A stretch of 64,000 bases of DNA from Myotis daubentonii (taxonomy: Eukaryota; Chordata; Mammalia; Chiroptera; Vespertilionidae). Positions 1 through 64,000 of the stretch are shown piece by piece. Where the stretch lies: assembly GCF_963259705.1 (NCBI RefSeq), contig NC_081851.1:16156145-16220144 (forward strand), read 5' to 3'. The notes beneath the pieces were generated by a model. It ran no database searches. It was not told where the DNA came from and was given only the letters and a program-made list of their open reading frames with translations. Position 1 is the first letter of the stretch. Each line of letters starts with the position of its first letter. Both the position numbers and the translations under genes were made by a program.

Positions 1-515
1 CCTGTCAGAATGGCAATCATCAATAAATCAACCAGTGCTGGTGGGAAGTGGAGAAGAGGGAACCCTTGTGCACTGTTGGTGGGAATGCAGATTGGTGTAG
101 CCACTTATGACCCTTCAGTTTCACTTCTGAGAATATATCTGAAGAAACCTGAAACACTGATTCAATAGGATATATGCCCATCAGTAGAGGAGTGGCTGAA
201 AAAGCTGTGGTACATGAACACAATGGAATACTACTGAGCCGTAAAAAGGAAGGAAATGAAGGAAATCTTACTCTTTGCAACAGCATGGATGGACCTGGTG
301 AGTATTATGCTATGTGAAGTGAAATTAGTCAGTTAGAGAAACACAAGTAACTTATGATTTCACTTATATGTGGAATCTAATGCACAAAAATAAAATAACA
401 AAAAAATAGAAACAGACTCATAGATACAGACAACAGACTGACAGCTGTCAGAGAAGGGGGCTGGGAACTGGGTGAAAAGTAAAGGGATTATGCTAAGAAA
501 AAAAAATCTCAGAGA
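1..515 (+). mobile_element. L1 LINE, 3' end fragment (part 1)
   Basis: The text from the first base resembles the end of mammalian L1 ORF2 and the start of its 3' UTR (phrases such as 'cactgttggtgggaatgcag'). It contains no long ORF. A Ves SINE interrupts it at 516 and it resumes at about 731. Family assignment is from remembered L1 consensus text. Confidence 0.75.
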
Positions 516-730
516 GCCCTAACCGGTTTGGCTCAGAGGATAGAGCATCGGCCTGGGGACTGAAGAGTCCCATGTTTGATTTTGGTCAAGGGCATGTACC
601 TTGGTTGCGGGCACATCCCAAGTCGGGGTGTGCAGGAGGCAGCTGATCGATGTTTCTCTCTCATCAATGTTTCTAACTCTCTTTCCCTCTCCCTTCCTCT
701 CTGAAAAAAATCAATAAAATATATTAATAA
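516..730 (+). mobile_element. Ves SINE (tRNA-derived), inserted in L1
   Basis: A full-length Ves SINE with the tRNA-like head (ccctaaccggtttggctcag), a B-box-like gtttgattttggtcaag, the body 'gcaggaggcagctgatcgatg', a CT-rich stretch and an AATAAAATAT/A-rich tail. The A-rich phrase 'aaaaaaatctca' occurs on both sides (about 500-511 and 731-741), consistent with a target-site duplication in the L1 3' UTR. Confidence 0.9.
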
Positions 731-952
731 AAAAAATCTCATAGACACAGACAGCAGTATGGAGATTACCACAGGGAAAGGTGTTGGTAGAAGAGGGTAT
801 AGAAAAGATAATGGTGATGGAAGGAGACATGACTTGGGGTGGTGAACACAGTACAATATACAGATGATGTATTATAGAATTGTGTACCTGGAAGCTATAT
901 AATTTTATTAACCAATCTCACCCCAATAAATTCAATTTAAAAAAAAAAGGAA
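731..952 (+). mobile_element. L1 LINE 3' UTR (part 2)
   Basis: Continuation of the L1 3' UTR after the Ves insertion. It ends in 'ccccaataaattcaattt' followed by a poly(A) run at about 939-949, as expected for the 3' end of a LINE. Confidence 0.7.
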
Positions 953-1331
953 GGACATTGTGATACATGCTGCAACCTGAAGACATGATGCTCAGTGAAA
1001 CAAGCCAGTCACAGAAAGACAAATACTGTGTGATCCCACTCACATGAGGCCTCTGGAGCTGTCAGTCATAGAGACAGAGGTAAGATGGGGGGGCACCAGG
1101 GGTGGGGGAGGAGGATGGGGGCATTATTTAATGGGGACAGAGTTTCAGTTGGAGAAGATGAGAGCAGTGATGGAGATGATGGTGGTGACAACCACACAAC
1201 ACTGTGAGCTCAACAGCACTGAATTGTGCACCAAAAATAGTTAAAATGGTAAATTTTATTGTGTATATTTTACTGTGATAAAAATATTCAAAAAATAAAC
1301 AGCAACAACAACAACAACAACAAAAAAACAG
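953..1331 (+). mobile_element. Second L1-like 3' end with A-rich tail
   Basis: The text 'gatgctcagtgaaacaagccagtcacagaaagacaaat' and the ending 'gtgataaaaatattcaaaaaataaac' resemble another L1 3' end. The tail has expanded into a (CAA)n run at about 1301-1325. No coding capacity is visible. Confidence 0.6.
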
Positions 1332-1939
1332 GCCAGGTCTTACACACAGAACCGTGGTGGGACGTGCTCAGGCTACCTGATCTCTTGCTCCCACGAGGCC
1401 GCTGGGCACACAGTGATGAGAAGAACTTGGGGTCCGAGGTCCCTTGAGCAACCTTGGACAAGCCTCGCTCCCTCCTGTTTACCTTACAGGCCTCTTAGGG
1501 AAGGAAAGGATGCCTTGTTGGGGGAGTCGCCACTGTGTGCGCAGGCGCAGAAAGGTGTCCCCACAGGCAAAGTGCTGCTTTCTCACACCTTTGAGGACAG
1601 CTGAGCAGCCCTGCCTGATGCACAGCCACCCGCAGCTGATGGATGGAACCCGCATGGCGACCCCGTCCACCAGCAGTGCCACAGAGACCTGCGCAGGGGC
1701 CCGCTGAGAAGTGCCAGACAGGACTCAAATGGTGACCCGTTTTTAATGTTCACATTAATAAATGTTTTAATCTGGAAAACATTGATTCCATGTAGTAATT
1801 GTGCTACTATTACTTTCCAAAGTAATAACTCCTAGGACTGTGCTGGTGATGCTATTACTTGGGGAATCACATTAGAATCAGATGGGATCGTTGTTCAAGG
1901 CTGTCAGTGTGTTTTTGTTAAACATGTGTTAAATTTGTT
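1332..1939. other. No recognised gene
   Basis: Single-copy-looking sequence, moderately GC-rich up to about 1730 and AT-rich after. Overlapping short ORFs on both strands have no recognisable domain, and I see no exon pair with matching phase. Confidence 0.4.
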
Positions 1940-2035
1940 TGTTTTAAATATGATTTTCAATTGATTTTAGAGAGAGATGAAGGGAGAGGGAGAGAGAGAA
2001 ACATTACCAGGGTTTCCATGAAACCCCTCAGGTAT
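1940..2035 (-). mobile_element. Ves SINE, 3' fragment
   Basis: Reverse-complement Ves tail: 'gattttcaattgattttagagagagatgaaggg' followed by a GA-rich run and 'gaaacatt'. The tRNA-like head is missing, so this is a truncated copy. Confidence 0.6.
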
Positions 2036-2884
2036 GACGATTTACCAGAATGATGCACAGAACTCTATTCCCGCAACACGACTGTTCCACTATACACCCC
2101 CTTTAAAAACTTTTATTCATATTCTACCCAAAGTATTTCTCTTCTTTTAATGATACCCTCCTTAACCTTAGGCAAAATTTCATCATTCAGTGCTACTCTT
2201 GAACCTAGTTTGCAGGTCTTCTATTAGGCATTTTATTGTAATTTTAGGTTAGTTGCATGTGCCCCTTAATCGATCATTGCCTTCCTAAAATCAAGGCTTA
2301 TAATATTTTTGCTCTTTATCCTCTGCAGTGTGTCTTTCATGCACAGGACATATACACTGTGTCTTTCATACACAGAATACATGTACTCCCACATATGGAT
2401 GTGCATGCATGTATGTATGTATGCATGTATCTATCTGAATATGTTTGTATGTATATACGTGCGTGTATAATGTAGGTAATTTTTTTTGTCATGAGCAAAG
2501 GTGCATCCCCCAAAGGAGTCACTCACACATTTGTATGTTCCCACAATGCCAGATTTATTAGGATTAAGAGGATTATTAGATTTAAGAGGATTCTCCACAC
2601 AGAGGCCTACTCTCCATGGAAAAAGTCTTTACCAGCACATCACCCCATCTAAAAGGAAGGGCATGTATCCATTACCCTCTAGTCTTCCTGTCTCACCTAA
2701 GGAGTGGGGAGCCATGAAACACACAGGAAGGTCACAGCCCAGGAATATAGGCTCACTAAAACATTGAGATTTAAGCATAAGATTACATAATGTTTCTCCT
2801 CTCCCACACCTTAGCACCACACTAATGGCTCCAGGATAGTAACGTGGATTACTGCCAAACAAGGTACAAGATGCAGGCTCCATC
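2036..2884. other. No recognised gene; TATG/CATG simple repeat inside
   Basis: AT-rich sequence with a degenerate tetranucleotide repeat (tatgtatgtatgcatg) at about 2400-2465. No domain or splice-consistent exon was seen. Confidence 0.5.
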
Positions 2885-4270
2885 TAAGAGAGAGCTCTTA
2901 GGGCAGCTAGAAGTCAAGAGGACAGACAAAAACAAGGGCACTGAAGAAATTTGAACTCTCTGGCACCCACCTATACCAAACATGAAACACAGCCCAACTT
3001 TTAGACATATTAACAAAATCTCACACAACAGGTCTATTTATCTCAGTTCCTATTATGCAATTAAATATGTCTGGCTTTCAACAAAAAATAATAAAGCCTA
3101 CTGAAATGCAAGAAAAATCACAACCTGAAGAAACAGAGCAGCATAAAACCAGAATAAGATGACATAGATTTTTAAATCACAGCACAGTAAACTTAAAATA
3201 ACTATAACTAAAGAAGGATTCTGAGAAAGAGTAGACAATATGAAAGAATGGCCTGGCTGGCATGGCTCAGAGTTTGAGCATTGACCTATGAACCAGGAGG
3301 TCATGATTAGATTCCTGATCAGGGCACATGCCTGTTGTGGGCTCAACCTCCAGTGTGGGGCATTCAGGAAGGAGCCAATCAATGATTCTTTCTCAACATT
3401 GATGTTTCTATCTCTCTCTCCCCCTCCCTTACTCTCTGAAATCAATAAAAATATATATTTTTTAAAAGTGATGGGCAATTTAAACAGAGATATAGGGACT
3501 CTGAGAAAGAAGCAAGAGAAACTGATAGAAAAAAACAACAACACTGTAATAGAAATGAAGAATGCTTTGATGAGCCCTTGGGTAGACTGGATATGGCCAA
3601 GAAAAAATAAAGTCTGTGAAATTAGCATAGGTCACTAAAAACCTTCAAAAATAGTAGAAAAAAATGTAAAAGAACAGATCATTCAAGAACTGTGAACAAT
3701 TTTAAAAGGTATAATACATTTTGGAATACCAGAAGAAGAAGAAATAAATAACAGAGCAGAAGAAATATTTGAATTAATAATCACCAACAATTTTTGTAAT
3801 GACAGACACCAAACCACAGGTCCAGAGGCTCAGATAACATCAGACAAGATAAATACCAAAAAGTCTATACCAAGACATATTTCAAAGTGAAAAAAGAAAA
3901 ATTAAAGGCAAAGAGAAAACCTTAAAAAGAGTCAGAGATGGGTGAAACACCATAACAATACAGGGATAAGGATAAAAATTTCATTTGATTTATCAGAGAC
4001 TATGCAAGCAAGAAGAGAATTGAATAAAAAAGTTAAAGTGCTGAAAGAATAAAACCATTCTTCTAAAATTCTATATCCAGTGAAATTATCCTTGAAGAAT
4101 GAAGGAGAAATAAAAACTTTCTCAAACAAAAAGTGAAAAAACTCACCATAAGAAAGTAGATCTTGCAAGTTGTGTTAAAATAATTTCTTCAGGGGGAAGG
4201 AAAATTATATAGATCAGAAACTCAGACCTACATAAAGAAAGGAAGGATGTCAGAGAAGGAATAGATGAAG
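2885..4270 (+). mobile_element. Old HAL1/L1 ORF1-like element, interrupted by a Ves SINE
   Basis: A-rich text typical of L1 ORF1 and HAL1 (a LINE derivative carrying ORF1 but no ORF2), with phrases such as 'ggctttcaacaaaaaat' and 'caaagtgaaaaaagaaaaatta'. The reading frame is full of stops. A Ves SINE splits it at 3249-3465. HAL1 versus L1 ORF1 is not settled by eye. Confidence 0.55.
3249..3465 (+). mobile_element. Ves SINE, diverged
   Basis: A recognisable Ves head (ctggcatggctcagagtttgagc), the central 'caggaaggagccaatcaatga', a CT-rich stretch and the AATAAAAATATAT tail. It is more diverged than the copy at 516. Confidence 0.85.
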
Positions 4271-4309
4271 GTAAAGTTTTTTTGTTTGTTTGTTTTCATC
4301 AATCCTCAC

Positions 4310-4366
4310 CCAAGGATATATTTTTCTATTGAGTTTTTTAGGGAGAGGGGGAGAGAGAGAGGAGAG

Positions 4367-4434
<68 letters not shown>

Positions 4435-4592
4435 TCAATGTGAGAGAGATACATCAATTATTTGCCTCCAGAACACACCCTGGTGGGGCCAGAGTTTGAG
4501 GCTATAACTGAGGTATGTGCCCTTGACCAGAATGAAATCGTGACCCTTGAGTCTGCAGGCAGATGCTCTAACCAAACTAACTAGGGCAATAA
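4310..4592 (-). mobile_element. Ves SINE with long (GA)n tract
   Basis: Reverse-complement Ves: the A/T tail near 4310, a (GA)n run at about 4352-4431, then 'aaacatcaatgtgagagaga', 'tttgcctccagaacacaccc' and the tRNA-like end 'ctaaccaaactaactagggc'. The GA tract is an expanded form of the SINE's CT-rich segment and is likely length-polymorphic. Confidence 0.85.
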
Positions 4593-4623
4593 AGTCACTT
4601 TTTAATTTTTTTCTTATTCTTAA

Positions 4624-5155
4624 CTAGAGGCCCGGTGCACAAAAATTTGTGCACTCGGGGGGGGAGGAGGGGTCCCTCAGCCCGGCCTGTGCCCTCTTGC
4701 AGTCTGGGACCCCTTGGGAGATAACGACCTGCTGGCTTAGGCTTGCTCCCGGGTGGCAGAAGGCAGGCCAAATCCCTAGGTGCAGCCCCTGGTCGGGCTC
4801 AGAGCAGGGCTGATTGGGGAGTTGGGGCGCCGCCCCCTGTCATGCACAGAGCAGGGCAGATTGGGAGGTTGTGATGAAACCCTTAGTCATGCTCAGGGTA
4901 GGGCCGATTGGGGGGTTGGGGCACCGCCCTCTGTCACACTCAGGGCAGGGCCGATGGGAAGGTTATGGCTCTACCCCGTCACACACAGAGCAGGGCCCGT
5001 GGGGGGTGGAGAGCTGCACCCTGTCACACACAGAGCCGCAGGGCAATCAGGGGGTTTGGGCCCTGCCCCCTGTCACACTGATCCCGGTGCCGGGAGGCCT
5101 CTCAGCTCCGCTGATCCCGGTGATGGGAGGCATATTACCCTTTTACTATATAGGA
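4624..5155 (-). mobile_element. HeliBat-type Helitron A
   Basis: In reverse orientation: CTAG terminus at 4624-4627, a hairpin of inverted 'gtgcacaaaaatttgtgcac', and at the far end 'ttttactatataggat', the complement of the TCCTATATA...AAAA Helitron 5' end (terminal GA at 5154-5155). No transposase ORF, so non-autonomous. It contains a minisatellite (about 4801-5040). Helitron B abuts it directly. Confidence 0.8.
4801..5075. repeat. ~46-bp minisatellite inside Helitron A
   Basis: Six degenerate copies begin near 4801, 4848, 4894, 4942, 4987 and 5033, each starting with variants of 'agagcagggc' followed by 'gattggggggttggggc' and 'cctgtcacac'. Spacing is 45-48 bp. The long ORFs over this stretch are a by-product of the repeat. 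Confidence 0.75.
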
Positions 5156-5795
5156 TATTGGCCTGGTGCATGGGTGGGGGCCAGCTGGTTTTCCCTGAAG
5201 GGTGTCCTGGATCAGGGTGGGGGGTCCCGCTTGGGTGCCTGGCCAGCCTGGGTGAGGGGATGATGGCTGTTTGCAGCTGGTCACACACCCTTCAGGGTGG
5301 GGGTCCCCACTGTGGTTCCTGGCAAATCTGGGTGAGGGGCTGAGGGCTGTTTTCAGGCTGGAGGGTGACTGAAGCTCCCAACCGCTCCTTTTTTTCTTTT
5401 TCTTTTTTATATTCTGGGCCAGCTTTAGCTCTGGCTCCAGCTCTTAGGCCTCCGCTTCTGAAAGCAGTTATCTGGTTTGTTTAGGTTCTATAACGAGACA
5501 CTGTATCAACTCCAGCTCTGAGATCCTGGCCGGCTGAAAGCTGGTTTCTGGGGTTTTGTTTAGCTTCTATATTTGTTACAATGTTTCATAAACTGCAAGC
5601 TCTGAGGCCGGCAAGGAAGGCAGGGAACGTTGGAGTCCTCCGTCACTGAAGCAAGCAAGCCTCATGTTAGCTTCCAGCTGCCTGGCTGCCTGCCGCCATC
5701 TTGGCTGGCAGTTAATTTGCATATCACCCTGATTAGCCAATGGGAAGTGTAGCGGTCGTACACTAATTACCATGTTTCTCTTTTATTAGGTAGGA
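5156..5795 (-). mobile_element. HeliBat-type Helitron B
   Basis: Starts immediately after Helitron A with a degraded 3' terminus (tattggcctggtgca) and ends with 'ctcttttattaggtaggat', the complement of a Helitron 5' TC end. The 'agttaatttgcatatcaccctgattagccaatgg' region recurs in the Helitron at 57131-58268, supporting the family. Confidence 0.75.
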
Positions 5796-6087
5796 TTGAT
5801 GTAAAATGTAACTGTTTAAAGTAGTAATAGTGAAAACTTACTAGGTGCTTATACTAGTAGCCTATGGATATGTGAAATGAATGACAGCAATGTAATAAGG
5901 AACTGGATGGAAGAATTGGGAATTCCCTGCTATAAGGAACCTGCACTACTCTTGAAGCGATGTAGAGTTTTTAGAAAGTGAATTTAGATTAGTTGTTAAT
6001 ATATATGATAAACTCTAGGATAACCACAAAATTAGTTTTTGAAAGAACTGCAATTAATAGGCTAACAGAGGAGATAAAATAGAATCA

Positions 6088-6555
6088 TCCTATATAATAA
6101 AAGGGTAATAGGCAAATTGACCCTAACAGGAGACGACTGGGAATGACTGGTCACTATGACACACACTGACCACCAGGGGGCAGATGCTCAATGCAGGAGC
6201 TGTCCCTTGGTGGTCAGTGTGCACCCACAGAGGGAGCTCTGCTCAGCCACAAGCCAGGGTGATGCCTGCCAGCACAGCGGTGGTGAAGGGAGCCTCTCCC
6301 GCCTACTCAGCAGCACTAAGGATGTCCGACTGAAGCTTAGGCCTGCTCCCTGCTGGCAAGTGGACATCCCCTGAGGGCTCCTGGGCTGCCAGAGGGATGT
6401 CTGACCACCAGCTTAGGCCCAATTTCCCAGGGAGCAGGCATAAACCAACAGGTGGACATCCTCCAAGGGGTTCCAGACTGCAAGAGGGCATAGGCTGGGC
6501 TGAGGGGACCCCCCCGCTCGCCGAGTACACAAATTTTTGTGCACCGGGACTCTAG
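6088..6555 (+). mobile_element. HeliBat-type Helitron C
   Basis: Begins TCCTATATAATAAAAG at 6088 after host A, contains 'caccagggggcagatgctca', and ends with the hairpin 'acaaatttttgtgcaccggg' plus CTAG at 6552-6555. No ORF for Rep/helicase is seen, so it is non-autonomous. The next element starts at 6556. Confidence 0.9.
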
Positions 6556-7514
6556 TCCTATATAATAAAAGGCCAGCCACCATAAGCATAAGGACTGGAA
6601 CACCAGAGATCACAACCACCATAGCCTTCACCCGGCTGGCTCCGCCCCCAAGCAAGCGGTTAGGGGTGATCAGGCAGGCAGGCAGCGTGGTTAAGGGTGA
6701 TCAGGTAGGCAGACCAGCAGACAGGGGCAATCAGGTAGGCAGATGGTTCCTCACAGAGCTGGCCCTGCCCTCCATCAAGCAGTTAGGGGTGATCAGGCAG
6801 GCATGCAAGTGGTTAGGGGTGATCAAGTAGGCAGATGGCCCCTTGCAGGGATGGCCCCATCCCCCAGCAAAGAAAGAGGGAGGCTCAGGCCACCGGCAGC
6901 AACTCTGTGGCAGGTGGGCAGCCAGCCAGCAATTGCCCCGCAGAGGGGGGCCTAGGCCAGCCAAGATATTGCACCCCACACCTGTCCCCAGCAGAGGGTG
7001 GCCACCGGAGGGGGGGGGACAGTGCTGCACAGGTGGCAAGCAGTGGCAGCAGTGGGGATGGGGCCAGCTGCCTGCAGTCGGAGGAAGGAAAACCACAATA
7101 GGCCCTGATCTCAGGCCAGGCCTATGGACTCTACCCAAGGGTTTAGAGCAGTGGTTCTCAAACTGTGGGTCCTGACCCCTTTGGGGGCCGAATGACCCTT
7201 TCACAGGGGTCGCCTAAGACCATAGGACTACACATATATTTTTGTGATTAATCACTCTGCTTTAATTATGTTCAATTTGTAACAATGAAAATACATCCTG
7301 CATATCAGATATTTACATTACGATTCATAACAGTAGCAAAATTACAGTTATGAAGGAGCAACGAAAATAATTTTATGGTTGGGGATCACCTCAACATGAG
7401 GAACTGTATTAAAGGGTCACGGCGTTAGGAAGGTTGAGAACCACTGGTTTAGAGGGTGCAGGCCAGGCTGAATGACCCCCCAAATTAACGAATTTTTGTG
7501 CACTGGGCCTCTAA
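6556..7514 (+). mobile_element. HeliBat-type Helitron D, carrying a nested SPIN
   Basis: The 5' end TCCTATATAATAAAAGG starts at 6556, directly abutting the CTAG of Helitron C. The 3' end has 'aatttttgtgcactgggcctctaa' ending at 7514. Internal 'gttaggggtgatcaggcaggcag' motifs recur at about 6658-6820. A hAT element was inserted at 7149-7446. Confidence 0.85.
7149..7446 (+). mobile_element. SPIN-type non-autonomous hAT transposon
   Basis: A 298-bp element bounded by inverted CAGTGGTTCTCAA / TTGAGAACCACTG termini and flanked by a perfect 8-bp target duplication gtttagag (7141-7148 and 7447-7454), the hAT signature. The interior matches SPIN ('Space Invaders') non-autonomous elements as I remember them, including 'catcctgcatatcagatatt'. 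Being nested in Helitron D, it is younger than that insertion. Confidence 0.92.
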
Positions 7515-7909
7515 TATTAAAAAAGATATATATGAATTGTCTTGGGAGGTTTACTGTATTGTATCTTTTAGAAAATTGTGTTAACAAAGACATTCCACTA
7601 AAGAAATCATACTATAAGGGACAGTAGAAAGGTAGGTGTTGATGTAGATGTTGCTATATCAATTTCATCATATCTATTGACTGTGAAATTATAGAAAGCT
7701 CAACCTAGACCATGCATTTCCCTCATTTTACAGGGAAGAAACTATGGGACTAATATGTGAAATGACTTGTCTATATTTAATTATACTGAGGAAATGGATC
7801 TACTACCTATATCCTCTGATCTCCCTATTTGCCACATATAATCATTGGGCAATATTTGATTCTATTCCATTCTATTTTTGTTAGCTTGTTAACAAAGATT
7901 AGACATAGG
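7515..7909. other. No recognised gene
   Basis: AT-rich single-copy-looking sequence between Helitron D and the solo LTR. No ORF with a recognisable domain. Confidence 0.4.
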
Positions 7910-8291
7910 TGCCATGACCTTCGTGGCGGGGTTCAGAATCTGAAGGAGGGGCTGACGCACAAATGAAAATGTTACACAAGAAATATGAATTTAGAAGGCA
8001 TTGGGGGCCAGGTGGAGCCTCTTTATTGAGAGACACACCTACTTCTGGCCTAGTTCGCTTTTTATTTACTTGAATACACATTTGTCCTTTAGCAATGCCT
8101 ACAGGCATATCAAAGGTAAAGTTTGGTAAATAGTAAAAGGATTATCAGGTTAGGGAATTGCCTTGAGCCAACACTATCTCAACAAGAAAAATCATGCTTA
8201 GCAGCAGCCCTGCTAATGCCCAAGGTCCATCGGCCTTCCATGTTCCTTGGTGCACTCTCATGACAGTATCAGCAAGCAGTGGCTTCCTGCA
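7910..8291 (-). mobile_element. Solo LTR, class-II (ERV2)-like
   Basis: The 382-bp block starts TG and ends CA and is flanked by the same 6-bp word catagg (7904-7909 and 8292-8297). A 6-bp duplication is the usual size for class II (betaretrovirus-like) ERVs. On the minus strand it holds an AATAAA polyadenylation signal (complement of tttatt at about 8020). There is no internal viral sequence, so it is a solo LTR left by LTR-LTR recombination. Family name not assigned. Confidence 0.7.
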
Positions 8292-8297
8292 CATAGG

Positions 8298-8300
<3 letters not shown>

Positions 8301-8363
<63 letters not shown>

Positions 8364-8368
8364 TGTGC
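8301..8368. repeat. (TG)n microsatellite
   Basis: An almost pure TG dinucleotide run with one GTGGTG interruption near 8356. The cysteine/valine ORFs over it are artefacts. Confidence 0.95.
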
Positions 8369-8369
8369 A

Positions 8370-11300
8370 GGGGCATGATGGACAATCAAATTGTTGTGTG
8401 TGCTTTTTTTTGTCAAATACTTATTTTCTTTAATTTTTATTTACATTATATTTTTATTTTATTGTTAAATACACACTTTTTTAAAATGTGCTATTTACAT
8501 AAATCTCATATTAACTACTAATTTTTTCAAAAACAATGAATAAAATTTTCCAATGTTTTAAAGAATGTTATTCATGAGTAATGACCTCTTTCTATCTTCT
8601 CTAAATAAACACTTTGGAAAATAACATTTGAAGAGACATTTAAGCCTTTGGATTTTTTCTTGGTGAAGCTATTTTGTGATATGTGTAATGTAGTTCTTGT
8701 GATTTCTGATGCATTAAACTTTAAAAATAGAAATGATTTTCTTGCTATTACCCCCAGAGTAAGAAGGGAAAGTAGACAGCAAGAAGAATACATTAGAGCC
8801 CATGAGTGTCTCCCCATCACTATGTAAATGCCTAACAATGTAAGCACCTATGGCTAAAAATACATTCAAACAAATCAATAGAAAATTCTTCAGGTCCTCA
8901 GTAAGTATCACTACTTTCTCTGGTCCTGGCCTGAGGCAAAAAAAAAAAATGAATAGCTGAGTGTAGATTGTGAAGATAGGTCAGAAGGAAGTAGAAATGT
9001 TTGTCAGCTAAAGATAATCATGAATACATGATTCAAATAAGAGTGTAAACTGAATGGAAGCTAAAAACCCATACTATATTTTTTATTACATTTGGAAACC
9101 TGTGACTATTAGATCTCACTAAAATATAAATTATTTTAAAACTAAATATAAGATCAAGAAAAAGTAGCTACTGAATGTTACCTATTCAAATGCATTTCAT
9201 TGCAATAGATTATAAAATTATGAATATAGATGATGATTAGGATTTTGTTTTCTTAATGAAGCTTTGAAAGTTTTAAAGCTGCTATTACACACTTTTTGAG
9301 CTTTCAGTACTGCCCTAGGTAAGCACTCAGAGGTTTTATAATTGCCTTCATGTCTAGATATTTCTTAAACATAAAATCTATACAAGAACCTACTATGCTA
9401 GTGATGATACTAAGGTTTATTTTGAATAGTCTTAGTCAACTGAAAAGTGACTACATTTACATAAAACAATGAATACCAAAATAAGGACCAATGGCAAAAA
9501 TGAAGTCTATGGAATAGACCAGAGTCCTACCGAGGTTCAGAAGGAAGAACAGCTAACCCTGGGTTTATAATATAACTCTATCCTGTATAGGTACAGTAGA
9601 GAATGGTGTGAGGCAGGAGCCCCTTTTGGGTTACATAGGTGTTATAAGTGGTTTTCTTCAGAGAGAGGTCAATTGTGTCTACTGACGTCGTATTACAGAA
9701 TGGAGTTATCATCCCTGCATATCTTCAGGGATGGTAGTAACAAGAGGCTCTTATGTGGAAATAGGCTCAACTGAAACTAACTACTTCCTGTCAAGCAGTT
9801 CCCGAAGGTGGAATAAAAGAATTCAAAGGAAACTGCATTCAAGAGGTATGATCAATGGAGACAAGAAATTGCATTTGAACGGGGGAAAAACACCTGAAAG
9901 GGACTTGATGCCCACTGTCAACTTCATGAGATGACTCCGGTGGTTTCAGTTAAATTTATCTAATTAGATTAGTTCTTAATTTAAATTAAACTCTCTAGAA
10001 AGTTCAATATTTGATTTTGAAATGTATTTAAGTTCACAATTTACTAATACATTTAAAACACTGGGATTCACACTTGAAAAGCCATGAAATGTCATATAGC
10101 AGCCATAACATATTTCATCAGAGATCAAAGTGAGCAAATCTTACAGACTATAGAGACCTGAAAGTTAGTTTTCCAAATGTGGTTAAAAAAAAAAAAGTGT
10201 TGTGTTTTAGCTTCATTCAGTTTATATTTATTATAACTTTAAAAATTAAAGTTTATTTAAACTAAAAAGCAAAAACAAAAAAGCAGTTTGCCCATACGTT
10301 TCTCCCAACCTGCCCAGGAATCAGAGGGTCACACAGAGTTCATCCCAGCCTTCCATCATGGTGATGCCAGGAAGGAGACACATGTCCCAGAGCCCACCAC
10401 TGTCATGACCTCCAGTCTCACCCATGCTGACAGCACCTTCTCTCTTCTGTCTCTGCCCCTGCAACCCTGCTCTGGACTTGGCCCCACCCAAACATGACTC
10501 TTCTCTACCTCTTCCATCAGGAACCTATTGTATGTAGATTAGGGATCATCAGGGCTGAGAAATGAGGGTGAATGACAAATTCAGTCCTTCAGACCATCCT
10601 CTCAGCAAGGACCAGAGAGGGCCCGGGGAGGGCAGCACTGTCCCATGGCACAAGACAAGCGAGGCCCCGACTGGACATGGTGTCAATTCTAGGGGAAGGC
10701 AGGAGGAGAAAGAGGGAAAGTTAAATGTCCTGGAGTCAAAGGATTTGTACAAGAGGAACAAGGTTCCCTCTGGGCTCTTTCATTGCCATCTAATGACCCT
10801 AGCTGGGCCAAAGTATCTAAATTGATTATAACACTTCATCTGTAAAATGGGCCGACATTGCTACTGATGTCTCTTCCCAATGAAGTTGTGCATCTGAGAG
10901 GGAGGTTGTGCAGGTCATACCCGGGACTTGTGAGGATCACAACCTGCTTTATGGCGTGAAGGGACAGAAACAGGCAGAGAGGAAATGAAAAGCTGTTCCA
11001 GGTGGGAGAGACGCAGAAACATAAAATGTGTGATTCATGCTGGAGATGAGGCTGAGTGAGAATACAATATTATTTTCCTAGAGATATGACTCCTTTAATT
11101 TTGCTGGAGTTATTTGCTTTGTACAGTAAACCAGAGACTATTTTTATCAACCTAGGGGAGGAAATGAGGGCCCAATCCCTGGGTTGCTGACTGGGAAGTG
11201 ATTTATTTGAAACAAAGTTTGACCCTTTGCTGATAACAGAGTCTGAAGGGGGCCCTGGGCCCTGCTCTTGTCTGAGCTCAGCACCTCAGTCCTCAGTGAC

Positions 11301-12315
11301 ATGGGGACAGCTGAGGGCACCTGGGCTCCACTAAACCAGGCCCAGCCACACAAAAGAAACCAACACCAGGCCGGGCGGGAAGGACATCCTCTCCAGCTTT
11401 CCTGGGCCACCAGACCTCCGGCCTGGGGTCACAGAGTCCTAGGTAGCACCACCTGAACTGCCAGCGAGCACATGGACACTTTGTGTCTGACGTCCGCCCA
11501 GGCCTGTCATACACTTCCCATTCAGGGTCACATGGTGCAGGACTCATCAAACAGACCCATCTGCAGAACAGTTGTATTTGGATTTTCTCAACACAGCTCA
11601 CACAACTCATCTCTTTGCAGATTTGCTGTTTGATTTGCTGGAATTTCCTGACCAAGAAACAGCCCTTCCCTATGGACAGCATGTCTGCCTCTTCTATTTC
11701 CAAAGCATCTGCTTTCTTAATTCCAGGGGGGCCATCCAGACACCTGACATCAGCCTCTCCCTGAATCTCAAAGGCAGCCAGGAGGGGAGCTGCCATCCAG
11801 GAGGGGTAGCCGGGCAGCAGGCCCAGTAAGTGGGGGGCTTTGGGAGGGGTTGACCCACACTACCTGACCCCCTCTCCCTGCAGGCTTGAAGCCAGGAGCA
11901 AAGAGCATGGGGCTGCCCCACATTCAATGGTCACAATTTCTGGTCCCCAAGTAAGTAATGAACCAGAGCTGAAGGATTAGGATCATCAGAGCATGCACAG
12001 CCCTGAGATGGCGTCCCCTGGCACCACCGGAAGTAGTACCAGGTGGGTGAACATGAGATGAGGTGTCAGGACCACTGCCAGTCAACTGGCCACCAGAGGC
12101 CTGAGGGCAGGCTAGTGGGGAAAGGTGGACAGGAGGCACATCCAAGTGTGAACCGGGTCTGCTGTCAGGATCCTCTCCCCCTCTGAGGCAGCTCACAGAG
12201 CAACTACTGCATTTCTGAACCAAAAATTAACACACAGGTTTTGGCAAAAATATTTTTTTGTCATTTGTGAATTTATATATTTGGGATGTCCTAAAGAGGT
12301 TTTAAAAATCATATG
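8370..12315. other. Gene-free stretch, AT-rich then mixed
   Basis: I see no exon set, RNA gene or clear young repeat here. From about 8400 to 10280 it is AT-rich. From about 10290 to 12200 it is more GC-rich, with several short ORFs on both strands and no recognisable domain. Old diverged repeats could be present but not identifiable by eye. Confidence 0.4.
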
Positions 12316-12476
12316 TAGCCCTAGCTGGTTTGGCTCAGTGGATAGAGCGTCAGCCTGTGGACCAAAAGGTCCCAGGTTTGATTCTGGCCAAGAGCGCATG
12401 CCTGGGTTGCAGGCTCCATCCCCAGCAGGGCGTGTGCAAAAGGCAGCCAATCAATATGATTCTCTTTCATCATTGA

Positions 12477-12524
<48 letters not shown>

Positions 12525-12565
12525 CCCTTCCTCTTTGAAATCAATAAAAATATTTCTTAAAAAAT
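12316..12565 (+). mobile_element. Ves SINE with (CT)n
   Basis: Full-length Ves: head 'ccctagctggtttggctcag', 'gtttgattctggccaag', 'ggcagccaatcaatatga', a (CT)n run at about 12481-12521, then AATAAAAATATTT and an A-rich tail. Confidence 0.9.
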
Positions 12566-12901
12566 AAAGATCATATGTATTTATATGTGAATCCATCAGG
12601 TTTATTACAAAAATAACGTTTTATAAAATCTGAAAAGAGCCCTTCACTCCCGAACTCACTGAACACATGTGTGCCCCTCCATGTTCCTCCATGGACCTGG
12701 GTCTTTGTGGGGAGGGCCTTCACAGTTACCTTTCAGGAGCTGAAAGGGGCTGGGAGACAGACAGGAGAACAAGGGCCACATTTTATTTCAGAAGATACCC
12801 AAAGCCATGGAGAACACAGGCTTGGTGATATGAAGAGGGGGTGACAGGGACTACATGGGCTCCTATTCCTGCCGTAACAAATAACTCAAACGGAGTGGCC
12901 C

Positions 12902-13273
12902 TGTACTGGGCTGCATATCGGGGCGCGCTGTACTGTCTGTTTCTGGAACAGACAGATAGGAAGGTACTGACATCAGGTCATTCCTTGAGTTATGGTCTCA
13001 TGGTCCCTCCTCAATATACTGTGCTCTCTGTTCCCAGAAAACTTAGATAGGAAGGTGATAATGCTATACTGTGTCAGGAACAAATTGTGCAAACAAGGCT
13101 TTGTAACTTTGTAGTTTTTGCAAATAAATAGGCTGTAACGCTTGCAGTCAATGCTGCAGTTCAGCCTTTGCTTTGGCGGAGTGCTGGGACTGCATACAGC
13201 TGGCCAGCTTAATAAAGGTTCCTAAATTTAAATTCTGAGTCGATGGTCTATCTCGCTGAGCCAACCCATAACA
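12902..13273 (+). repeat. 5' LTR of the ERV1 provirus
   Basis: 372 bp, starting TGTACTGGG and ending ATAACA, matched end to end by the 3' LTR. AATAAA at 13211-13216 is the polyadenylation signal. A run of 'gcaaataaataggctg' lies upstream. It would have supplied promoter and processing signals to the provirus. Confidence 0.93.
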
Positions 13274-13275
13274 TT

Positions 13276-13293
13276 TGGAGGCCCCAGCGAGAT
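13276..13293 (+). promoter_or_regulatory. Primer binding site, tRNA-Thr-like
   Basis: Two bases after the LTR, the 18-nt tggaggccccagcgagat ends the primer-site window. Its complement ends in CCA and, from memory, fits the 3' end of a tRNA-Thr (UGU) rather than tRNA-Pro. Thr primers are known in some ERV1 groups. The tRNA match is recalled, not computed. Confidence 0.65.
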
Positions 13294-13847
13294 ACCCAGC
13301 AGGCATGAGAGGGACCCCATGTTTAGGGCAGGAGGCTCTCCCCCGGCAGGGAGGAGAGGGACCCCCTATTCAAGGCAGGAGGATCTCCCCCACTTGTCGC
13401 CGGGCACTCAGCGAGATACCCCACACCTGTGGAGAATGACTACCAAGGAGGCCTCCACTCCACCCAAAACTTTCAATTCGGAAACCGAGCCACCTGGACT
13501 CTCGAGAGAGGTAAGGACCAGTCGTTAAACAGGAATTGGGACGTCCCACGGAAGGACCTATATGGAGGGCTGGACGCAGCGGTACTCCTGGTCCTGACCC
13601 GCTGCCACGACAGTGGCAGGGGTCCCTGGTTAGTGCGGCTGTAGGCTGCACTGGGTTTGTCTGTCTGGTATTTGTTTGTCTTGGTATTTATTGTCAAAAA
13701 GTTGTTTGCCTCTGTGTGCACCCTGCTACAATGTTTTTTGAAAAATTTTCAGGACTTCAAGGAGCGAGCTGCAGGTTCTGGGCAACCTTAGGTTGCATTT
13801 GGCTGATTTATTTTGTCTTTGTTCTTTGTTGTCTTTGTCTTTGTCAA

Positions 13848-15496
13848 ATGGGATAGGGTCAGTCATCTTCGTCGACCCCCTATCAATCAGGCCCTCTCCT
13901 AGTGAGTGGAAGGGGAGCTTGATCACCACCCGGGAAGCCATAGAGCTCCCTTAGACAATTAGTCAGGAATTGGTTGGATTGTTTAAACTCTGAATAAACA
14001 TTTGGTAGAAGTCAAAAACTCGGACTGTCTGGTGTATGAATGTAAGTATGAGAGTCTGTGTGAAGTGAAAGAAACTGAAGTTCTGGGGTAGATTTCAAAG
14101 TTATAATGTTAATGCTTTTTGATTTACAGTGATTCTGTGAACGGGAGTGGCCCACATTCCAGGAGGGGTGGCCGGATGCAGGGTCTTTTGATCTGACCAC
14201 TGCCTACTGGGTCCATTATGTCATATACAGCCGCCCAGGGCATCCTAATCAAATTCCTTATATTCAGGTTTGGGTTGACATATTGTCCAAGAAACCCCGG
14301 TGGATGACAGCATGCCTCTCGAGGGGAAAATTGGGACAGAGACAGACAGTCCTCTTGGCTTCTGCCCAGAAGGACAAAACTCCCCCTGTTCTCCAGGGTC
14401 CAAGTGAGGAGGCACTCCCCAGGGTCAGGCCTCCCCCGTACGCTCCCCCACCCGCCGGCCCGACGGTGGCTAAAGACCCTGGCCCAGAACCTCTGCCACC
14501 TCCACAGCCGGTTTCTTTTCCTCCAAAAACACCAGTCCAGGACCTGGCTTCGTTCTGCCCTCCTCACACTAGGCAAGGGATAGTGTATGGAGAGAGAGAA
14601 GGAGAGGGGGAGAACCTGCAGGACCCAGCGGCATCTGCCAGTCCTGCAGTTCCTATGCTGCCACTATGGCAGGCAGGCCCTTTAGATTTGGGTCCAGATA
14701 GGCAACCTTTCATGGTCTATGTCCCCTTTTCTACTAGTGACCTGTACAATCGGAAGAACCAGAATCCTTGATTCTCCCAGAACCCACTCTTTTAGAGTCT
14801 GTGTTTTTTTACCCATCAACCTACCTGGGATAATTGCCTACAGTTGATGCAAACTCTTTTCACTTCAGAGGAGAGAGAGTCAAGGCAGAAGGGAGGAGAT
14901 TTGTACTGGGTCCGGATGGGCAGCCTACCTCTGACCAAGACAGATTAGAGGCTGTTTCCCTCCAGGCAACCTAACTGGAATCCCAATAGTGAAAGGGGAA
15001 AGGAGGCTCTCTATCAGTATCACCAGACTCTATTGGGGGCATCCAAGCTGTTGCTTAGAGACCCACAAACCTCTCTAAGGTGACAGAGACAGTCCTGACC
15101 CTAAAGCCCGGGAAAGTCAAAGGGCTGTCATTGTAGCATTTGTTTCCCAGTCGGCCCCAGATATTAGAAAAAAATTGCAGAAGTTAGAAGGTTTTGAGGG
15201 GAAATCAATCTCTGAGTTGGTTGAGGTGGCCCAGAAGGTTTTTAACAATCGGGAGGATCCGATGGCAGGTTTAAACATCTGGATGGCCAAGGTCCTCCTG
15301 GCCCTAAATGAGGAAAAAGGCCCAAGGGGCCAGAGTGACAATAAAAATAAAGGAAAGCCTCGTGGGAGAAAATGAATCCAACCCAGGCTTGGAAAAAAAT
15401 CAGTGTGCACTTTGCAAAAAGGAAGGACACTGGAAAAGGGAGTGCCCTGAACGTGCGGGGGAACCGACTCCCGTGCTGGTGGAGGAGGTGGATTAG
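13848..15496 (+). pseudogene. gag: ERV gag, defective
   Basis: Gag encodes the structural matrix, proline-rich, capsid and nucleocapsid parts. The likely start (13848) is followed by a TAG at the third codon (13854-13856). An open part at 14283-14771 is proline-rich, with a PPPY late-domain-like motif near 14438, and ends in text typical of the start of gammaretroviral capsid. The capsid portion from about 14772 to 15300 is broken by several stops and shifts. A single CCHC zinc knuckle (C-X2-C-X4-H-X4-C) lies at 15404-15445. The frame ends with TAG at 15494-15496, the position of the gag-pol readthrough stop in gammaretroviruses. Confidence 0.88.
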
Positions 15497-15784
15497 GGTT
15501 GTCAGGGCTCAGCTGGCCCCCAAGAGCCCAGGATAACTCTGACAGTGGGGGGCCAAAAGGTGGACTTCCTTGTGGACACGGGAGCCACCTTCTCTGTCTT
15601 GCAACAGCCAGTGGGTACGGTCTCTAAGACCAAAATCGCCATCAAAGGGGCAACTGGAAAAGTGAAATCCTACGCATGGACTAAAGGTCGGATCAGCGAC
15701 CTAGGAAACGGCTCAGTGACTCACTCATTCCTAGTAATGCCAGAGTGCCCTTACCCTCTGCTAGGCGCCGGACTTGCTGAGTAA
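15497..15784 (+). pseudogene. pro: ERV protease (pro) segment
   Basis: In frame with gag across the TAG at 15494-15496. The retroviral aspartic protease active-site motif DTGA is at 15575-15586, in the expected hydrophobic context. The frame ends at a TAA (15782-15784), where gammaretroviruses would continue without a break into reverse transcriptase. The following RT text is in another frame, so a frameshift has separated the two. Confidence 0.88.
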
Positions 15785-17773
15785 ATTATGGGCCACAATC
15801 TCTTTTGAAGGGCCAGGGTCAGAGGTCAAATTGCAAGACCCAGGGACTGCGGGGATCTATCTCCTGACATTGCCCTTACAGGAGGAATATTTACTACATG
15901 AGGAGGAGCCTGGGGAAGTCTCAGCAGATGCCTATCTCCAACAACTAAGACAGGCTATCTTGGGAGTTTGGGCAGAGGACAATCCTCCAGGGTTAGCTAA
16001 ACACCGGCCTCCAATTGTAGTCCAGCTGACCAGCAGTAACACCCCAGTCAGTGTCCGGCAATATCCAATGAGCCAGAAAGCAAGAGTGGGAATCGCCAGG
16101 CACATTAAGAGGCTGAAAGAGGCTGGAATCTTGATTCCTTGCCAATCTGCTTGGAACACTCCCCTGTTGCCAGTACAGAAACCAGGGACTGAGGATTTCA
16201 GGCCTGTGCAGGACTTAAGGGAAGTAAACAAGAGGGTTGAGACTATCCATCCCACGGTTCCGAACCCTTACACTCTTCTCAGCCTCCTCAAGCCAGAACA
16301 CCGGTTCTATACTGTTTTAGACCTAAAGGATGCCTTCTTCTCCCTTCCCTTGGCAAAGCAGAGTCAACCTATTTTCGCCTTCGAGTGGGTGGACCCGACA
16401 GAGGGAGAGTCTGGACAGTTAACTTGGACTAGGTTGCCACAAGGGTTTAAGAACTCACCCACTCTGTTCGATGAGGCCCTAAACCAAGACCTCCGGGAGT
16501 TCCGTCAGGACCATCCACGGGTGACTCTGCTCCAATATGTAGACGACCTCCTACTGGCCACGGAGGAGGAACAGGACTGTAGACAGGCCACTCGAGAGTT
16601 GCTGACCACCCTAGATCATTTGGGGTATCGGGTCTCAACCAAGAAAGCTCAGCTATGCACTACCCGAGTAACATATTTGGGTTACAACATAGAAGGGGGT
16701 AGGCGAACTTTATTCAGTAGCAGAATAAAGGGCATCTTGTCAATCCCAGGCCTACCACCAAAAGGCAAGTCCGGGAGTTCCTCGGGGCAGTGGGTTATTG
16801 CAGGCTATGGATACTAGGTTTCGCAGAAATTGCGAGACCACTATACTCTGCAACGGGGGGAAAGGAGGCCATCCTGGTCTGGACAGAAAAGGAAGAAGAG
16901 GCTTATAAAAGACTGAAAGAAGCCCTGATAAGCGCCCCAGCACTCGCCCTGCCAGACCTAACCAAACCCTTTCAGCTATATGTAGCTGAGAACAAAGGGG
17001 TGGCGAAAGGGGTCCTCACACAACCCCTAGGACCATGGAAACGCCCCGTAGCTTATCTCTCTAAGAGACTTGACCCGGTGGCCTCAGGATGGCCCAACTG
17101 CTTGAGAGCCATTGCAGCCACCGCCCTCCTGGTAAAGGAAGCCTCAAAGCTAACCTTTGGCCAAAATCTCCAAGTAGTTGCTCCGCATGCAGTTGAGACC
17201 CTATTAAGGAGCCCCCCGGAGAGGTGGATGTCCAACGCCCGCATTACCCAGTACCAGGTGTTACTGCTAGACCCACCACGAGTCAGCTTCCTGAAAACAG
17301 CTGCCTTGAACCTGGCCACACTCCTCACTGACGAGGAGGCAGAGCCCCCTTTGCATGACTGCGAGGAGACATTGACTGCCCTCACTTCCCTCCGAGAGGA
17401 CCTTGTGGACCAGCCCCTGCAGAATCCAGATGAGACCCTCTACACAGACGGGAGCAGCTTCATACAGGAAGGTACCCGGTATGCGGGGGCGGCAGTGGTG
17501 ACACAAAAGGAGGTTCTCTGGGCACAGGCCTTAGGACGAGGCACCTCAGCCCAAAAGGCAGAACTTACAGCACTCACTCAGGCCCTCCGGTGGGGAAAAG
17601 GAAAAAGAGTGAACATTTTCACAGACAGTCGGTATGCTTTCGCCACTGTACACGTGCATGGGGTCCTATATCAGGAAAGAGGCCTCCTGACCTCAGGAGG
17701 AAAGGACATTAAAAATGCTTCTGAGATACTTAACCTCCTGGCAGCCACATGTGGGCAAAAGAAGTGGCAGTAA
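15774..17773 (+). pseudogene. pol: ERV reverse transcriptase / RNase H, frameshifted
   Basis: RT fingers and palm are open from about 15774 to 16780, with the LPQGF motif at about 16434-16448 and the catalytic YVDD at 16536-16547. A frameshift near 16780-16790 moves the remaining RT connection and RNase H into the frame read from 16790. RNase H keeps its acidic residues: TDGS (Asp at 17447), AEL (Glu at 17561) and TDS (Asp at 17624). The frame stops at 17771-17773. RT copies the RNA genome and RNase H removes the RNA strand. The breaks prevent a single product. Confidence 0.92.
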
Positions 17774-19083
17774 TTCATTGCCGGGGGCACCAGAAGGGTA
17801 TTAGTCCTGAAGCATAGGGAAATTGACTTGCAGACCAAACCGCCAAGGACGTGGCTAAAAGACCAGTAGGGCCCCTAGAAGTTCTCGTAGCCCTGCCAGC
17901 ACGAAGGCTCCCAGAGAAGCCTACTTATGTGACGGGGGAGCAGAGGCTAGCTGTGAAACTAGGGGCTCAGGAAGGAGAGGCTGGATGGCTAATCCTGCCG
18001 GTCGGGAGGCCTATAGTGCCAGAAGCCCTGGGGCAGACCATCGCTTCCCAGACCCACCAGAGCACCCACCTGGGGAAAAGGAAGCTATCAAAACTACTGG
18101 GAAGAGAATTTTACATCCCAGGGCTCCAGAAAATATCCCAAGATGTGGCTAGGAGGTGCCAAGTGTATGCCCGGGTAAACCAAGGGCCCCCTGTTGTGGC
18201 CGCGCCAGGACAGCGATTCCGAGGACAGAACCCTAGAAAACACTGGGAAGTGGACTTCACCGACAAGGACAAGAAGGGTAAAAATACTTGCTGGTTTTCA
18301 TTGGTACCTTCTCTGGCTGGCCTGAGGCATACCCAACCAAGGCAGAGACAGCACAGGTAGTAGTTAGAAAACTCCTCACTGAAATTGTCCCCCGGTTTGG
18401 CCTGCCACTATACATGGGGACTGATAATGGCCCAGCGTTCATCGCCAAAGTTACACAATCCATAGTTAAGGCCCTGAGGGTTACCTGAAAATTGCATTGT
18501 GTCTATAGGCCACAGAGTTCTGGACAGGTAGAGAGGATGAATCGGACCTTAAAGGAAACATTAACTAAGTTAAAATTAGAGACTGGGGAAAACTGGGTGT
18601 CTCCTTCCTTTTGCTCTCCTCAGAGCTAGGTGCACTCCATACATAAAGGGACTCACCCCTTTTGAAATTATATTTGGCAGGCCACCACCTCTTCTTGCCC
18701 ACCTAAGGGAGGAAGAGCTTGCCCGACTGTCTACCCGAAATTTGCTTAAGTCCTTACAGGCTTTGCAGAGCAGCGCCTCGTCGGCACGACGGGTGGTAAG
18801 AGCCGTACGGGAGGAGGACGTGCTGAGATCCAGTCCAACACAGCCTGCCTTCTCTCTGGGAGATCTCGTTTGGGAGAAGCATCACAACCCTGGCAGCCTG
18901 GAACCTAGATGGGCTGGACCCTACCAGGTGGTGCAGAGCACTCCAACCACCATCAAAGTCGCAGGAAAGAGGCACTGGATCCATCATACGCAGGTTAAGA
19001 AAGCGAAAGACAGCGTCGAGGGATGGCGGGTCCAGAAGACCGGAGACCCGTTGAAGGTCAGACTCACTCGGTGTTCTTCCTAA
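17774..19083 (+). pseudogene. pol: ERV integrase, broken
   Basis: The zinc-binding N-terminal part is recognisable, but the second cysteine of the expected CX2C looks replaced by tyrosine near 18169. The catalytic triad is spread over different frames: Asp at 18253-18255, Asp at 18423-18425 and Glu at 18531-18533. A shift occurs near 18285 and an in-frame stop near 18486. The C-terminal part, open at 18742-19083, has the PRWAGPY (GPY/F) motif typical of gammaretroviral integrases. Integrase normally joins viral DNA to the host chromosome. This copy cannot be whole. Confidence 0.9.
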
Positions 19084-20335
19084 CTCTCCTCATCTGCCTG
19101 CAGCCGGACTGGGAAACCCCCATTCGGCCAGAAATTAATCTTGGGAGGTCACAGGTACTATTGATGGGACTGTTATAGGCTCTGTTGTTGGAATAGGGGC
19201 GCCTGTCATCCCGACAGATCTCTGTAAACTCTTTGGAAAAAACTGGGGAAATTCCCGTAGCAAAACTGCATCCACTGGGTAAGGCTCCTGGGGCCATCCC
19301 CAGGTCACCAAAGCCAGGGGTTACGGGTGCGGAGAAATAACCCTAGAGCAAGAATTGTGGCACACTCGACATTATGTCTGCCCCTGGGAAGCGGGTAGTA
19401 ACTGTGGAGGAGAGGGTGCCTTCTATTGTGCCTCTTGGGGTTGTGAGACCCTAGCCCCATGGAAAAAACCTCCCACCGACAAGCTCCTCCGTCCGAACAG
19501 AGAGGTTCGACCTGGGGCCCCGAAGAAGAACTGCAGGATCGGAAATTGTAACCTGGTCCTCCTCATGCCTCTCGCCTGGTGGACTGACCAATGGGAAGGA
19601 GGAAAGACGTGGGGACTAAGACTCTATGTAAGCGGCCGAGACCCTGGCCAGCTCTTCACCATTCAACGCCGGACTCTTCCCCGGTGGTTCAACCCAATTG
19701 GCCCCTTGCGTCCCCTAGACAAGCCAGAGAGGCCGAGCCAGCCACAGTACCCAGCCCCAGCTAAACCTCCTGGTTCCCCTGGGGCACAAAGCTCTGGGAG
19801 CCCCAGCCCTACTCCACCTGCAGCCATGACCTCGCCAGCCCTTGGGGACCTACAACAGCTTTTAAATACAGGCGCAGGAAAACCAAACCGGAAGCTACTG
19901 GGAACCTTGGACTTAATTTTTTCTTTCCTAAATCGCACCTCCCCAAACCTGACCGCGGATTGCTGGCTGTGCTTCAACCCTGAACCCCCTTATGTTAGGA
20001 TAGGGGCAGGGGCCCAGCTCGGGAAGGACGCTTCTGCCATCAGGAACCTTTCGGCAGAAAGTCTGCCAGACGGACTGTGTATGCGGGGACACAAACACCA
20101 AGGACTTACTCTTGGGGACATCTTAAACCCCGGGACTTGTGTGTACCCTATGAACTACCCCCTTAGCAGTTCCACCTATACAGATCTATGTAATCCATCT
20201 ATCATACTTCCAAAGAATTATACAGGACAGACCCCCACCTACTTAGTAGCTCCTAAGGGGACTTGGTGGCCATGTACAACTGGTATAACCCCTTGCATCT
20301 TCTCTCCAGTCCTCCAGAATCCGATGAACCCTTGA
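19023..20335 (+). pseudogene. env: ERV env, surface (SU) part, broken
   Basis: A plausible env start (19023) overlaps the end of integrase, as in gammaretroviruses, but this frame hits a stop near 19176. An open SU segment runs 19355-20335 with several cysteines, a proline-rich hinge around 19710-19830, and the CWLC motif (19961-19972) that in this family pairs covalently with TM. There are N-glycosylation motifs such as NRT and NLT near the hinge. It ends at a premature stop before the SU/TM junction. Confidence 0.9.
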
Positions 20336-21011
20336 CTATGCATTCTAACTCATATCCTCCCACAGGTATATTACTATTCGGGAGAAGGGGGCCGAGAACA
20401 TTTAAACCTCGAACCCAGAAAAGTTAAAAGGGCCCCCATCCTAGTCCCCCTCCTTATGGGAATAGGACTAGCAGGATCCACGGCCATCGGAACAGCCGCC
20501 CTAGCAACTGGCCACCAGAATTATAAAAAATTAAATAAACAGATAGATCAAGATTTAAACTCTCTCGAAAATTCTGTTAGCCAACTGGAGGACTCCCTTG
20601 GTTCACTCGTAGAGGTAGCACTACAAAACAGACGAGGCCTAGATCTGCTTTTCCTGAAGCAGGGAGGCCTCTGTCTGGCCCTAGGGGAGTCTTGCTGTTT
20701 CTACACCAACCACTCGGGGGTGATCAGGAAAAGCCTTAGCCAGCTGCGAAAACGGCTGGCTGACCAAAAAGAGGCTAGAAAGGCTAAAGGCCATTGGTAT
20801 GAGAATTCATTTTCCTGGTCCCGCCGGCTAACCACCCTGCTCTCCTCCTTGGCAGGACCAGTCGTTCTGCTCCTCTGAGGGCTCATCTTTGGCCCCTGCA
20901 TTGCCAGATGCCTCCTCAATTTCATACAAAATCAAATACAGGCTGTAAAGTTAATGGTTTTATACACCCAATACTCCAGAATCTTACAGGAGGACGCTGA
21001 AGCAAAGATTT
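20336..21011 (+). pseudogene. env: ERV env, transmembrane (TM) part, truncated
   Basis: A basic furin-like cleavage motif (RKVKR) is encoded at 20417-20431, followed by a hydrophobic stretch, a heptad region and the gamma-type CX6CC motif (20672-20698) within the usual conserved TM segment. The frame stops inside the membrane anchor (TGA 20876-20878). Remnant cytoplasmic-tail text follows to a stop near 21011. This product would lack its tail and has no intact SU in the same frame. Confidence 0.9.
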
Positions 21012-21036
21012 GATTCCCAATAAAACCAGTAGGGAA

Positions 21037-21408
21037 TGTACTGGGCTGCATATCCGGGCGCGCTGTACTATCTGCTCCTGGAACAGACAGATAGGAATGT
21101 ACTGACATCAGGTCAGGTCTTGAGATATGGTCTCATGGTCCCTCCTCAATATACTGTGCTCTCTGTTCCCAGAGAACATAAATAGGAAGGTGATAATGCT
21201 ATACTGTATCGGAAACAAATTGCATAAACAAGGCTTTGTAACTTTGTAGTTTTTGCAAATAAATAGGCTGTAACGCTTGCAGTCATTGCTGCAGTTCAGC
21301 CTTTGCTTTGGCGGAGTGCTGGGACTGCAGACAGCTGGCCAGCTTAATAAAGCTTCCTAAATTTAAATTCTGAGTCTGTGGTCTATCTCGCTAAGTCAAC
21401 CCATAACA
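21037..21408 (+). repeat. 3' LTR of the ERV1 provirus
   Basis: 372 bp, the same length as the 5' LTR, TGTACTGGG to ATAACA, with AATAAA at 21346-21351. The short purine-rich 'agtagggaa' before it stands where the polypurine tract should be. About 25 substitutions and no indels separate it from the 5' LTR by hand count. Confidence 0.93.
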
Positions 21409-22825
21409 GGTTCACAAAGGTAGGTGAGCGGGGTGGATGCCAGAGGTGCCAGGGAGCTGACAACTTGTGGGAGGCAGGCAGAGCAGTTGGCCAGGCCCTG
21501 CCAAGACCCAGGAACAAGGGTGTTGGGGGGACCTGGGATGAGGACAGTCAGCTAAGAGGGGCTGGCACATTCCAGATCCAGACCCAGGTTCAGGGGAGCG
21601 ACCACCTGTGGGAAGTGGAGAGAGGAGGGGTCCAGCCTGCACCCCAGGTTTTGGCTTCTGTGATTGACAGCTGATGGCCTTGAATAAGAAGGCAGCCCAG
21701 AGGAGTCAGGGACAGTGGAGAAGCCTGCAGCCCGGGCAGGGGGTCTAAGGCAGCGACCTCAGGCCTGAAGCTCAGGAGCGGTCAGTGCTGGGGAGCAGTG
21801 GGCTCAGCCCTGCAGAGGGGCAGGGAGGGGGGGGCTGCCTCCACGATGGAACCCAGGAGCGAGCACACAGGGAGCTTCAATGAGTGTTTGTGGAAAGGAT
21901 GAGGGGCGACCCAGGGACCGGCCAGTTGCGCCCTGAAGAGATGTCCCAGACGGGAGAGAATCAGGGGACAGAGGCTGAGAGCTCCCAGGGGTGACCGGTC
22001 AGGTTCAGACCCTGCAACAAGCAATGGCGCAGGGGAGGCGGCCTGCAGGGGTCCACATGCTCAGTCTGGCTCCCAGCTTTGGGGAAGGCAGCTTGCGGAG
22101 GGGGCAGCTCCCCCAGGGGCAGGGCCTTGGAAAGAAGGGGAAAGGAGGCCACAGGAGGCACCTTACAGAAGAGGCTGGTGAGGGAGCAGGGACACGCAGG
22201 CGGCAGCTGGATGGGCCGCCATGAGGTCAGGTCAGGGGGGATCTTCACCTGCCGTCCTCCTCCCTCCTCAGCCTCTTCCTAGTTGAGTGGCCTTGGAAAA
22301 CCCAAGGATCATTTTAAGCTGAGCTCCTGCTGTGATATAAATCCCAAATCAAAATGGGATTCAACTTAGAGGGACTTAAAATACACCAAGGCCTGGGAAG
22401 ATCGGCTGCCTTGGAAACAGGAAACCTGGCTTCCCATTCTCTGGCCTCCTAGCCAAGGGATGTCTGTGTTCCAGGGGCCCAGGACCCGGGGGCGGACGTG
22501 GGGAGCCCGGAGTCCGGACATCACTGCCAGTGTGGAGCGGTGAGGAAATCCAGGACTCAATTCTACTCCAACTCATTTTATTAAAAACCCTTCCTTGTGT
22601 TCCAGAATCAATAGGTATTTAATATATGTGTCAAAACACTCAGACACAGAACACATTAGCACACCCAGTTCTTACTCAGCACATTAACTCCAAAGGAAAA
22701 CCTCCTTATAGAACCCCAGTCCCCAGGCTTAGCCCATCCCAGGAGAGCACCTTAGTAAACACGAAACCATGTGTCAGGAAACCAGCCAAATTCACACTAT
22801 AGCTGAGACCCCAGGAGAAAGATTG
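21409..22825. other. No recognised gene, GC-rich
   Basis: GC-rich sequence after the provirus with several overlapping short ORFs on both strands. None has a recognisable domain or splice-consistent neighbour. Confidence 0.4.
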
Positions 22826-22829
22826 ATGT

Positions 22830-23255
22830 CAATTGATGTCAATATAGGCTGTTTCCCAAAAAGATATAGAGAGGGCAGGCTGTTGATGGACAATGAGTCC
22901 CCATTGAATGTAAATATAGTTTGTCCCCCAAAACAGATACAAAGAGGTCAGACACGTGATAGAAAATGACACCAACAGAATGTAAATATAAGGTGTCCCC
23001 CCAAAACAGATACAAAGAGGTCAGACACATGATGGAAAATGACACCAACAGAATGTAAATATAAGGTGTCCCCCCAAAACAGATACAAAGAGGTCAGACA
23101 CGTGATAGAAAATGACACCAACAGAATGTAAATATAAGGTGTCCCCCCAAAACAGGTACTAAGAGGCCAGACACATGATGGACAATGATACCAATGGAAT
23201 GTAAATATAAGGTGTCCCCCCCAAAATGGTATAGAGAGGTCAGTGAGGAGTTTGG
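22830..23255. repeat. 73-bp minisatellite
   Basis: The phrase atgtaaatata recurs at 22908, 22980, 23053, 23126 and 23199 (spacing 72-73), each followed by a C-run, 'aaaacagatacaaagaggtcagacac' and 'gaaaatgacaccaacaga', with a partial copy before and after. About 5.5 copies, the middle three nearly identical. The repetitive minus-strand ORF over it is an artefact. Confidence 0.92.
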
Positions 23256-24225
23256 CTCTGGTTGTGAAGGACACAGAAAAGGGTGTCACTCCCAGAGGAC
23301 TGCCAGGACGGAAGTTATGTTATGAGGCAGGTGCCAGTGACACAGCCCCCAACTCTGAGGGCCCCAGCCAAGTGGTGGGGCCATCTGAGCAAGTCACTGC
23401 GGTGTGGCGCTGACAGAGGTCGAGGGCACAACCCCTTGTCTCCTGAGGGACATCTCCATCGCGTGCCCGCCACCACTTTGAGCCCAGCACCATGGCACAG
23501 ATGTCCTTCATTGCACATTATTAGAAGATAACCCCTCCCTCAGTCCTCTGTCCTGGTGTTTCTCACACGGAGCAATGACTTACAGTTTGAAACTATGAAT
23601 ACAAGATTTTGTTAAAGAGCAGATCTTTCTTTCACCTTTGTACCACAGTCAGCCATTTCTCTAGCCTTCTGAAATCCAGTAGTTGTTCCGGCCAAAGACC
23701 AAAGTGCCCGACGGTGGGACGTTGGTCACCCCCAAGTGCACCTACTATGTGCTAGGCAGCATGAGAAAGTACACAGAGAAAGTGAAATGTTACCCTTTTC
23801 CTGGAGACATTACCAGAATGGGGGTGGTATTTTTGATGCTCAGGTGCCTTTATCTTTTCATTGCTGTGTATGTGACCAACCCTGACCATCCACAGGCACC
23901 CATCTCATGGCAAGGAAGGGGGTGGTTTTCTTACCTGGGCAAGAGGAATGTGTGTGGTTAGGATTCTGAGAGCAGAAAAGAAGGAAACACATTTGGAATT
24001 CAGCTTTTGAGTGCTAACACAGAATTAACAAGACAGTATTTTGAAAGTCATACCTTATTAAGATGTGAAGTAGACATTCCCTAAGTGCCAGTTACCATAG
24101 GAGAAGCCAGACCCACCTGACTTGAAGTGAGAGCCTAGCTCTGCATTCACTGCCATCAGGGGACCAGGCTTCTGAGAGTGGACACACTGTGGCCGCGTTT
24201 CCGGGGCTGCGGCCCTCCGGCCAGC
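23256..24225. other. No recognised gene
   Basis: Mixed-composition sequence between two minisatellites. No recognised repeat or exon. Confidence 0.4.
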
Positions 24226-24234
24226 AGGGGGCGT

Positions 24235-24680
24235 TACCCCGGCCCTCCCTGCTCCCTGCTCTCCCCAGGAAGTCCCGCCCCTCCCTGATCCCTGCTCTCT
24301 CCAGGAAGCTCCGCCCCTCCCTGCTGCCTGCTCTCCCCAGGAAGCTCCGCCCCTCCCTGCTGCATGCTCTCCCCAGGAAGCTCCGCCCCTCCCTGCTGAC
24401 TGCTCTCCCCAGGAAGTCCCGCCCCTCCCTGATCCCTGCTTTCCCCAGGAAGCTCCGCCCCTCCCTGCTGCCTGCTCTCCCCAGGAAGTCCCGCCTCTCC
24501 CTGATCCCTGCTCTCCCAGGAAGCTCCGCCCCTCCCTGCTGCCTGCTCTCCCCAGGAAGCTCCGCCCCTCCCTGCTGACTGCTCTCCCCAGGAAGTCCCG
24601 CCCCTCCCTGATCCCTGCTCTCCCCAGGATGCTCCGCCCCTCCCTGCTGCCTGCTCTCCTCAGGAAGTCCCGCCCCTGCT
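24235..24680. repeat. 36-bp GC-box minisatellite
   Basis: About 12 tandem copies of a unit of the form gaagctccgcccctccctgc followed by tgcctgctctccccag. Variants alternate 'gaagctccgcccc' with 'gaagtcccgcccc'. Each copy holds a CCGCCCC box (Sp1/KLF-like) and a GGAA core. Since 36 is divisible by three, both strands have long repetitive ORFs, which I do not regard as genes. Confidence 0.92.
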
Positions 24681-24699
24681 GGAAGTTGGAGTTCCTGTC

Positions 24700-26495
24700 T
24701 CTGGAAGATGGTGGCTTTCCAGTGCTCATGGCCTCAGGCAGGCATGGGCTGGAGCACAGAGGGCAGCGGGCGGGGCCCTGGAGCAGCTAAGCCCTTGGTG
24801 AGGAGTCTGTGCTGGGGCCTCAGAAGCCAGCCCCGCGGGGGAGCAGCGCCCATTGCAGGTGGTCCGTTCCTTCCCCAGAAGGTGGCCAGGGCCAGGCAGG
24901 GCAGGGCAGGCCGGGCTTGGTCCTCCCAGCTGAGCCCCCGCTCTGTGGGCACCAGCTGCGTAGGGAGCCGCCTTCTAAGGTCGGGATTCCCTCCCTCCTC
25001 ACCTCGCCAGGCCCGCTGCTCCCTGCAGGGTGTAAAGGAGCCAGGGCCTTCCTCCAGCCCGTGTGGATCCAGAGTTTCCCAGCCCCGCCCCCCCCCCTTG
25101 TCAGACTGGGACCCCCCCACAGCCACACGGTTCTGACCAGGACAGGATGGCAGGGAGATGCGGGGACAGCCATGGGCCTGACCACCTAGCAGGTCAGTCC
25201 ACTGACGGGAACACGGGAGGTGATGGCCACTCCTCACTTCACCTTCACTCGTGGCGTGAAGGGCACCAGCAATGACGGTTCCAGGGAAGCCATTGCGGCG
25301 CCTCAGCCCAGGGCAGCCCCTGAAGCCTGTGCCCAGCGAGGAGCTCTCCCGACGCTGCGCCCATGGAACTCCAGTTCTGTGGGGCCAGGAAGGGCCTCCC
25401 GGGATGAGAGGGGCACGAAGCCCTTGGCGCCAGTCACTGAGTGGCCCTTGAGTCACTTAAAAATAAAACCAGGTCTCTGCTGATTTGTGTTAAAATCCCA
25501 TCGAATGAATGTATGTGCTTAAATAACTTCACTAACATAAACGGCATTGCTATTTTTAAATGTTATATTAAGTTATATTTATTTTGAAGACATCAAATGA
25601 ATTTAAAATTTGATAAAATTTGATATAATAAAATAATACCATTCCTGTGTTCAAAACGTCCAACCTGAGTGGCTTTTATGCATGATTTTTTCTTGATATC
25701 TAAAGAATTCTAATTTCTCTTTTTTAAGTTATATTTGAACATAATATAGTGGCACTTAAGGTTTATCTTTAGTGAAGGGACTCAAATGGGGAGTTTACTG
25801 GTTACATTTATTTATTAACTAAAGAATATTCCAAGTCTATAGGAGCTGGACTCTGTGAAGTCATTGTACCATCCTGCCCATCAGTGCCTTTCTCTGGGGT
25901 CTTCTAACATTTAGTGTTTGCATTTTGTCAGTGACACATGTATATACTGTTGAGCTCACCTGCACCCACACTTTAACTAGCCCCCACTAATCTGCTCTCC
26001 CCCCATTTTCTTTTTCCAGCTTTTGTTCCCCAACGTTTAAACCTTCCCATCAAGTGTCTGAGTGGCTGGTCACACCTGCTAATTGTCCAGCACAGCTGTG
26101 TTCCTCCAGGTCTGGGTCTCACTTCCTTACTGGACCGTTGACATCCATCCAAGTCATCCTACTTCTACCTCCTCCTCCTCCAGTCTCAGCCTGCAATTCA
26201 GAATGAGTGCTGTTAGATATGCATTGTTGTGCAGCGTTACAGACAGAGATGCGTTTGAACACTTCTAACAGTGCTATTTTGCCAGGGGACCAGATGGCTG
26301 CTGGCCAAAGCACACCACCTTGTAGGAGACGAGGGGGTGTACTTACAGGGGAGATTTGAGAGCTGTGGCAGATTGCTCTGTGCTTCATTCACCAGTCCAT
26401 GCTGTTGTGCATCAATACTGTACACTCAGACTGGTTTGCAAAGATTATGCCCTGTGGTAGTGTACATCCTATCATATGTATACCTATGTGTTAAT
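24700..26495. other. No recognised gene; GC-rich then AT-rich
   Basis: GC-rich to about 25470, with many overlapping ORFs on both strands typical of GC-rich non-coding DNA, then AT-rich. No domain or paired splice sites could be supported. Confidence 0.4.
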
Positions 26496-26538
26496 TTTAA
26501 TATATTTTTGTTGACTTCAGAGAGAAAGGGAGGGGGGT

Positions 26539-26598
<60 letters not shown>

Positions 26599-26758
26599 AA
26601 CATCAATGATGAGAAAGAATACATGATGGGTTGCCTCCTGCATGCCCCCTATTGGCAATTGAGCCAGAAACCCTGGGCATGTGCCCTGACTGGAATTGAA
26701 CTGTGACCTCCTGGTTTATAGTTGAATGTTCAACCACTGAGTGACACTGGCCCGACTT
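26496..26758 (-). mobile_element. Ves SINE with (GA)n
   Basis: Reverse Ves: the T-rich tail near 26500, 'cagagagaaagggagg', a (GA)n run to about 26594, 'aaacatcaatgatgaga', 'ttgcctcctgcatgccccctattgg', and the head end 'caaccactgagtgacactggcc'. Confidence 0.88.
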
Positions 26759-26829
26759 ATGCATTAATTTTTAAAGTACTGACTCTTTCAACATAAACAT
26801 CTAATTTTGTTGAAAAGAAGGATCCCTGA

Positions 26830-28985
26830 GAGTAACTTGCCAGCATGATTGTCAAGTGTGTGCTTGCAAGGTTCATTGTTCCTGTGCTGGGCCCTCCCCA
26901 GTCACAAAGCTGACTGGCAACCATATCTGAGTTTCCATCAGTGTGGCTCTCACTGTTTTCTCCACCCTGGTTATTCCCTGAGACCTCACCCCATCCAATT
27001 TGCAGCCCTACCCAAGCTGTTTGTAGCCAATTTTCCATATGAGTGGCCTATCCTGGCTCAGGCTTCAGACTTTGCTAGAATCTCAAACAAGCAACAGCTG
27101 GCATCGAACCTATCAATAAAAGGCCGAAGACTCTGTACTAGCACCAGCCTGTTTTGCTTTACAGCTGGGTCTTGCCTGGGCACTTCCTAGCCCAAAACAA
27201 ATAGCAGCCATCTGCAGATCCCTCTGTAGCTCCTGCTAGGTGGCCCCAGGCAGTGGCTGACTTTGCACCTCCTGGAGGCCCCAAAGCCAATGAATCTGGT
27301 GGACAGCTTCATATCATAACAGATTACAGCTCTGCACATCCACAAGCAACACACTCAAGGAGCTGACTCAGTGAGCACCAAAGCCCCACTGAAACAAGTC
27401 CTGTTCCATATGGGTGTCTCCTGCACAGAAGCTCTTCCATTTGGGATGCAGCTGGTCCTCACAGCCCATCAGCCTGGAAATCAATTCCTCCCAGTGATGC
27501 CAACAGCAGTCAATTCTCAACTACAACAAGACTGTGCACACAGCCCACACAGGAGCACACACAGAGTGCCCTGCTCAGGTGACTGGGGAGTCTGAACCGT
27601 GACTAGGCCCTACAGGAAACCTAATATACAAGTTCTCTCTACCAATTCCAGGAGACATAGTAGTTCTACCTAATACATAGAAACAAATACAGATACAGGG
27701 AAGCTGCCAAAATACAGAGACAATGAAACATGTCACAAATGAAAGAAATGGAAGTAAGCAAACTCCTGGAGACAGTGTTCAAAACAATGGTTCTAAGGTC
27801 ACTCAAGGATCTTAATGAGAGGTTCAAGGGACTTAATGAGAGCTTCAAGGGAATTAATGAGAGATTCAAGGGACTTATTAAGATGTTCAAGGATCTTGGT
27901 GAGACTGCCAAAGACATAAAAATAGGACCAGTGAGAAATTAAGCATATACTAACTGAAATAAAGAATAATTTACAAGAATTCAACAGTAGAGTAGAGGAT
28001 TCTGAGAATCAAATAAATGATTTGGAACATGAGGAAGCAAAAGGCACCTAATAAGAAGAACAAAAGGGAAAAGAATAAAAAGGTATGGAGATAATGTAAG
28101 GAGCCTCTGGGACAACTTCCAGTGTACCAACATTCCCATTATGGGGGTTCTAGAAGGAGAAGAAAGAGAGAGCAAGATCTTGAAAAATTATTTGAATAAA
28201 TAATGACAGAAAACTTCCCCCACATGGTAAAAGAAATCGTCTTACAAGTTCAGGAAACACAGTAAGTCCCAAACAAGATGAATCCAAAGAGGTCCACATC
28301 ATAATTAAAGTGGCAACTGTTAAAGAAAAACAGAGGGTTTTAAAAGCAGCAAGAGAAAAGCAATTAGTTACCTACAAGGGAGCACTCATATGACTGTCAG
28401 CTGATTTCTCAACAGAAACTTTGCAGGCCAGAAGGGAGTGGCAAGAAATAATGAAAGAGATGAATAGCAAGAACCTATAACCAAGATTACTCTACCCAGC
28501 AAAGCTATCATTTAAAATTGAACATCAGATAAACAGCTTCACAGACAAGAAGAAGCTAAAGGTATTCATCCCCACCAAGCCAGTATTACATGAAATGTTG
28601 AAGGGTATTCTTAAAGAAGAAGAGGCAGAAGAAAAAAGAAAAAATATGAACAACAAAATGGCAATAAATACATATCTATCAGCAACTGAATTTAAAAATC
28701 AAAATAAATGAACAAGAAATCTTACGAACAAAATAAACTGATGAATAAAATAGAATCAGAAGCATGAAAACAGAACAGACTGACAAATCTCAGAGGAAAG
28801 GAGTGAGAGGGGTATGGGAAGATATTCAGGAAAAATCTTATATGCATATATGCATTACCTAAGGACACAGACAATAGGGTGGTGAAGGTCTGGCGTGGGG
28901 TGGGATCTGGGTGGATGGGGGCCCTGGAGAGCAAAGGGGGGCATCTGTAATGCTCTCAGCAATAAAGATTTTCCTAAAAAAAAAA
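26830..28985 (+). mobile_element. HAL1/L1 element with 5' UTR and ORF1, no ORF2
   Basis: From about 26830 the text matches a mammalian L1 5' UTR as I remember it ('ccctggttattccctgagacc', 'aagctgtttgtagccaatttt'). ORF1 begins near 27736 (a readable part runs to 27942 in a lysine-rich coiled-coil frame) and continues broken to about 28660. The 3' end (cagcaataaagattttcc plus poly(A), to about 28985) follows without ORF2, the layout of HAL1 (half-L1). An internally deleted L1 is the alternative. Confidence 0.65.
27805..27909 (+). repeat. 21-bp tandem repeat in LINE ORF1 coiled coil
   Basis: Five 21-bp units of the form aagggacttaatgagagcttc start at 27805, 27826, 27847, 27868 and 27889, encoding seven-residue repeats (such as FKGLNES). 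Each unit is one heptad, so copy number can change without disturbing the coiled coil. Confidence 0.85.
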
Positions 28986-29052
28986 AGGGATATTTAGATG
29001 TGCCCCGACTGTAATCAAACTGAGACCTCCTGGTGTCATAGGTAGATGCTAA
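28986..29052 (-). mobile_element. Ves SINE fragment
   Basis: Short reverse-strand fragment of the Ves tRNA-like half: 'tgccccgactgtaatcaaactgagacctcctggtg' followed by 'taggtagatgct'. Confidence 0.5.
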
Positions 29053-29199
29053 TAAGTATATTAAAACTACTTAATTATGATATATACATATATAAATAAA
29101 AATAAAATATGGTCTGTGTTTCATTTATTTCTTTTTAGGTGCTACAATAAACAGTAATCACAATAGAATTTAGCTATATTATCCTAGTCTATTATATCA

Positions 29200-29493
29200 T
29201 CCTATCTAATAAAAGGCTAATATGCAAATCGACCTAATGGCAGAAAGACCAAGCTATGATGCTGTGTCCCGCACTGACCACCAGGGGGCAAATGCTCAAC
29301 ACAGGAGCTGCCCTCTGGTGGTCAGTGGGCTACCACAGGGGGAGCAGCTCAGCCAGAAGCCTGGCTCACAGCTGGCGAGTGCAGGGGCAGTGGCAGTGGC
29401 AGGAGCCTGCCTTTGCAGCAAAGCTAAGGCTGTCCAGCTGCCCACAGGGAGCCCCAGACTGTGAGAGGGTGCAGGCCTGGCTCAGGCCTCTAG
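29200..29493 (+). mobile_element. HeliBat-type Helitron E, short
   Basis: The 5' end TCCTATCTAATAAAAGGCTAATATGC starts at 29200. 'accaccagggggcaaatgctca' is shared with Helitron C. It ends 'ggcctctag' at 29493, followed by T. The usual 3' hairpin is missing, so it is internally deleted near its end. Confidence 0.8.
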
Positions 29494-30406
29494 TAGTTCA
29501 TAAAATATGACCTACAAAATTTCCTGTCTCCCACCAGAAACTTGCCTGTCATACCTTTTCGATTTGTTGTGTTTGTTCTGTGGCACTATTGAACACATGG
29601 CACCAGATACTGTCAGAGGCGGAGATTCAGGACATGACAAGGTATGTTCTGTTTTTGACACATCTTTATATATCGCTATAAACTGTATAATAAGAATCGT
29701 AGCTAATAACTTAGGTAGAGTTTTTAACAGAGTCCTCTTTCTGGTGTTGCCTTATCTTTACTTTTTCTCTCCTTTGCTTTGTATACATGAACACATTATG
29801 GTATCTAGGGTTGTGAGGGAAAAGATAATAGAAAAGTTAGGACATTCTGGATTTCCCTTTTTTCAAGGGTTACTGCTGAGGATCATCTTTTGTTTTATAG
29901 AGTAACACTTTGTTAAAGGAAACTTCAAAAGCAACTAATTCTTCATATAATAATTTTTACGTTATCTCCATGAAAAGAATCTGTATCTTGAGCAAAGTAC
30001 CAGTGGTAACTCTATATAAAACCAAAATCATTCATTTTCTGTTGCATGGGGCCTGCTCTTTTAGGACTCAGCTGAGCCACAGCACAGGGCAGAGGAGTCA
30101 CTGAATGCGCAGACTGTCCACTGCTCCTGTCTGAGTCGCGCGTGATGATTTTGGACAGCGCTTTTTGGCATTATTGATTTTTGTTAGAAAAATACACGGG
30201 ACATATCGTTGGCTGTGTCACCTTAGGTTGATATTTGCTTTGTAAGAGGGCATTGAAAAAGGAATCTTTCCTATTTTTCATTTCCAGTTGTGCTTTTAAC
30301 TTTGTAGACATACTGGAGACTTTGTTGATTATCTCTCCCACAGAAATAATCATTGGAACACTCCTTGGAGAAAGAAAATCCAAGATAGTCTCTGTTCTCC
30401 TAAGCC
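29494..30406. other. No recognised gene
   Basis: AT-rich sequence. An open frame of 132 codons at 29507-29905 (hydrophobic, no recognised motif, no supporting splice sites) is more likely chance than coding. Confidence 0.4.
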
Positions 30407-30414
30407 CTCTAAAG

Positions 30415-30483
30415 CAACAGTCACCAACCAGTGGCCCGCAGACCACTGGTGGTCCGTGAGGTCCAAAAGGTTGGCGACCGCTG
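30415..30483. mobile_element. 69-bp hAT miniature element (MITE)
   Basis: A tiny element flanked by a perfect 8-bp duplication ctctaaag (30407-30414 and 30484-30491). Its ends are imperfect inverted repeats (cagtcaccaacc near the start, ggttggcgaccgctg at the end). The 8-bp duplication and CAG...CTG termini indicate hAT. It cannot encode anything and would need a transposase in trans. Confidence 0.85.
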
Positions 30484-30639
30484 CTCTAAAGAGCTCAATT
30501 TTTTCCTTCCCACTTTCTTTGTATTTGCAAAATGAAGGCTGGGAAGAGGCTTTCTAAGTAATTATGTTATAAAATCTAGGTCACATATTTTTATTTCATG
30601 AATGAAAAGGTACACACCTGTCCAGTTCTTTATCTTTTT

Positions 30640-30862
30640 AAAAAAGTATATATTTTATGGATATTGCAAAGAGGAAGGGAAAGGGACAGAGAGTTAGAAA
30701 CATCGACGAGAGAAAAACATCAACCAGCTGCCTCCTGCACATCACCTACTGGGGATCGAGCCTGCGACCAAGATATATGCCCTTGACTGGAAACTAACCA
30801 GAGAGGGATCCTTTAGTCCGCAGGCCGACTTCCATCCACTGAGCCAAACCAGTTAGGGCTGT
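30640..30862 (-). mobile_element. Ves SINE
   Basis: Reverse Ves: 'tatattttatggatattgcaaagagg', 'gaaacatcgacgagagaaaaacatc', 'gctgcctcctgcacatcacc', and the head end 'ccactgagccaaaccagttagggct'. About 10 extra bases sit in the head region. Confidence 0.88.
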
Positions 30863-31302
30863 CCAGTTGTTAACACTTTTGCTTTATTAATAACTTTCTC
30901 CAAGTAAGGGATTCTGACTTTTTTGTTTCTCACCTCCCCTCTTCCTCATTCCCTTGCAAAATCCCACATGTACAGTCCACATATCTTAAGTGTAGAGGTG
31001 TTTGCTAATGTCTCATCGTATGTTTAAAGACTATTATTCAACTTTTCCCAACTAGGAATCTGATTGTAGAGCTGTATCTATTGATTTCCAATCCAACGGC
31101 AGAACGTTCTGAGGGTCTGACTCAGATGGCAGTAAAACTGCTTGTATAATAAAATAATTGAATTGTTGGTTTAGTTCGAGTCAAGGCATTCTCTGTAACT
31201 ATTGGAAATTTTGATAGGAATTTATAACTATTAAAATTTGAAAATTACTTTCTAAGTTTTCTAAGATTTAATAGAACCATTTTCTTTTCATCCTAACCCT
31301 AG

Positions 31303-31351
31303 GATATGCTTATTGATTTTAGAGGGGAGGGGGAAGAGATAGAGAGACAGA

Positions 31352-31399
<48 letters not shown>

Positions 31400-31425
31400 G
31401 GAAGAGATAGAGAGACAGAGACAGA

Positions 31426-31487
<62 letters not shown>

Positions 31488-31650
31488 ATCATTTAAGTAA
31501 GAGAGCAACATTGATCGGTTGCCTCCCATATACACCCTGACTGGGGATTGAACCCACAACCTAGGTATATGGCCTGACTAGAATCAAACCCACAACCTTT
31601 CAGTGTATGGAATGCTGCTCCAGCCAACTGAGCCATAGCAGCCAGGGCAT
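31303..31650 (-). mobile_element. Ves SINE with expanded (GA)n tract
   Basis: Reverse Ves interrupted by a long GA-rich tract (about 31324-31490) in which a segment near 'agggaagagatagagagacagag' appears twice, so the simple repeat has duplicated part of the SINE. The head end 'caactgagccatagcagccagggc' ends near 31647. Confidence 0.85.
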
Positions 31651-33090
31651 GGAACCGGTTTTCAGGAAAGAAAACCTTATATTACTCCTAGAATTTCTGC
31701 ATACCTGAGGTCCAAAGTTCAGCTAAGTCAGTGGGAGTTGATGGAACACCTGGAGGCCTTTGAGTTGATTGAATGAGCTATAATGTGTGCAACGTGCTCA
31801 TCACTGTGCCTGGCTTGCACTCACTCTTGTGGTTTCAGTCTGCCTGACCCTGTTTTCTATGTCACTGTTACGTGTTTTCTTTAAAACAGTTCTTGTCCCA
31901 TAAATTGTGCTGCATTTCTCTGAAACCTTGGCCCTGAAATTTGGAAGCAGAGAGTTTAAAATTTTAGTATCCAGTTAATATCTCATTGGCATAAGCTCAT
32001 ATAATCAACCGTTATTCAAATCCTGATTTGCATAATCATTAAAGAAATTTATCAAGAATCTCTAAGTTATATGTAATGTGCTGTGTTCTCAGTTCAGGTA
32101 ACTACATTTATAAATTTGTTTCCCATTTCGGTCACATTTTGTTTTGCATTATTTTAAATCTCATCATGCTTCTCACAAATGAAGGCTATTAGACTTTTGG
32201 TAGGTTTTATAAGAGGAATTGATTTAGGTGAGTATGAAAAAATAACACCTGTAGGTGGGCTTTTTTTTTCATTTTTGTTCTTTGACTTTAGGGAATTTGT
32301 AATATTTATTGGAGCTGGGTAGTTACTAAAAATGCTAACTGGTACTTTGTCCCCCCTCTATCATAAGTCCAAAGATTTCATTTACTTAAAAAATTAAATT
32401 TGTTTTAAATCAAAATAAAATTTTTAGTTAACCAAAATAAAACGATTACTAGTTTAGAAAGTAATTAAAACACTTCTAGTTTATTGATTGACAACCTAGA
32501 TGTTTAAATTTGTTCTGACATACCTGCATATCTGTTCTCTAAATGTCTTTCTTGCATGTGCTAGTTTAATGCTCCTTGCACAGAAAGCTATGCACAGGCT
32601 CTTTTTGTTAAAATATTTCCCAAATACGCAGCTTTATTTTGTTCATTTTTCTTTCCTCTAAATTACTTACTAGTTAATATTCTATCAAATCGTTTTGTAG
32701 GCAGCTAATTGGTGGGTTTAGGTGTTGTAATGTATGAACTACCAACTGGAGGGTCTCCGTTCACTGTGATGGGAAAGAGAACTCCCAAGCTGAGCTACTA
32801 GGTCAGACTTAACAAAATAAAACGAATGGTTACTTCAAAGGAACTGATAAAATTTCTGCAATTTGGCTGATGGAAAAAATAATTAAAAATGGAGATTGGC
32901 AAAATTATGTTGAAGTGGTTAATTTACATTTATAAGTACATAGGATGTAGACATAGACCTTTTATATTTCCTCATATTTTATGTGCCCAGAATGATTTTA
33001 AATTTCACAGGGAGTGTGTCATAATTTTTGTGTATTCCAAAGCACTTAGCATTGGCCGGGAGCTGCCACAGCCTCTGACCCAGCTGTGTT
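31651..33090. other. No recognised gene, AT-rich, upstream of the CCDC88C-like gene
   Basis: AT-rich sequence without a clear repeat or exon. It would include the distal promoter region of the gene starting at about 33364. No CpG island is seen by eye. Confidence 0.4.
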
Positions 33091-33097
33091 CCCTGCT

Positions 33098-33290
33098 AGA
33101 GCCCTTTGGAATATGGGTCCTAGAGCTGTTAGGAATACACGCTCAAGAGCCATTTAGAACTTGGGGAAAAGAGCCTTTTTCGAATGTGGAGCAAATAGCA
33201 GTTTAGAATGTGGTGCAAACAGCAGTTTAGAATGTGGGGTGATGAGCCATTTGGAATGTGGGGCGAGTAGCCGTTGGCACTGCTTGGCGC
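33098..33290. repeat. 24-bp tandem repeat just upstream of exon 1
   Basis: Eight degenerate units start at 33098, 33122, 33146, 33170, 33195, 33219, 33242 and 33266 (spacing 23-25), of the pattern agagcc-ttt-gaatgtgg-gc. They end about 75 bp before the ATG at 33364, so they lie in the 5' UTR or proximal promoter. Some units carry GGAATGT or AGAATGT cores. Any regulatory role is inference. Confidence 0.8.
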
Positions 33291-33363
33291 AGAGCTGGTG
33301 GGCTCAGAGACGGTGGGCCCAGAGCCTGTGTGCATAGCGATGGACGGTGGACACAGCCTCAGG

Positions 33364-33423
33364 ATGGACGTTACTGTACGAGAGCTCATGGAGCTCTTTC
33401 TGCAGAGCACGCTGGTGGCGGGG
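33364..33423 (+). CDS. CCDC88C-like exon 1 (start codon)
   Basis: The ATG at 33364 starts MDVTVRELMELFLQST..., very close to the first residues of Daple as I remember them, where they begin the HOOK domain. The exon encodes 20 residues and ends at donor GTGAGT (33424) in phase 0. An in-frame ATG at 33340 exists upstream, but the Daple match favours 33364. Where Daple continues into HOOK, nothing matching is found before the next exon. Confidence 0.75.
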
Positions 33424-33698
33424 GTGAGTGCACCTGCCTCCCTTCCCATTGCGGGTGCCCTGGCTCCTCTCCCGCCCCCCTGGGGTCTCCACAGACCCCA
33501 CCCTCCTGGACACTAGCAGTCCTGGGACTCAGGGGTCTTCACAGGTTTCCAAACTGGGGGCGGGGGTCCTGGCCTGGGAACCTGAGGGGTTTCCTACTCT
33601 GGAGCCCATGCACCAGGTGCAGGACCCCCTGGCGCTTCCAGCCCTGGACTGAGATGAGTTCACTGCTCCTGCCAGCGGGCTAGGCTGCGGGTCCAGGC

Positions 33699-33792
33699 TC
33701 TAGATGGTTTCGCTCAGTGGTTTAGAGTGTTGGACTGCCGACCAAAGGGTCACAGGTTTGATTCCCTGTCAAGGGCATGTCCCTGGGTTGAA
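33699..33792 (+). mobile_element. Ves SINE, 5' half, in intron 1
   Basis: tRNA-like half only: 'atggtttcgctcagtggtttagagtgttgg', 'gtttgattccctgtcaagggcatgt'. The 3' body and tail are missing. Confidence 0.75.
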
Positions 33793-34439
33793 GGAGGTGA
33801 TGTCGGCAGGTGGAGGAGAGGCTGCCCAGTGAGGATGAGGCCATGGGCCTGCGCTCACACCCGGCAGAAAGGGGAACCAGGTGGTCCTGTGTGGCCAGTG
33901 GGGATGAGATACAGGCTCTCCTGAGAAGTATTTCAGGTTATGAATGGTTTCCTTAAAATATAAGATTGTCATGGACCCAACCTTCTGACATAATCGCTCT
34001 GATATTTTGCCATCTTCGCGTTAGATTTTATTTGCAGAATAAGATGCCATCCCTCCTGACCCTCCCCTCCCAGGCTTACCCTCTTTGTGTGACACATGGG
34101 TGGTGTGCGACTGAAATCCCTGGGACAGTTGAGGGAGCTCCCACACTGGGAGGAGTGCTGTCCGGTGGGAAGTCAGTGTCCTCCTCGAGCTAGTGTGACA
34201 GCAGCAGTGGTGTGTGAGGAAAGAGCTGGGCTGCAGAGTGTGGCTGCACTTGCTGAGGAGCCTGCCCGCCCCCACAGGAACTTGGTGGCTGAGGGTTAAT
34301 AATGTCAGTGAGGTGGGTCAGCTGTGGGAGAGTGGGCCTAGGTCCCAGGGGGCGTGGCCTTGGGAGGTGGGTGCTCTCGGGGACCCCAGCGCTGCTCCCT
34401 GCCCGACCTCTGCAGCACCTTACCCTTGTGTGCCCTCAG

Positions 34440-34580
34440 GTGACCCGCCACCAGGAGACCCTGTTTAACTTGCAGAGGTTGGAGGCCCCAGACATGGCCC
34501 TGGAGGAGCTGGAGTTTCTCTCCAGCAACATGACCTGTCGCCTCAGGAGGCTCTTAATTGAGCAAGACAGTTACAGGGAG
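34440..34580 (+). CDS. CCDC88C-like exon 2 (end of HOOK region)
   Basis: Acceptor gccctcag, donor GTGTGT, 141 nt, phase 0 to 0, 47 residues. It begins VTRHQETLFNLQRLE, matching the Daple segment that closes the HOOK region (VTHNQENVFDLQ-type), and ends in a basic RLRRLL helix. The roughly 140 residues that separate this from exon 1 in Daple are absent between 33424 and 34439, yet the splice 1-to-2 stays in frame. Confidence 0.85.
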
Positions 34581-35022
34581 GTGTGTTTGCGTTTGCGGGT
34601 GGCTCAACAGCCTGGGGGACAGTGGGGAGGGGCCTGGGTCTGGGGCCCTAGTTATGGTCGCGCTCCTCATCCTGACTTCCCCTCAAGCTTGCGCACTGTC
34701 TGTCCTCCTGGCCCATTTCCAAGGGGGCAGGGTGTGGGCACTTTCCCTGCAGGGCACAGTCCCCTGAGACAACTGTGTGAGCTCAGAGGTTGAGTTTGGG
34801 GAGCCTGCTCCATTCCCTTGGCCCTTCTTTCTCACTAAATATATCCTCACTTCTTAAAAACTCCCCACTTTCTCCTGCCTCCCTCCTGGCTTTGCAGTCT
34901 CGGCTGCCATCTTCTCTTTTACTTTCTTCCGTCTTTTGGTCATTCTTCACCACGTTCTAGTGCGGGCACTGTGCCGGGCACAGGAGCACGCCGGTGAGAC
35001 CCCTCTGTCTGCCCTGCTGTAG

Positions 35023-35141
35023 CTGGTCGTGACCCTGACCCAGGAGTGGAACACCAGCAGCCGCCCCAGCGAGGACACGCAGCCCCTGGCCGTGGAGCTG
35101 GCGGACACCAAGGCCACGCTGCGCGGCGTCAGGCAGGAGCT
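35023..35141 (+). CDS. CCDC88C-like exon 3
   Basis: Acceptor cctgctgtag, donor GTGAGT, 119 nt, ending in phase 2 inside a leucine codon. It encodes LTQEW..., a short polar linker (SSRPSEDTQ, shorter than in Daple), and AVELADTKATLRGVRQE, which is almost the Daple/Girdin sequence opening the coiled coil. It has no ATG, so ordinary ORF calling misses it. Confidence 0.88.
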
Positions 35142-35838
35142 GTGAGTCCCCCAGTGACCCGGTCTTTCTGCTCTTGTGCCCTGTGTCACCCGCGTTGCTC
35201 ACACATGTGGTTCACTGCCATGTGGTGCAGCAAAAGGGGCAGCTCTCACAGTGCCCTGGGGTGACGGGGCTCTGCTGTGAGCTGGGTCCCTGTTGGGCCC
35301 TGGGCTAGCCCGCTCCCTCCCCTCCCCGGGCCTGCACAGCAGGGTTCTGCGGGGCCTGTAGGGTTCCGGCCAGTCCAGACCTGTCAGACTCAGAGCAGCA
35401 GCCTGCCGCTCAGCCTCGGGCCCAGTGTGGGTGCTCTTGGCTGGAGGGAGGATGTGTCTCTCCCATCCCGTCCGGTGGGCCTGCTCCCCCTTTCCTGCAG
35501 CTGGTGATGGCACCATGCCCACTTCCTGGGAAGCTGCCCCCTTCACCTCCCTGCCAGGGGGCCTCCCTGCCTGCCTGACTGTGGAGGGAGCAGTGGCTCT
35601 GGGGGCTCCTTCCCTGTCTGCACCTCAGAGGAAAGCTCAGGTCTGTGGTGTAGTCTGAGCGCTGCAGTGACAACTTAAAGCTCACCTTGGACTCCAGAGC
35701 GTTATTGCAGCCCCACGTGCAGAAGCCCTCCTCACTCCTAGAAGCCAGGACCCCCTCTTTCACCGCTGTGGTCTCCCAGGTGGTGGGCTTTCCGGGTGCT
35801 TCTGAGGAGCCCTCACCACGTGTTCTCATCGCCCGCAG

Positions 35839-35920
35839 GGAGGAGAAGACGAAGCAGCTGGCGGACGCCAGGCATCAGTTGTACCAGCTGGTGCTGGAGC
35901 TGCAGGAGGCCCGGCGCAAT
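35839..35920 (+). CDS. CCDC88C-like exon 4
   Basis: Acceptor cgcccgcag, donor GTGAGC, 82 nt. Its first base completes the leucine codon from exon 3. It encodes EEKTKQLADARHQLYQLVLE followed by LQEARRN, the Daple coiled-coil continuation. Ends in phase 0. Confidence 0.88.
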
Positions 35921-36233
35921 GTGAGCAGGAGGCCTATCCTGTGGGCCGGGGGTGAGGGGCTGGGACGCCCCAGTCACCGGGGCCCCAGGTCCAGGAACGT
36001 GACCTGGGACACCTCTCCCTCCTGCTCAAAGCAGCGCTGCCTGAGAGCCAGCTGTCCTGGGAGCTTCTGGGGGGTGACATGGTGCAGTGACAGCATGTGG
36101 GGCCCCCACACAGGGGCCTGCACATGGACCAGCTTGGCCGACCCTGGCTTCTCCTGGGGCTGCAGGGACTTGGGCCTTTCCCCAGCCCCGAGGGTGCTCT
36201 GAGCCAGGTCCCCTGCCTTTGCCCACCTCCCAG

Positions 36234-36390
36234 AACATGGAGTTGGCAGCCAGCGCCCAGGCTGCTCCTGCCCCCTCCCTGAGCTGGACTCCCTGAGGGA
36301 GAAGGTGAGGCGCGTGGAGAGGCTGGAGATGGAGGCGATGGGCCTCAGGCAGAAGGAGAAAGACATAGACTTCTATGCAGCCGCATGGAA
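36234..36390 (+). pseudogene. CCDC88C-like exon 5, frameshifted
   Basis: Acceptor cacctcccag, weak donor GTGACC, 157 nt where Daple suggests 159. The start (NMELAAS) fits Daple. One base is then lost between about 36255 and 36280, giving a stop (TGA 36294-36296) in the incoming frame, while the shifted frame reads ELDSLREKVRRVERLE and KDIDFY, clearly Daple-like. A second base is lost near 36382. The ancestral exon was phase 0 to 0, so skipping it keeps the frame of exons 4 and 6. Confidence 0.75.
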
Positions 36391-36654
36391 GTGACCCCAG
36401 CAGGGTCAGGCAGCCCGCAGGCACTTGTTTCCTGGTAGAGGGGAGAGGGGCCATGATGCCTCCCCAGTTGGCCCTCTCCCTGCACCCCAGACTGTCTGCC
36501 AGTCCCCTGGGCTCCCTCTGGTAGTGGAAGGAATAGGATTGGGATTGTGGCTGAAAGGCCCTGATTCTTCTAGGACTTTCCCTTCTCCTCCTTCATGCTA
36601 TAGTGATGACTTTCTATTCACTGATCTTTTTCTTTAAGACTCCTTGTAATCTCT

Positions 36655-36760
36655 ATGGCTAAATCTTACCAGGACTGTTTCCTCATCTATAAAACAGAGA
36701 TAACTGTACTAGTCTGTGAGGTTTATACAATGAAAGAGGCAAAATACCTGGTATTTGGGC
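36655..36760 (+). repeat. MIR SINE remnant
   Basis: 'gtttcctcatctataaaacagagataac' is the conserved MIR core text. Old and diverged. Confidence 0.55.
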
Positions 36761-37564
36761 AAGTCCCATATGAAGCTCTCCGTGGTGTAGCCTACTCAGA
36801 TCCCGAGGTTATGGGCCTGTTCAGGGGAGGGTGTCAGGGCTGAGGGGGGATGGAGACCAAGACCCAGGCAGGGTTACTGATGCTCTGACCATGCACCCAG
36901 CTGCCTCATGTGAGCAGTGGGTTCAGGACCCTCTCTTCCAGTCTTGTTTGCTCCTCCCACCTACTCAGGGAATGGTTGTTCCCACAGGAATGTTGGTGGC
37001 TCACTGCTCTGCCCCCTGGGGAGAAGGCACCCTGGGTGCTGTGCCCAAGCAGCCCGGCCCAGGACGGGTGGGGGTGGGAGGCCAGCTCTCGGCTTTGTCC
37101 TGGAAATGGTCCCCTGGCCCTACTGGTGATGAAGGGCATCAATCTGCAGCACAGACAGGTGTGGGGCACGGGCACCCTCACTCACAGGTAGGAGGGTTGC
37201 GGAAGGTCATGTGCAAGCTTCCCCAGGCTGCCGCCTCCGCAGCCTCCTGCACACGGGGAACCTAAGGCAGGCCCACATCTCAGCCAACACTCTGCCCCGT
37301 GGATGGGGGTAGGTTTCAGGACTCAGCCTCTGTCTCCGTGTCTTTTCCGGGCCTGTCCAAGCAGCCTCGCTCAGTCATGCAGACGCAGTGACTGAAGGCC
37401 TGTGTGGCGCCAAGCCCTGCGCCAGGAGCAGGGGATCTAACACAAAGCGAGACTCACTCCTGGCACTGGGGAGCTTCTGGGCTTTTGCAGGGTTTCCTGT
37501 GGGAACCCCTGTTCCGTGTTCTCAAGGTGCGTGCCTCTGGATAACAGCAGCAACATTTTTAATA

Positions 37565-38255
37565 TCCTATTTAATAAGAGCCTAATATGCAAATTGTCCC
37601 CTTGGATGGGAGTTCCACAGGGAGGCCAGGAGTCCGACTGCTTGCTATGACATGCGCTGACCACCGGGGGACGGCGTGGAACATTGCTGGCATTGGCAAT
37701 GCGCTGCGACCTCTTGCTGGCTAACCTGGAGCGGGGGTGACAGGGATGGAGGTGCTGTAAGAATGCAAGCTCGTTCTCACTCCCCCTGCAACCCTCCCCC
37801 GGGACGCCAGGGCTCGCCCGCCAGGGAAGCCCCTGAGCTCAGGTGCTGGGTGCCCAGGAGGAGCCCACCCTGCACCCGCACAACCTCTTTAAGGTGAGCC
37901 AGGCCACAGCAGCTGGGACCACAGGGGCCTGTGGGGCTCCTGGTGGGTTCGAGCAGGAGCTGGTCTGCAAGGCCGGCCAGGAGAGAGCGTGCTGCCCGCC
38001 GTGCTTCTGGGGGACACCACTGGGTGGACCAGAGGCCTACACTGCTCTCCGGCCCACAGTGTCTGGCCTTGCTCACCACATCTCCGTATGGAGACTTGGG
38101 CACCATGACTCAGGTATGGGGGGGAGGGGGGTGCATAGAGGCCAGGGGCCCAGAGGTCAGCTGTGACCTGCCCTTCCACACCAGGCGCTCACACTTCGAT
38201 CTCCGGCCAGGCCTAGGGACCAACCCAGCAGGAATTTCATGCACCAGGCCTCTAG
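37565..38255 (+). mobile_element. HeliBat-type Helitron F with exon-like cassettes
   Basis: The 5' end TCCTATTTAATAAGAGCCTAATATGC starts at 37565. The 3' end 'atttcatgcaccaggcctctag' finishes at 38255, followed by T. Inside, an open segment ends at 37893 before GTGAGC, and 38060-38113 is preceded by a CACAG acceptor and followed by GTATGG. Both look like host exons with splice sites, as expected if the Helitron captured gene fragments. I do not recognise the source gene. Confidence 0.85.
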
Positions 38256-40261
38256 TCAATTAATCATTTTGCTGTGAAACTAGTAATGCCTTACACTTTC
38301 CATTAGTAAATGAATTACAAGAGAAATAGAGAGGTCCATGGAGACCAGGCCACATAGAGGATGAGTCACACTGTTCTCCAAGGCCCGTGTGCCAGGGCCC
38401 AGGGAGCAGCGAAGACAGAGCTTGCGCCCACATGCTTACATCACAGTGGTGCCAACAGCCCTGCAGACTGTGCAGAGCCTCCAGTCAGCCCTGCTGGACC
38501 AGGTTTCCTGTGTGCAGCTCGAGCCCCTGAGGGCAGGGGCAGGGCCTGTCTGACTGCATGCCTGGGCCTGGCACACACAAGTCACTTGGTAGTGACCTCA
38601 CAGGCCAAGTAAAAACACATCTCAGCATGAAAAGACTTGCAACCTGGGGAGAAGGACGGAGGAATCAGAGGTGTTGTCTCCTTCGGACGGTGACAGTGTC
38701 GGGTGTGATGGGCAGCAGAGCAGAGAGCCAAACACGACTGTCACGTGGACACCCACCACTCGGGGCCCTCCTATGGGTGTAGGGGGAGCCACAGACGGCC
38801 CGGGTGGCCGTCCAGTGTCGCCACTGAGAAACATAAAAGGGGAGGGTGTCAGTGCCACAACCTGAGGAGACAGGCCTGGGCGCCCCTAGGCACAGCTGGG
38901 AAGTGGGGGTGCACCAGGGGATCCTTGACTTCCGTCTGCAAACACTCATCCCACCTCTGCTGCCAGGGCCCGGGGTGGAGGACAGAGGCAGAGAGAGAGT
39001 GCCTGGAAGGTCCCGCTGGTCCCATGCTTTGTCCTTGGCTGAAATTCCCACTTCCAGAGCGCAGACGTGCGGGTGCCTTGAGGGTCCTGAGCAGCTGAGG
39101 GCCAGCTGGGCCTGTCTCTGCCCCTCAGAGAGGGATAGGCACTGAGCTTCCTGGGCAGGTCTTGCTCCCAGAGGCGGCGGAGGCTCCGCAGGGGAGTCCC
39201 AGCTCTCACTCCACTTGCTGGGTGTGGAGCAAGCCTTGTCCCCATCCATCACAGAAGAGGTGGTCGAGGCACCTCTGAGCCCCTCGTGCCCTGGCACCGG
39301 GTGGCGTCGATAGGAACACGTTTCTAGTGAGCTTATAACGTGACGTTCTGTCCACAGATGGGGCCCCTGGATCCGATCGTGCAGGGAGGGGCAGGGCGGG
39401 TGGTGGCAAGGCAGGTAGGAGCTGGGTTTAAGATCGGGCCCCGGGGCAGGTGGTCTCACACTCTCTGCCTCCTCCAGGCCCAGCCTTTGCCACTTTAGGA
39501 CTTGGGCACAGCTTCTCGGGGTCTGGTCTCTCACTTCTGCGGTGGTGGGGTGTGCAAAGCAGGTTTAGATGTTTCTGCTGCCTGAACCATGGGGAAGGCT
39601 GACACCCCCAGAAAACTGAGGCCCATTGGAAGAATAGCTGTAAATCATTTCGTTCCATGCTGTACTCTGCTTCTGGACACTTGTCCATCCTGCCTTTCCC
39701 CAGGTCCTTCAGGGCCCAACTCACATGGCACCTCTGACTCCCCCTCATGGTATGATTCAGCTGACAAGTGTCTTTGAACACTTCTGGGGGCCCCATGCGA
39801 AGAGGAGTGGCATAGTCCTGCCCTGCAGGAATAGCCTTGTGGGGGGCGGGCTCACAGGCCAGTTCAGTGTTGCCTCATAGTGGGCATTCTGGGTGCCCAG
39901 CATCTGACTCAGTGGGTGGGATAGAGTGGAGTTGAAGTCCTCAGAGTGGGCAATTCCGGCTGGGTTTTGAAGGCTGAGTAGGAGTTGGTTGTAAGGATGA
40001 CTGAGAGGCTGTGCTATGGGATCCTTCAGGGCCTGAGAATATGGAGAGACTGGTAAGTACTGGTGGGTAGACACAAGATGAGAATTCTGGGGGCAGTGGC
40101 CAAGAGGGGAGAGATGGGCCTCCTTCCTGTAGAAGCCCCTCCATGAGCTCTGGCTCACAGCTCTGATAGTGGTTGGGGCTCCTTACCCACGCGGGCTCCT
40201 TAAGGATAAGGTGCAAGGCTGCTGAGGGCAGTGAAGAAACAGGACTGGACCTCTCCTGCCT

Positions 40262-40440
40262 GAATATAAGCCCAGCTTAACCCCTGGCTGGCTTTGTGAC
40301 TTGGGGTTCATTCCTTAATTGACCCAAGTCAGCCTCTTCGTGTGTAGGAAGGGACTGTCCCTGCCTCCCTCTGGGGGCTGTTGTGAAGAGTGAATGTGGC
40401 AGAGACAGAGAGCACCTAGTGCAGGGCCAGGAACAGGCAG
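40262..40440 (+). repeat. MIR SINE remnant
   Basis: MIR-like order of motifs: 'ctggctttgtgacttggggtt', 'agtcagcctcttcgtgtgtagg', 'gcacctagtgcagggccagg'. Strongly diverged. Confidence 0.5.
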
Positions 40441-41464
40441 GAAGGGGGCTGCGAGGTTAAGCCAGAGTCACTGACCAAACCCTTCCAGCTGCCAGGCTTT
40501 GACCAGAACCGTGTCCACTGGTGGTAGGTGCACGGTTTCCCCTCTACAGAGAATCCGGGGTTCTGGCCCGTGCGGGGAAATGAACACGTGATGGATAAGC
40601 AGGAGCTACTGGCCCGCTCCCAGGTGTTAGAACCCGTGAGTGGGGCAAGCCTTGGAAAACAGCCCGCCAAGAGAAATGGGCATGTCCCCGTGGATGCGTG
40701 CTTGCAGACTCTGAGTGCATTCAGGGGAGACTCAGTCGCCCTGAGACTGAGTGGCGCTGGGAGGGCTTGTGGGGGTGGGGCGGGACCAGAGATGAGGGGG
40801 ATGAGCTGAACAGCTCCCCGGTGTGTGCTGGGCACTGGGACAGGAGTGAGAGCAGTGGACGCCTCCCATGAGGTTGCCTGTAGGGGCCCCACCATTGTGT
40901 TCCACCCCCAGCATGTGCCTGGCACACAGAGGCCATAGTACTGGTTTGCTTGTTGTGTCTTACAAACCCTCATTGCCGGGAAACTGCCCAGAGCTGTTGT
41001 TTCTCTAAGAGTAGGCGTGTGACATGTTCAGATAGGACCTGCTATTGAACAAAAGCTCCTCTGAATTTTGTTCCATGACCCAGATCAGTGGAGTGACTGA
41101 GAGAGGCCTAGACTCGGCCCTCAAAGCCAGGACAGACTCTCAGCCCCACCCCTTCCTTGTTTAAGAAAGTGGCTCAGCCACATCCCACACCTGTCAGCAG
41201 GTGCACGCATCCAACCATAGAGGCTGTACATGTCAGACACTCTCACAGTGTTCCCTTCCCGAATTTAAATAGTGTCTTGCTGCGGGGATTTTTCCATCTG
41301 GCCTGGCCTAATGGAGAAGGGCAGGGGCTCAAAAGTGGAGACAGAGCTTCCCGTGGCAGCAGGGTCATCCCTAGGTTGTTGGTTTGGGCCCAGTGACTGG
41401 AAGAGCTGTTGTCATGATCAGGGGCCTTAACCTGATGGCTCTCATGTGTGTTCTTGCTGACCAG

Positions 41465-41605
41465 GTGCCGACTGGAGACGATTATTTTTCCATGGACACT
41501 GAGAGCCATCTCCAGGACCATTGGATTTGGTATTGGATTGATAAGCTATTCGAGCGGGAGGAGGAGAATGTGCAGCTGAAATCGAGGCTGCACCACCTCC
41601 AATTG
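41465..41605 (+). CDS. CCDC88C-like exon 6
   Basis: Acceptor ttgctgaccag, donor GTAGGA, 141 nt, phase 0 to 0, 47 residues. The second half, DKLFEREEENVQLKSRLHHL, matches the Daple segment with ENLQLKSKLHDL. The first half (GDDYFSMDTESHLQDH) aligns more weakly with REDN...ETKAMLEEQ. A tryptophan-rich patch (WIWYWI) replaces the alanine/arginine stretch, unusual in a coiled coil. Confidence 0.8.
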
Positions 41606-42249
41606 GTAGGACAAGCTGTGGTCACCACGTGTAGCAGAGATGGGGGCAGTTTTAGGTTCATGTTGTGCCCTTCTCTGATGTTCAGCTACTGGGTCGGTGC
41701 TGCTGCCAACACAGTGACGCTCTGAGGGCGGAGAGTCGCTTGCTAAGCTCAGTGGCTTGAGTGGGCAACACTGAAGCCTCCAACACAGAGAGGGCCTGAT
41801 GCTGTGTTGCTTTCCTGTGAGGATGGAGGGGTTGGGCCTCTGTTGCAAAAAAGGGTCTCCCTGGCATTTATGATGTGGGTTGAGCTGTGATGTGCGAGTC
41901 CCTACGGCCTTTCCAAGGCATTAGGCCTGCTAAGGGGCCACAGAGCTGCCGTCACCATAGCACTTGCTCTAAAGCCCTGCGCTGTACGTCACTTTGTTTA
42001 GACACCCCTCAGAGATTTTGGGTGTCTTCATCCCCTAGGTCACTGGGTCAGCATACCTTCTAGTGGCTGTAAGTCTCACCGCTGGGCCATGTACTGGAGT
42101 CATTTCTGTGCCGCTGTGTTTTTGGAATTGAGCAGGGGCATGGAGGCCCTTCATCCTGAGGGAATGAGGACAGATGCACAGGGGCCCGGGCTTTTCCAGA
42201 GCGTGCCCCAGTCCACATCCTCACCCCCCACCCCCACTTCCTGCACTAG

Positions 42250-42376
42250 GCCCGGGACACAGACCAGAAATGCCTTGAGGAGCTGCAGGAAGAGATCATG
42301 GCCCTCAAGACTGCACAAGGGCAGAGTGTGGAGGAGTCCGCCCACCTGCACTGGGAGCTGGAGCAGCTGTCAGAGG
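42250..42376 (+). CDS. CCDC88C-like exon 7
   Basis: Acceptor ctgcactag, donor GTAAGC, 127 nt, ending in phase 1. It encodes [20 protein letters not shown] and, further on, [13 protein letters not shown], close to Daple's SAHLGWELEQLSK. A short Daple segment expected after it was not found. The junction with exon 8 remains in frame (g + cc makes alanine). Confidence 0.88.
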
Positions 42377-44686
42377 GTAAGCAGCAGCCCCTGGTGGCTG
42401 AGAGCCAGCCTGGCTGTGGATCCTCTCTTACCCAGGGAGCTGAGCCCTTGGCTCTGAAACTCATGTGTCAGCCCTTCCTCTACCCAAGTAAATAGGGTTT
42501 TATTGAAGGGCCATTTGGAACTGTGTCATTGCAATTCTCCCCAAGAACATGAAGGGCCTGGCCACCTTGAGTCAGGCCGCGAAATGCGAAGGAAGTGCTG
42601 CCAGTTTTCTCAGCTCCCATTCAGCCAGTGCCAGGAGCTTCCAGGTGACAGCACGCTGATGCCCAGAGGGGTCTTCGATCTGTCCGGGGGAGGAGTGGAA
42701 GCTCGGGATGCAGGAGGCGTCCCCAGTGGTCACTCGCCTCCATGATAGTTGTACCCGGGGCATGGTTTCCTCCGTTGATTTCATCATCGGACAGATGGGT
42801 ATGGTCTGCTCTCCGTCTTCCTGGGCTGGGGCTGCTCAGTGGCTGCTCTTCAGGGGACCCAGGCCTCTTCCACTCCCTCTGGTGTTGGCCCCCTCCCCGG
42901 CCCCCAGAGGAGGTGAGGGGGTGGCCAGGAAACGTGGGTGTGGTGGCCGGCAGTGCAGCAGGAGCCTCAGCACCCGGCAAACAACAAGCCAGTTCCTGTG
43001 TCCAATAATAGCACACGTGCACCTGAGAGTGCCGGTTAGGGTTTGCTTAGAGCTCTGCAGAGCCAGGAGGGCCTTAGGCTGGTTTGGGGAGGGGCTGCTT
43101 TTTCAATTCTGAGCAACATTCCTCAGCGTCATGGAAAGGCTGTTGAAAGCAGCTGGGTATTCCTTCTCTTCAAGGCGTCCCATCCACTCCAAACCTAAAA
43201 TCAGTTCACTGAACTGCGAGTCTGTGTGAGAAGTTAGTTTTTTCCGTGGTTTGGTGTCTCCCCAGTCCTGGGAACACAGGCTCTGGGAGTTCAGGTTCCT
43301 GGGGAGCACACTGCCCCCTGGTGGGACACAGAAGTGGTGCCAGCTGGCAGGGCCTGGCTCAGACCAGATGTGCTTGTTAGAGACCAAGGTGGCTGATGGG
43401 GTTGGAAAGCCTCCCTGATCCAGATGCTCAGTGCAGCTTGTGAGGCCTTTCACTGACTGACTTCTTCTTCGTGTTCCCAACTCCTACTGCTCAGCTGGCA
43501 GCTCACGAACAAAGCGTGAACGTACTTTGTGTGGTTGGGGTGGTGGCTTCTTGAGTCAGAAAGGCCTGGTTTAAAGTCCTGGCTCCTATACGTGTTAGCC
43601 AGGTGACCTCTTCTGCACCTCAGTTTTCTTATCTGAAAAATGGGGGTAATGAAGCTGCCTCACAGGATTGCTATGGGTATCTTGTGAGAGGAGGCAGTGA
43701 AGCATTAGGCTGTGCCTGGCCCACGGGGCGTCAACAAAGGATCGCTGTTCTCCTCGCCCTTGTCTTATCCAAAGATACCCATTACTCTGCTTCTTGGGGT
43801 GCTCGTGAGCAGCCCTACTAGCAGTACAGTGTGATAAGGCTCCCAGAGCTGAGTGTGTGGCCTGGAGGGACAGGCGAGGGAACAACCCTGACCCCTCAGA
43901 CAGTCATGCTTTCCTCCTGAACAAGCCCCGGGACTTTCCCAAAGTCACACACCTGCTGGCGGCAGGGAGGGGCCGCGAACTCCCATTCTTCTCAGGTCTG
44001 TGCTCCCTTTCTGTTCCGCATTGAAGCTGTTTAAAAGCAAAGGAGGACATTGCCTTTTTCTACCTTATGTTTTCATCTCACTTAGAATTTTAAAAGCAAT
44101 TTGGATACATTGTCTCATTCTCTTTCAATGCAACTGTGAAAGTACAAAATGAAATCTCTGACTGAAGGACCTTACCCAGAGATGGCGAGTACTGGGCATA
44201 TGCGCCCCATAGCCTCTTCCACCCACAGACATGCGGTCAATGATCGTGTCCCCGCTACACCCTCGGCCGAGCCACCTGGATTCCCACCACTCTGAGTCTG
44301 GCACAGAGAGCTCACTCTCTTTGCCATCTCCGTTAGTCTCTGAAATCCTTGGCTTGACGATCAGGTTAAAACGTGGCAGAAAGTGGTGCCAGCAATTCCA
44401 CTGTCTTGAACGTTTGCATTGGCTTCTCTCTACCATCACCTGCTTTCTTCTTAAGCTCTGCTTGCTCCCCTAACAAACCCAGCTGAGCCAGCAGAGGGGC
44501 CATAACCGCCCGAGGAACCCTCAGGTGCAGACAGCAACAGCGCCCTGGGAAAAAGGAAGGGCACCCAGCTGACCATCCCAGACCCTCAAGCCTAGGGCTC
44601 AGGGTGATGGCCATCTCAGGGCCGGGGGCAGAGAGCAGAAGCTGAGGCCCCTGGAATATGGGCTCTGACTCCACTTTGCTCTTCAG
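42377..44686. other. Intron 7 of the CCDC88C-like gene
   Basis: Non-coding by eye, apart from a MIR at 43545-43730. I looked for the short Daple exon that should lie here and saw no match. Confidence 0.55.
43545..43730 (+). repeat. MIR SINE
   Basis: Well-preserved MIR core: 'tgcacctcagttttcttatctgaaaaatggg' followed by 'gctgcctcacaggattgctatggg' and 'ggctgtgcctggcccac'. Confidence 0.8.
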
Positions 44687-44832
44687 CCTCCAGCTGCTTC
44701 CTGAAGCTGGACAAGGAGAAGCAGAGCCTCCAGGACACCATCCAGGGGCTGCGCGACGCCTCCCTGGCCATGCAGGAGACCAGCCTCCAGCGCCGGGAGC
44801 TGGAGGAGGAGAACCAGCAGTTCAGAAAGCAG
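44687..44832 (+). CDS. CCDC88C-like exon 8
   Basis: Acceptor tgctcttcag, donor GTACCC, 146 nt. The first two bases complete an alanine codon with exon 7. It encodes [20 protein letters not shown] and [11 protein letters not shown], nearly the Daple text, then a charged helix ending EENQQFRKQ. The correct frame has no ATG upstream, so it is hidden in simple ORF scans. Confidence 0.9.
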
Positions 44833-44999
44833 GTACCCATGGGTGGTGTCCAGAACATACAGGCATGAATGTGGCCAGGGGGAGCACCCAGGTGTCGGTG
44901 AGCATGCACAGTTGGGGGACAGGCAAAGTCCAGTGCAGCCACTGTTATGGTAGGGGGACAGGAGGCCTCCTGGAGAGGTGTCACGAGGCAGCATGAAGA

Positions 45000-45125
45000 G
45001 TCCCTGCAGCAGTGAGACCGCACACGATGGACCTCTGTGTGCCTCGTTGCCCTCATCTGTGAAATGGGGTTAGCGATGCACCCACCAGTAGGTGTGGTGA
45101 GGATGGTGTGAGTTAGTGCAGGCAG
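45000..45125 (+). repeat. MIR SINE remnant
   Basis: 'gcctcgttgccctcatctgtgaaatggggttag' and 'ggtgaggatggtgtgagttagtgcaggcaga' fit the MIR core and 3' half. Confidence 0.65.
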
Positions 45126-47096
45126 AGGGTCCAGCCCGTGGTGAGTGCCTCATGGAAGGAGAGCAGCGCCCTGTTAGAAACCATCAGGCGGGCCCGGTAG
45201 AGAAGCCGCGATGGAAGACTCGCTCCCGTGTGGAGACCATGGATGGGCCGTTTCAGGGCTTGGCTGCTGGTGACAGGAGCGCAGTGCCCACTCTCTCCTT
45301 TCGGTCGAGGGGATGAGGAAGAGGAGATGGCTGGACTGCATTGCCTTTCTGGACAAACCAGGTCTTCCCAGTAGCACAGTAGAACAGACATCTGGGAGGA
45401 CAGACAGGCTTACCAGCCAGGTTCATCCTACAGTTACCAGGACCCCATTCACATGGCAAGAAGGGCCCTGAGAGGCTAGTGACGGCCTCCCTGTGCTGGT
45501 CATTCTGGGTCAGAGGGCCTCAGTCCATGTAGCCAACACGGGTGACACAGCTGCGTCACGGGCTCTGAGCACACCTTGACGGGTGCCCGGATTCCGGGTG
45601 AGGAAGGCGCAAGGTCACTCTTGCTTGCTGACCACCTGGCAGGACTGGTGCTTTCAGGTGTCTGGGTGTCTGTCCCGACCGGCCCAGGGGTCCTGCCAGC
45701 GTCATTTGCTGAGGCTGCCCTGGCAATGGAAGGGACGTGGGCTGCAGACCGGAGACCTGGGTGCCGCTGGTCACAGCTCTGCTGGAACTTCATCTCTGGG
45801 TGAGGCTGGGACCGCCCCTCCTCCTGTGCAGTGGTTTCTCCAGGCCTCTCATGGGGCGTCCGAGGTTCCGTGACTCACGCTTCTCGTCCTTTGAGGCTCT
45901 GTGCGCCTCGCAGCAGAGCAGCGGCCAAGCAGCGTGTCCTCTCCCTGGGGGCCCGGAGGAAGGCCCTCCTCGTACCGCGTCACTCTGTGCAGCGCAGCTC
46001 AGGGAAAGCCACCAGACAGCCTGGGTTTTAGATTCATGTGGGCGGGCACAGTGAATGTCTCTGTAAATGGCAGCTCAACCTCTGCCGACATAGAAAGGCT
46101 TGACCTTTAGAAAGATGAGAACCTCCAACAGGGCGGGTCCTCAGGGGTGAGCTGCAGAGGCCTGCACTGTAGCCTCTGGCCCAGCTCCCGGCAGGGCTGA
46201 GAAATGATCTCTGATGCTTCTCCTGCCCTCGGCGTCCACTCCGGTCCCTCCTCAGCACACACAGGACAGGTGGTGGCTGCCGCCTCCCCACATGACTCCT
46301 TAGCCCTGTCTCTCGGGTCCCATCCCCACTTCCTCTCCTGATCAGTTCCCTGTAGGACCCCAGGGCAGTCCTGCCACAGCCCTCAGAGACCTGTCTTGGC
46401 TCTGAGCCCCTGGTGGGAGGGAGGGGCCACAGTTCCCAGACTAGCACTGTCCCTTGTTTGCTGCCAGGAGCCCTGCGAAGGCGGCCCTTCTGCTCTCCTC
46501 CTTGTCCTGCTCAGCCCGCTGGGGCCTGGCTGCATCATGGGTCCTCCCTAATGTTGGATCGATGGTGCATCTGGGCCATCAGCTAAAAACCACAGGGGAC
46601 GTGGCCTGACATTGACCTCCCTGGAGCCAGGACAGGCCCATCTTGGACACGTCCAGACAACGTGGCCCTCTGGGAGGTGTCTGAGAAGAAGGGACCAGGG
46701 TCAGCCAGGACAGGCGGCTTGGAGTCCCAGGCCCCCGGTGCCAGCTCGGCTCTCCCACCACCCAGTGTCGCCCAGGATGTAGGCTCCCTTCGGTCTGTGT
46801 AAACCTTAGTTCCCGAAGTTCACATCCTTCCCTGTAACTCATGACCTTTCTGTGGACCTTAGAGAGGATGCGCCCCCCACCCTCACTTGGCACTGACATC
46901 CTCAGACTGCATTCCTCTTAGGAAGAGGGCAGCCCTTTGGGGCCTATCGTGGGAACACAAGCGCAGCACAGGGGCTGATGGCAGGCCCCTGGCACCCGCG
47001 TGCTCTGGGGACCTGGAGCCTCCACACAGGAGCCCGCGGCCCAAGCCTGGTGCTTTGAGGAAGACAGGAAACCATCTCAGCCCAGTGAGCTCTCAG

Positions 47097-47286
47097 AGTG
47101 GTTCTCAACCTTCCTAATGCCGCGACCCTTTAATACAGCTCCTCATGTTGTGGTGACCCCCAACCATAAAATCATGTTCATTGCTACTTCATAACTGTAG
47201 TTCTTCTACTGTTATGAATTGTAATGTAAATATCTGATATGCAGGATGTATTTTCATTGTGCGCGACCCACAGGTTGAGAACCGCT
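47097..47286 (-). mobile_element. SPIN-type hAT fragment, internally deleted
   Basis: Inverted ends tggttctcaacc and ggttgagaaccgctg, with the same interior as the element at 7149 in opposite orientation ('atctgatatgcaggatgtattttcattgt'). About 110 bp between the interior and the right end are missing. No 8-bp flanking duplication is visible, partly because the right end lies in a local duplication. Confidence 0.85.
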
Positions 47287-47357
47287 GCCCTAGGGGAAGG
47301 GAGGGCCTTCAGGGAGGTTGAGAACCGCTGCCCTAGGGGAAGGGAGGGCCTTCAGGG
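47273..47357. repeat. 43-bp tandem duplication overlapping the SPIN terminus
   Basis: The unit ggttgagaaccgctgcccta... (43 bp) occurs at 47273-47315 and again from 47316, identical by eye. It copies the right SPIN terminus plus about 28 bp of flank. Confidence 0.9.
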
Positions 47358-49292
47358 AAGGACAGGAGTGAGAGTTCCAGTTCCACGGCAAACAGAAGCA
47401 GAGAAAGATGGGGGTGTCCAGCGGGTGGGGAGTGCTGAGGGGGCATGGGGCAATCACAGCTTCAGACAAGAAGCAGCCATGCCAGATATGCAAAGGTTGG
47501 ACGTAACATTCCTTTCACTGGGACAGATGGGGGGCAGCAGGGAGAAGGATTAACAGTAAGACAGGGAGGGGGGTGAACAAGGCAGGAGGTTGGGGGGCAC
47601 ACACCCCAGGCCCCGTCTGAGAGAGCAGGCCTGGGGTCGGCCCACTGCGGTGCATTCGGCTCTGCCGCATCCTCACTCTGGGGCTCTGGGCAGATCACTG
47701 GACTCCCTGGGCTGGTGTCCTTCTCTGAATGAGGGGGATTGACAGCTGTGCAGGGCCTTCCCCCTCAGGGCCAGCTCCAGAGCAGGCGCTGCCATCAGGG
47801 CAGATGCCTGCTTCCTGCTGAGCCCAGACCTGGTGCTAGGAAGTGAGGCAGCGATCAGGAAGGAGAAGAAAGGTGTTCTCACTTGTGAGAAAGACTCAGA
47901 CACATAGCTCCTTGCAGCGCCTTTTGCTGTTGACCCTGGCTGGGTGGGGCTGCCCCGTCCTCGGGTCCCCATGTTGGGGCAGGGGGCTGGGTGTGCCCAC
48001 AGGGTGCTGTGAGGGCACGGATATGAGCCCCACTGTGCCTGGCCCTCCCCCTCATGGGGAAGAAGCTCCCTGCCTGATACTTCCTAGGAGTCTGGAGACA
48101 GTGCCCAGACCTGTGAGATAAAGGCAGGGCGGCCTCGGCCCAGGAAAAGTAGGCAGAGCTGGCATTAGAGCAGTGATCCTTCCGGGAGTTTGTCAACCTG
48201 CCTGTACCAGGCCACCCCCAGCCCGGTGAATGGAGCCGGCTCTCGGTCCTGCTGCTCACTGGGTTGCAAGGTGTCTGAAGGTCCTGCCCCCAGAGGTTCT
48301 AGTCAGTGGCCTGAGGTCTCAGGTGTCTAAAAGCTCTGAGAGCCACCTGATCTGGATCATGGGGCTACTCTGTTTTAGCTTTAGAGCCATCATCCCAAAC
48401 CAGCATCTGGGTCAAAAGTCAAATGCAGGCTCTTGGGCCCCAGCCCAGAATGACCATGTCAGAAGCTCTGAGGGTGGGAGGGGCCTGGCGCTCTCAGGAG
48501 GGGTCAGCTCTTGTTGTACCTGCCCCCTGCAAGGTGTGAGCTGAGCATGTCACCCTGACAGAAGCTGGCGCCAATGCCTGCTGCTTGCTGGCACTGTCAG
48601 TTAAGGACACCTGCTCACAGTCACATCGTTAGCAGGGAATGACCCTCTTCCCGTCCCCTGTGGTCATGAGTTTGTTGTCAGTGGGAAGGGACAGCAGCAC
48701 GGGCCTCGCCTGGGAGTCGCACCTCAGGGCCCACCCTGAGTCTGAATCTGCATCCATCACGGTGTTCAGGTGTCAGGCACAGAGTGTGAGACGTGCGGGT
48801 CCAGGCAGTTCATGTTCAGGGAGTGGGCACTGGTGGTTCCCACAGAAGAGCTCCGTGTCAGGCCGCTGATTGGGCAGTCGTCCAGACAGGACGGAGCTGG
48901 TCTGGCCTGGGCAGCAGTGGGGTGTGGAGAGGGAGCCACATGGGGAATGAGGACAGGCCTTGGTGGTCCATTTACTTGGAGGGGAGAGGAGGGAGAGAGA
49001 GAGCAGAGGACCCCTCAGAGCATCTGGATGAATAGGAATGTCACCAACTGGGTGAAGTCCCTGTAGGACATCCAGTGGTGGCTGCTGGCCCCAGGAATGT
49101 GGCCTGACCCTCAGGACAGTATTGGACACGGCCTAAGACGGAAGCATTGAGAGTGAGCAGTGGAAAGCTGGGAGGGAAGCTGACCGATGGGTGTCCATGG
49201 CCTTTTTCTCTACCATGAGCTGGAAGTGTACACCATGGGCTGAGAGGTGATGGTCCAGGGTATGGGGAGCTCACTGCACAACTAGGCCTGAC

Positions 49293-49371
49293 CTGGGCAG
49301 CGGCTCAGGGATGCCACCCAGGAGCCAGGCTTCTCCCTTCCTGCTCTGCAGCCTTGGCAGTGGCTGATGTA
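49293..49371. repeat. Duplicated intronic block A, copy 1
   Basis: The text from 'ctgggcagcggctcaggg' to 'cttggcagtggctgatgt' recurs, with several differences, at 50314-50395. It lies 150 bp before exon 9. Confidence 0.75.
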
Positions 49372-49517
49372 CCTCCCCAGGAAGTGGGCAAGAAGGTTTC
49401 CCTTAAGAAAAGGCCTGATAAAGTGTTCCGTGGGGCTGACAGGTTTCGGGTTTGCTTTAAAACACAGTTCACTCCCTGAAATGGACTTTTGCATGGGCTG
49501 GGTCTTTGGCTCCGCAG

Positions 49518-49655
49518 ATTGAAGACTGGCAAGTCCAGATGGAAAGAGAAAAGCAGACCAGCCGGGATCTGGCGACTCTCTGTGAGGAGCTGGTGGAGGA
49601 GAGAGAACAGCTGCTCCGTGACATTGAGACCCTGAAGGCTGAGGAAGCCCAGGAG
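49518..49655 (+). CDS. CCDC88C-like exon 9
   Basis: Acceptor tggctccgcag, donor GTAGGC, 138 nt, phase 0 to 0, 46 residues, the same length as the Daple counterpart. It encodes IEDWQVQMEREKQTSRDLAT, then LCEELVEEREQLLRDIETLK, tracking the Daple coiled coil residue for residue with conservative changes. Confidence 0.92.
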
Positions 49656-49854
49656 GTAGGCCCTCCAGCGCCATGCCTCCCCTGGCGCCCCTGCCTGCAA
49701 GAGGGAGAGTCCAGGACCATAGGCTGTCCTGGGAATCCAGCAGTGATTCCCGGGTTACCAGTCTCTTCCCTCAGCTGCAGCTCACACCAGCAATTCCAGC
49801 CACAGCAGGGGCGCGGGGACAGATATTGCTTCCCAGGGACACTGGCAATCTTTT

Positions 49855-50070
49855 TGTTTTTTCAATCTATTTTTTATTTATTTCAGAGGGGAAGGGAGAA
49901 GGAGAGAGGGATAAAAACATCAATGATGAGAGAGAATCATTGATCGGCTGCCTCCTGCATGCCACCTACTGGGATTGAACCAGCAACCTGAACATGTGCC
50001 CTGACCGGTAATCAAACCGTGACCTCCTGGTTCATAGGTTGATGCTCAAGCATTGACCCACACTGGCTGG
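49855..50070 (-). mobile_element. Ves SINE in intron 9
   Basis: Reverse Ves: 'ttttatttatttcagagggg', 'aacatcaatgatgagagaga', 'ggctgcctcctgcatgccacc', 'caagcattgacccacactggctgg'. Confidence 0.88.
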
Positions 50071-50313
50071 AGATCACTGGCCATCTTGTTTATGATTTTC
50101 ATGACTTGGGGGAGGAGAGGGGAGGTGCTCCTGGCTGTGCTCCAGGCTGTGGTGGGAGAGGCCAGAATGCTGCTAAATGTCCTGCAGCTCATGGGACAGC
50201 CCGTAGGACAAAGATCCCCCTTCAAATGTCCAGCTTCACACTCAGAGCCCTGGATAACCTCCAGGGTTGACCTGCCTCATCCCACAGGAAGTCCTAGGGT
50301 AGGCAGCCCAGTG

Positions 50314-50395
50314 CTGGGGCAGCGGCTCAGGGACGCCACCCAGAAACCAGGCTTTTCTCTTCCTGCTCTGCCAGTCTTGGCAGTGGCTGTTGTAT
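50314..50395. repeat. Duplicated intronic block A, copy 2
   Basis: Second copy of the 49293-49371 block, here followed directly by block B at 50396. Confidence 0.75.
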
Positions 50396-50613
50396 GCTCA
50401 TGTTTCCTCTGGTCCCGCTGCTTCACAGTGAAGAGTAGTAAATCCAACTTCACCCTCAGCGATGTGGAGTTGGTGTGGCTGGAGACTGAGGGGCAGGAGG
50501 GTCCCCCAGGGGAGAAGGGTGTGCCCACTAATCCCGGCTCAGGGAAACCAGGTGTCAGCATTGGGGTCCCAGCTCCTGGGGAATTCCTACCCCCTCTTCC
50601 TTTCCTCTCCAAA
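50396..50613. repeat. Duplicated intronic block B, copy 1
   Basis: 218 bp, from 'gctcatgtttcctctggtcc' to 'cctttcctctccaaa', repeated at 52674-52891 with only about three differences (50457, 50540 and 50581 by eye). An ORF through it is open in both copies, but I find no matching splice phase, so I treat it as non-coding. Confidence 0.9.
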
Positions 50614-51412
50614 GAAGTGGGCAGGAAGAATGTGGAGTGTGAAGAGACAGAGGGAAGGCCTCCCGGGATCCTCTGTGGACATCTCATTGGCCACACCTGA
50701 CACATGACTAACCCTAACTGCAAGGGAGGCTGGGTATCAGGTACTTGAGTTCTTCAGCCTCTCTAGTATTGCAGAAAAGGGGCTTGGGGAGGTGCTGTGT
50801 AGACTTAAGAGGCATGCATCTACCCTCCCCCAATATGGCTTCCAGTCTAGGAGGTGGAACGACAGGTGACTTGAGACGTGTGCTATTGAGGGAATATACG
50901 TGGGTCCAGGGAGAGTCTTATTAGGTGGAGGACATTTAGAATCACGGTGCAGGGCTTCCCTGAGTAGCTGTCAATCACACTGAGCCCTGGAGGATGAGAA
51001 GGAGCCAGTGATGCTGGAGGCCGCGGGTGGAGGCAGGTGAGCATTCACAGCAGAGGGAAGATCATGTGCAATGTCTGCAGGGGAGAGTGGCGTGAGGGGC
51101 AGCCACAGAGGTGGGCGGTCAGCTCTCGAGCCACTGTGAACCAGGGTAAAAAGCACCAAGGAAATCACTTTCATTGTTTTAAGAGAAGATGTGGTTTTTG
51201 TTTCTAAGTCATTTGGCTTCTGTGAAAGTGTTTAGACTGGAACTGTCTGGGTGGGGATCTCCGTGCCTTCACCTTCTGTCCATATCAGGCCTTTGGGAAA
51301 CGTTAAGACGTCCTTTGGGTCCATGATTAAATGGGCATTCCAGGCCTACACTTTAGGTCTCAAATTTGGACCGAAATCACGCCAGTGTCATTTCCATTGT
51401 GTTTTCCTGCAG
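50614..51412. other. 3' part of intron 9
   Basis: No recognised repeat or exon. It ends in a good acceptor (gttttcctgcag) before exon 10. Confidence 0.5.
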
Positions 51413-51874
51413 TTCAAGGATCTTAAACAACTGGTGCGTTCACTGCGGGATAGTTCACAGACCAGCAGCAAGGCCCGCATGAAGGGCCAGAAGACTGAGA
51501 AAAAAGTGCTCCTCCAGACGGTGACGGACACCAAAAGGAAAGTGACCATGATGGAGTGGGAGCGGCGGCAGCTGTGCCGGGACCTGGAGCAGGTGAAGGC
51601 GCAGGCGGCGCAGGCACAGGAGCTGGAGCACAGGAAGGTGCGGGTGAAGGAGCACGTGGTGCGGACACAGAAGCTGGAGCAGGAGCTGCATCGCCTGCAG
51701 GAGGAGATCGAGAAGCTAGCCATGGAGGTCAGCGCCCTGACGACGGCCCCTCAGAAGGTCCACGCCCTCGAGTGGGAGAGCCCGGAACTGTTGCTGGAGA
51801 ACCAGAGGCTGCAGACGTCTCTGGACACCCTGCAGCCCGAGGGCCTGGAGCAGGACAAGCAGCTGGACACCAGG
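51413..51874 (+). CDS. CCDC88C-like exon 10
   Basis: Acceptor gttttcctgcag, donor GTAATT, 462 nt, phase 0 to 0, 154 residues. It starts FKDLKQLVRSLRDSSQTSSK, continues with WERRQLCRDLEQVK, ELHRLQEEIEKLA and ENQRLQTSLDTLQ, all in Daple order. In Daple this block continues for several hundred residues of coiled coil. Here it stops at the donor, and the next exon resumes far downstream in the Daple order, still in frame. Confidence 0.93.
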
Positions 51875-52365
51875 GTAATTCTGGCCTCAGAATGAGTTAG
51901 GACGGATTCCTCCCGGTCAACTTTCTGGTGGTTTGAATGCGGTTGGATGGGTGTTGTGTAAATATCGGAGAAATGGGTTGGTAGTGCTGTTCAGGTTCTC
52001 TATATCCTTACTGATTTTCCATGCACTTTTCAAAGTGGCCAGAGAGGGTACCCAAGGAGCTTATCCAGAGAAAGGGCACAAATTGCCAAGAAAGGTCACA
52101 TGTGCAGAGAGGGGCCCAGGACTAAGCTTAGGCCCATGGGGCAGTCTGTTTCTGCCGTGGGCCTTCCCAGAGCAGCTCCTTGAGTGCAGGGAGAACTGTC
52201 CTCAGCACGGCTGGGTGCTGCCTCTCCTGAGGGTGCTGCTATTTTGGTGTCAACACTTGACCTGCTCTTGGCCCCTCACTCCGTGTGGGGACGTGGGGAT
52301 CCGGAGTCTGTGGTCCCCCTGGGCCTGCACCTGGTGAGGCATCATCCCCTTCTCCCTCCCAGCAG
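51875..52365. other. Intron 10, site of a missing central coiled-coil block
   Basis: Only about 490 bp separate exons 10 and 11, whereas the Daple central coiled coil (several hundred residues over several exons) should lie between them. No remnant is recognisable, suggesting a genomic deletion. Confidence 0.7.
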
Positions 52366-52607
52366 GTGGAAAATTCCACTCTGAGCTCCCAGAGCGCCTC
52401 GCTCACTGCGCTCACAGAGCAGAACACGCAGCTCCAGCACCAGCAGCTGGCGGCAGCCCACAAGGCCCTGCAGCAGGAACACGCGTGCCTGGGCGCGCTC
52501 CACGAGCGCCTGACTAGGGAGCACGAGGCCCTTCTGGACAAGTACCACCGCCAGAAGACACTGCTGAGTCGGACCCTGAAGCTGGAGAGCAAGGCTCTCA
52601 GTGACAG
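52366..52607 (+). CDS. CCDC88C-like exon 11
   Basis: 242 nt, donor GTGGGT, ending in phase 2. It encodes VENSTLSSQSASLTALTEQN and later CLGALHERLTREHEALLDKY, matching Daple's VENSTLSSQSAALTAQ and LGTLHERQSAEYEAL regions, about a dozen residues shorter in between. The acceptor is a NAGNAG (agcag at 52361-52365), so a glutamine may be added by choosing the upstream AG. Confidence 0.92.
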
Positions 52608-55483
52608 GTGGGTGCCTGTGGCTGGGGGTGACGGACAGGCTCCCCGGGCTCCTGTCCCCCCTTCACTCTGGCCGCTCATGTTTCCTCTGGTCCCGCTGCT
52701 TCACAGTGAAGAGTAGTAAATCCACCTTCACCCTCAGCGATGTGGAGTTGGTGTGGCTGGAGACTGAGGGGCAGGAGGGTCCCCCAGGGGAGAAGGGTGT
52801 GCCCACTAATCCTGGCTCAGGGAAACCAGGTGTCAGCATTGGGGTCCCAGCTCCTGGGGGATTCCTACCCCCTCTTCCTTTCCTCTCCAAACCAAGGACC
52901 AGGAGGAGAAGTCACCACAGCTGCCAATTTTCAGGGGCGTGCCTTATCTAGCTCCCCAGGCCTTTTCCCTGTCCAAGTCTCAAAGTCTGCACTTCTGATT
53001 TTCTTTTTTTACTTTTAATTTTGGAAAGTTTTGAATATATGGACGTGTACAGACTAGTATAGTGAAAACCCCGTGTTCCCCTCACCTGCAGCAGCATTAT
53101 CAGTACTCTGCCATTCTCATGTCACCTTTACCTCTGACTCTCCATATACCTTTTTAAGGTAAAATTGATGTACCTTAAATGCATAAATCTTAACTTTGCA
53201 CTTTTTCAAAATCAGGGCTTTGTGTGCATGTTGTCAGCCAACTTCGTCTGAGCTCCTGCCAGGCAGATCCCTGATTGCAATGGCCCCAGCAGGTGCACCG
53301 GGACCCAGAGCCTGGGGGAAGTGAGATGTACAGAGGACTCCAATGTGGTGGGGAGAGAGAGTGGGAGAGATGCGCTAAAGAGAGGCTCTCCCACACTTGG
53401 AGCAGCCCAGGAGGGAGCTGTCCACTTCCTGTGCTTGTGAGTTGTCCCTGCTGAGTTCTTCCCAGGCCTCTGCCTCAGCAAGATGCTAGGCAAAGGCTGG
53501 GGCTCCCTGGGAGCAGCTGAGGTGCAGGGATTTGGCATCACAGGGACCAGGAGGGCACTGAGCCTGCAGAGCCTGCGGAGGGCGCCTGCTGCTGCATGAA
53601 CTTGGGGGAGATGACATACATTTACACACTCACCCAGTGCTTCCTGTGGACTCTCCCCAGAGCCTTCCACCCCTTTCTCCACCCAGATGCCCATCCTTCG
53701 GGGGTGCCGAGATGTCTGCTCCTATCAGACTCTCGTTTCTTCCAGCCAGAATGAGCATCTTCTGCCTCTTGGCATCTCCATCTCTGCCTCCTCCGCACCC
53801 ATCCTGTGTTCACGAGATGCTTAGTAAGCACCCACTGGGCGCCTGGTGCTGTCTAACATGGTTTGAATGCACCCAGCTGACTACTGATGGGAGCCTCCTG
53901 TGGTGCCCACCCCTCACCAGGTGCTGCGGGCCCTCCCCTCAATGATAACCATGTGTATATATTCTTATGGCTGTTAACATGGGAAGGTTTGTACAGGTGG
54001 CATTTGACTGGTCTGAGGGAGGAGTTCATTGCTCTGCCTATGACTCCTTGCTTGGTGGACCTACTGTGTGATTCAGTGGTTTTTGCTGGTTGGACAGATA
54101 GCTGGAGGCCCTTGGTGTGTCTGCAGCAGGGCTGCAGGTTAGAGGTGGAGGTGCCTGGAACACAGGCCGGGGGCTCTGTATTCATTTCACCTGACACTTG
54201 ACTGAGACACTCGCTCCTTCCTTCCCCTGGTGCACATGCACTGGGTGTCAAGCCTCGTACCCGGGATTCAGTGGGGAGAAGCACTCGCAGTTTCTGCCCT
54301 GCAGGAGGGTGGTTACTGATGGTTGCGATATGCTTGATCCTGTGCTTTTCCAAGACACAACAGGGAAGCAGGAGGTGGGGACCCTAATGGTCCATAGCCC
54401 TGTTTGTCAAACCTGGATGAGAAAGATCGCTGCCCTGAAAGCCCAGCAGAGCCATCACCCCCACCTTCCATTTCCCATGTCTGGGCAGCCTCCACTTGTG
54501 GCTAAAGGCCACAGGAAGGAATGTTTGTCTTCCAACAGCCGACCAAGCAGGTGTGTGTGTGTCTGAGTCCGCACAAGTCTTGGCTCCAGGCAGATGGTAC
54601 AAGTACAGCTGATATGGGGTGGGCTTGGATGGAGGGCTGCAGGCAGGGGCTGAAACCCTGGAACTTGGGTGGACTCTGTCAGCCTGTATCTGGGTGTGGA
54701 CACCTCAGGAAGGGGGTCTGGAAAGGGTTTTGCCTGCCTGGGGAAGATTGAATGGTGATGACTCAGTCTCCACCTAGGACCTGGGGAGGCCCCTGAGTCA
54801 CCTGAACAGGGAAGGTTCCTGCAGGAGGAGGAACAGCCTGGGGCTGGTCAGGGGCTCCCTCTTGTGCTCTGCTGCCCTCCGGAGAGGCTGTGTGGGACCC
54901 TCTGCAGACTGAGACAGGAAGGAAATAAAAGCCCGAGCTGAGGGGGAGGCTGTGGGAGAGCAAGGGCAAGAGCTGGACTGGGGGTGCCTTGAGGAGCCAT
55001 GAGGGTGTGCAGTTGCCCATGATGGCTGCTTGGGCCCCACCAGGCAAGACTCTGGCCCCCAAGCTGCCTGGATCAGAGCAAGAAGAGTCGTGCTCCTGAG
55101 CTGGGGCGGAGGGCTCACCCAGGGCCCATTGAGGGGGATCAGCTGTTATGGGCGGTGGAATTCTGCTGTGTTTGCAGTGGTTTCTTTGAGAAGGGCGTGG
55201 AGTTCATAAAACAGTGGTTTTGTTCCCAGTGGGATGAAGGAGGGAGGCTGCTTTGACAGGGACTGGAAGGGACCATGGAGACACGTCGGGTGGGAGGAGG
55301 GAGGACTTGCCTCCTGTGCTGGAGGAGACCCCCGGAGGTGGCCCAGTGACTGTCCCCTCTCTCTGTCCAGCCCTGTCCCACGCGGATCCCCCTCTCCCTC
55401 AGCTCTGCAGAGAGAAGCCGCTCACCCAGGCTTTGAGGTCTCCCTGGGTTTCCATTCCTAGCGGGTGTGTTTCCCTTCAACAG
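52608..55483. other. Intron 11
   Basis: About 2.9 kb, starting with the second copy of duplicated block B. Otherwise GC-rich with no supported exon. Confidence 0.55.
52674..52891. repeat. Duplicated intronic block B, copy 2
   Basis: 218 bp nearly identical to 50396-50613, located 66 bp after exon 11. High identity implies a recent copy or conversion within the gene. Confidence 0.9.
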
Positions 55484-55627
55484 ATACAAGGACCAGCTCC
55501 AACATAAGGCGGCGCTGGAGCAGCTGGGGACGCTCTTGACCACCGAGCGGGAGGCTCTGCAGCAGGAGCAGAGGACGAGCACCATGGCCGCCGAGGAGAA
55601 CCAGAGGCTGCAGCGAGAGCTGGACAG
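55484..55627 (+). CDS. CCDC88C-like exon 12
   Basis: Acceptor cccttcaacag, donor GTAACC, 144 nt. The first base completes an arginine codon from exon 11 and the last two begin another. It encodes [20 protein letters not shown] and [10 protein letters not shown], almost the Daple text ([24 protein letters not shown]). Confidence 0.93.
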
Positions 55628-56489
55628 GTAACCACCAGGCCCCCTGCAGCGCCTCTGCCAGGATGTCATTCAGACCCACTCACTCAGCACCCGCTGAGCT
55701 GAGCTCAAGTGAGACCCCTGGTGATGGTGCATTTTTACCAACCCTGCCCTGGAAGCAGCTGGTGGGAACAAGGTAAAGGGGTCTCCAGCTGGTGGCTGGA
55801 AGGAAGGACTCGGCAGCTGGGATGGGGCATTGTCTCGGTTTGGACAGTCTCCCCTCCCACAATTATGATGCTGATGACTGTCGGGCAGGGGTACCTGCAT
55901 CCTCTCACACCAGCGATCCCATGAGGGAGGGGGCGTGGTCCTCAGCATTCACGCATTCCCATTTGTGAATTCACATCCTGGCTGAAATGCACTGGTGACC
56001 CCCAAATCAGTGCCCGTGGCCTGTCATGGACGTGCCCAGAGTGGGAGATACTGGAGTTGCCTGATGTGCACATTTGCAGCTGAGGTTCAACAAGGCCTTT
56101 GACCCCAGACTTGTTTCAGCTCTCACCTACCAGCGTCCTCTTCATGGGCCACTGAGTGCCATGGTGTTCTATTTTGTGTGCTTTGGAGGCGATTTCGCTG
56201 TTTGAAATGGCCCCCAAATGGAGTGTTGAAGCGTTGTCTAGTGTTCCCAAGTGCAAGGCTGCGCTGGGCCTCACGGGGAATATTCGAGTGGCACACAAGG
56301 GTCATTCGGGCCCAGGTATGGTGCTGTTGGCTCTGAGTGTATTACACGAGGCGTCTTTATGTCTTGATGAGCTGACAAAATGTGACCAGAGACTCCCAGG
56401 AACCGGTGGGAATAGTTTCAGTACTCACTAATTCAGGGTTCACGTGGTTGGGCAGAACATTATACTGTGAATCACAAGAGTTGACTGAG

Positions 56490-56650
56490 CTATTGTTATC
56501 CTTTAAAAAATCCACAGCAACAGAGGAGGAAACAGGCTCAGGGAGATTAAACAACTTGTTCAAGGTCAATGCTCCTAGTTAGTGACACAGGCAGGATTCG
56601 AATCCAAGTCTTGCCTCAACCCAGAGGCGTGACCATATGAACCCTTCCTT
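56490..56650 (-). repeat. MIR SINE
   Basis: Reverse MIR core: 'gaggaggaaacaggctcagggagattaaacaacttg' and 'gacacaggcaggattcgaatccaagtctt'. Confidence 0.85.
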
Positions 56651-56867
56651 CCTACAGCCCTGAGTAAACTCAGCTGCCTGCAGTGGCCGGGCACGTCCAG
56701 CAGGTGGGGCAGGAGAGTCAGCAATAGACAGGCCCTGGTGGAGAATACAGCCCAGCTATAGAGGCTGTCAGCTGGGAGGCAGGCGGGGCTGCCAGGTCTT
56801 CCTTCTGTAGGTTTGTTGTTGTTGTTTGTTTTTGTTTGTTTTTTTGTTGTTTTTTTTCCCTGAGAAG

Positions 56868-56929
56868 AAGATATCTGAATGTTGATGGGTACCTTAAAAG
56901 ATATCTGAATGTTGATGGGTACCTTAAAA
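56868..56929. repeat. 30-bp tandem duplication
   Basis: gatatctgaatgttgatggg followed by taccttaaaa occurs twice in a row with no difference. Confidence 0.9.
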
Positions 56930-57130
56930 GTTTGGAATGCTGATACAGTAATTATTTTTTTGTTTTGTTTGTGTTTTTTATTAAATCTGCTTTTGTGGGC
57001 AGGACAGAGGAATGGGAGGACCTGGAGACATATTTGAGGCCAGGGACCCTTAAACCTAACCCGCGAGTATTCACAGGACCACAATGGCGAATCTTTTTAT
57101 CTTGTTCTGTTTCTTTTTTATGTTATTTTA

Positions 57131-58268
57131 CTAGGGGCCCGGTGCACGAAATTCGTGCACTGGGTGTGTGTGTGGGGGGGAGTGTCCCTCAGCCCAGCCT
57201 TCCCCCTCTCACATACTGGGAGCCCTCAGGCGTTGACCCCCATCACCCCAATCGCAGGATTGGCCCCTTGCCCAGGCCTGACGCCTCTGACAGAGGCGTC
57301 AGGCCTGGGCAGGGGACCCTCATTTCCCCCCATCACTGGTTCTGCCCCCAGCCCAGGCCTGATGCCTCTGGCCCAGGCATCAGGCCTGGGCAGGGGACCC
57401 CCAGGCCCCTCCGATTTCTGGCTCTGCCCCTTGCCCAGGCCTGATGCCTCAGCCAGAGGCGTAGACCCCCATCACCCTCTGATCACCTGATGGGCCCCTT
57501 GCCCAGGCCTGACGCCTCCACCAGAGGTGTCAGGCTTGGACAGGGGACCCCCATCTCCCCCCGATCACTGGCTCTGTCCCCTGCCCAGGCCTGAGGCCTC
57601 TGGCCCAGGAATCATGCCTGGGCAGGGGACCCCCATCTCCCTCTGATCGCTTGCTCTAGCCCCCACCCAAGCCTGACGCCTCTGACCCAGGCTTCAGGCC
57701 TGGGCAAGGGGACCATCATATCCCCCCAATCCCTGGCTCAGCCCCCCGCCCAGGCCTGATGCCTCAGCCAGAGGAGTTGACCCTCATCACCCTCCAATCA
57801 CCAATCACCGGATCGGCCCCTTGACCAGGCCTGAGGCGTCCGGCTCGGGCAGCGGGGACCCGCAGCTGCAGCAGCCCCGCGATCGTGGGCTCCGGTTTAG
57901 GCCCAGGCAAGGGACCCGTAGCTCCCGGGACTGCCAGCTTCGACCGTGCCCAGCTCCCATCGCTGGCTCCACCCCTACTTCCTGCTATCACTGGCCAGGG
58001 CGGCAAAGGCGCCTGATTCTCCGCCTTTGCCCTGCCCCCCAGCTCTTAGCTCCCCGCTGGGTTTCCGATCACTGTCAGTGGCAGGGGGCTTCTTCCTGCT
58101 TTCCCTTTCGCCTCCCTGCATTGTGCCTACATATGCAAATTAACCTCCATCTTGTTGGCAGTTAACTGCCAATCTTAGTTGGCAGTTAATTTGCATATAG
58201 CCCTGATTAGCCAATGAAAAGGGTATCGTCGTACGCCAATTACCATTTTTCTCTTTTATTAGTTTAGA
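57131..58268 (-). mobile_element. HeliBat-type Helitron G
   Basis: Reverse orientation: CTAG at 57131, the perfect hairpin 'gtgcacgaaattcgtgcac', and at the other end 'ctcttttattagtttaga', the complement of a Helitron 5' TC end (58267-58268). The 5' subterminal text 'ttaatttgcatatagccctgattagccaatg' is shared with Helitron B. The interior is a palindromic minisatellite. No Rep/helicase ORF. Confidence 0.88.
57255..57790. repeat. Palindromic minisatellite inside Helitron G
   Basis: About seven units of roughly 70-85 bp, each with 'gcccaggcctgacgcctctg' or a variant, followed in many units by its inverted copy and 'caggggacccccatc'. The unit at 57271-57309 is a perfect inverted repeat with 19-bp arms and a one-base centre. 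Confidence 0.85.
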
Positions 58269-58478
58269 TTTTTTTTAGTTGTCTTTATTGGAGAGACATC
58301 AATTAATAAAATCATACACACTTTAAAATGAAATAAAATAGAATAAAATAAGTAAATGTTAAAAAAAAATTAAAAAGCTGTGTGGGCCAAACTTCACACA
58401 CCTGTGTTCACATTGAGTCCATGAGCCTCTGGTCATATGATCTTTTTTGGTATAATCTACCCCAAGGAATCCCAGGTA

Positions 58479-58511
<33 letters not shown>
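58479..58511. repeat. (GAT)n microsatellite
   Basis: Uninterrupted run of about eleven GAT triplets. Confidence 0.95.
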
Positions 58512-58512
<1 letters not shown>

Positions 58513-58854
58513 AAGTGGATATAGGTAACACTCCAGAATCTTCTATTTTATTTATCTCAGTAGTTGAAATTAGAAAGGGGCTTGGAATTGGGGAGAAGAG
58601 CTGGATATAGACATAGAGTCTTAGAGTAGTAATGTTCTGATTCAGTGTTTAAATGTTTGAATCAAAGAACCCTTTTTCCAAGTAGGCAGATGTGCCAAAG
58701 CCTCAGATAGAAAGGACTTTAACAGGGATGCTCTGTTGCCGTGGTGTCCGAGCCTGCCTGTCGTTCTACCCCAGCTGGCAGTGGGGTACCTGGGGTAGCC
58801 TCCTCGAACCCCAATGAACAGAGTTTGAAAACCGCTGATTTTGTTCAACCCTTC

Positions 58855-58925
58855 ATTAACACATGAAAAAAACTGAGGCCCAGAGAGGTTGCAGTTTTGA
58901 TTAAGGTTGCACAACTGGGACAGTG
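58855..58925 (-). repeat. MIR SINE fragment
   Basis: 'aaaactgaggcccagagaggttgcag' and 'aaggttgcacaactgggacag' are MIR core text in reverse orientation, ending just before exon 13. Confidence 0.7.
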
Positions 58926-58972
58926 CCTGGGAGTGCGCCTCAGCCCTTGGCCTTGTGTCTCTCTACCCCTAG

Positions 58973-60566
58973 GGCCAATTCCCTGCACCAGCAGCTGAAA
59001 GGGGAGCAGGAGGAGCTGCAGACCCACACTAAGAAGCTGCAGACCTCCCTGAACGACACCCAGCTGCAGGTGAACCGCTGGCAGGCCCAGTGCAACTGCC
59101 TGAGGAAGGAGCAGGAAGAGCTGCTCACAGACAACAAGGAGCTGCAAACCTCCCTTCATGAAAGGCAGCTGGAGGTAAACCACTGGCAGGCCCGGTACGA
59201 TGGGCTGAAGGGGGAGCAAGAGGAGATGCACACACTCACCAAGGAGCTGCAGACCCACGCCAGTGAGCTGCAAACCTCCCTTCATGAAAGGGAGCTGGAG
59301 GTAAACCACTGGCAGGCCCGGTACAATGGGCTGAAGGGGGAGCAAGAGGAGATGCACACACTCACCAAGGAGCTGCAGACCCACGCCAGTGAGCTGCAAA
59401 CCTCCCTTCATGAAAGGGAGCTGGAGGTAAACCACTGGCAGGCCCAGTACAATGGGCTAAAGGGGGAGCAAGAGGAGATGCACACACTCACCAAGGAGCT
59501 GCAGACCCACGCCAGTGAGCTGCAAACCTCCCTTCATGAAAGGGAGCTGGAGGTAAACCACTGGCAGGCCCAGTACGAGAGGCTCAAGGGGGAGCAAGAG
59601 GAGATGCACACACTCACCAAGGAGCTGCAGACCCACGCCAGTGAGCTGCAAACCTCCCTTCATGAAAGGGAGCTGGAGGTAAACCACTGGCAGGCCCGGT
59701 ACTATGGGCTGAAGGGGGAGCAAGAGGAGATGCACACACTCACCAAGGAGCTGCAGACCCACGCCAGTGAGCTGCAAACCTCCCTTCATGAAAGGGAGCT
59801 GGAGGTAAACCACTGGCAGGCCCGGTACGATGGGCTGAAGGGGGAGCAAGAGGAGATGCACACACTCACCAAGGAGCTGCAGACCCACGCCAGTGAGCTG
59901 CAAACCTCCCTTCATGAAAGGGAGCTGGAGGTAAACCACTGGCAGGCCCGGTACGATGGGCTGAAGGCGGAGCTAGAGGAGATGTATGCTCTCAACAAGG
60001 AGCTGCAGGCTGACGCCAATGAGCTGCTCACAGAATACAAGGAGCTGCTCACAGACAACAAGGAGCTGCAACTGTCCCTGAATGACACGCAGCGGGAAGT
60101 GAACAGCTGGCAGGCCCGGTACGAGGAGCTGAAGGGGCAGCAGGAGGAGCTGCAGACTCACAGCAAGAAGCTGCAAACCTCCCTGGACAACACGCAGCTG
60201 GAGGTGAACCACTGGCAGGCCCAGTACGAGGGGCTGAAGGCAGAGCAAGAGGAGCTGTACGCCCTCAACAAGGAGCTGTACACCCTCACCAAGGTGCTGT
60301 ATGCCCTCACCAAGGAGCTGCTCACAGACAACAAGGAGCTGCAACTGTCCCTGCATGACACGCAGCAGGAAGTGAACAGCTGGCAGGGCCAGTATGAGGA
60401 GCTGAAGGGGGAGCAGGATGAGCTGCTCACAGACAACAAGAAGCTGCGAACCTCCCTGAACGACACGCAGCTGCAGGTGAACTGCTGGCAGAACCAGTGC
60501 AACTGGCTGAGGGAGGAGCTTCAGAGCACGGACATCTTGCTGACCGAGCTGGACAACCGCTGCCAG
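58973..60566 (+). CDS. CCDC88C-like exon 13, expanded coiled-coil repeat
   Basis: Acceptor ctctacccctag, donor GTGAGG, 1594 nt, 531 codons without a stop. The first base completes an arginine codon from exon 12. It starts ANSLHQQL and ends [19 protein letters not shown], both close to the flanks of a single 35-residue Daple segment ([20 protein letters not shown] onward). Here the segment is repeated 12 times (58998-60509) with unit lengths 35, 35, six of 42, 56, 35, 56, 35 residues, all multiples of seven. Each unit has KGEQEE, a KELQTSL-type core and a (N/S)xWQ motif. The result would be a coiled coil about 470 residues longer than in Daple, lying before the C-terminal part. Confidence 0.93.
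58998..60509 (+). repeat. 12-unit heptad-multiple tandem array in exon 13
   Basis: The 504 codons divide into 12 units. Units 3-8 (59208-59963) are six 126-bp copies that differ at only a few positions, mainly around the codons after WQA (RYNG, QYNG, QYER, RYYG, RYDG). Outer units are more diverged, with one- or three-heptad insertions. Near-identity of the middle units points to recent unequal exchange or conversion. Copy number could vary between individuals, and assembly collapse or expansion is possible. Confidence 0.95.
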
Positions 60567-60849
60567 GTGAGGCCTGGGGCTGGAGGGCCTCAGGACCCTG
60601 GGTGGGCCTGTTTCCTGGGCTGACGCCTTGGGCTCAGCCAGGTGGGAATGGGTCCTCATTGGCATCTCTGCTCAAAGGGTGTGTGTGAATGTCACTCAGA
60701 GGCAGAGAGGAAGCCAGAGGCAGTTGACTGGGACGAACACCATGACTGGCAGGGGTGTGCTACAGAACACCTTTCACCTGATTTTTGCTTTTTGTCAGGG
60801 AGGTGCATGGAAGCATCCAAGTACCGTTTCATCTCCATCCTCTCGACTG

Positions 60850-60985
60850 AGCACTCTGCTCTCTGTGTCATCTCATTTAATTCTCACAATGATCTTGTGA
60901 GCTGGGGTTCCCATCCTTGTCCCTCTGAAGTAGCGGGTTGGAACCCCGTTTGTCTGAAGCCAAAGCTTGGGACTTTCCTGCTACA
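60850..60985 (-). repeat. MIR SINE fragment
   Basis: 'tctcatttaattctcacaatgatcttgtgag' is the reverse of the MIR 3' core. The following 'gtagcgggttggaacccc' is consistent with its tRNA-like part. Confidence 0.6.
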
Positions 60986-61204
60986 CCAACCATGATGATA
61001 TTCTAGAGCAGGAGCTGGCCAGCCTCAGCCCAAAATTCAGGTCCAGCTTCACGCCTGTTTGTGTACAGACAACTTTCTAGTAGCCATATTCAAAAAGTAA
61101 GAGGAATCAGGTGGGATTAATGTAGGGGTCTGTTTTATTTAACCCTTATATCTAAAATATCACATGTAACCCCAAAAGCTTATTAATGAGATTTTTTAAA
61201 ATAA

Positions 61205-61315
61205 TATGATTTTTTATTGATTTTTTGAGAGAAACATCCATCAGCTGCCTCCTGCATGCCCTCTACTGGGGAGTGGAGCCAGTAACCCAGGCATGTGCCT
61301 TGATCAGTGTGGGGC
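61205..61315 (-). mobile_element. Ves SINE, 3' part
   Basis: 'tgattttttattgattttttgagagaaacatcc' and 'cagctgcctcctgcatgccctctactgggg', then 'aggcatgtgccttgatcag'. The tRNA-like head is degraded. Confidence 0.75.
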
Positions 61316-62201
61316 GCAGCTACAGTGTTTGGACAGGTTCAAGCCTTGGACTGATGAAAGGGCACAGTCCTCTCATTGCGACGTGCAATGCCCAGCTTGG
61401 AGGGCAGAGCCTTCCCAGCACAATTATAGCCAACAGCTACAGTGGTAAGCTTGAACCTGTGGTCCGAACACGTGGCCCCACATGCCTGAGTGATAGAGTT
61501 CATGTGCATGTAGTTGAGTAGGACTGAAACCCACGAGAATGTTGTCAACATCTTGATCACGCCCTTCCTTTGCCTCGTGGCATCTGCTATAAAATAAAGA
61601 CACGGCTTGTGGGCGCTGGTGCTGGCGCTGTCTCTATGTCAGAGGAGCAGCATCCCACTGAGACCCAGCTTTCATTCTCTTGCTGTCTTTTCTTAATCCT
61701 TCACTGACCCCTCTCAGGGTCACTGAACCAGGCTGAGCTGGCCTGGCACATAAGGCAGCCTGGGGCTGAGTATGCCATGGCCGTGCCGGCTCACCACAAC
61801 TCAGAAATTACACTGGTGATTTCTTAGTGAATGGGACACTCAACCTACTGAGAAACACACACACCGGGCAGCTTATTAATGAGATACTTTACATTATTTT
61901 TAATTGTTATTAAGTCCTCAGAACCTATTATATATTTTGCACTTATGGCTCAGCTCAGACTGGCTGCGTTTTCAGTGCTCAGCAGCCACACGTGGCCAGT
62001 GGCTGCCTGATTGGACGGTGCAGCGGCAGAAGGCTTGGCCATCCCCATGGCATTGGCCGTATTGGTCATGCCAGCTGACGTAGATCATACCAAAATGACC
62101 ACCTTTGTGGACGTGGCCTTTTTCTCCTTTTGGATGTAGATTCCCAGCAGTGGAATCACGGGAGCGTGTGGTGTTTGAGACATTGTCCATCTGTGTTTTA
62201 G

Positions 62202-62341
62202 CTGGTCTCCCGCCTCAAGGGCAACTTGGAGGGAGAAAACCGTCACCTGCAGAGCCAAATCCAAAGGCTGAAAGAGCAGAACCAGAGGCTTTTCCAGGAG
62301 GACGTGGAGGACAAGGACCAGCACCAGGAGGAGCAGCAGCA
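62202..62341 (+). CDS. CCDC88C-like exon 14 (last recognised)
   Basis: Acceptor tgtgttttag, donor GTATGT, 140 nt, ending in phase 2. It encodes [20 protein letters not shown], then [10 protein letters not shown] and HQEEQQQ. Position-by-position comparison with remembered Daple gives about 28 identities in 46. If the donor is not used, the frame ends three codons later (TGA 62349-62351). The next Daple exon, ending the coiled coil, is not found in the remaining 1.6 kb. Confidence 0.92.
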
Positions 62342-64000
62342 GTATGTGTGAGGGGTGTGGGCTGACGGACGCCTGTCAACAGAGGGGCCGTGGCTTCCAG
62401 CTCCACGACTAGACCGCACCATTCTGGGCAGCAGAGAACCCCTGGGTGCACTGGTGTCCCAGGCAAGGGGACGGACCATCCTACCAGCACATCCTTCTCT
62501 CGTTTTCCCGGGAATGGTTCTAGATTTCTGCACATACGGGCGGTTTGCTTTGTTGGCTTTTCAGAGACACTGCCCCCTGACAGATGCTTCTTAATCTTCT
62601 TTTGGGATCAAGTTCACTTTGAAAAATACAACAGTGATGAAGAGAGGCTCCTAGGGAAGGACTTCAGATCACAGGCTGAGTCCTTTCTGCGTCGGTTTTT
62701 CTCTTAATGGGCTGCAGAGTGGGTTGTTGGTGCACAGTGGCTGTCCTCCCTCTGCGGACATTGTGTTTGACAACAGGCCTGGCCCTGCAAAGTGCACAGA
62801 ACCAGTTACCTGGTCTCCATGAACCAGTAGGAGTGATGGGATGTGAGCAGAGCTATGTGCACACAGACGTTGAGGAGCACCATGGAGGTAGAAGGAAGCA
62901 TAGTGGTAGGAGTTGGGGTTCTGCTGCTGACATGGATGTGGAGAAGGCTGGCCAGTGTGTGTGTGGGGGGATAGGGGCAAGAAGGTGGGGCAAGAAGGAA
63001 GGCTGGGGGAGGCAGTGCTCAGCTGTGGAAGGCTTCCATGCCTGGCTAATGAGTCGGATTCACTGGGAAGTGGGTGATTAAGGGATGCTGGTGTACAGGG
63101 CCTAGGAAGCTGCCAGAAATGAGGGCAGGAGGAAGAGCCTTGGTGCTGGAAACCTTGTGGTTTGGAAGTCAAGTCATCTGAGATGCATCTTGTGGGTCCA
63201 GGGTGGTCTTCACCCCTCGGGGCTGTGCTGCTGGGACTGTCCTTCCTTGCGATCGGGAATGGCTGGCCAGTGTGGGACAGAGGGACATGGCCACAGTGGC
63301 CACTGGGGCACTGTCCCAGCTCCCCAGGGTGACGATTCTGCTCACTGTTCTCCCAGATTCGTCTGCTCATCTACAGGGGGCTCAACACCTACCAAGGATG
63401 GTTGACATGGAAAACCTCACTGTACTTTTGGGGTAGAAGTGAGAGTTTGTACCCTGAAGTGGGCTCTCTATAACGCAGCTGCTAAAAATTACCAGCAGAG
63501 CTTGGGCAGGTGCAAACTAGAAGAGTAGGGACCTGGTACCCTGGGGGATGATCTGGTGATGGGTTTGCATTAGAAAGTGTCTGTAGGAGGTCAGAGAGTG
63601 GGCAGGCTTCCTGAGCCTGCTCCAAGCGGAGTCTTCCCCAGCCCTGGGATAGCTAGGCCATGAGTTTGTGGGGCTAGGGGACGGCTGTGGGAACAGAATA
63701 ACACAGACTAGAAGAACAGAGTCCGAAATGAGGGCGCTGGGAGCAGAGCAGGTTCGTGGCCAGGGACCCAGTGGTTTGCAAGCGATCACTTCTCGCGGGT
63801 GCTCACTTTGCGGTGAACTCGCGGGAAAGCCCTTGGATTAGGGGGCCTGGGCACCTTCTTGACTGAAGGAGCCTGAGCAGCTGCCTGGATGCCGAGGACT
63901 CATTTTCAAGCAGGGAAAGCTGGGGTCTGAGATGTCAAGGCCACATGGGTGAGGAGAGGCAGGAACTGGACAGGCGCCGGCGGCCCAGTGGGGGGCGCTG
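62342..64000. other. Downstream intron or 3' flank, no exon recognised
   Basis: No match to the Daple segments after exon 14 (DKLNALRR, KIMDQYKFYDP or the lysine-rich tail) is visible on either strand. The rest of the gene may lie past base 64000 or be missing. Confidence 0.5.

Follow-up and report, generated by a model that had tools for sequence, protein, structure and literature searches.

Gene model and tandem array

The window, a stretch of 64,000 nucleotides from the bat Myotis daubentonii (C13:16156145-16220144), carries on its forward strand a Daple-like coding model (33340-62347), the exons of which were located by tblastn with Daple-like proteins and then checked for splice sites. 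It comprises 14 exons with 3620 coding bases and no stop. The first exon, with the ATG start, lies at 33340..33423 and is followed by those at 34440..34580, 35023..35141, 35839..35920, 38060..38113, 41465..41605, 42250..42376, 44687..44832, 49518..49655, 51413..51874 (exon 11, through the paralogues of which the family was located), 52366..52607, 55484..55627 (exon 13), 58973..60566 (the array exon) and 62202..62347 (exon 15, the last within the window). A further counterpart of a Daple exon, with approximate ends at 36210..36390 (+), is out of frame here and therefore has to be skipped in the model; it is likewise skipped in the M. daubentonii protein models P0020 and P0021. Two more exon matches past the window putatively continue the protein.

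The array exon (58973-60566, +; exon 14 if the out-of-frame one is included) is flanked by an AG acceptor and a GT donor and is open over 531 codons, with 29, 20, 2, 10 and 17 stops in the other five frames. Its central 504 codons (58995-60506) consist of 12 tandem coiled-coil units, each containing one tryptophan. Units 1 and 2 (58995..59204) are 35 residues long, units 3-8 (59205..59960) have 42 residues or 126 bp each and a mean identity of 98.0%, and the more diverged units 9-12 (59961..60506) have 56, 35, 56 and 35 residues. Only five nucleotide columns vary among the six 42-residue units, of which units 7 and 8 are identical, and Tandem Repeats Finder described 59139-60027 as a repeat of period 126 with 7.1 copies, 96% matches and a score of 1631. 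The original prediction had thus read the unit number and lengths, the open frame, the near-identity of the six 126-bp units and the regularly placed tryptophan correctly from the DNA; it had also found the array, but placed it one codon late, at 58998-60509.

Several other repeats and elements were observed in the window. The intron preceding the array exon contains a minisatellite of 81-82 bp (57263-57765), and a piece at 50396-50629 is duplicated at 52674-52907 with 96% identity; P0002 and P0037 match it, and so take part of it as coding. A retrovirus-like element at 12902-21336 (+) has 300-bp direct repeats, 93% alike and ∼8.1 kb apart, and separate ORFs that match Gag_MA, reverse transcriptase, RNase H, the MLV integrase C-terminal domain and TLV_coat. 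In addition, a tandem repeat of 36 bp with 12 registered copies lies at 24192-24749, and 27345-27420 (-) matches Rfam mir-9229 at 76.2 bits (gathering score, 71).

A Daple-like family and its paralogues

The gene in the window resembles Daple (CCDC88C) in the order and sequence of its coiled-coil exons, and the units of the array are homologous to the single 35-residue unit that the Daple exon of this genome encodes. A long coiled-coil region of CCDC88 type was recognised by exon-by-exon matches to Daple P0045, by the heptad test and by a helical model. According to the published account (PMC4484057), proteins of the CCDC88 family have a HOOK domain at the N terminus, and CCDC88C carries a GBA motif near the C terminus, around F1675. 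No HOOK-domain match was found between the first exon and that at 34440..34580: residues 23-157 of P0032, which hold HOOK_N (37-156), had a best window match of only E = 1.6, whereas residues 1-22 and 158-210 of the same protein do match the window. Residues ∼720-1124 of P0045 likewise gave no significant match in the window. The sequence TLEEFLE of the Gi-binding GBA motif occurs in eight of the 44 records P0001-P0044, all of them from M. lucifugus, the window gene itself being followed only to the exon match KKHWIGAK. A GCV end, which in Daple binds PDZ domains, is present in none of these 44 records as against 52 of the 79 records P0045-P0123, many of the models being incomplete.

Daple also differs in its locus, since the true Daple unit exon of this genome lies at C1:8467039-8467224, and in having one unit as opposed to 5-14. 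In a tree of 30 proteins chosen from 199 plus the window, several of them incomplete, nine Daple proteins are united in a clade (100/100) that excludes the window, and the window groups with M. daubentonii models (100/99), P0017 being 97% identical over 646 columns. The position of the Cnephaeus protein, which has a long branch, is unsure. The window gene clusters with the Myotis Daple-like models and shares their exon layout; it is not the orthologue at the single CCDC88C locus. Judged by its sequence, it is a member of a multi-copy Daple-like family distinct from CCDC88C, belonging to a set of at least 21 close paralogues, and its earlier identification as Daple itself was not borne out. The statement that Daple has the segment once did hold: among the 79 listed records P0045-P0123, 70 match the unit pattern once, nine have no match and none has more than one, and the Daple exon of this genome encodes a single unit.

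Related records come from at least M. lucifugus, M. daubentonii, M. yumanensis, M. brandtii and M. myotis, together with one from another vespertilionid, Cnephaeus nilssonii; this range rests on protein searches, two of which gave the best 120 matches each. Many of the records are named "protein Daple-like" (NCBI), and some CCDC88B or CCDC88C (Ensembl). The Myotis "protein Daple-like" models belong to the same gene family as the window gene; the M. daubentonii models examined differ from it in lacking units that are present in the DNA, and the arrays of M. lucifugus and M. yumanensis differ in being built of other units (NEMQLEKN, ELLTDNEE). The family is named in databases, and no published account of it was found in the literature searches made. 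The rodent Speer/alpha-takusan family, which derives from Dlg5, is comparable in that it is also multi-copy, lineage-specific and descended from the coiled-coil portion of a gene for polarity or scaffolding. The parent gene and the lineage are different, however, and we know of no internal arrays of the Daple-like kind in it. Pfam gave TACC_C and SopA_C above the cut-offs and others below, all of which were attributed to chance similarity with a repetitive coiled coil. Two weak matches to the array, up to E = 1, were obtained among solved structures; fold search was set aside as a guide to function, since a long helix matches anything.

A search of the assembly (2.128 Gb) revealed at least 21 close copies of exon 11, the window included: at least 15 on C13 (11.7-21.1 Mb), two on C20 and single copies on C10, C11, C14 and C58. 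The copies on C10, C11, C14 and C20 sit 1.1-2.2 Mb from the contig starts. A second subfamily (class B) is represented by at least eight further exon 11 copies on C13, with 69-72% identity. The array exon was read in the 21 close (class A) copies, 20 of them fetched in addition to the window. Counted by their tryptophans, the units number 7-14 in 19 copies; the C20 pair, both with stops, have 5 and 6, and some units there no longer show the pattern. The lengths of the class A exons (272-594 residues) take 13 distinct values in 14 length patterns, and all 21 arrays are distinct, although every one of them begins with the same first unit type. The exon is free of stops in 20 copies (L028 has one), has the AG acceptor in 20 (L009 has GG) and the GT donor in all. 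The class B exon contains two units in 97 residues (six loci read of eight), and the Daple unit exon one unit in 62 residues. Every exon read, whether class A, class B or Daple, leaves a remainder of 6 modulo 7, and the lengths of all 21 class A exons are equal modulo 21 bp, in keeping with the earlier proposal that the coiled-coil register is preserved throughout.

Further unit-like matches were observed on C13 near 13.24, 13.70, 13.94, 14.99, 15.95, 16.53, 20.26 and 20.69 Mb. They contain some TAG stops, lie mostly ∼40 kb from class B copies and look like a decayed subfamily. Matches at C6:39.98 Mb and C19:32.86 Mb, the latter with five TGA codons, run over exon borders and look like retrocopies.

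Heptad core, variable tail and turnover

With the first leucine of the unit placed at d, 61% of the a positions and 82% of the d positions are hydrophobic. Of the 158 hydrophobic residues, 106 lie at a or d, which was reached in 0 of 20000 shuffles (best register). AlphaFold2, run on the single sequence, gave helix at residues 2-157, 162-267 and 277-530; in view of the mean pLDDT of 67 and the pTM of 0.21, only the helix is informative. Both results speak for the coiled coil expected of the array. Comparison of seven diverged units over 28 shared codons showed 0.076 nonsynonymous differences per site at a/d against 0.221 elsewhere, with synonymous values of 0.287 and 0.254, respectively. When eight codons were drawn at random, 376 of 20000 draws showed constraint as extreme. 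Values close to that of the true register were obtained for two others (0.086 and 0.103), both of which have one position class in common with it, and the remaining four range from 0.142 to 0.355. The comparison of dN/dS between units that had been suggested thus revealed a constrained a/d core in the old units, and an overall unit pN/pS of 0.69 (0.39-1.29).

Among young paralogues, pN/pS was 0.50 (0.20-1.40) for exons 13 and 15, the two C20 copies being excluded, and 0.69 (0.21-3.06) for exon 11 in nine of the 21 copies. Divergence between paralogues is 1.9% and 2.4% in exons 13 and 15 as compared with 1.1% and 1.8% in the flanking introns; since the exons are not slower than introns between recent paralogues, present selection is unproven. 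Meanwhile, the stretch downstream of the array exon shows no indels among the 21 copies, and hence missing frameshifts in the exons say little. What these comparisons support is constraint on the heptad core in the past, not at present.

Variation among the 42-residue units is concentrated at their ends. In 51 of the 55 such units, four hybrid units being left out, the last four codons have a pN of 0.242 and a pS of 0.215, as opposed to 0.0076 and 0.050 in the other 38 codons, and seven of the eight common variants fall in this tail or the adjoining codon. The same pattern is seen in unit 2 of 20 paralogues (0.191/0.175 in the tail versus 0.004/0.005 in the rest) and is missing from the first, last and 56-residue units, the last of these having a pN of 0.054 in the tail and 0.097 in the rest. 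Tail types (RYDG, RYNG, QYER, QCEG, QYKR and others) recur between units and paralogues in varying order. In the window array, the five variable columns lie within 14 bp, and 650 of 1000000 random draws were as tight; they are linked changes, hence fewer than five events. Diversifying selection was rejected as a conclusion from dN/dS alone, for the raised tail pS argues against a simple selection reading. Old tails amid homogenised units could mark the ends of conversion tracts or could be kept by selection.

The speed of turnover was estimated from a tree of the flanks (1243 columns, made up of the introns on both sides plus ∼60 bp of exonic sequence next to each). The closest relative of the window in it is the copy at C13:14.69 (96/91), with summed end branches of ∼0.16%; the window has 12 units against nine in this paralogue. 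Such a difference at so low a flank divergence indicates fast turnover and agrees with the recent exchange originally proposed, although conversion of the flanks could make the copies seem younger. End branches do not exceed 0.17% in the copies on C10, C11, C14 and C58, which contain 7, 10, 8 and 9 units, respectively. A neutral rate of 2-3 per billion years per site would date the split between the window and C13:14.69 to a few hundred thousand years; with so recent a split, allelic variation in unit number at this locus is likely.

Proposed expansion of a coiled-coil rod and its alternatives

The expansion is real, recent and heptad-locked, and it took place in a Daple-derived multigene family, not in Daple. 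It probably reflects a young Daple-like family of mouse-eared bats, the members of which would encode a coiled-coil rod of a length that varies by paralogue. The family would go back to an incomplete Daple copy that lacked the HOOK exons and the central block and that multiplied on one chromosome as well as close to the ends of others, and the single five-heptad unit of the Daple exon would have grown to 5-14 units. We infer unequal exchange and conversion as the mechanism by which unit number changes, the number, lengths and paralogues themselves being observed. Because the units are whole heptads, gains and losses would keep one continuous helix. At a coiled-coil rise of ∼0.15 nm per residue, the 272-594 residues would form a rod of roughly 40-90 nm, which may act as a spacer or as a repeated docking face. 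In favour of such a rod family are the series of one unit in Daple, two in class B and 5-14 in class A, the exon lengths with one remainder modulo 21 bp in 21 of 21 copies, the stop-free frame in 20 of 21, the distinctness of all arrays, the hydrophobic excess and conservation at a/d, the helical model and the stop-free 14-exon gene model. Against it, exons 13 and 15 diverge as fast as introns, the pN/pS intervals include 1, one exon of the window is out of frame, stops occur in the C20 copies and the further loci, L009 does not have AG and the M. daubentonii models examined drop units.

Some of these points also fit a neutral growth of minisatellites in dying or functionless duplicates, where heptad lengths persist as exchange copies whole 105-, 126- and 168-bp units; kept register could indeed result from the mere copying of whole units. 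This explanation, which we consider possible but doubtful, accounts for exons that are not slower than introns, for both pN/pS values of the young paralogues, for the out-of-frame exon and for the stops in the C20 copies and the further C13 unit-like loci. It does not sit well, however, with arrays that are free of stops in nearly all class A copies, with AG/GT sites and open frames in the window's other 14 coding exons, with a/d positions that change less in old units, or with the M. lucifugus and M. yumanensis Daple-like models of more than 1,200 residues (P0018, P0023), which include arrays. The latter come from other assemblies and, together with the 21 distinct arrays sharing their first unit type and the shortness of a 1.5-kb array relative to modern long reads, make it most improbable that the unit number is an assembly artefact of expanded or collapsed repeats, even though units 7 and 8 are identical.

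Database models could also be taken literally, the array being mostly spliced out so that the mature mRNA keeps one or few units. Models P0017, P0020, P0021, P0032 and P0037 have one-unit spacing (53 residues) against at least five units in class A and two in the class B loci read, and the array of P0002 equals that of the C58 locus (L025, nine open units) minus 180 residues, unit 1 being joined to a late unit at donor- and acceptor-like sites. Donor-like GAG|GTAAAC, GAG|GTGAAC or CAG|GTGAAC is found in 10 of the 12 window units, with an acceptor-like TGGCAG just after. These donors, however, match 6-7 of 9 consensus bases as compared with 8 of 9 in the exon's own donor, the acceptor-like sites do not have a pyrimidine tract, and in-frame removal is equally easy for an annotation program that bridges repeats, which is how we think the M. 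daubentonii models examined skip units. Removal by splicing therefore appears improbable. Since these models hide most class A arrays, surveys of protein models would miss them.

The tail alphabet invites a comparison with PRDM9, the zinc-finger exon of which is a tandem array with concerted evolution, likewise showing recent change in unit number, near-identical units and variation at few positions. PRDM9, however, encodes DNA-binding fingers and not a coiled coil, and in the Daple-like tail nonsynonymous and synonymous differences are both raised. It is unlikely, in our estimation, that the arrays are combinatorial barcodes in which an old and diverse tail alphabet after the tryptophan is shuffled among units and paralogues and selected for diversity as in PRDM9. 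If they were, both the length of the rod and the succession of surface patches along it would be particular to each paralogue, which could serve pairing or partner choice among family members.

With 1, 2 and 5-14 homologous units per exon, one genome offers a natural length series of a coiled-coil rod, on which selection for rod length may be told from mere drift and the turnover of tandem arrays in coding exons may be studied. A study in mice (PMC8511111) reports that Daple is required for hair-bundle order and for hearing, above all at high frequencies. This role makes it of interest where bats, which echolocate, might express a family amplified from Daple.

In the other Daple-like protein models, 95 of the 110 unit steps are multiples of seven. 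As 15 steps are off-heptad, ten of them leaving a remainder of 5, lengths alone were not accepted as proof of selection for heptads. A common five-residue slip, LHNEEL, breaks the heptad rule in P0003, P0004 and P0023 from M. yumanensis and in P0022 from M. lucifugus, and the remaining off-heptad steps may be faults of the models.
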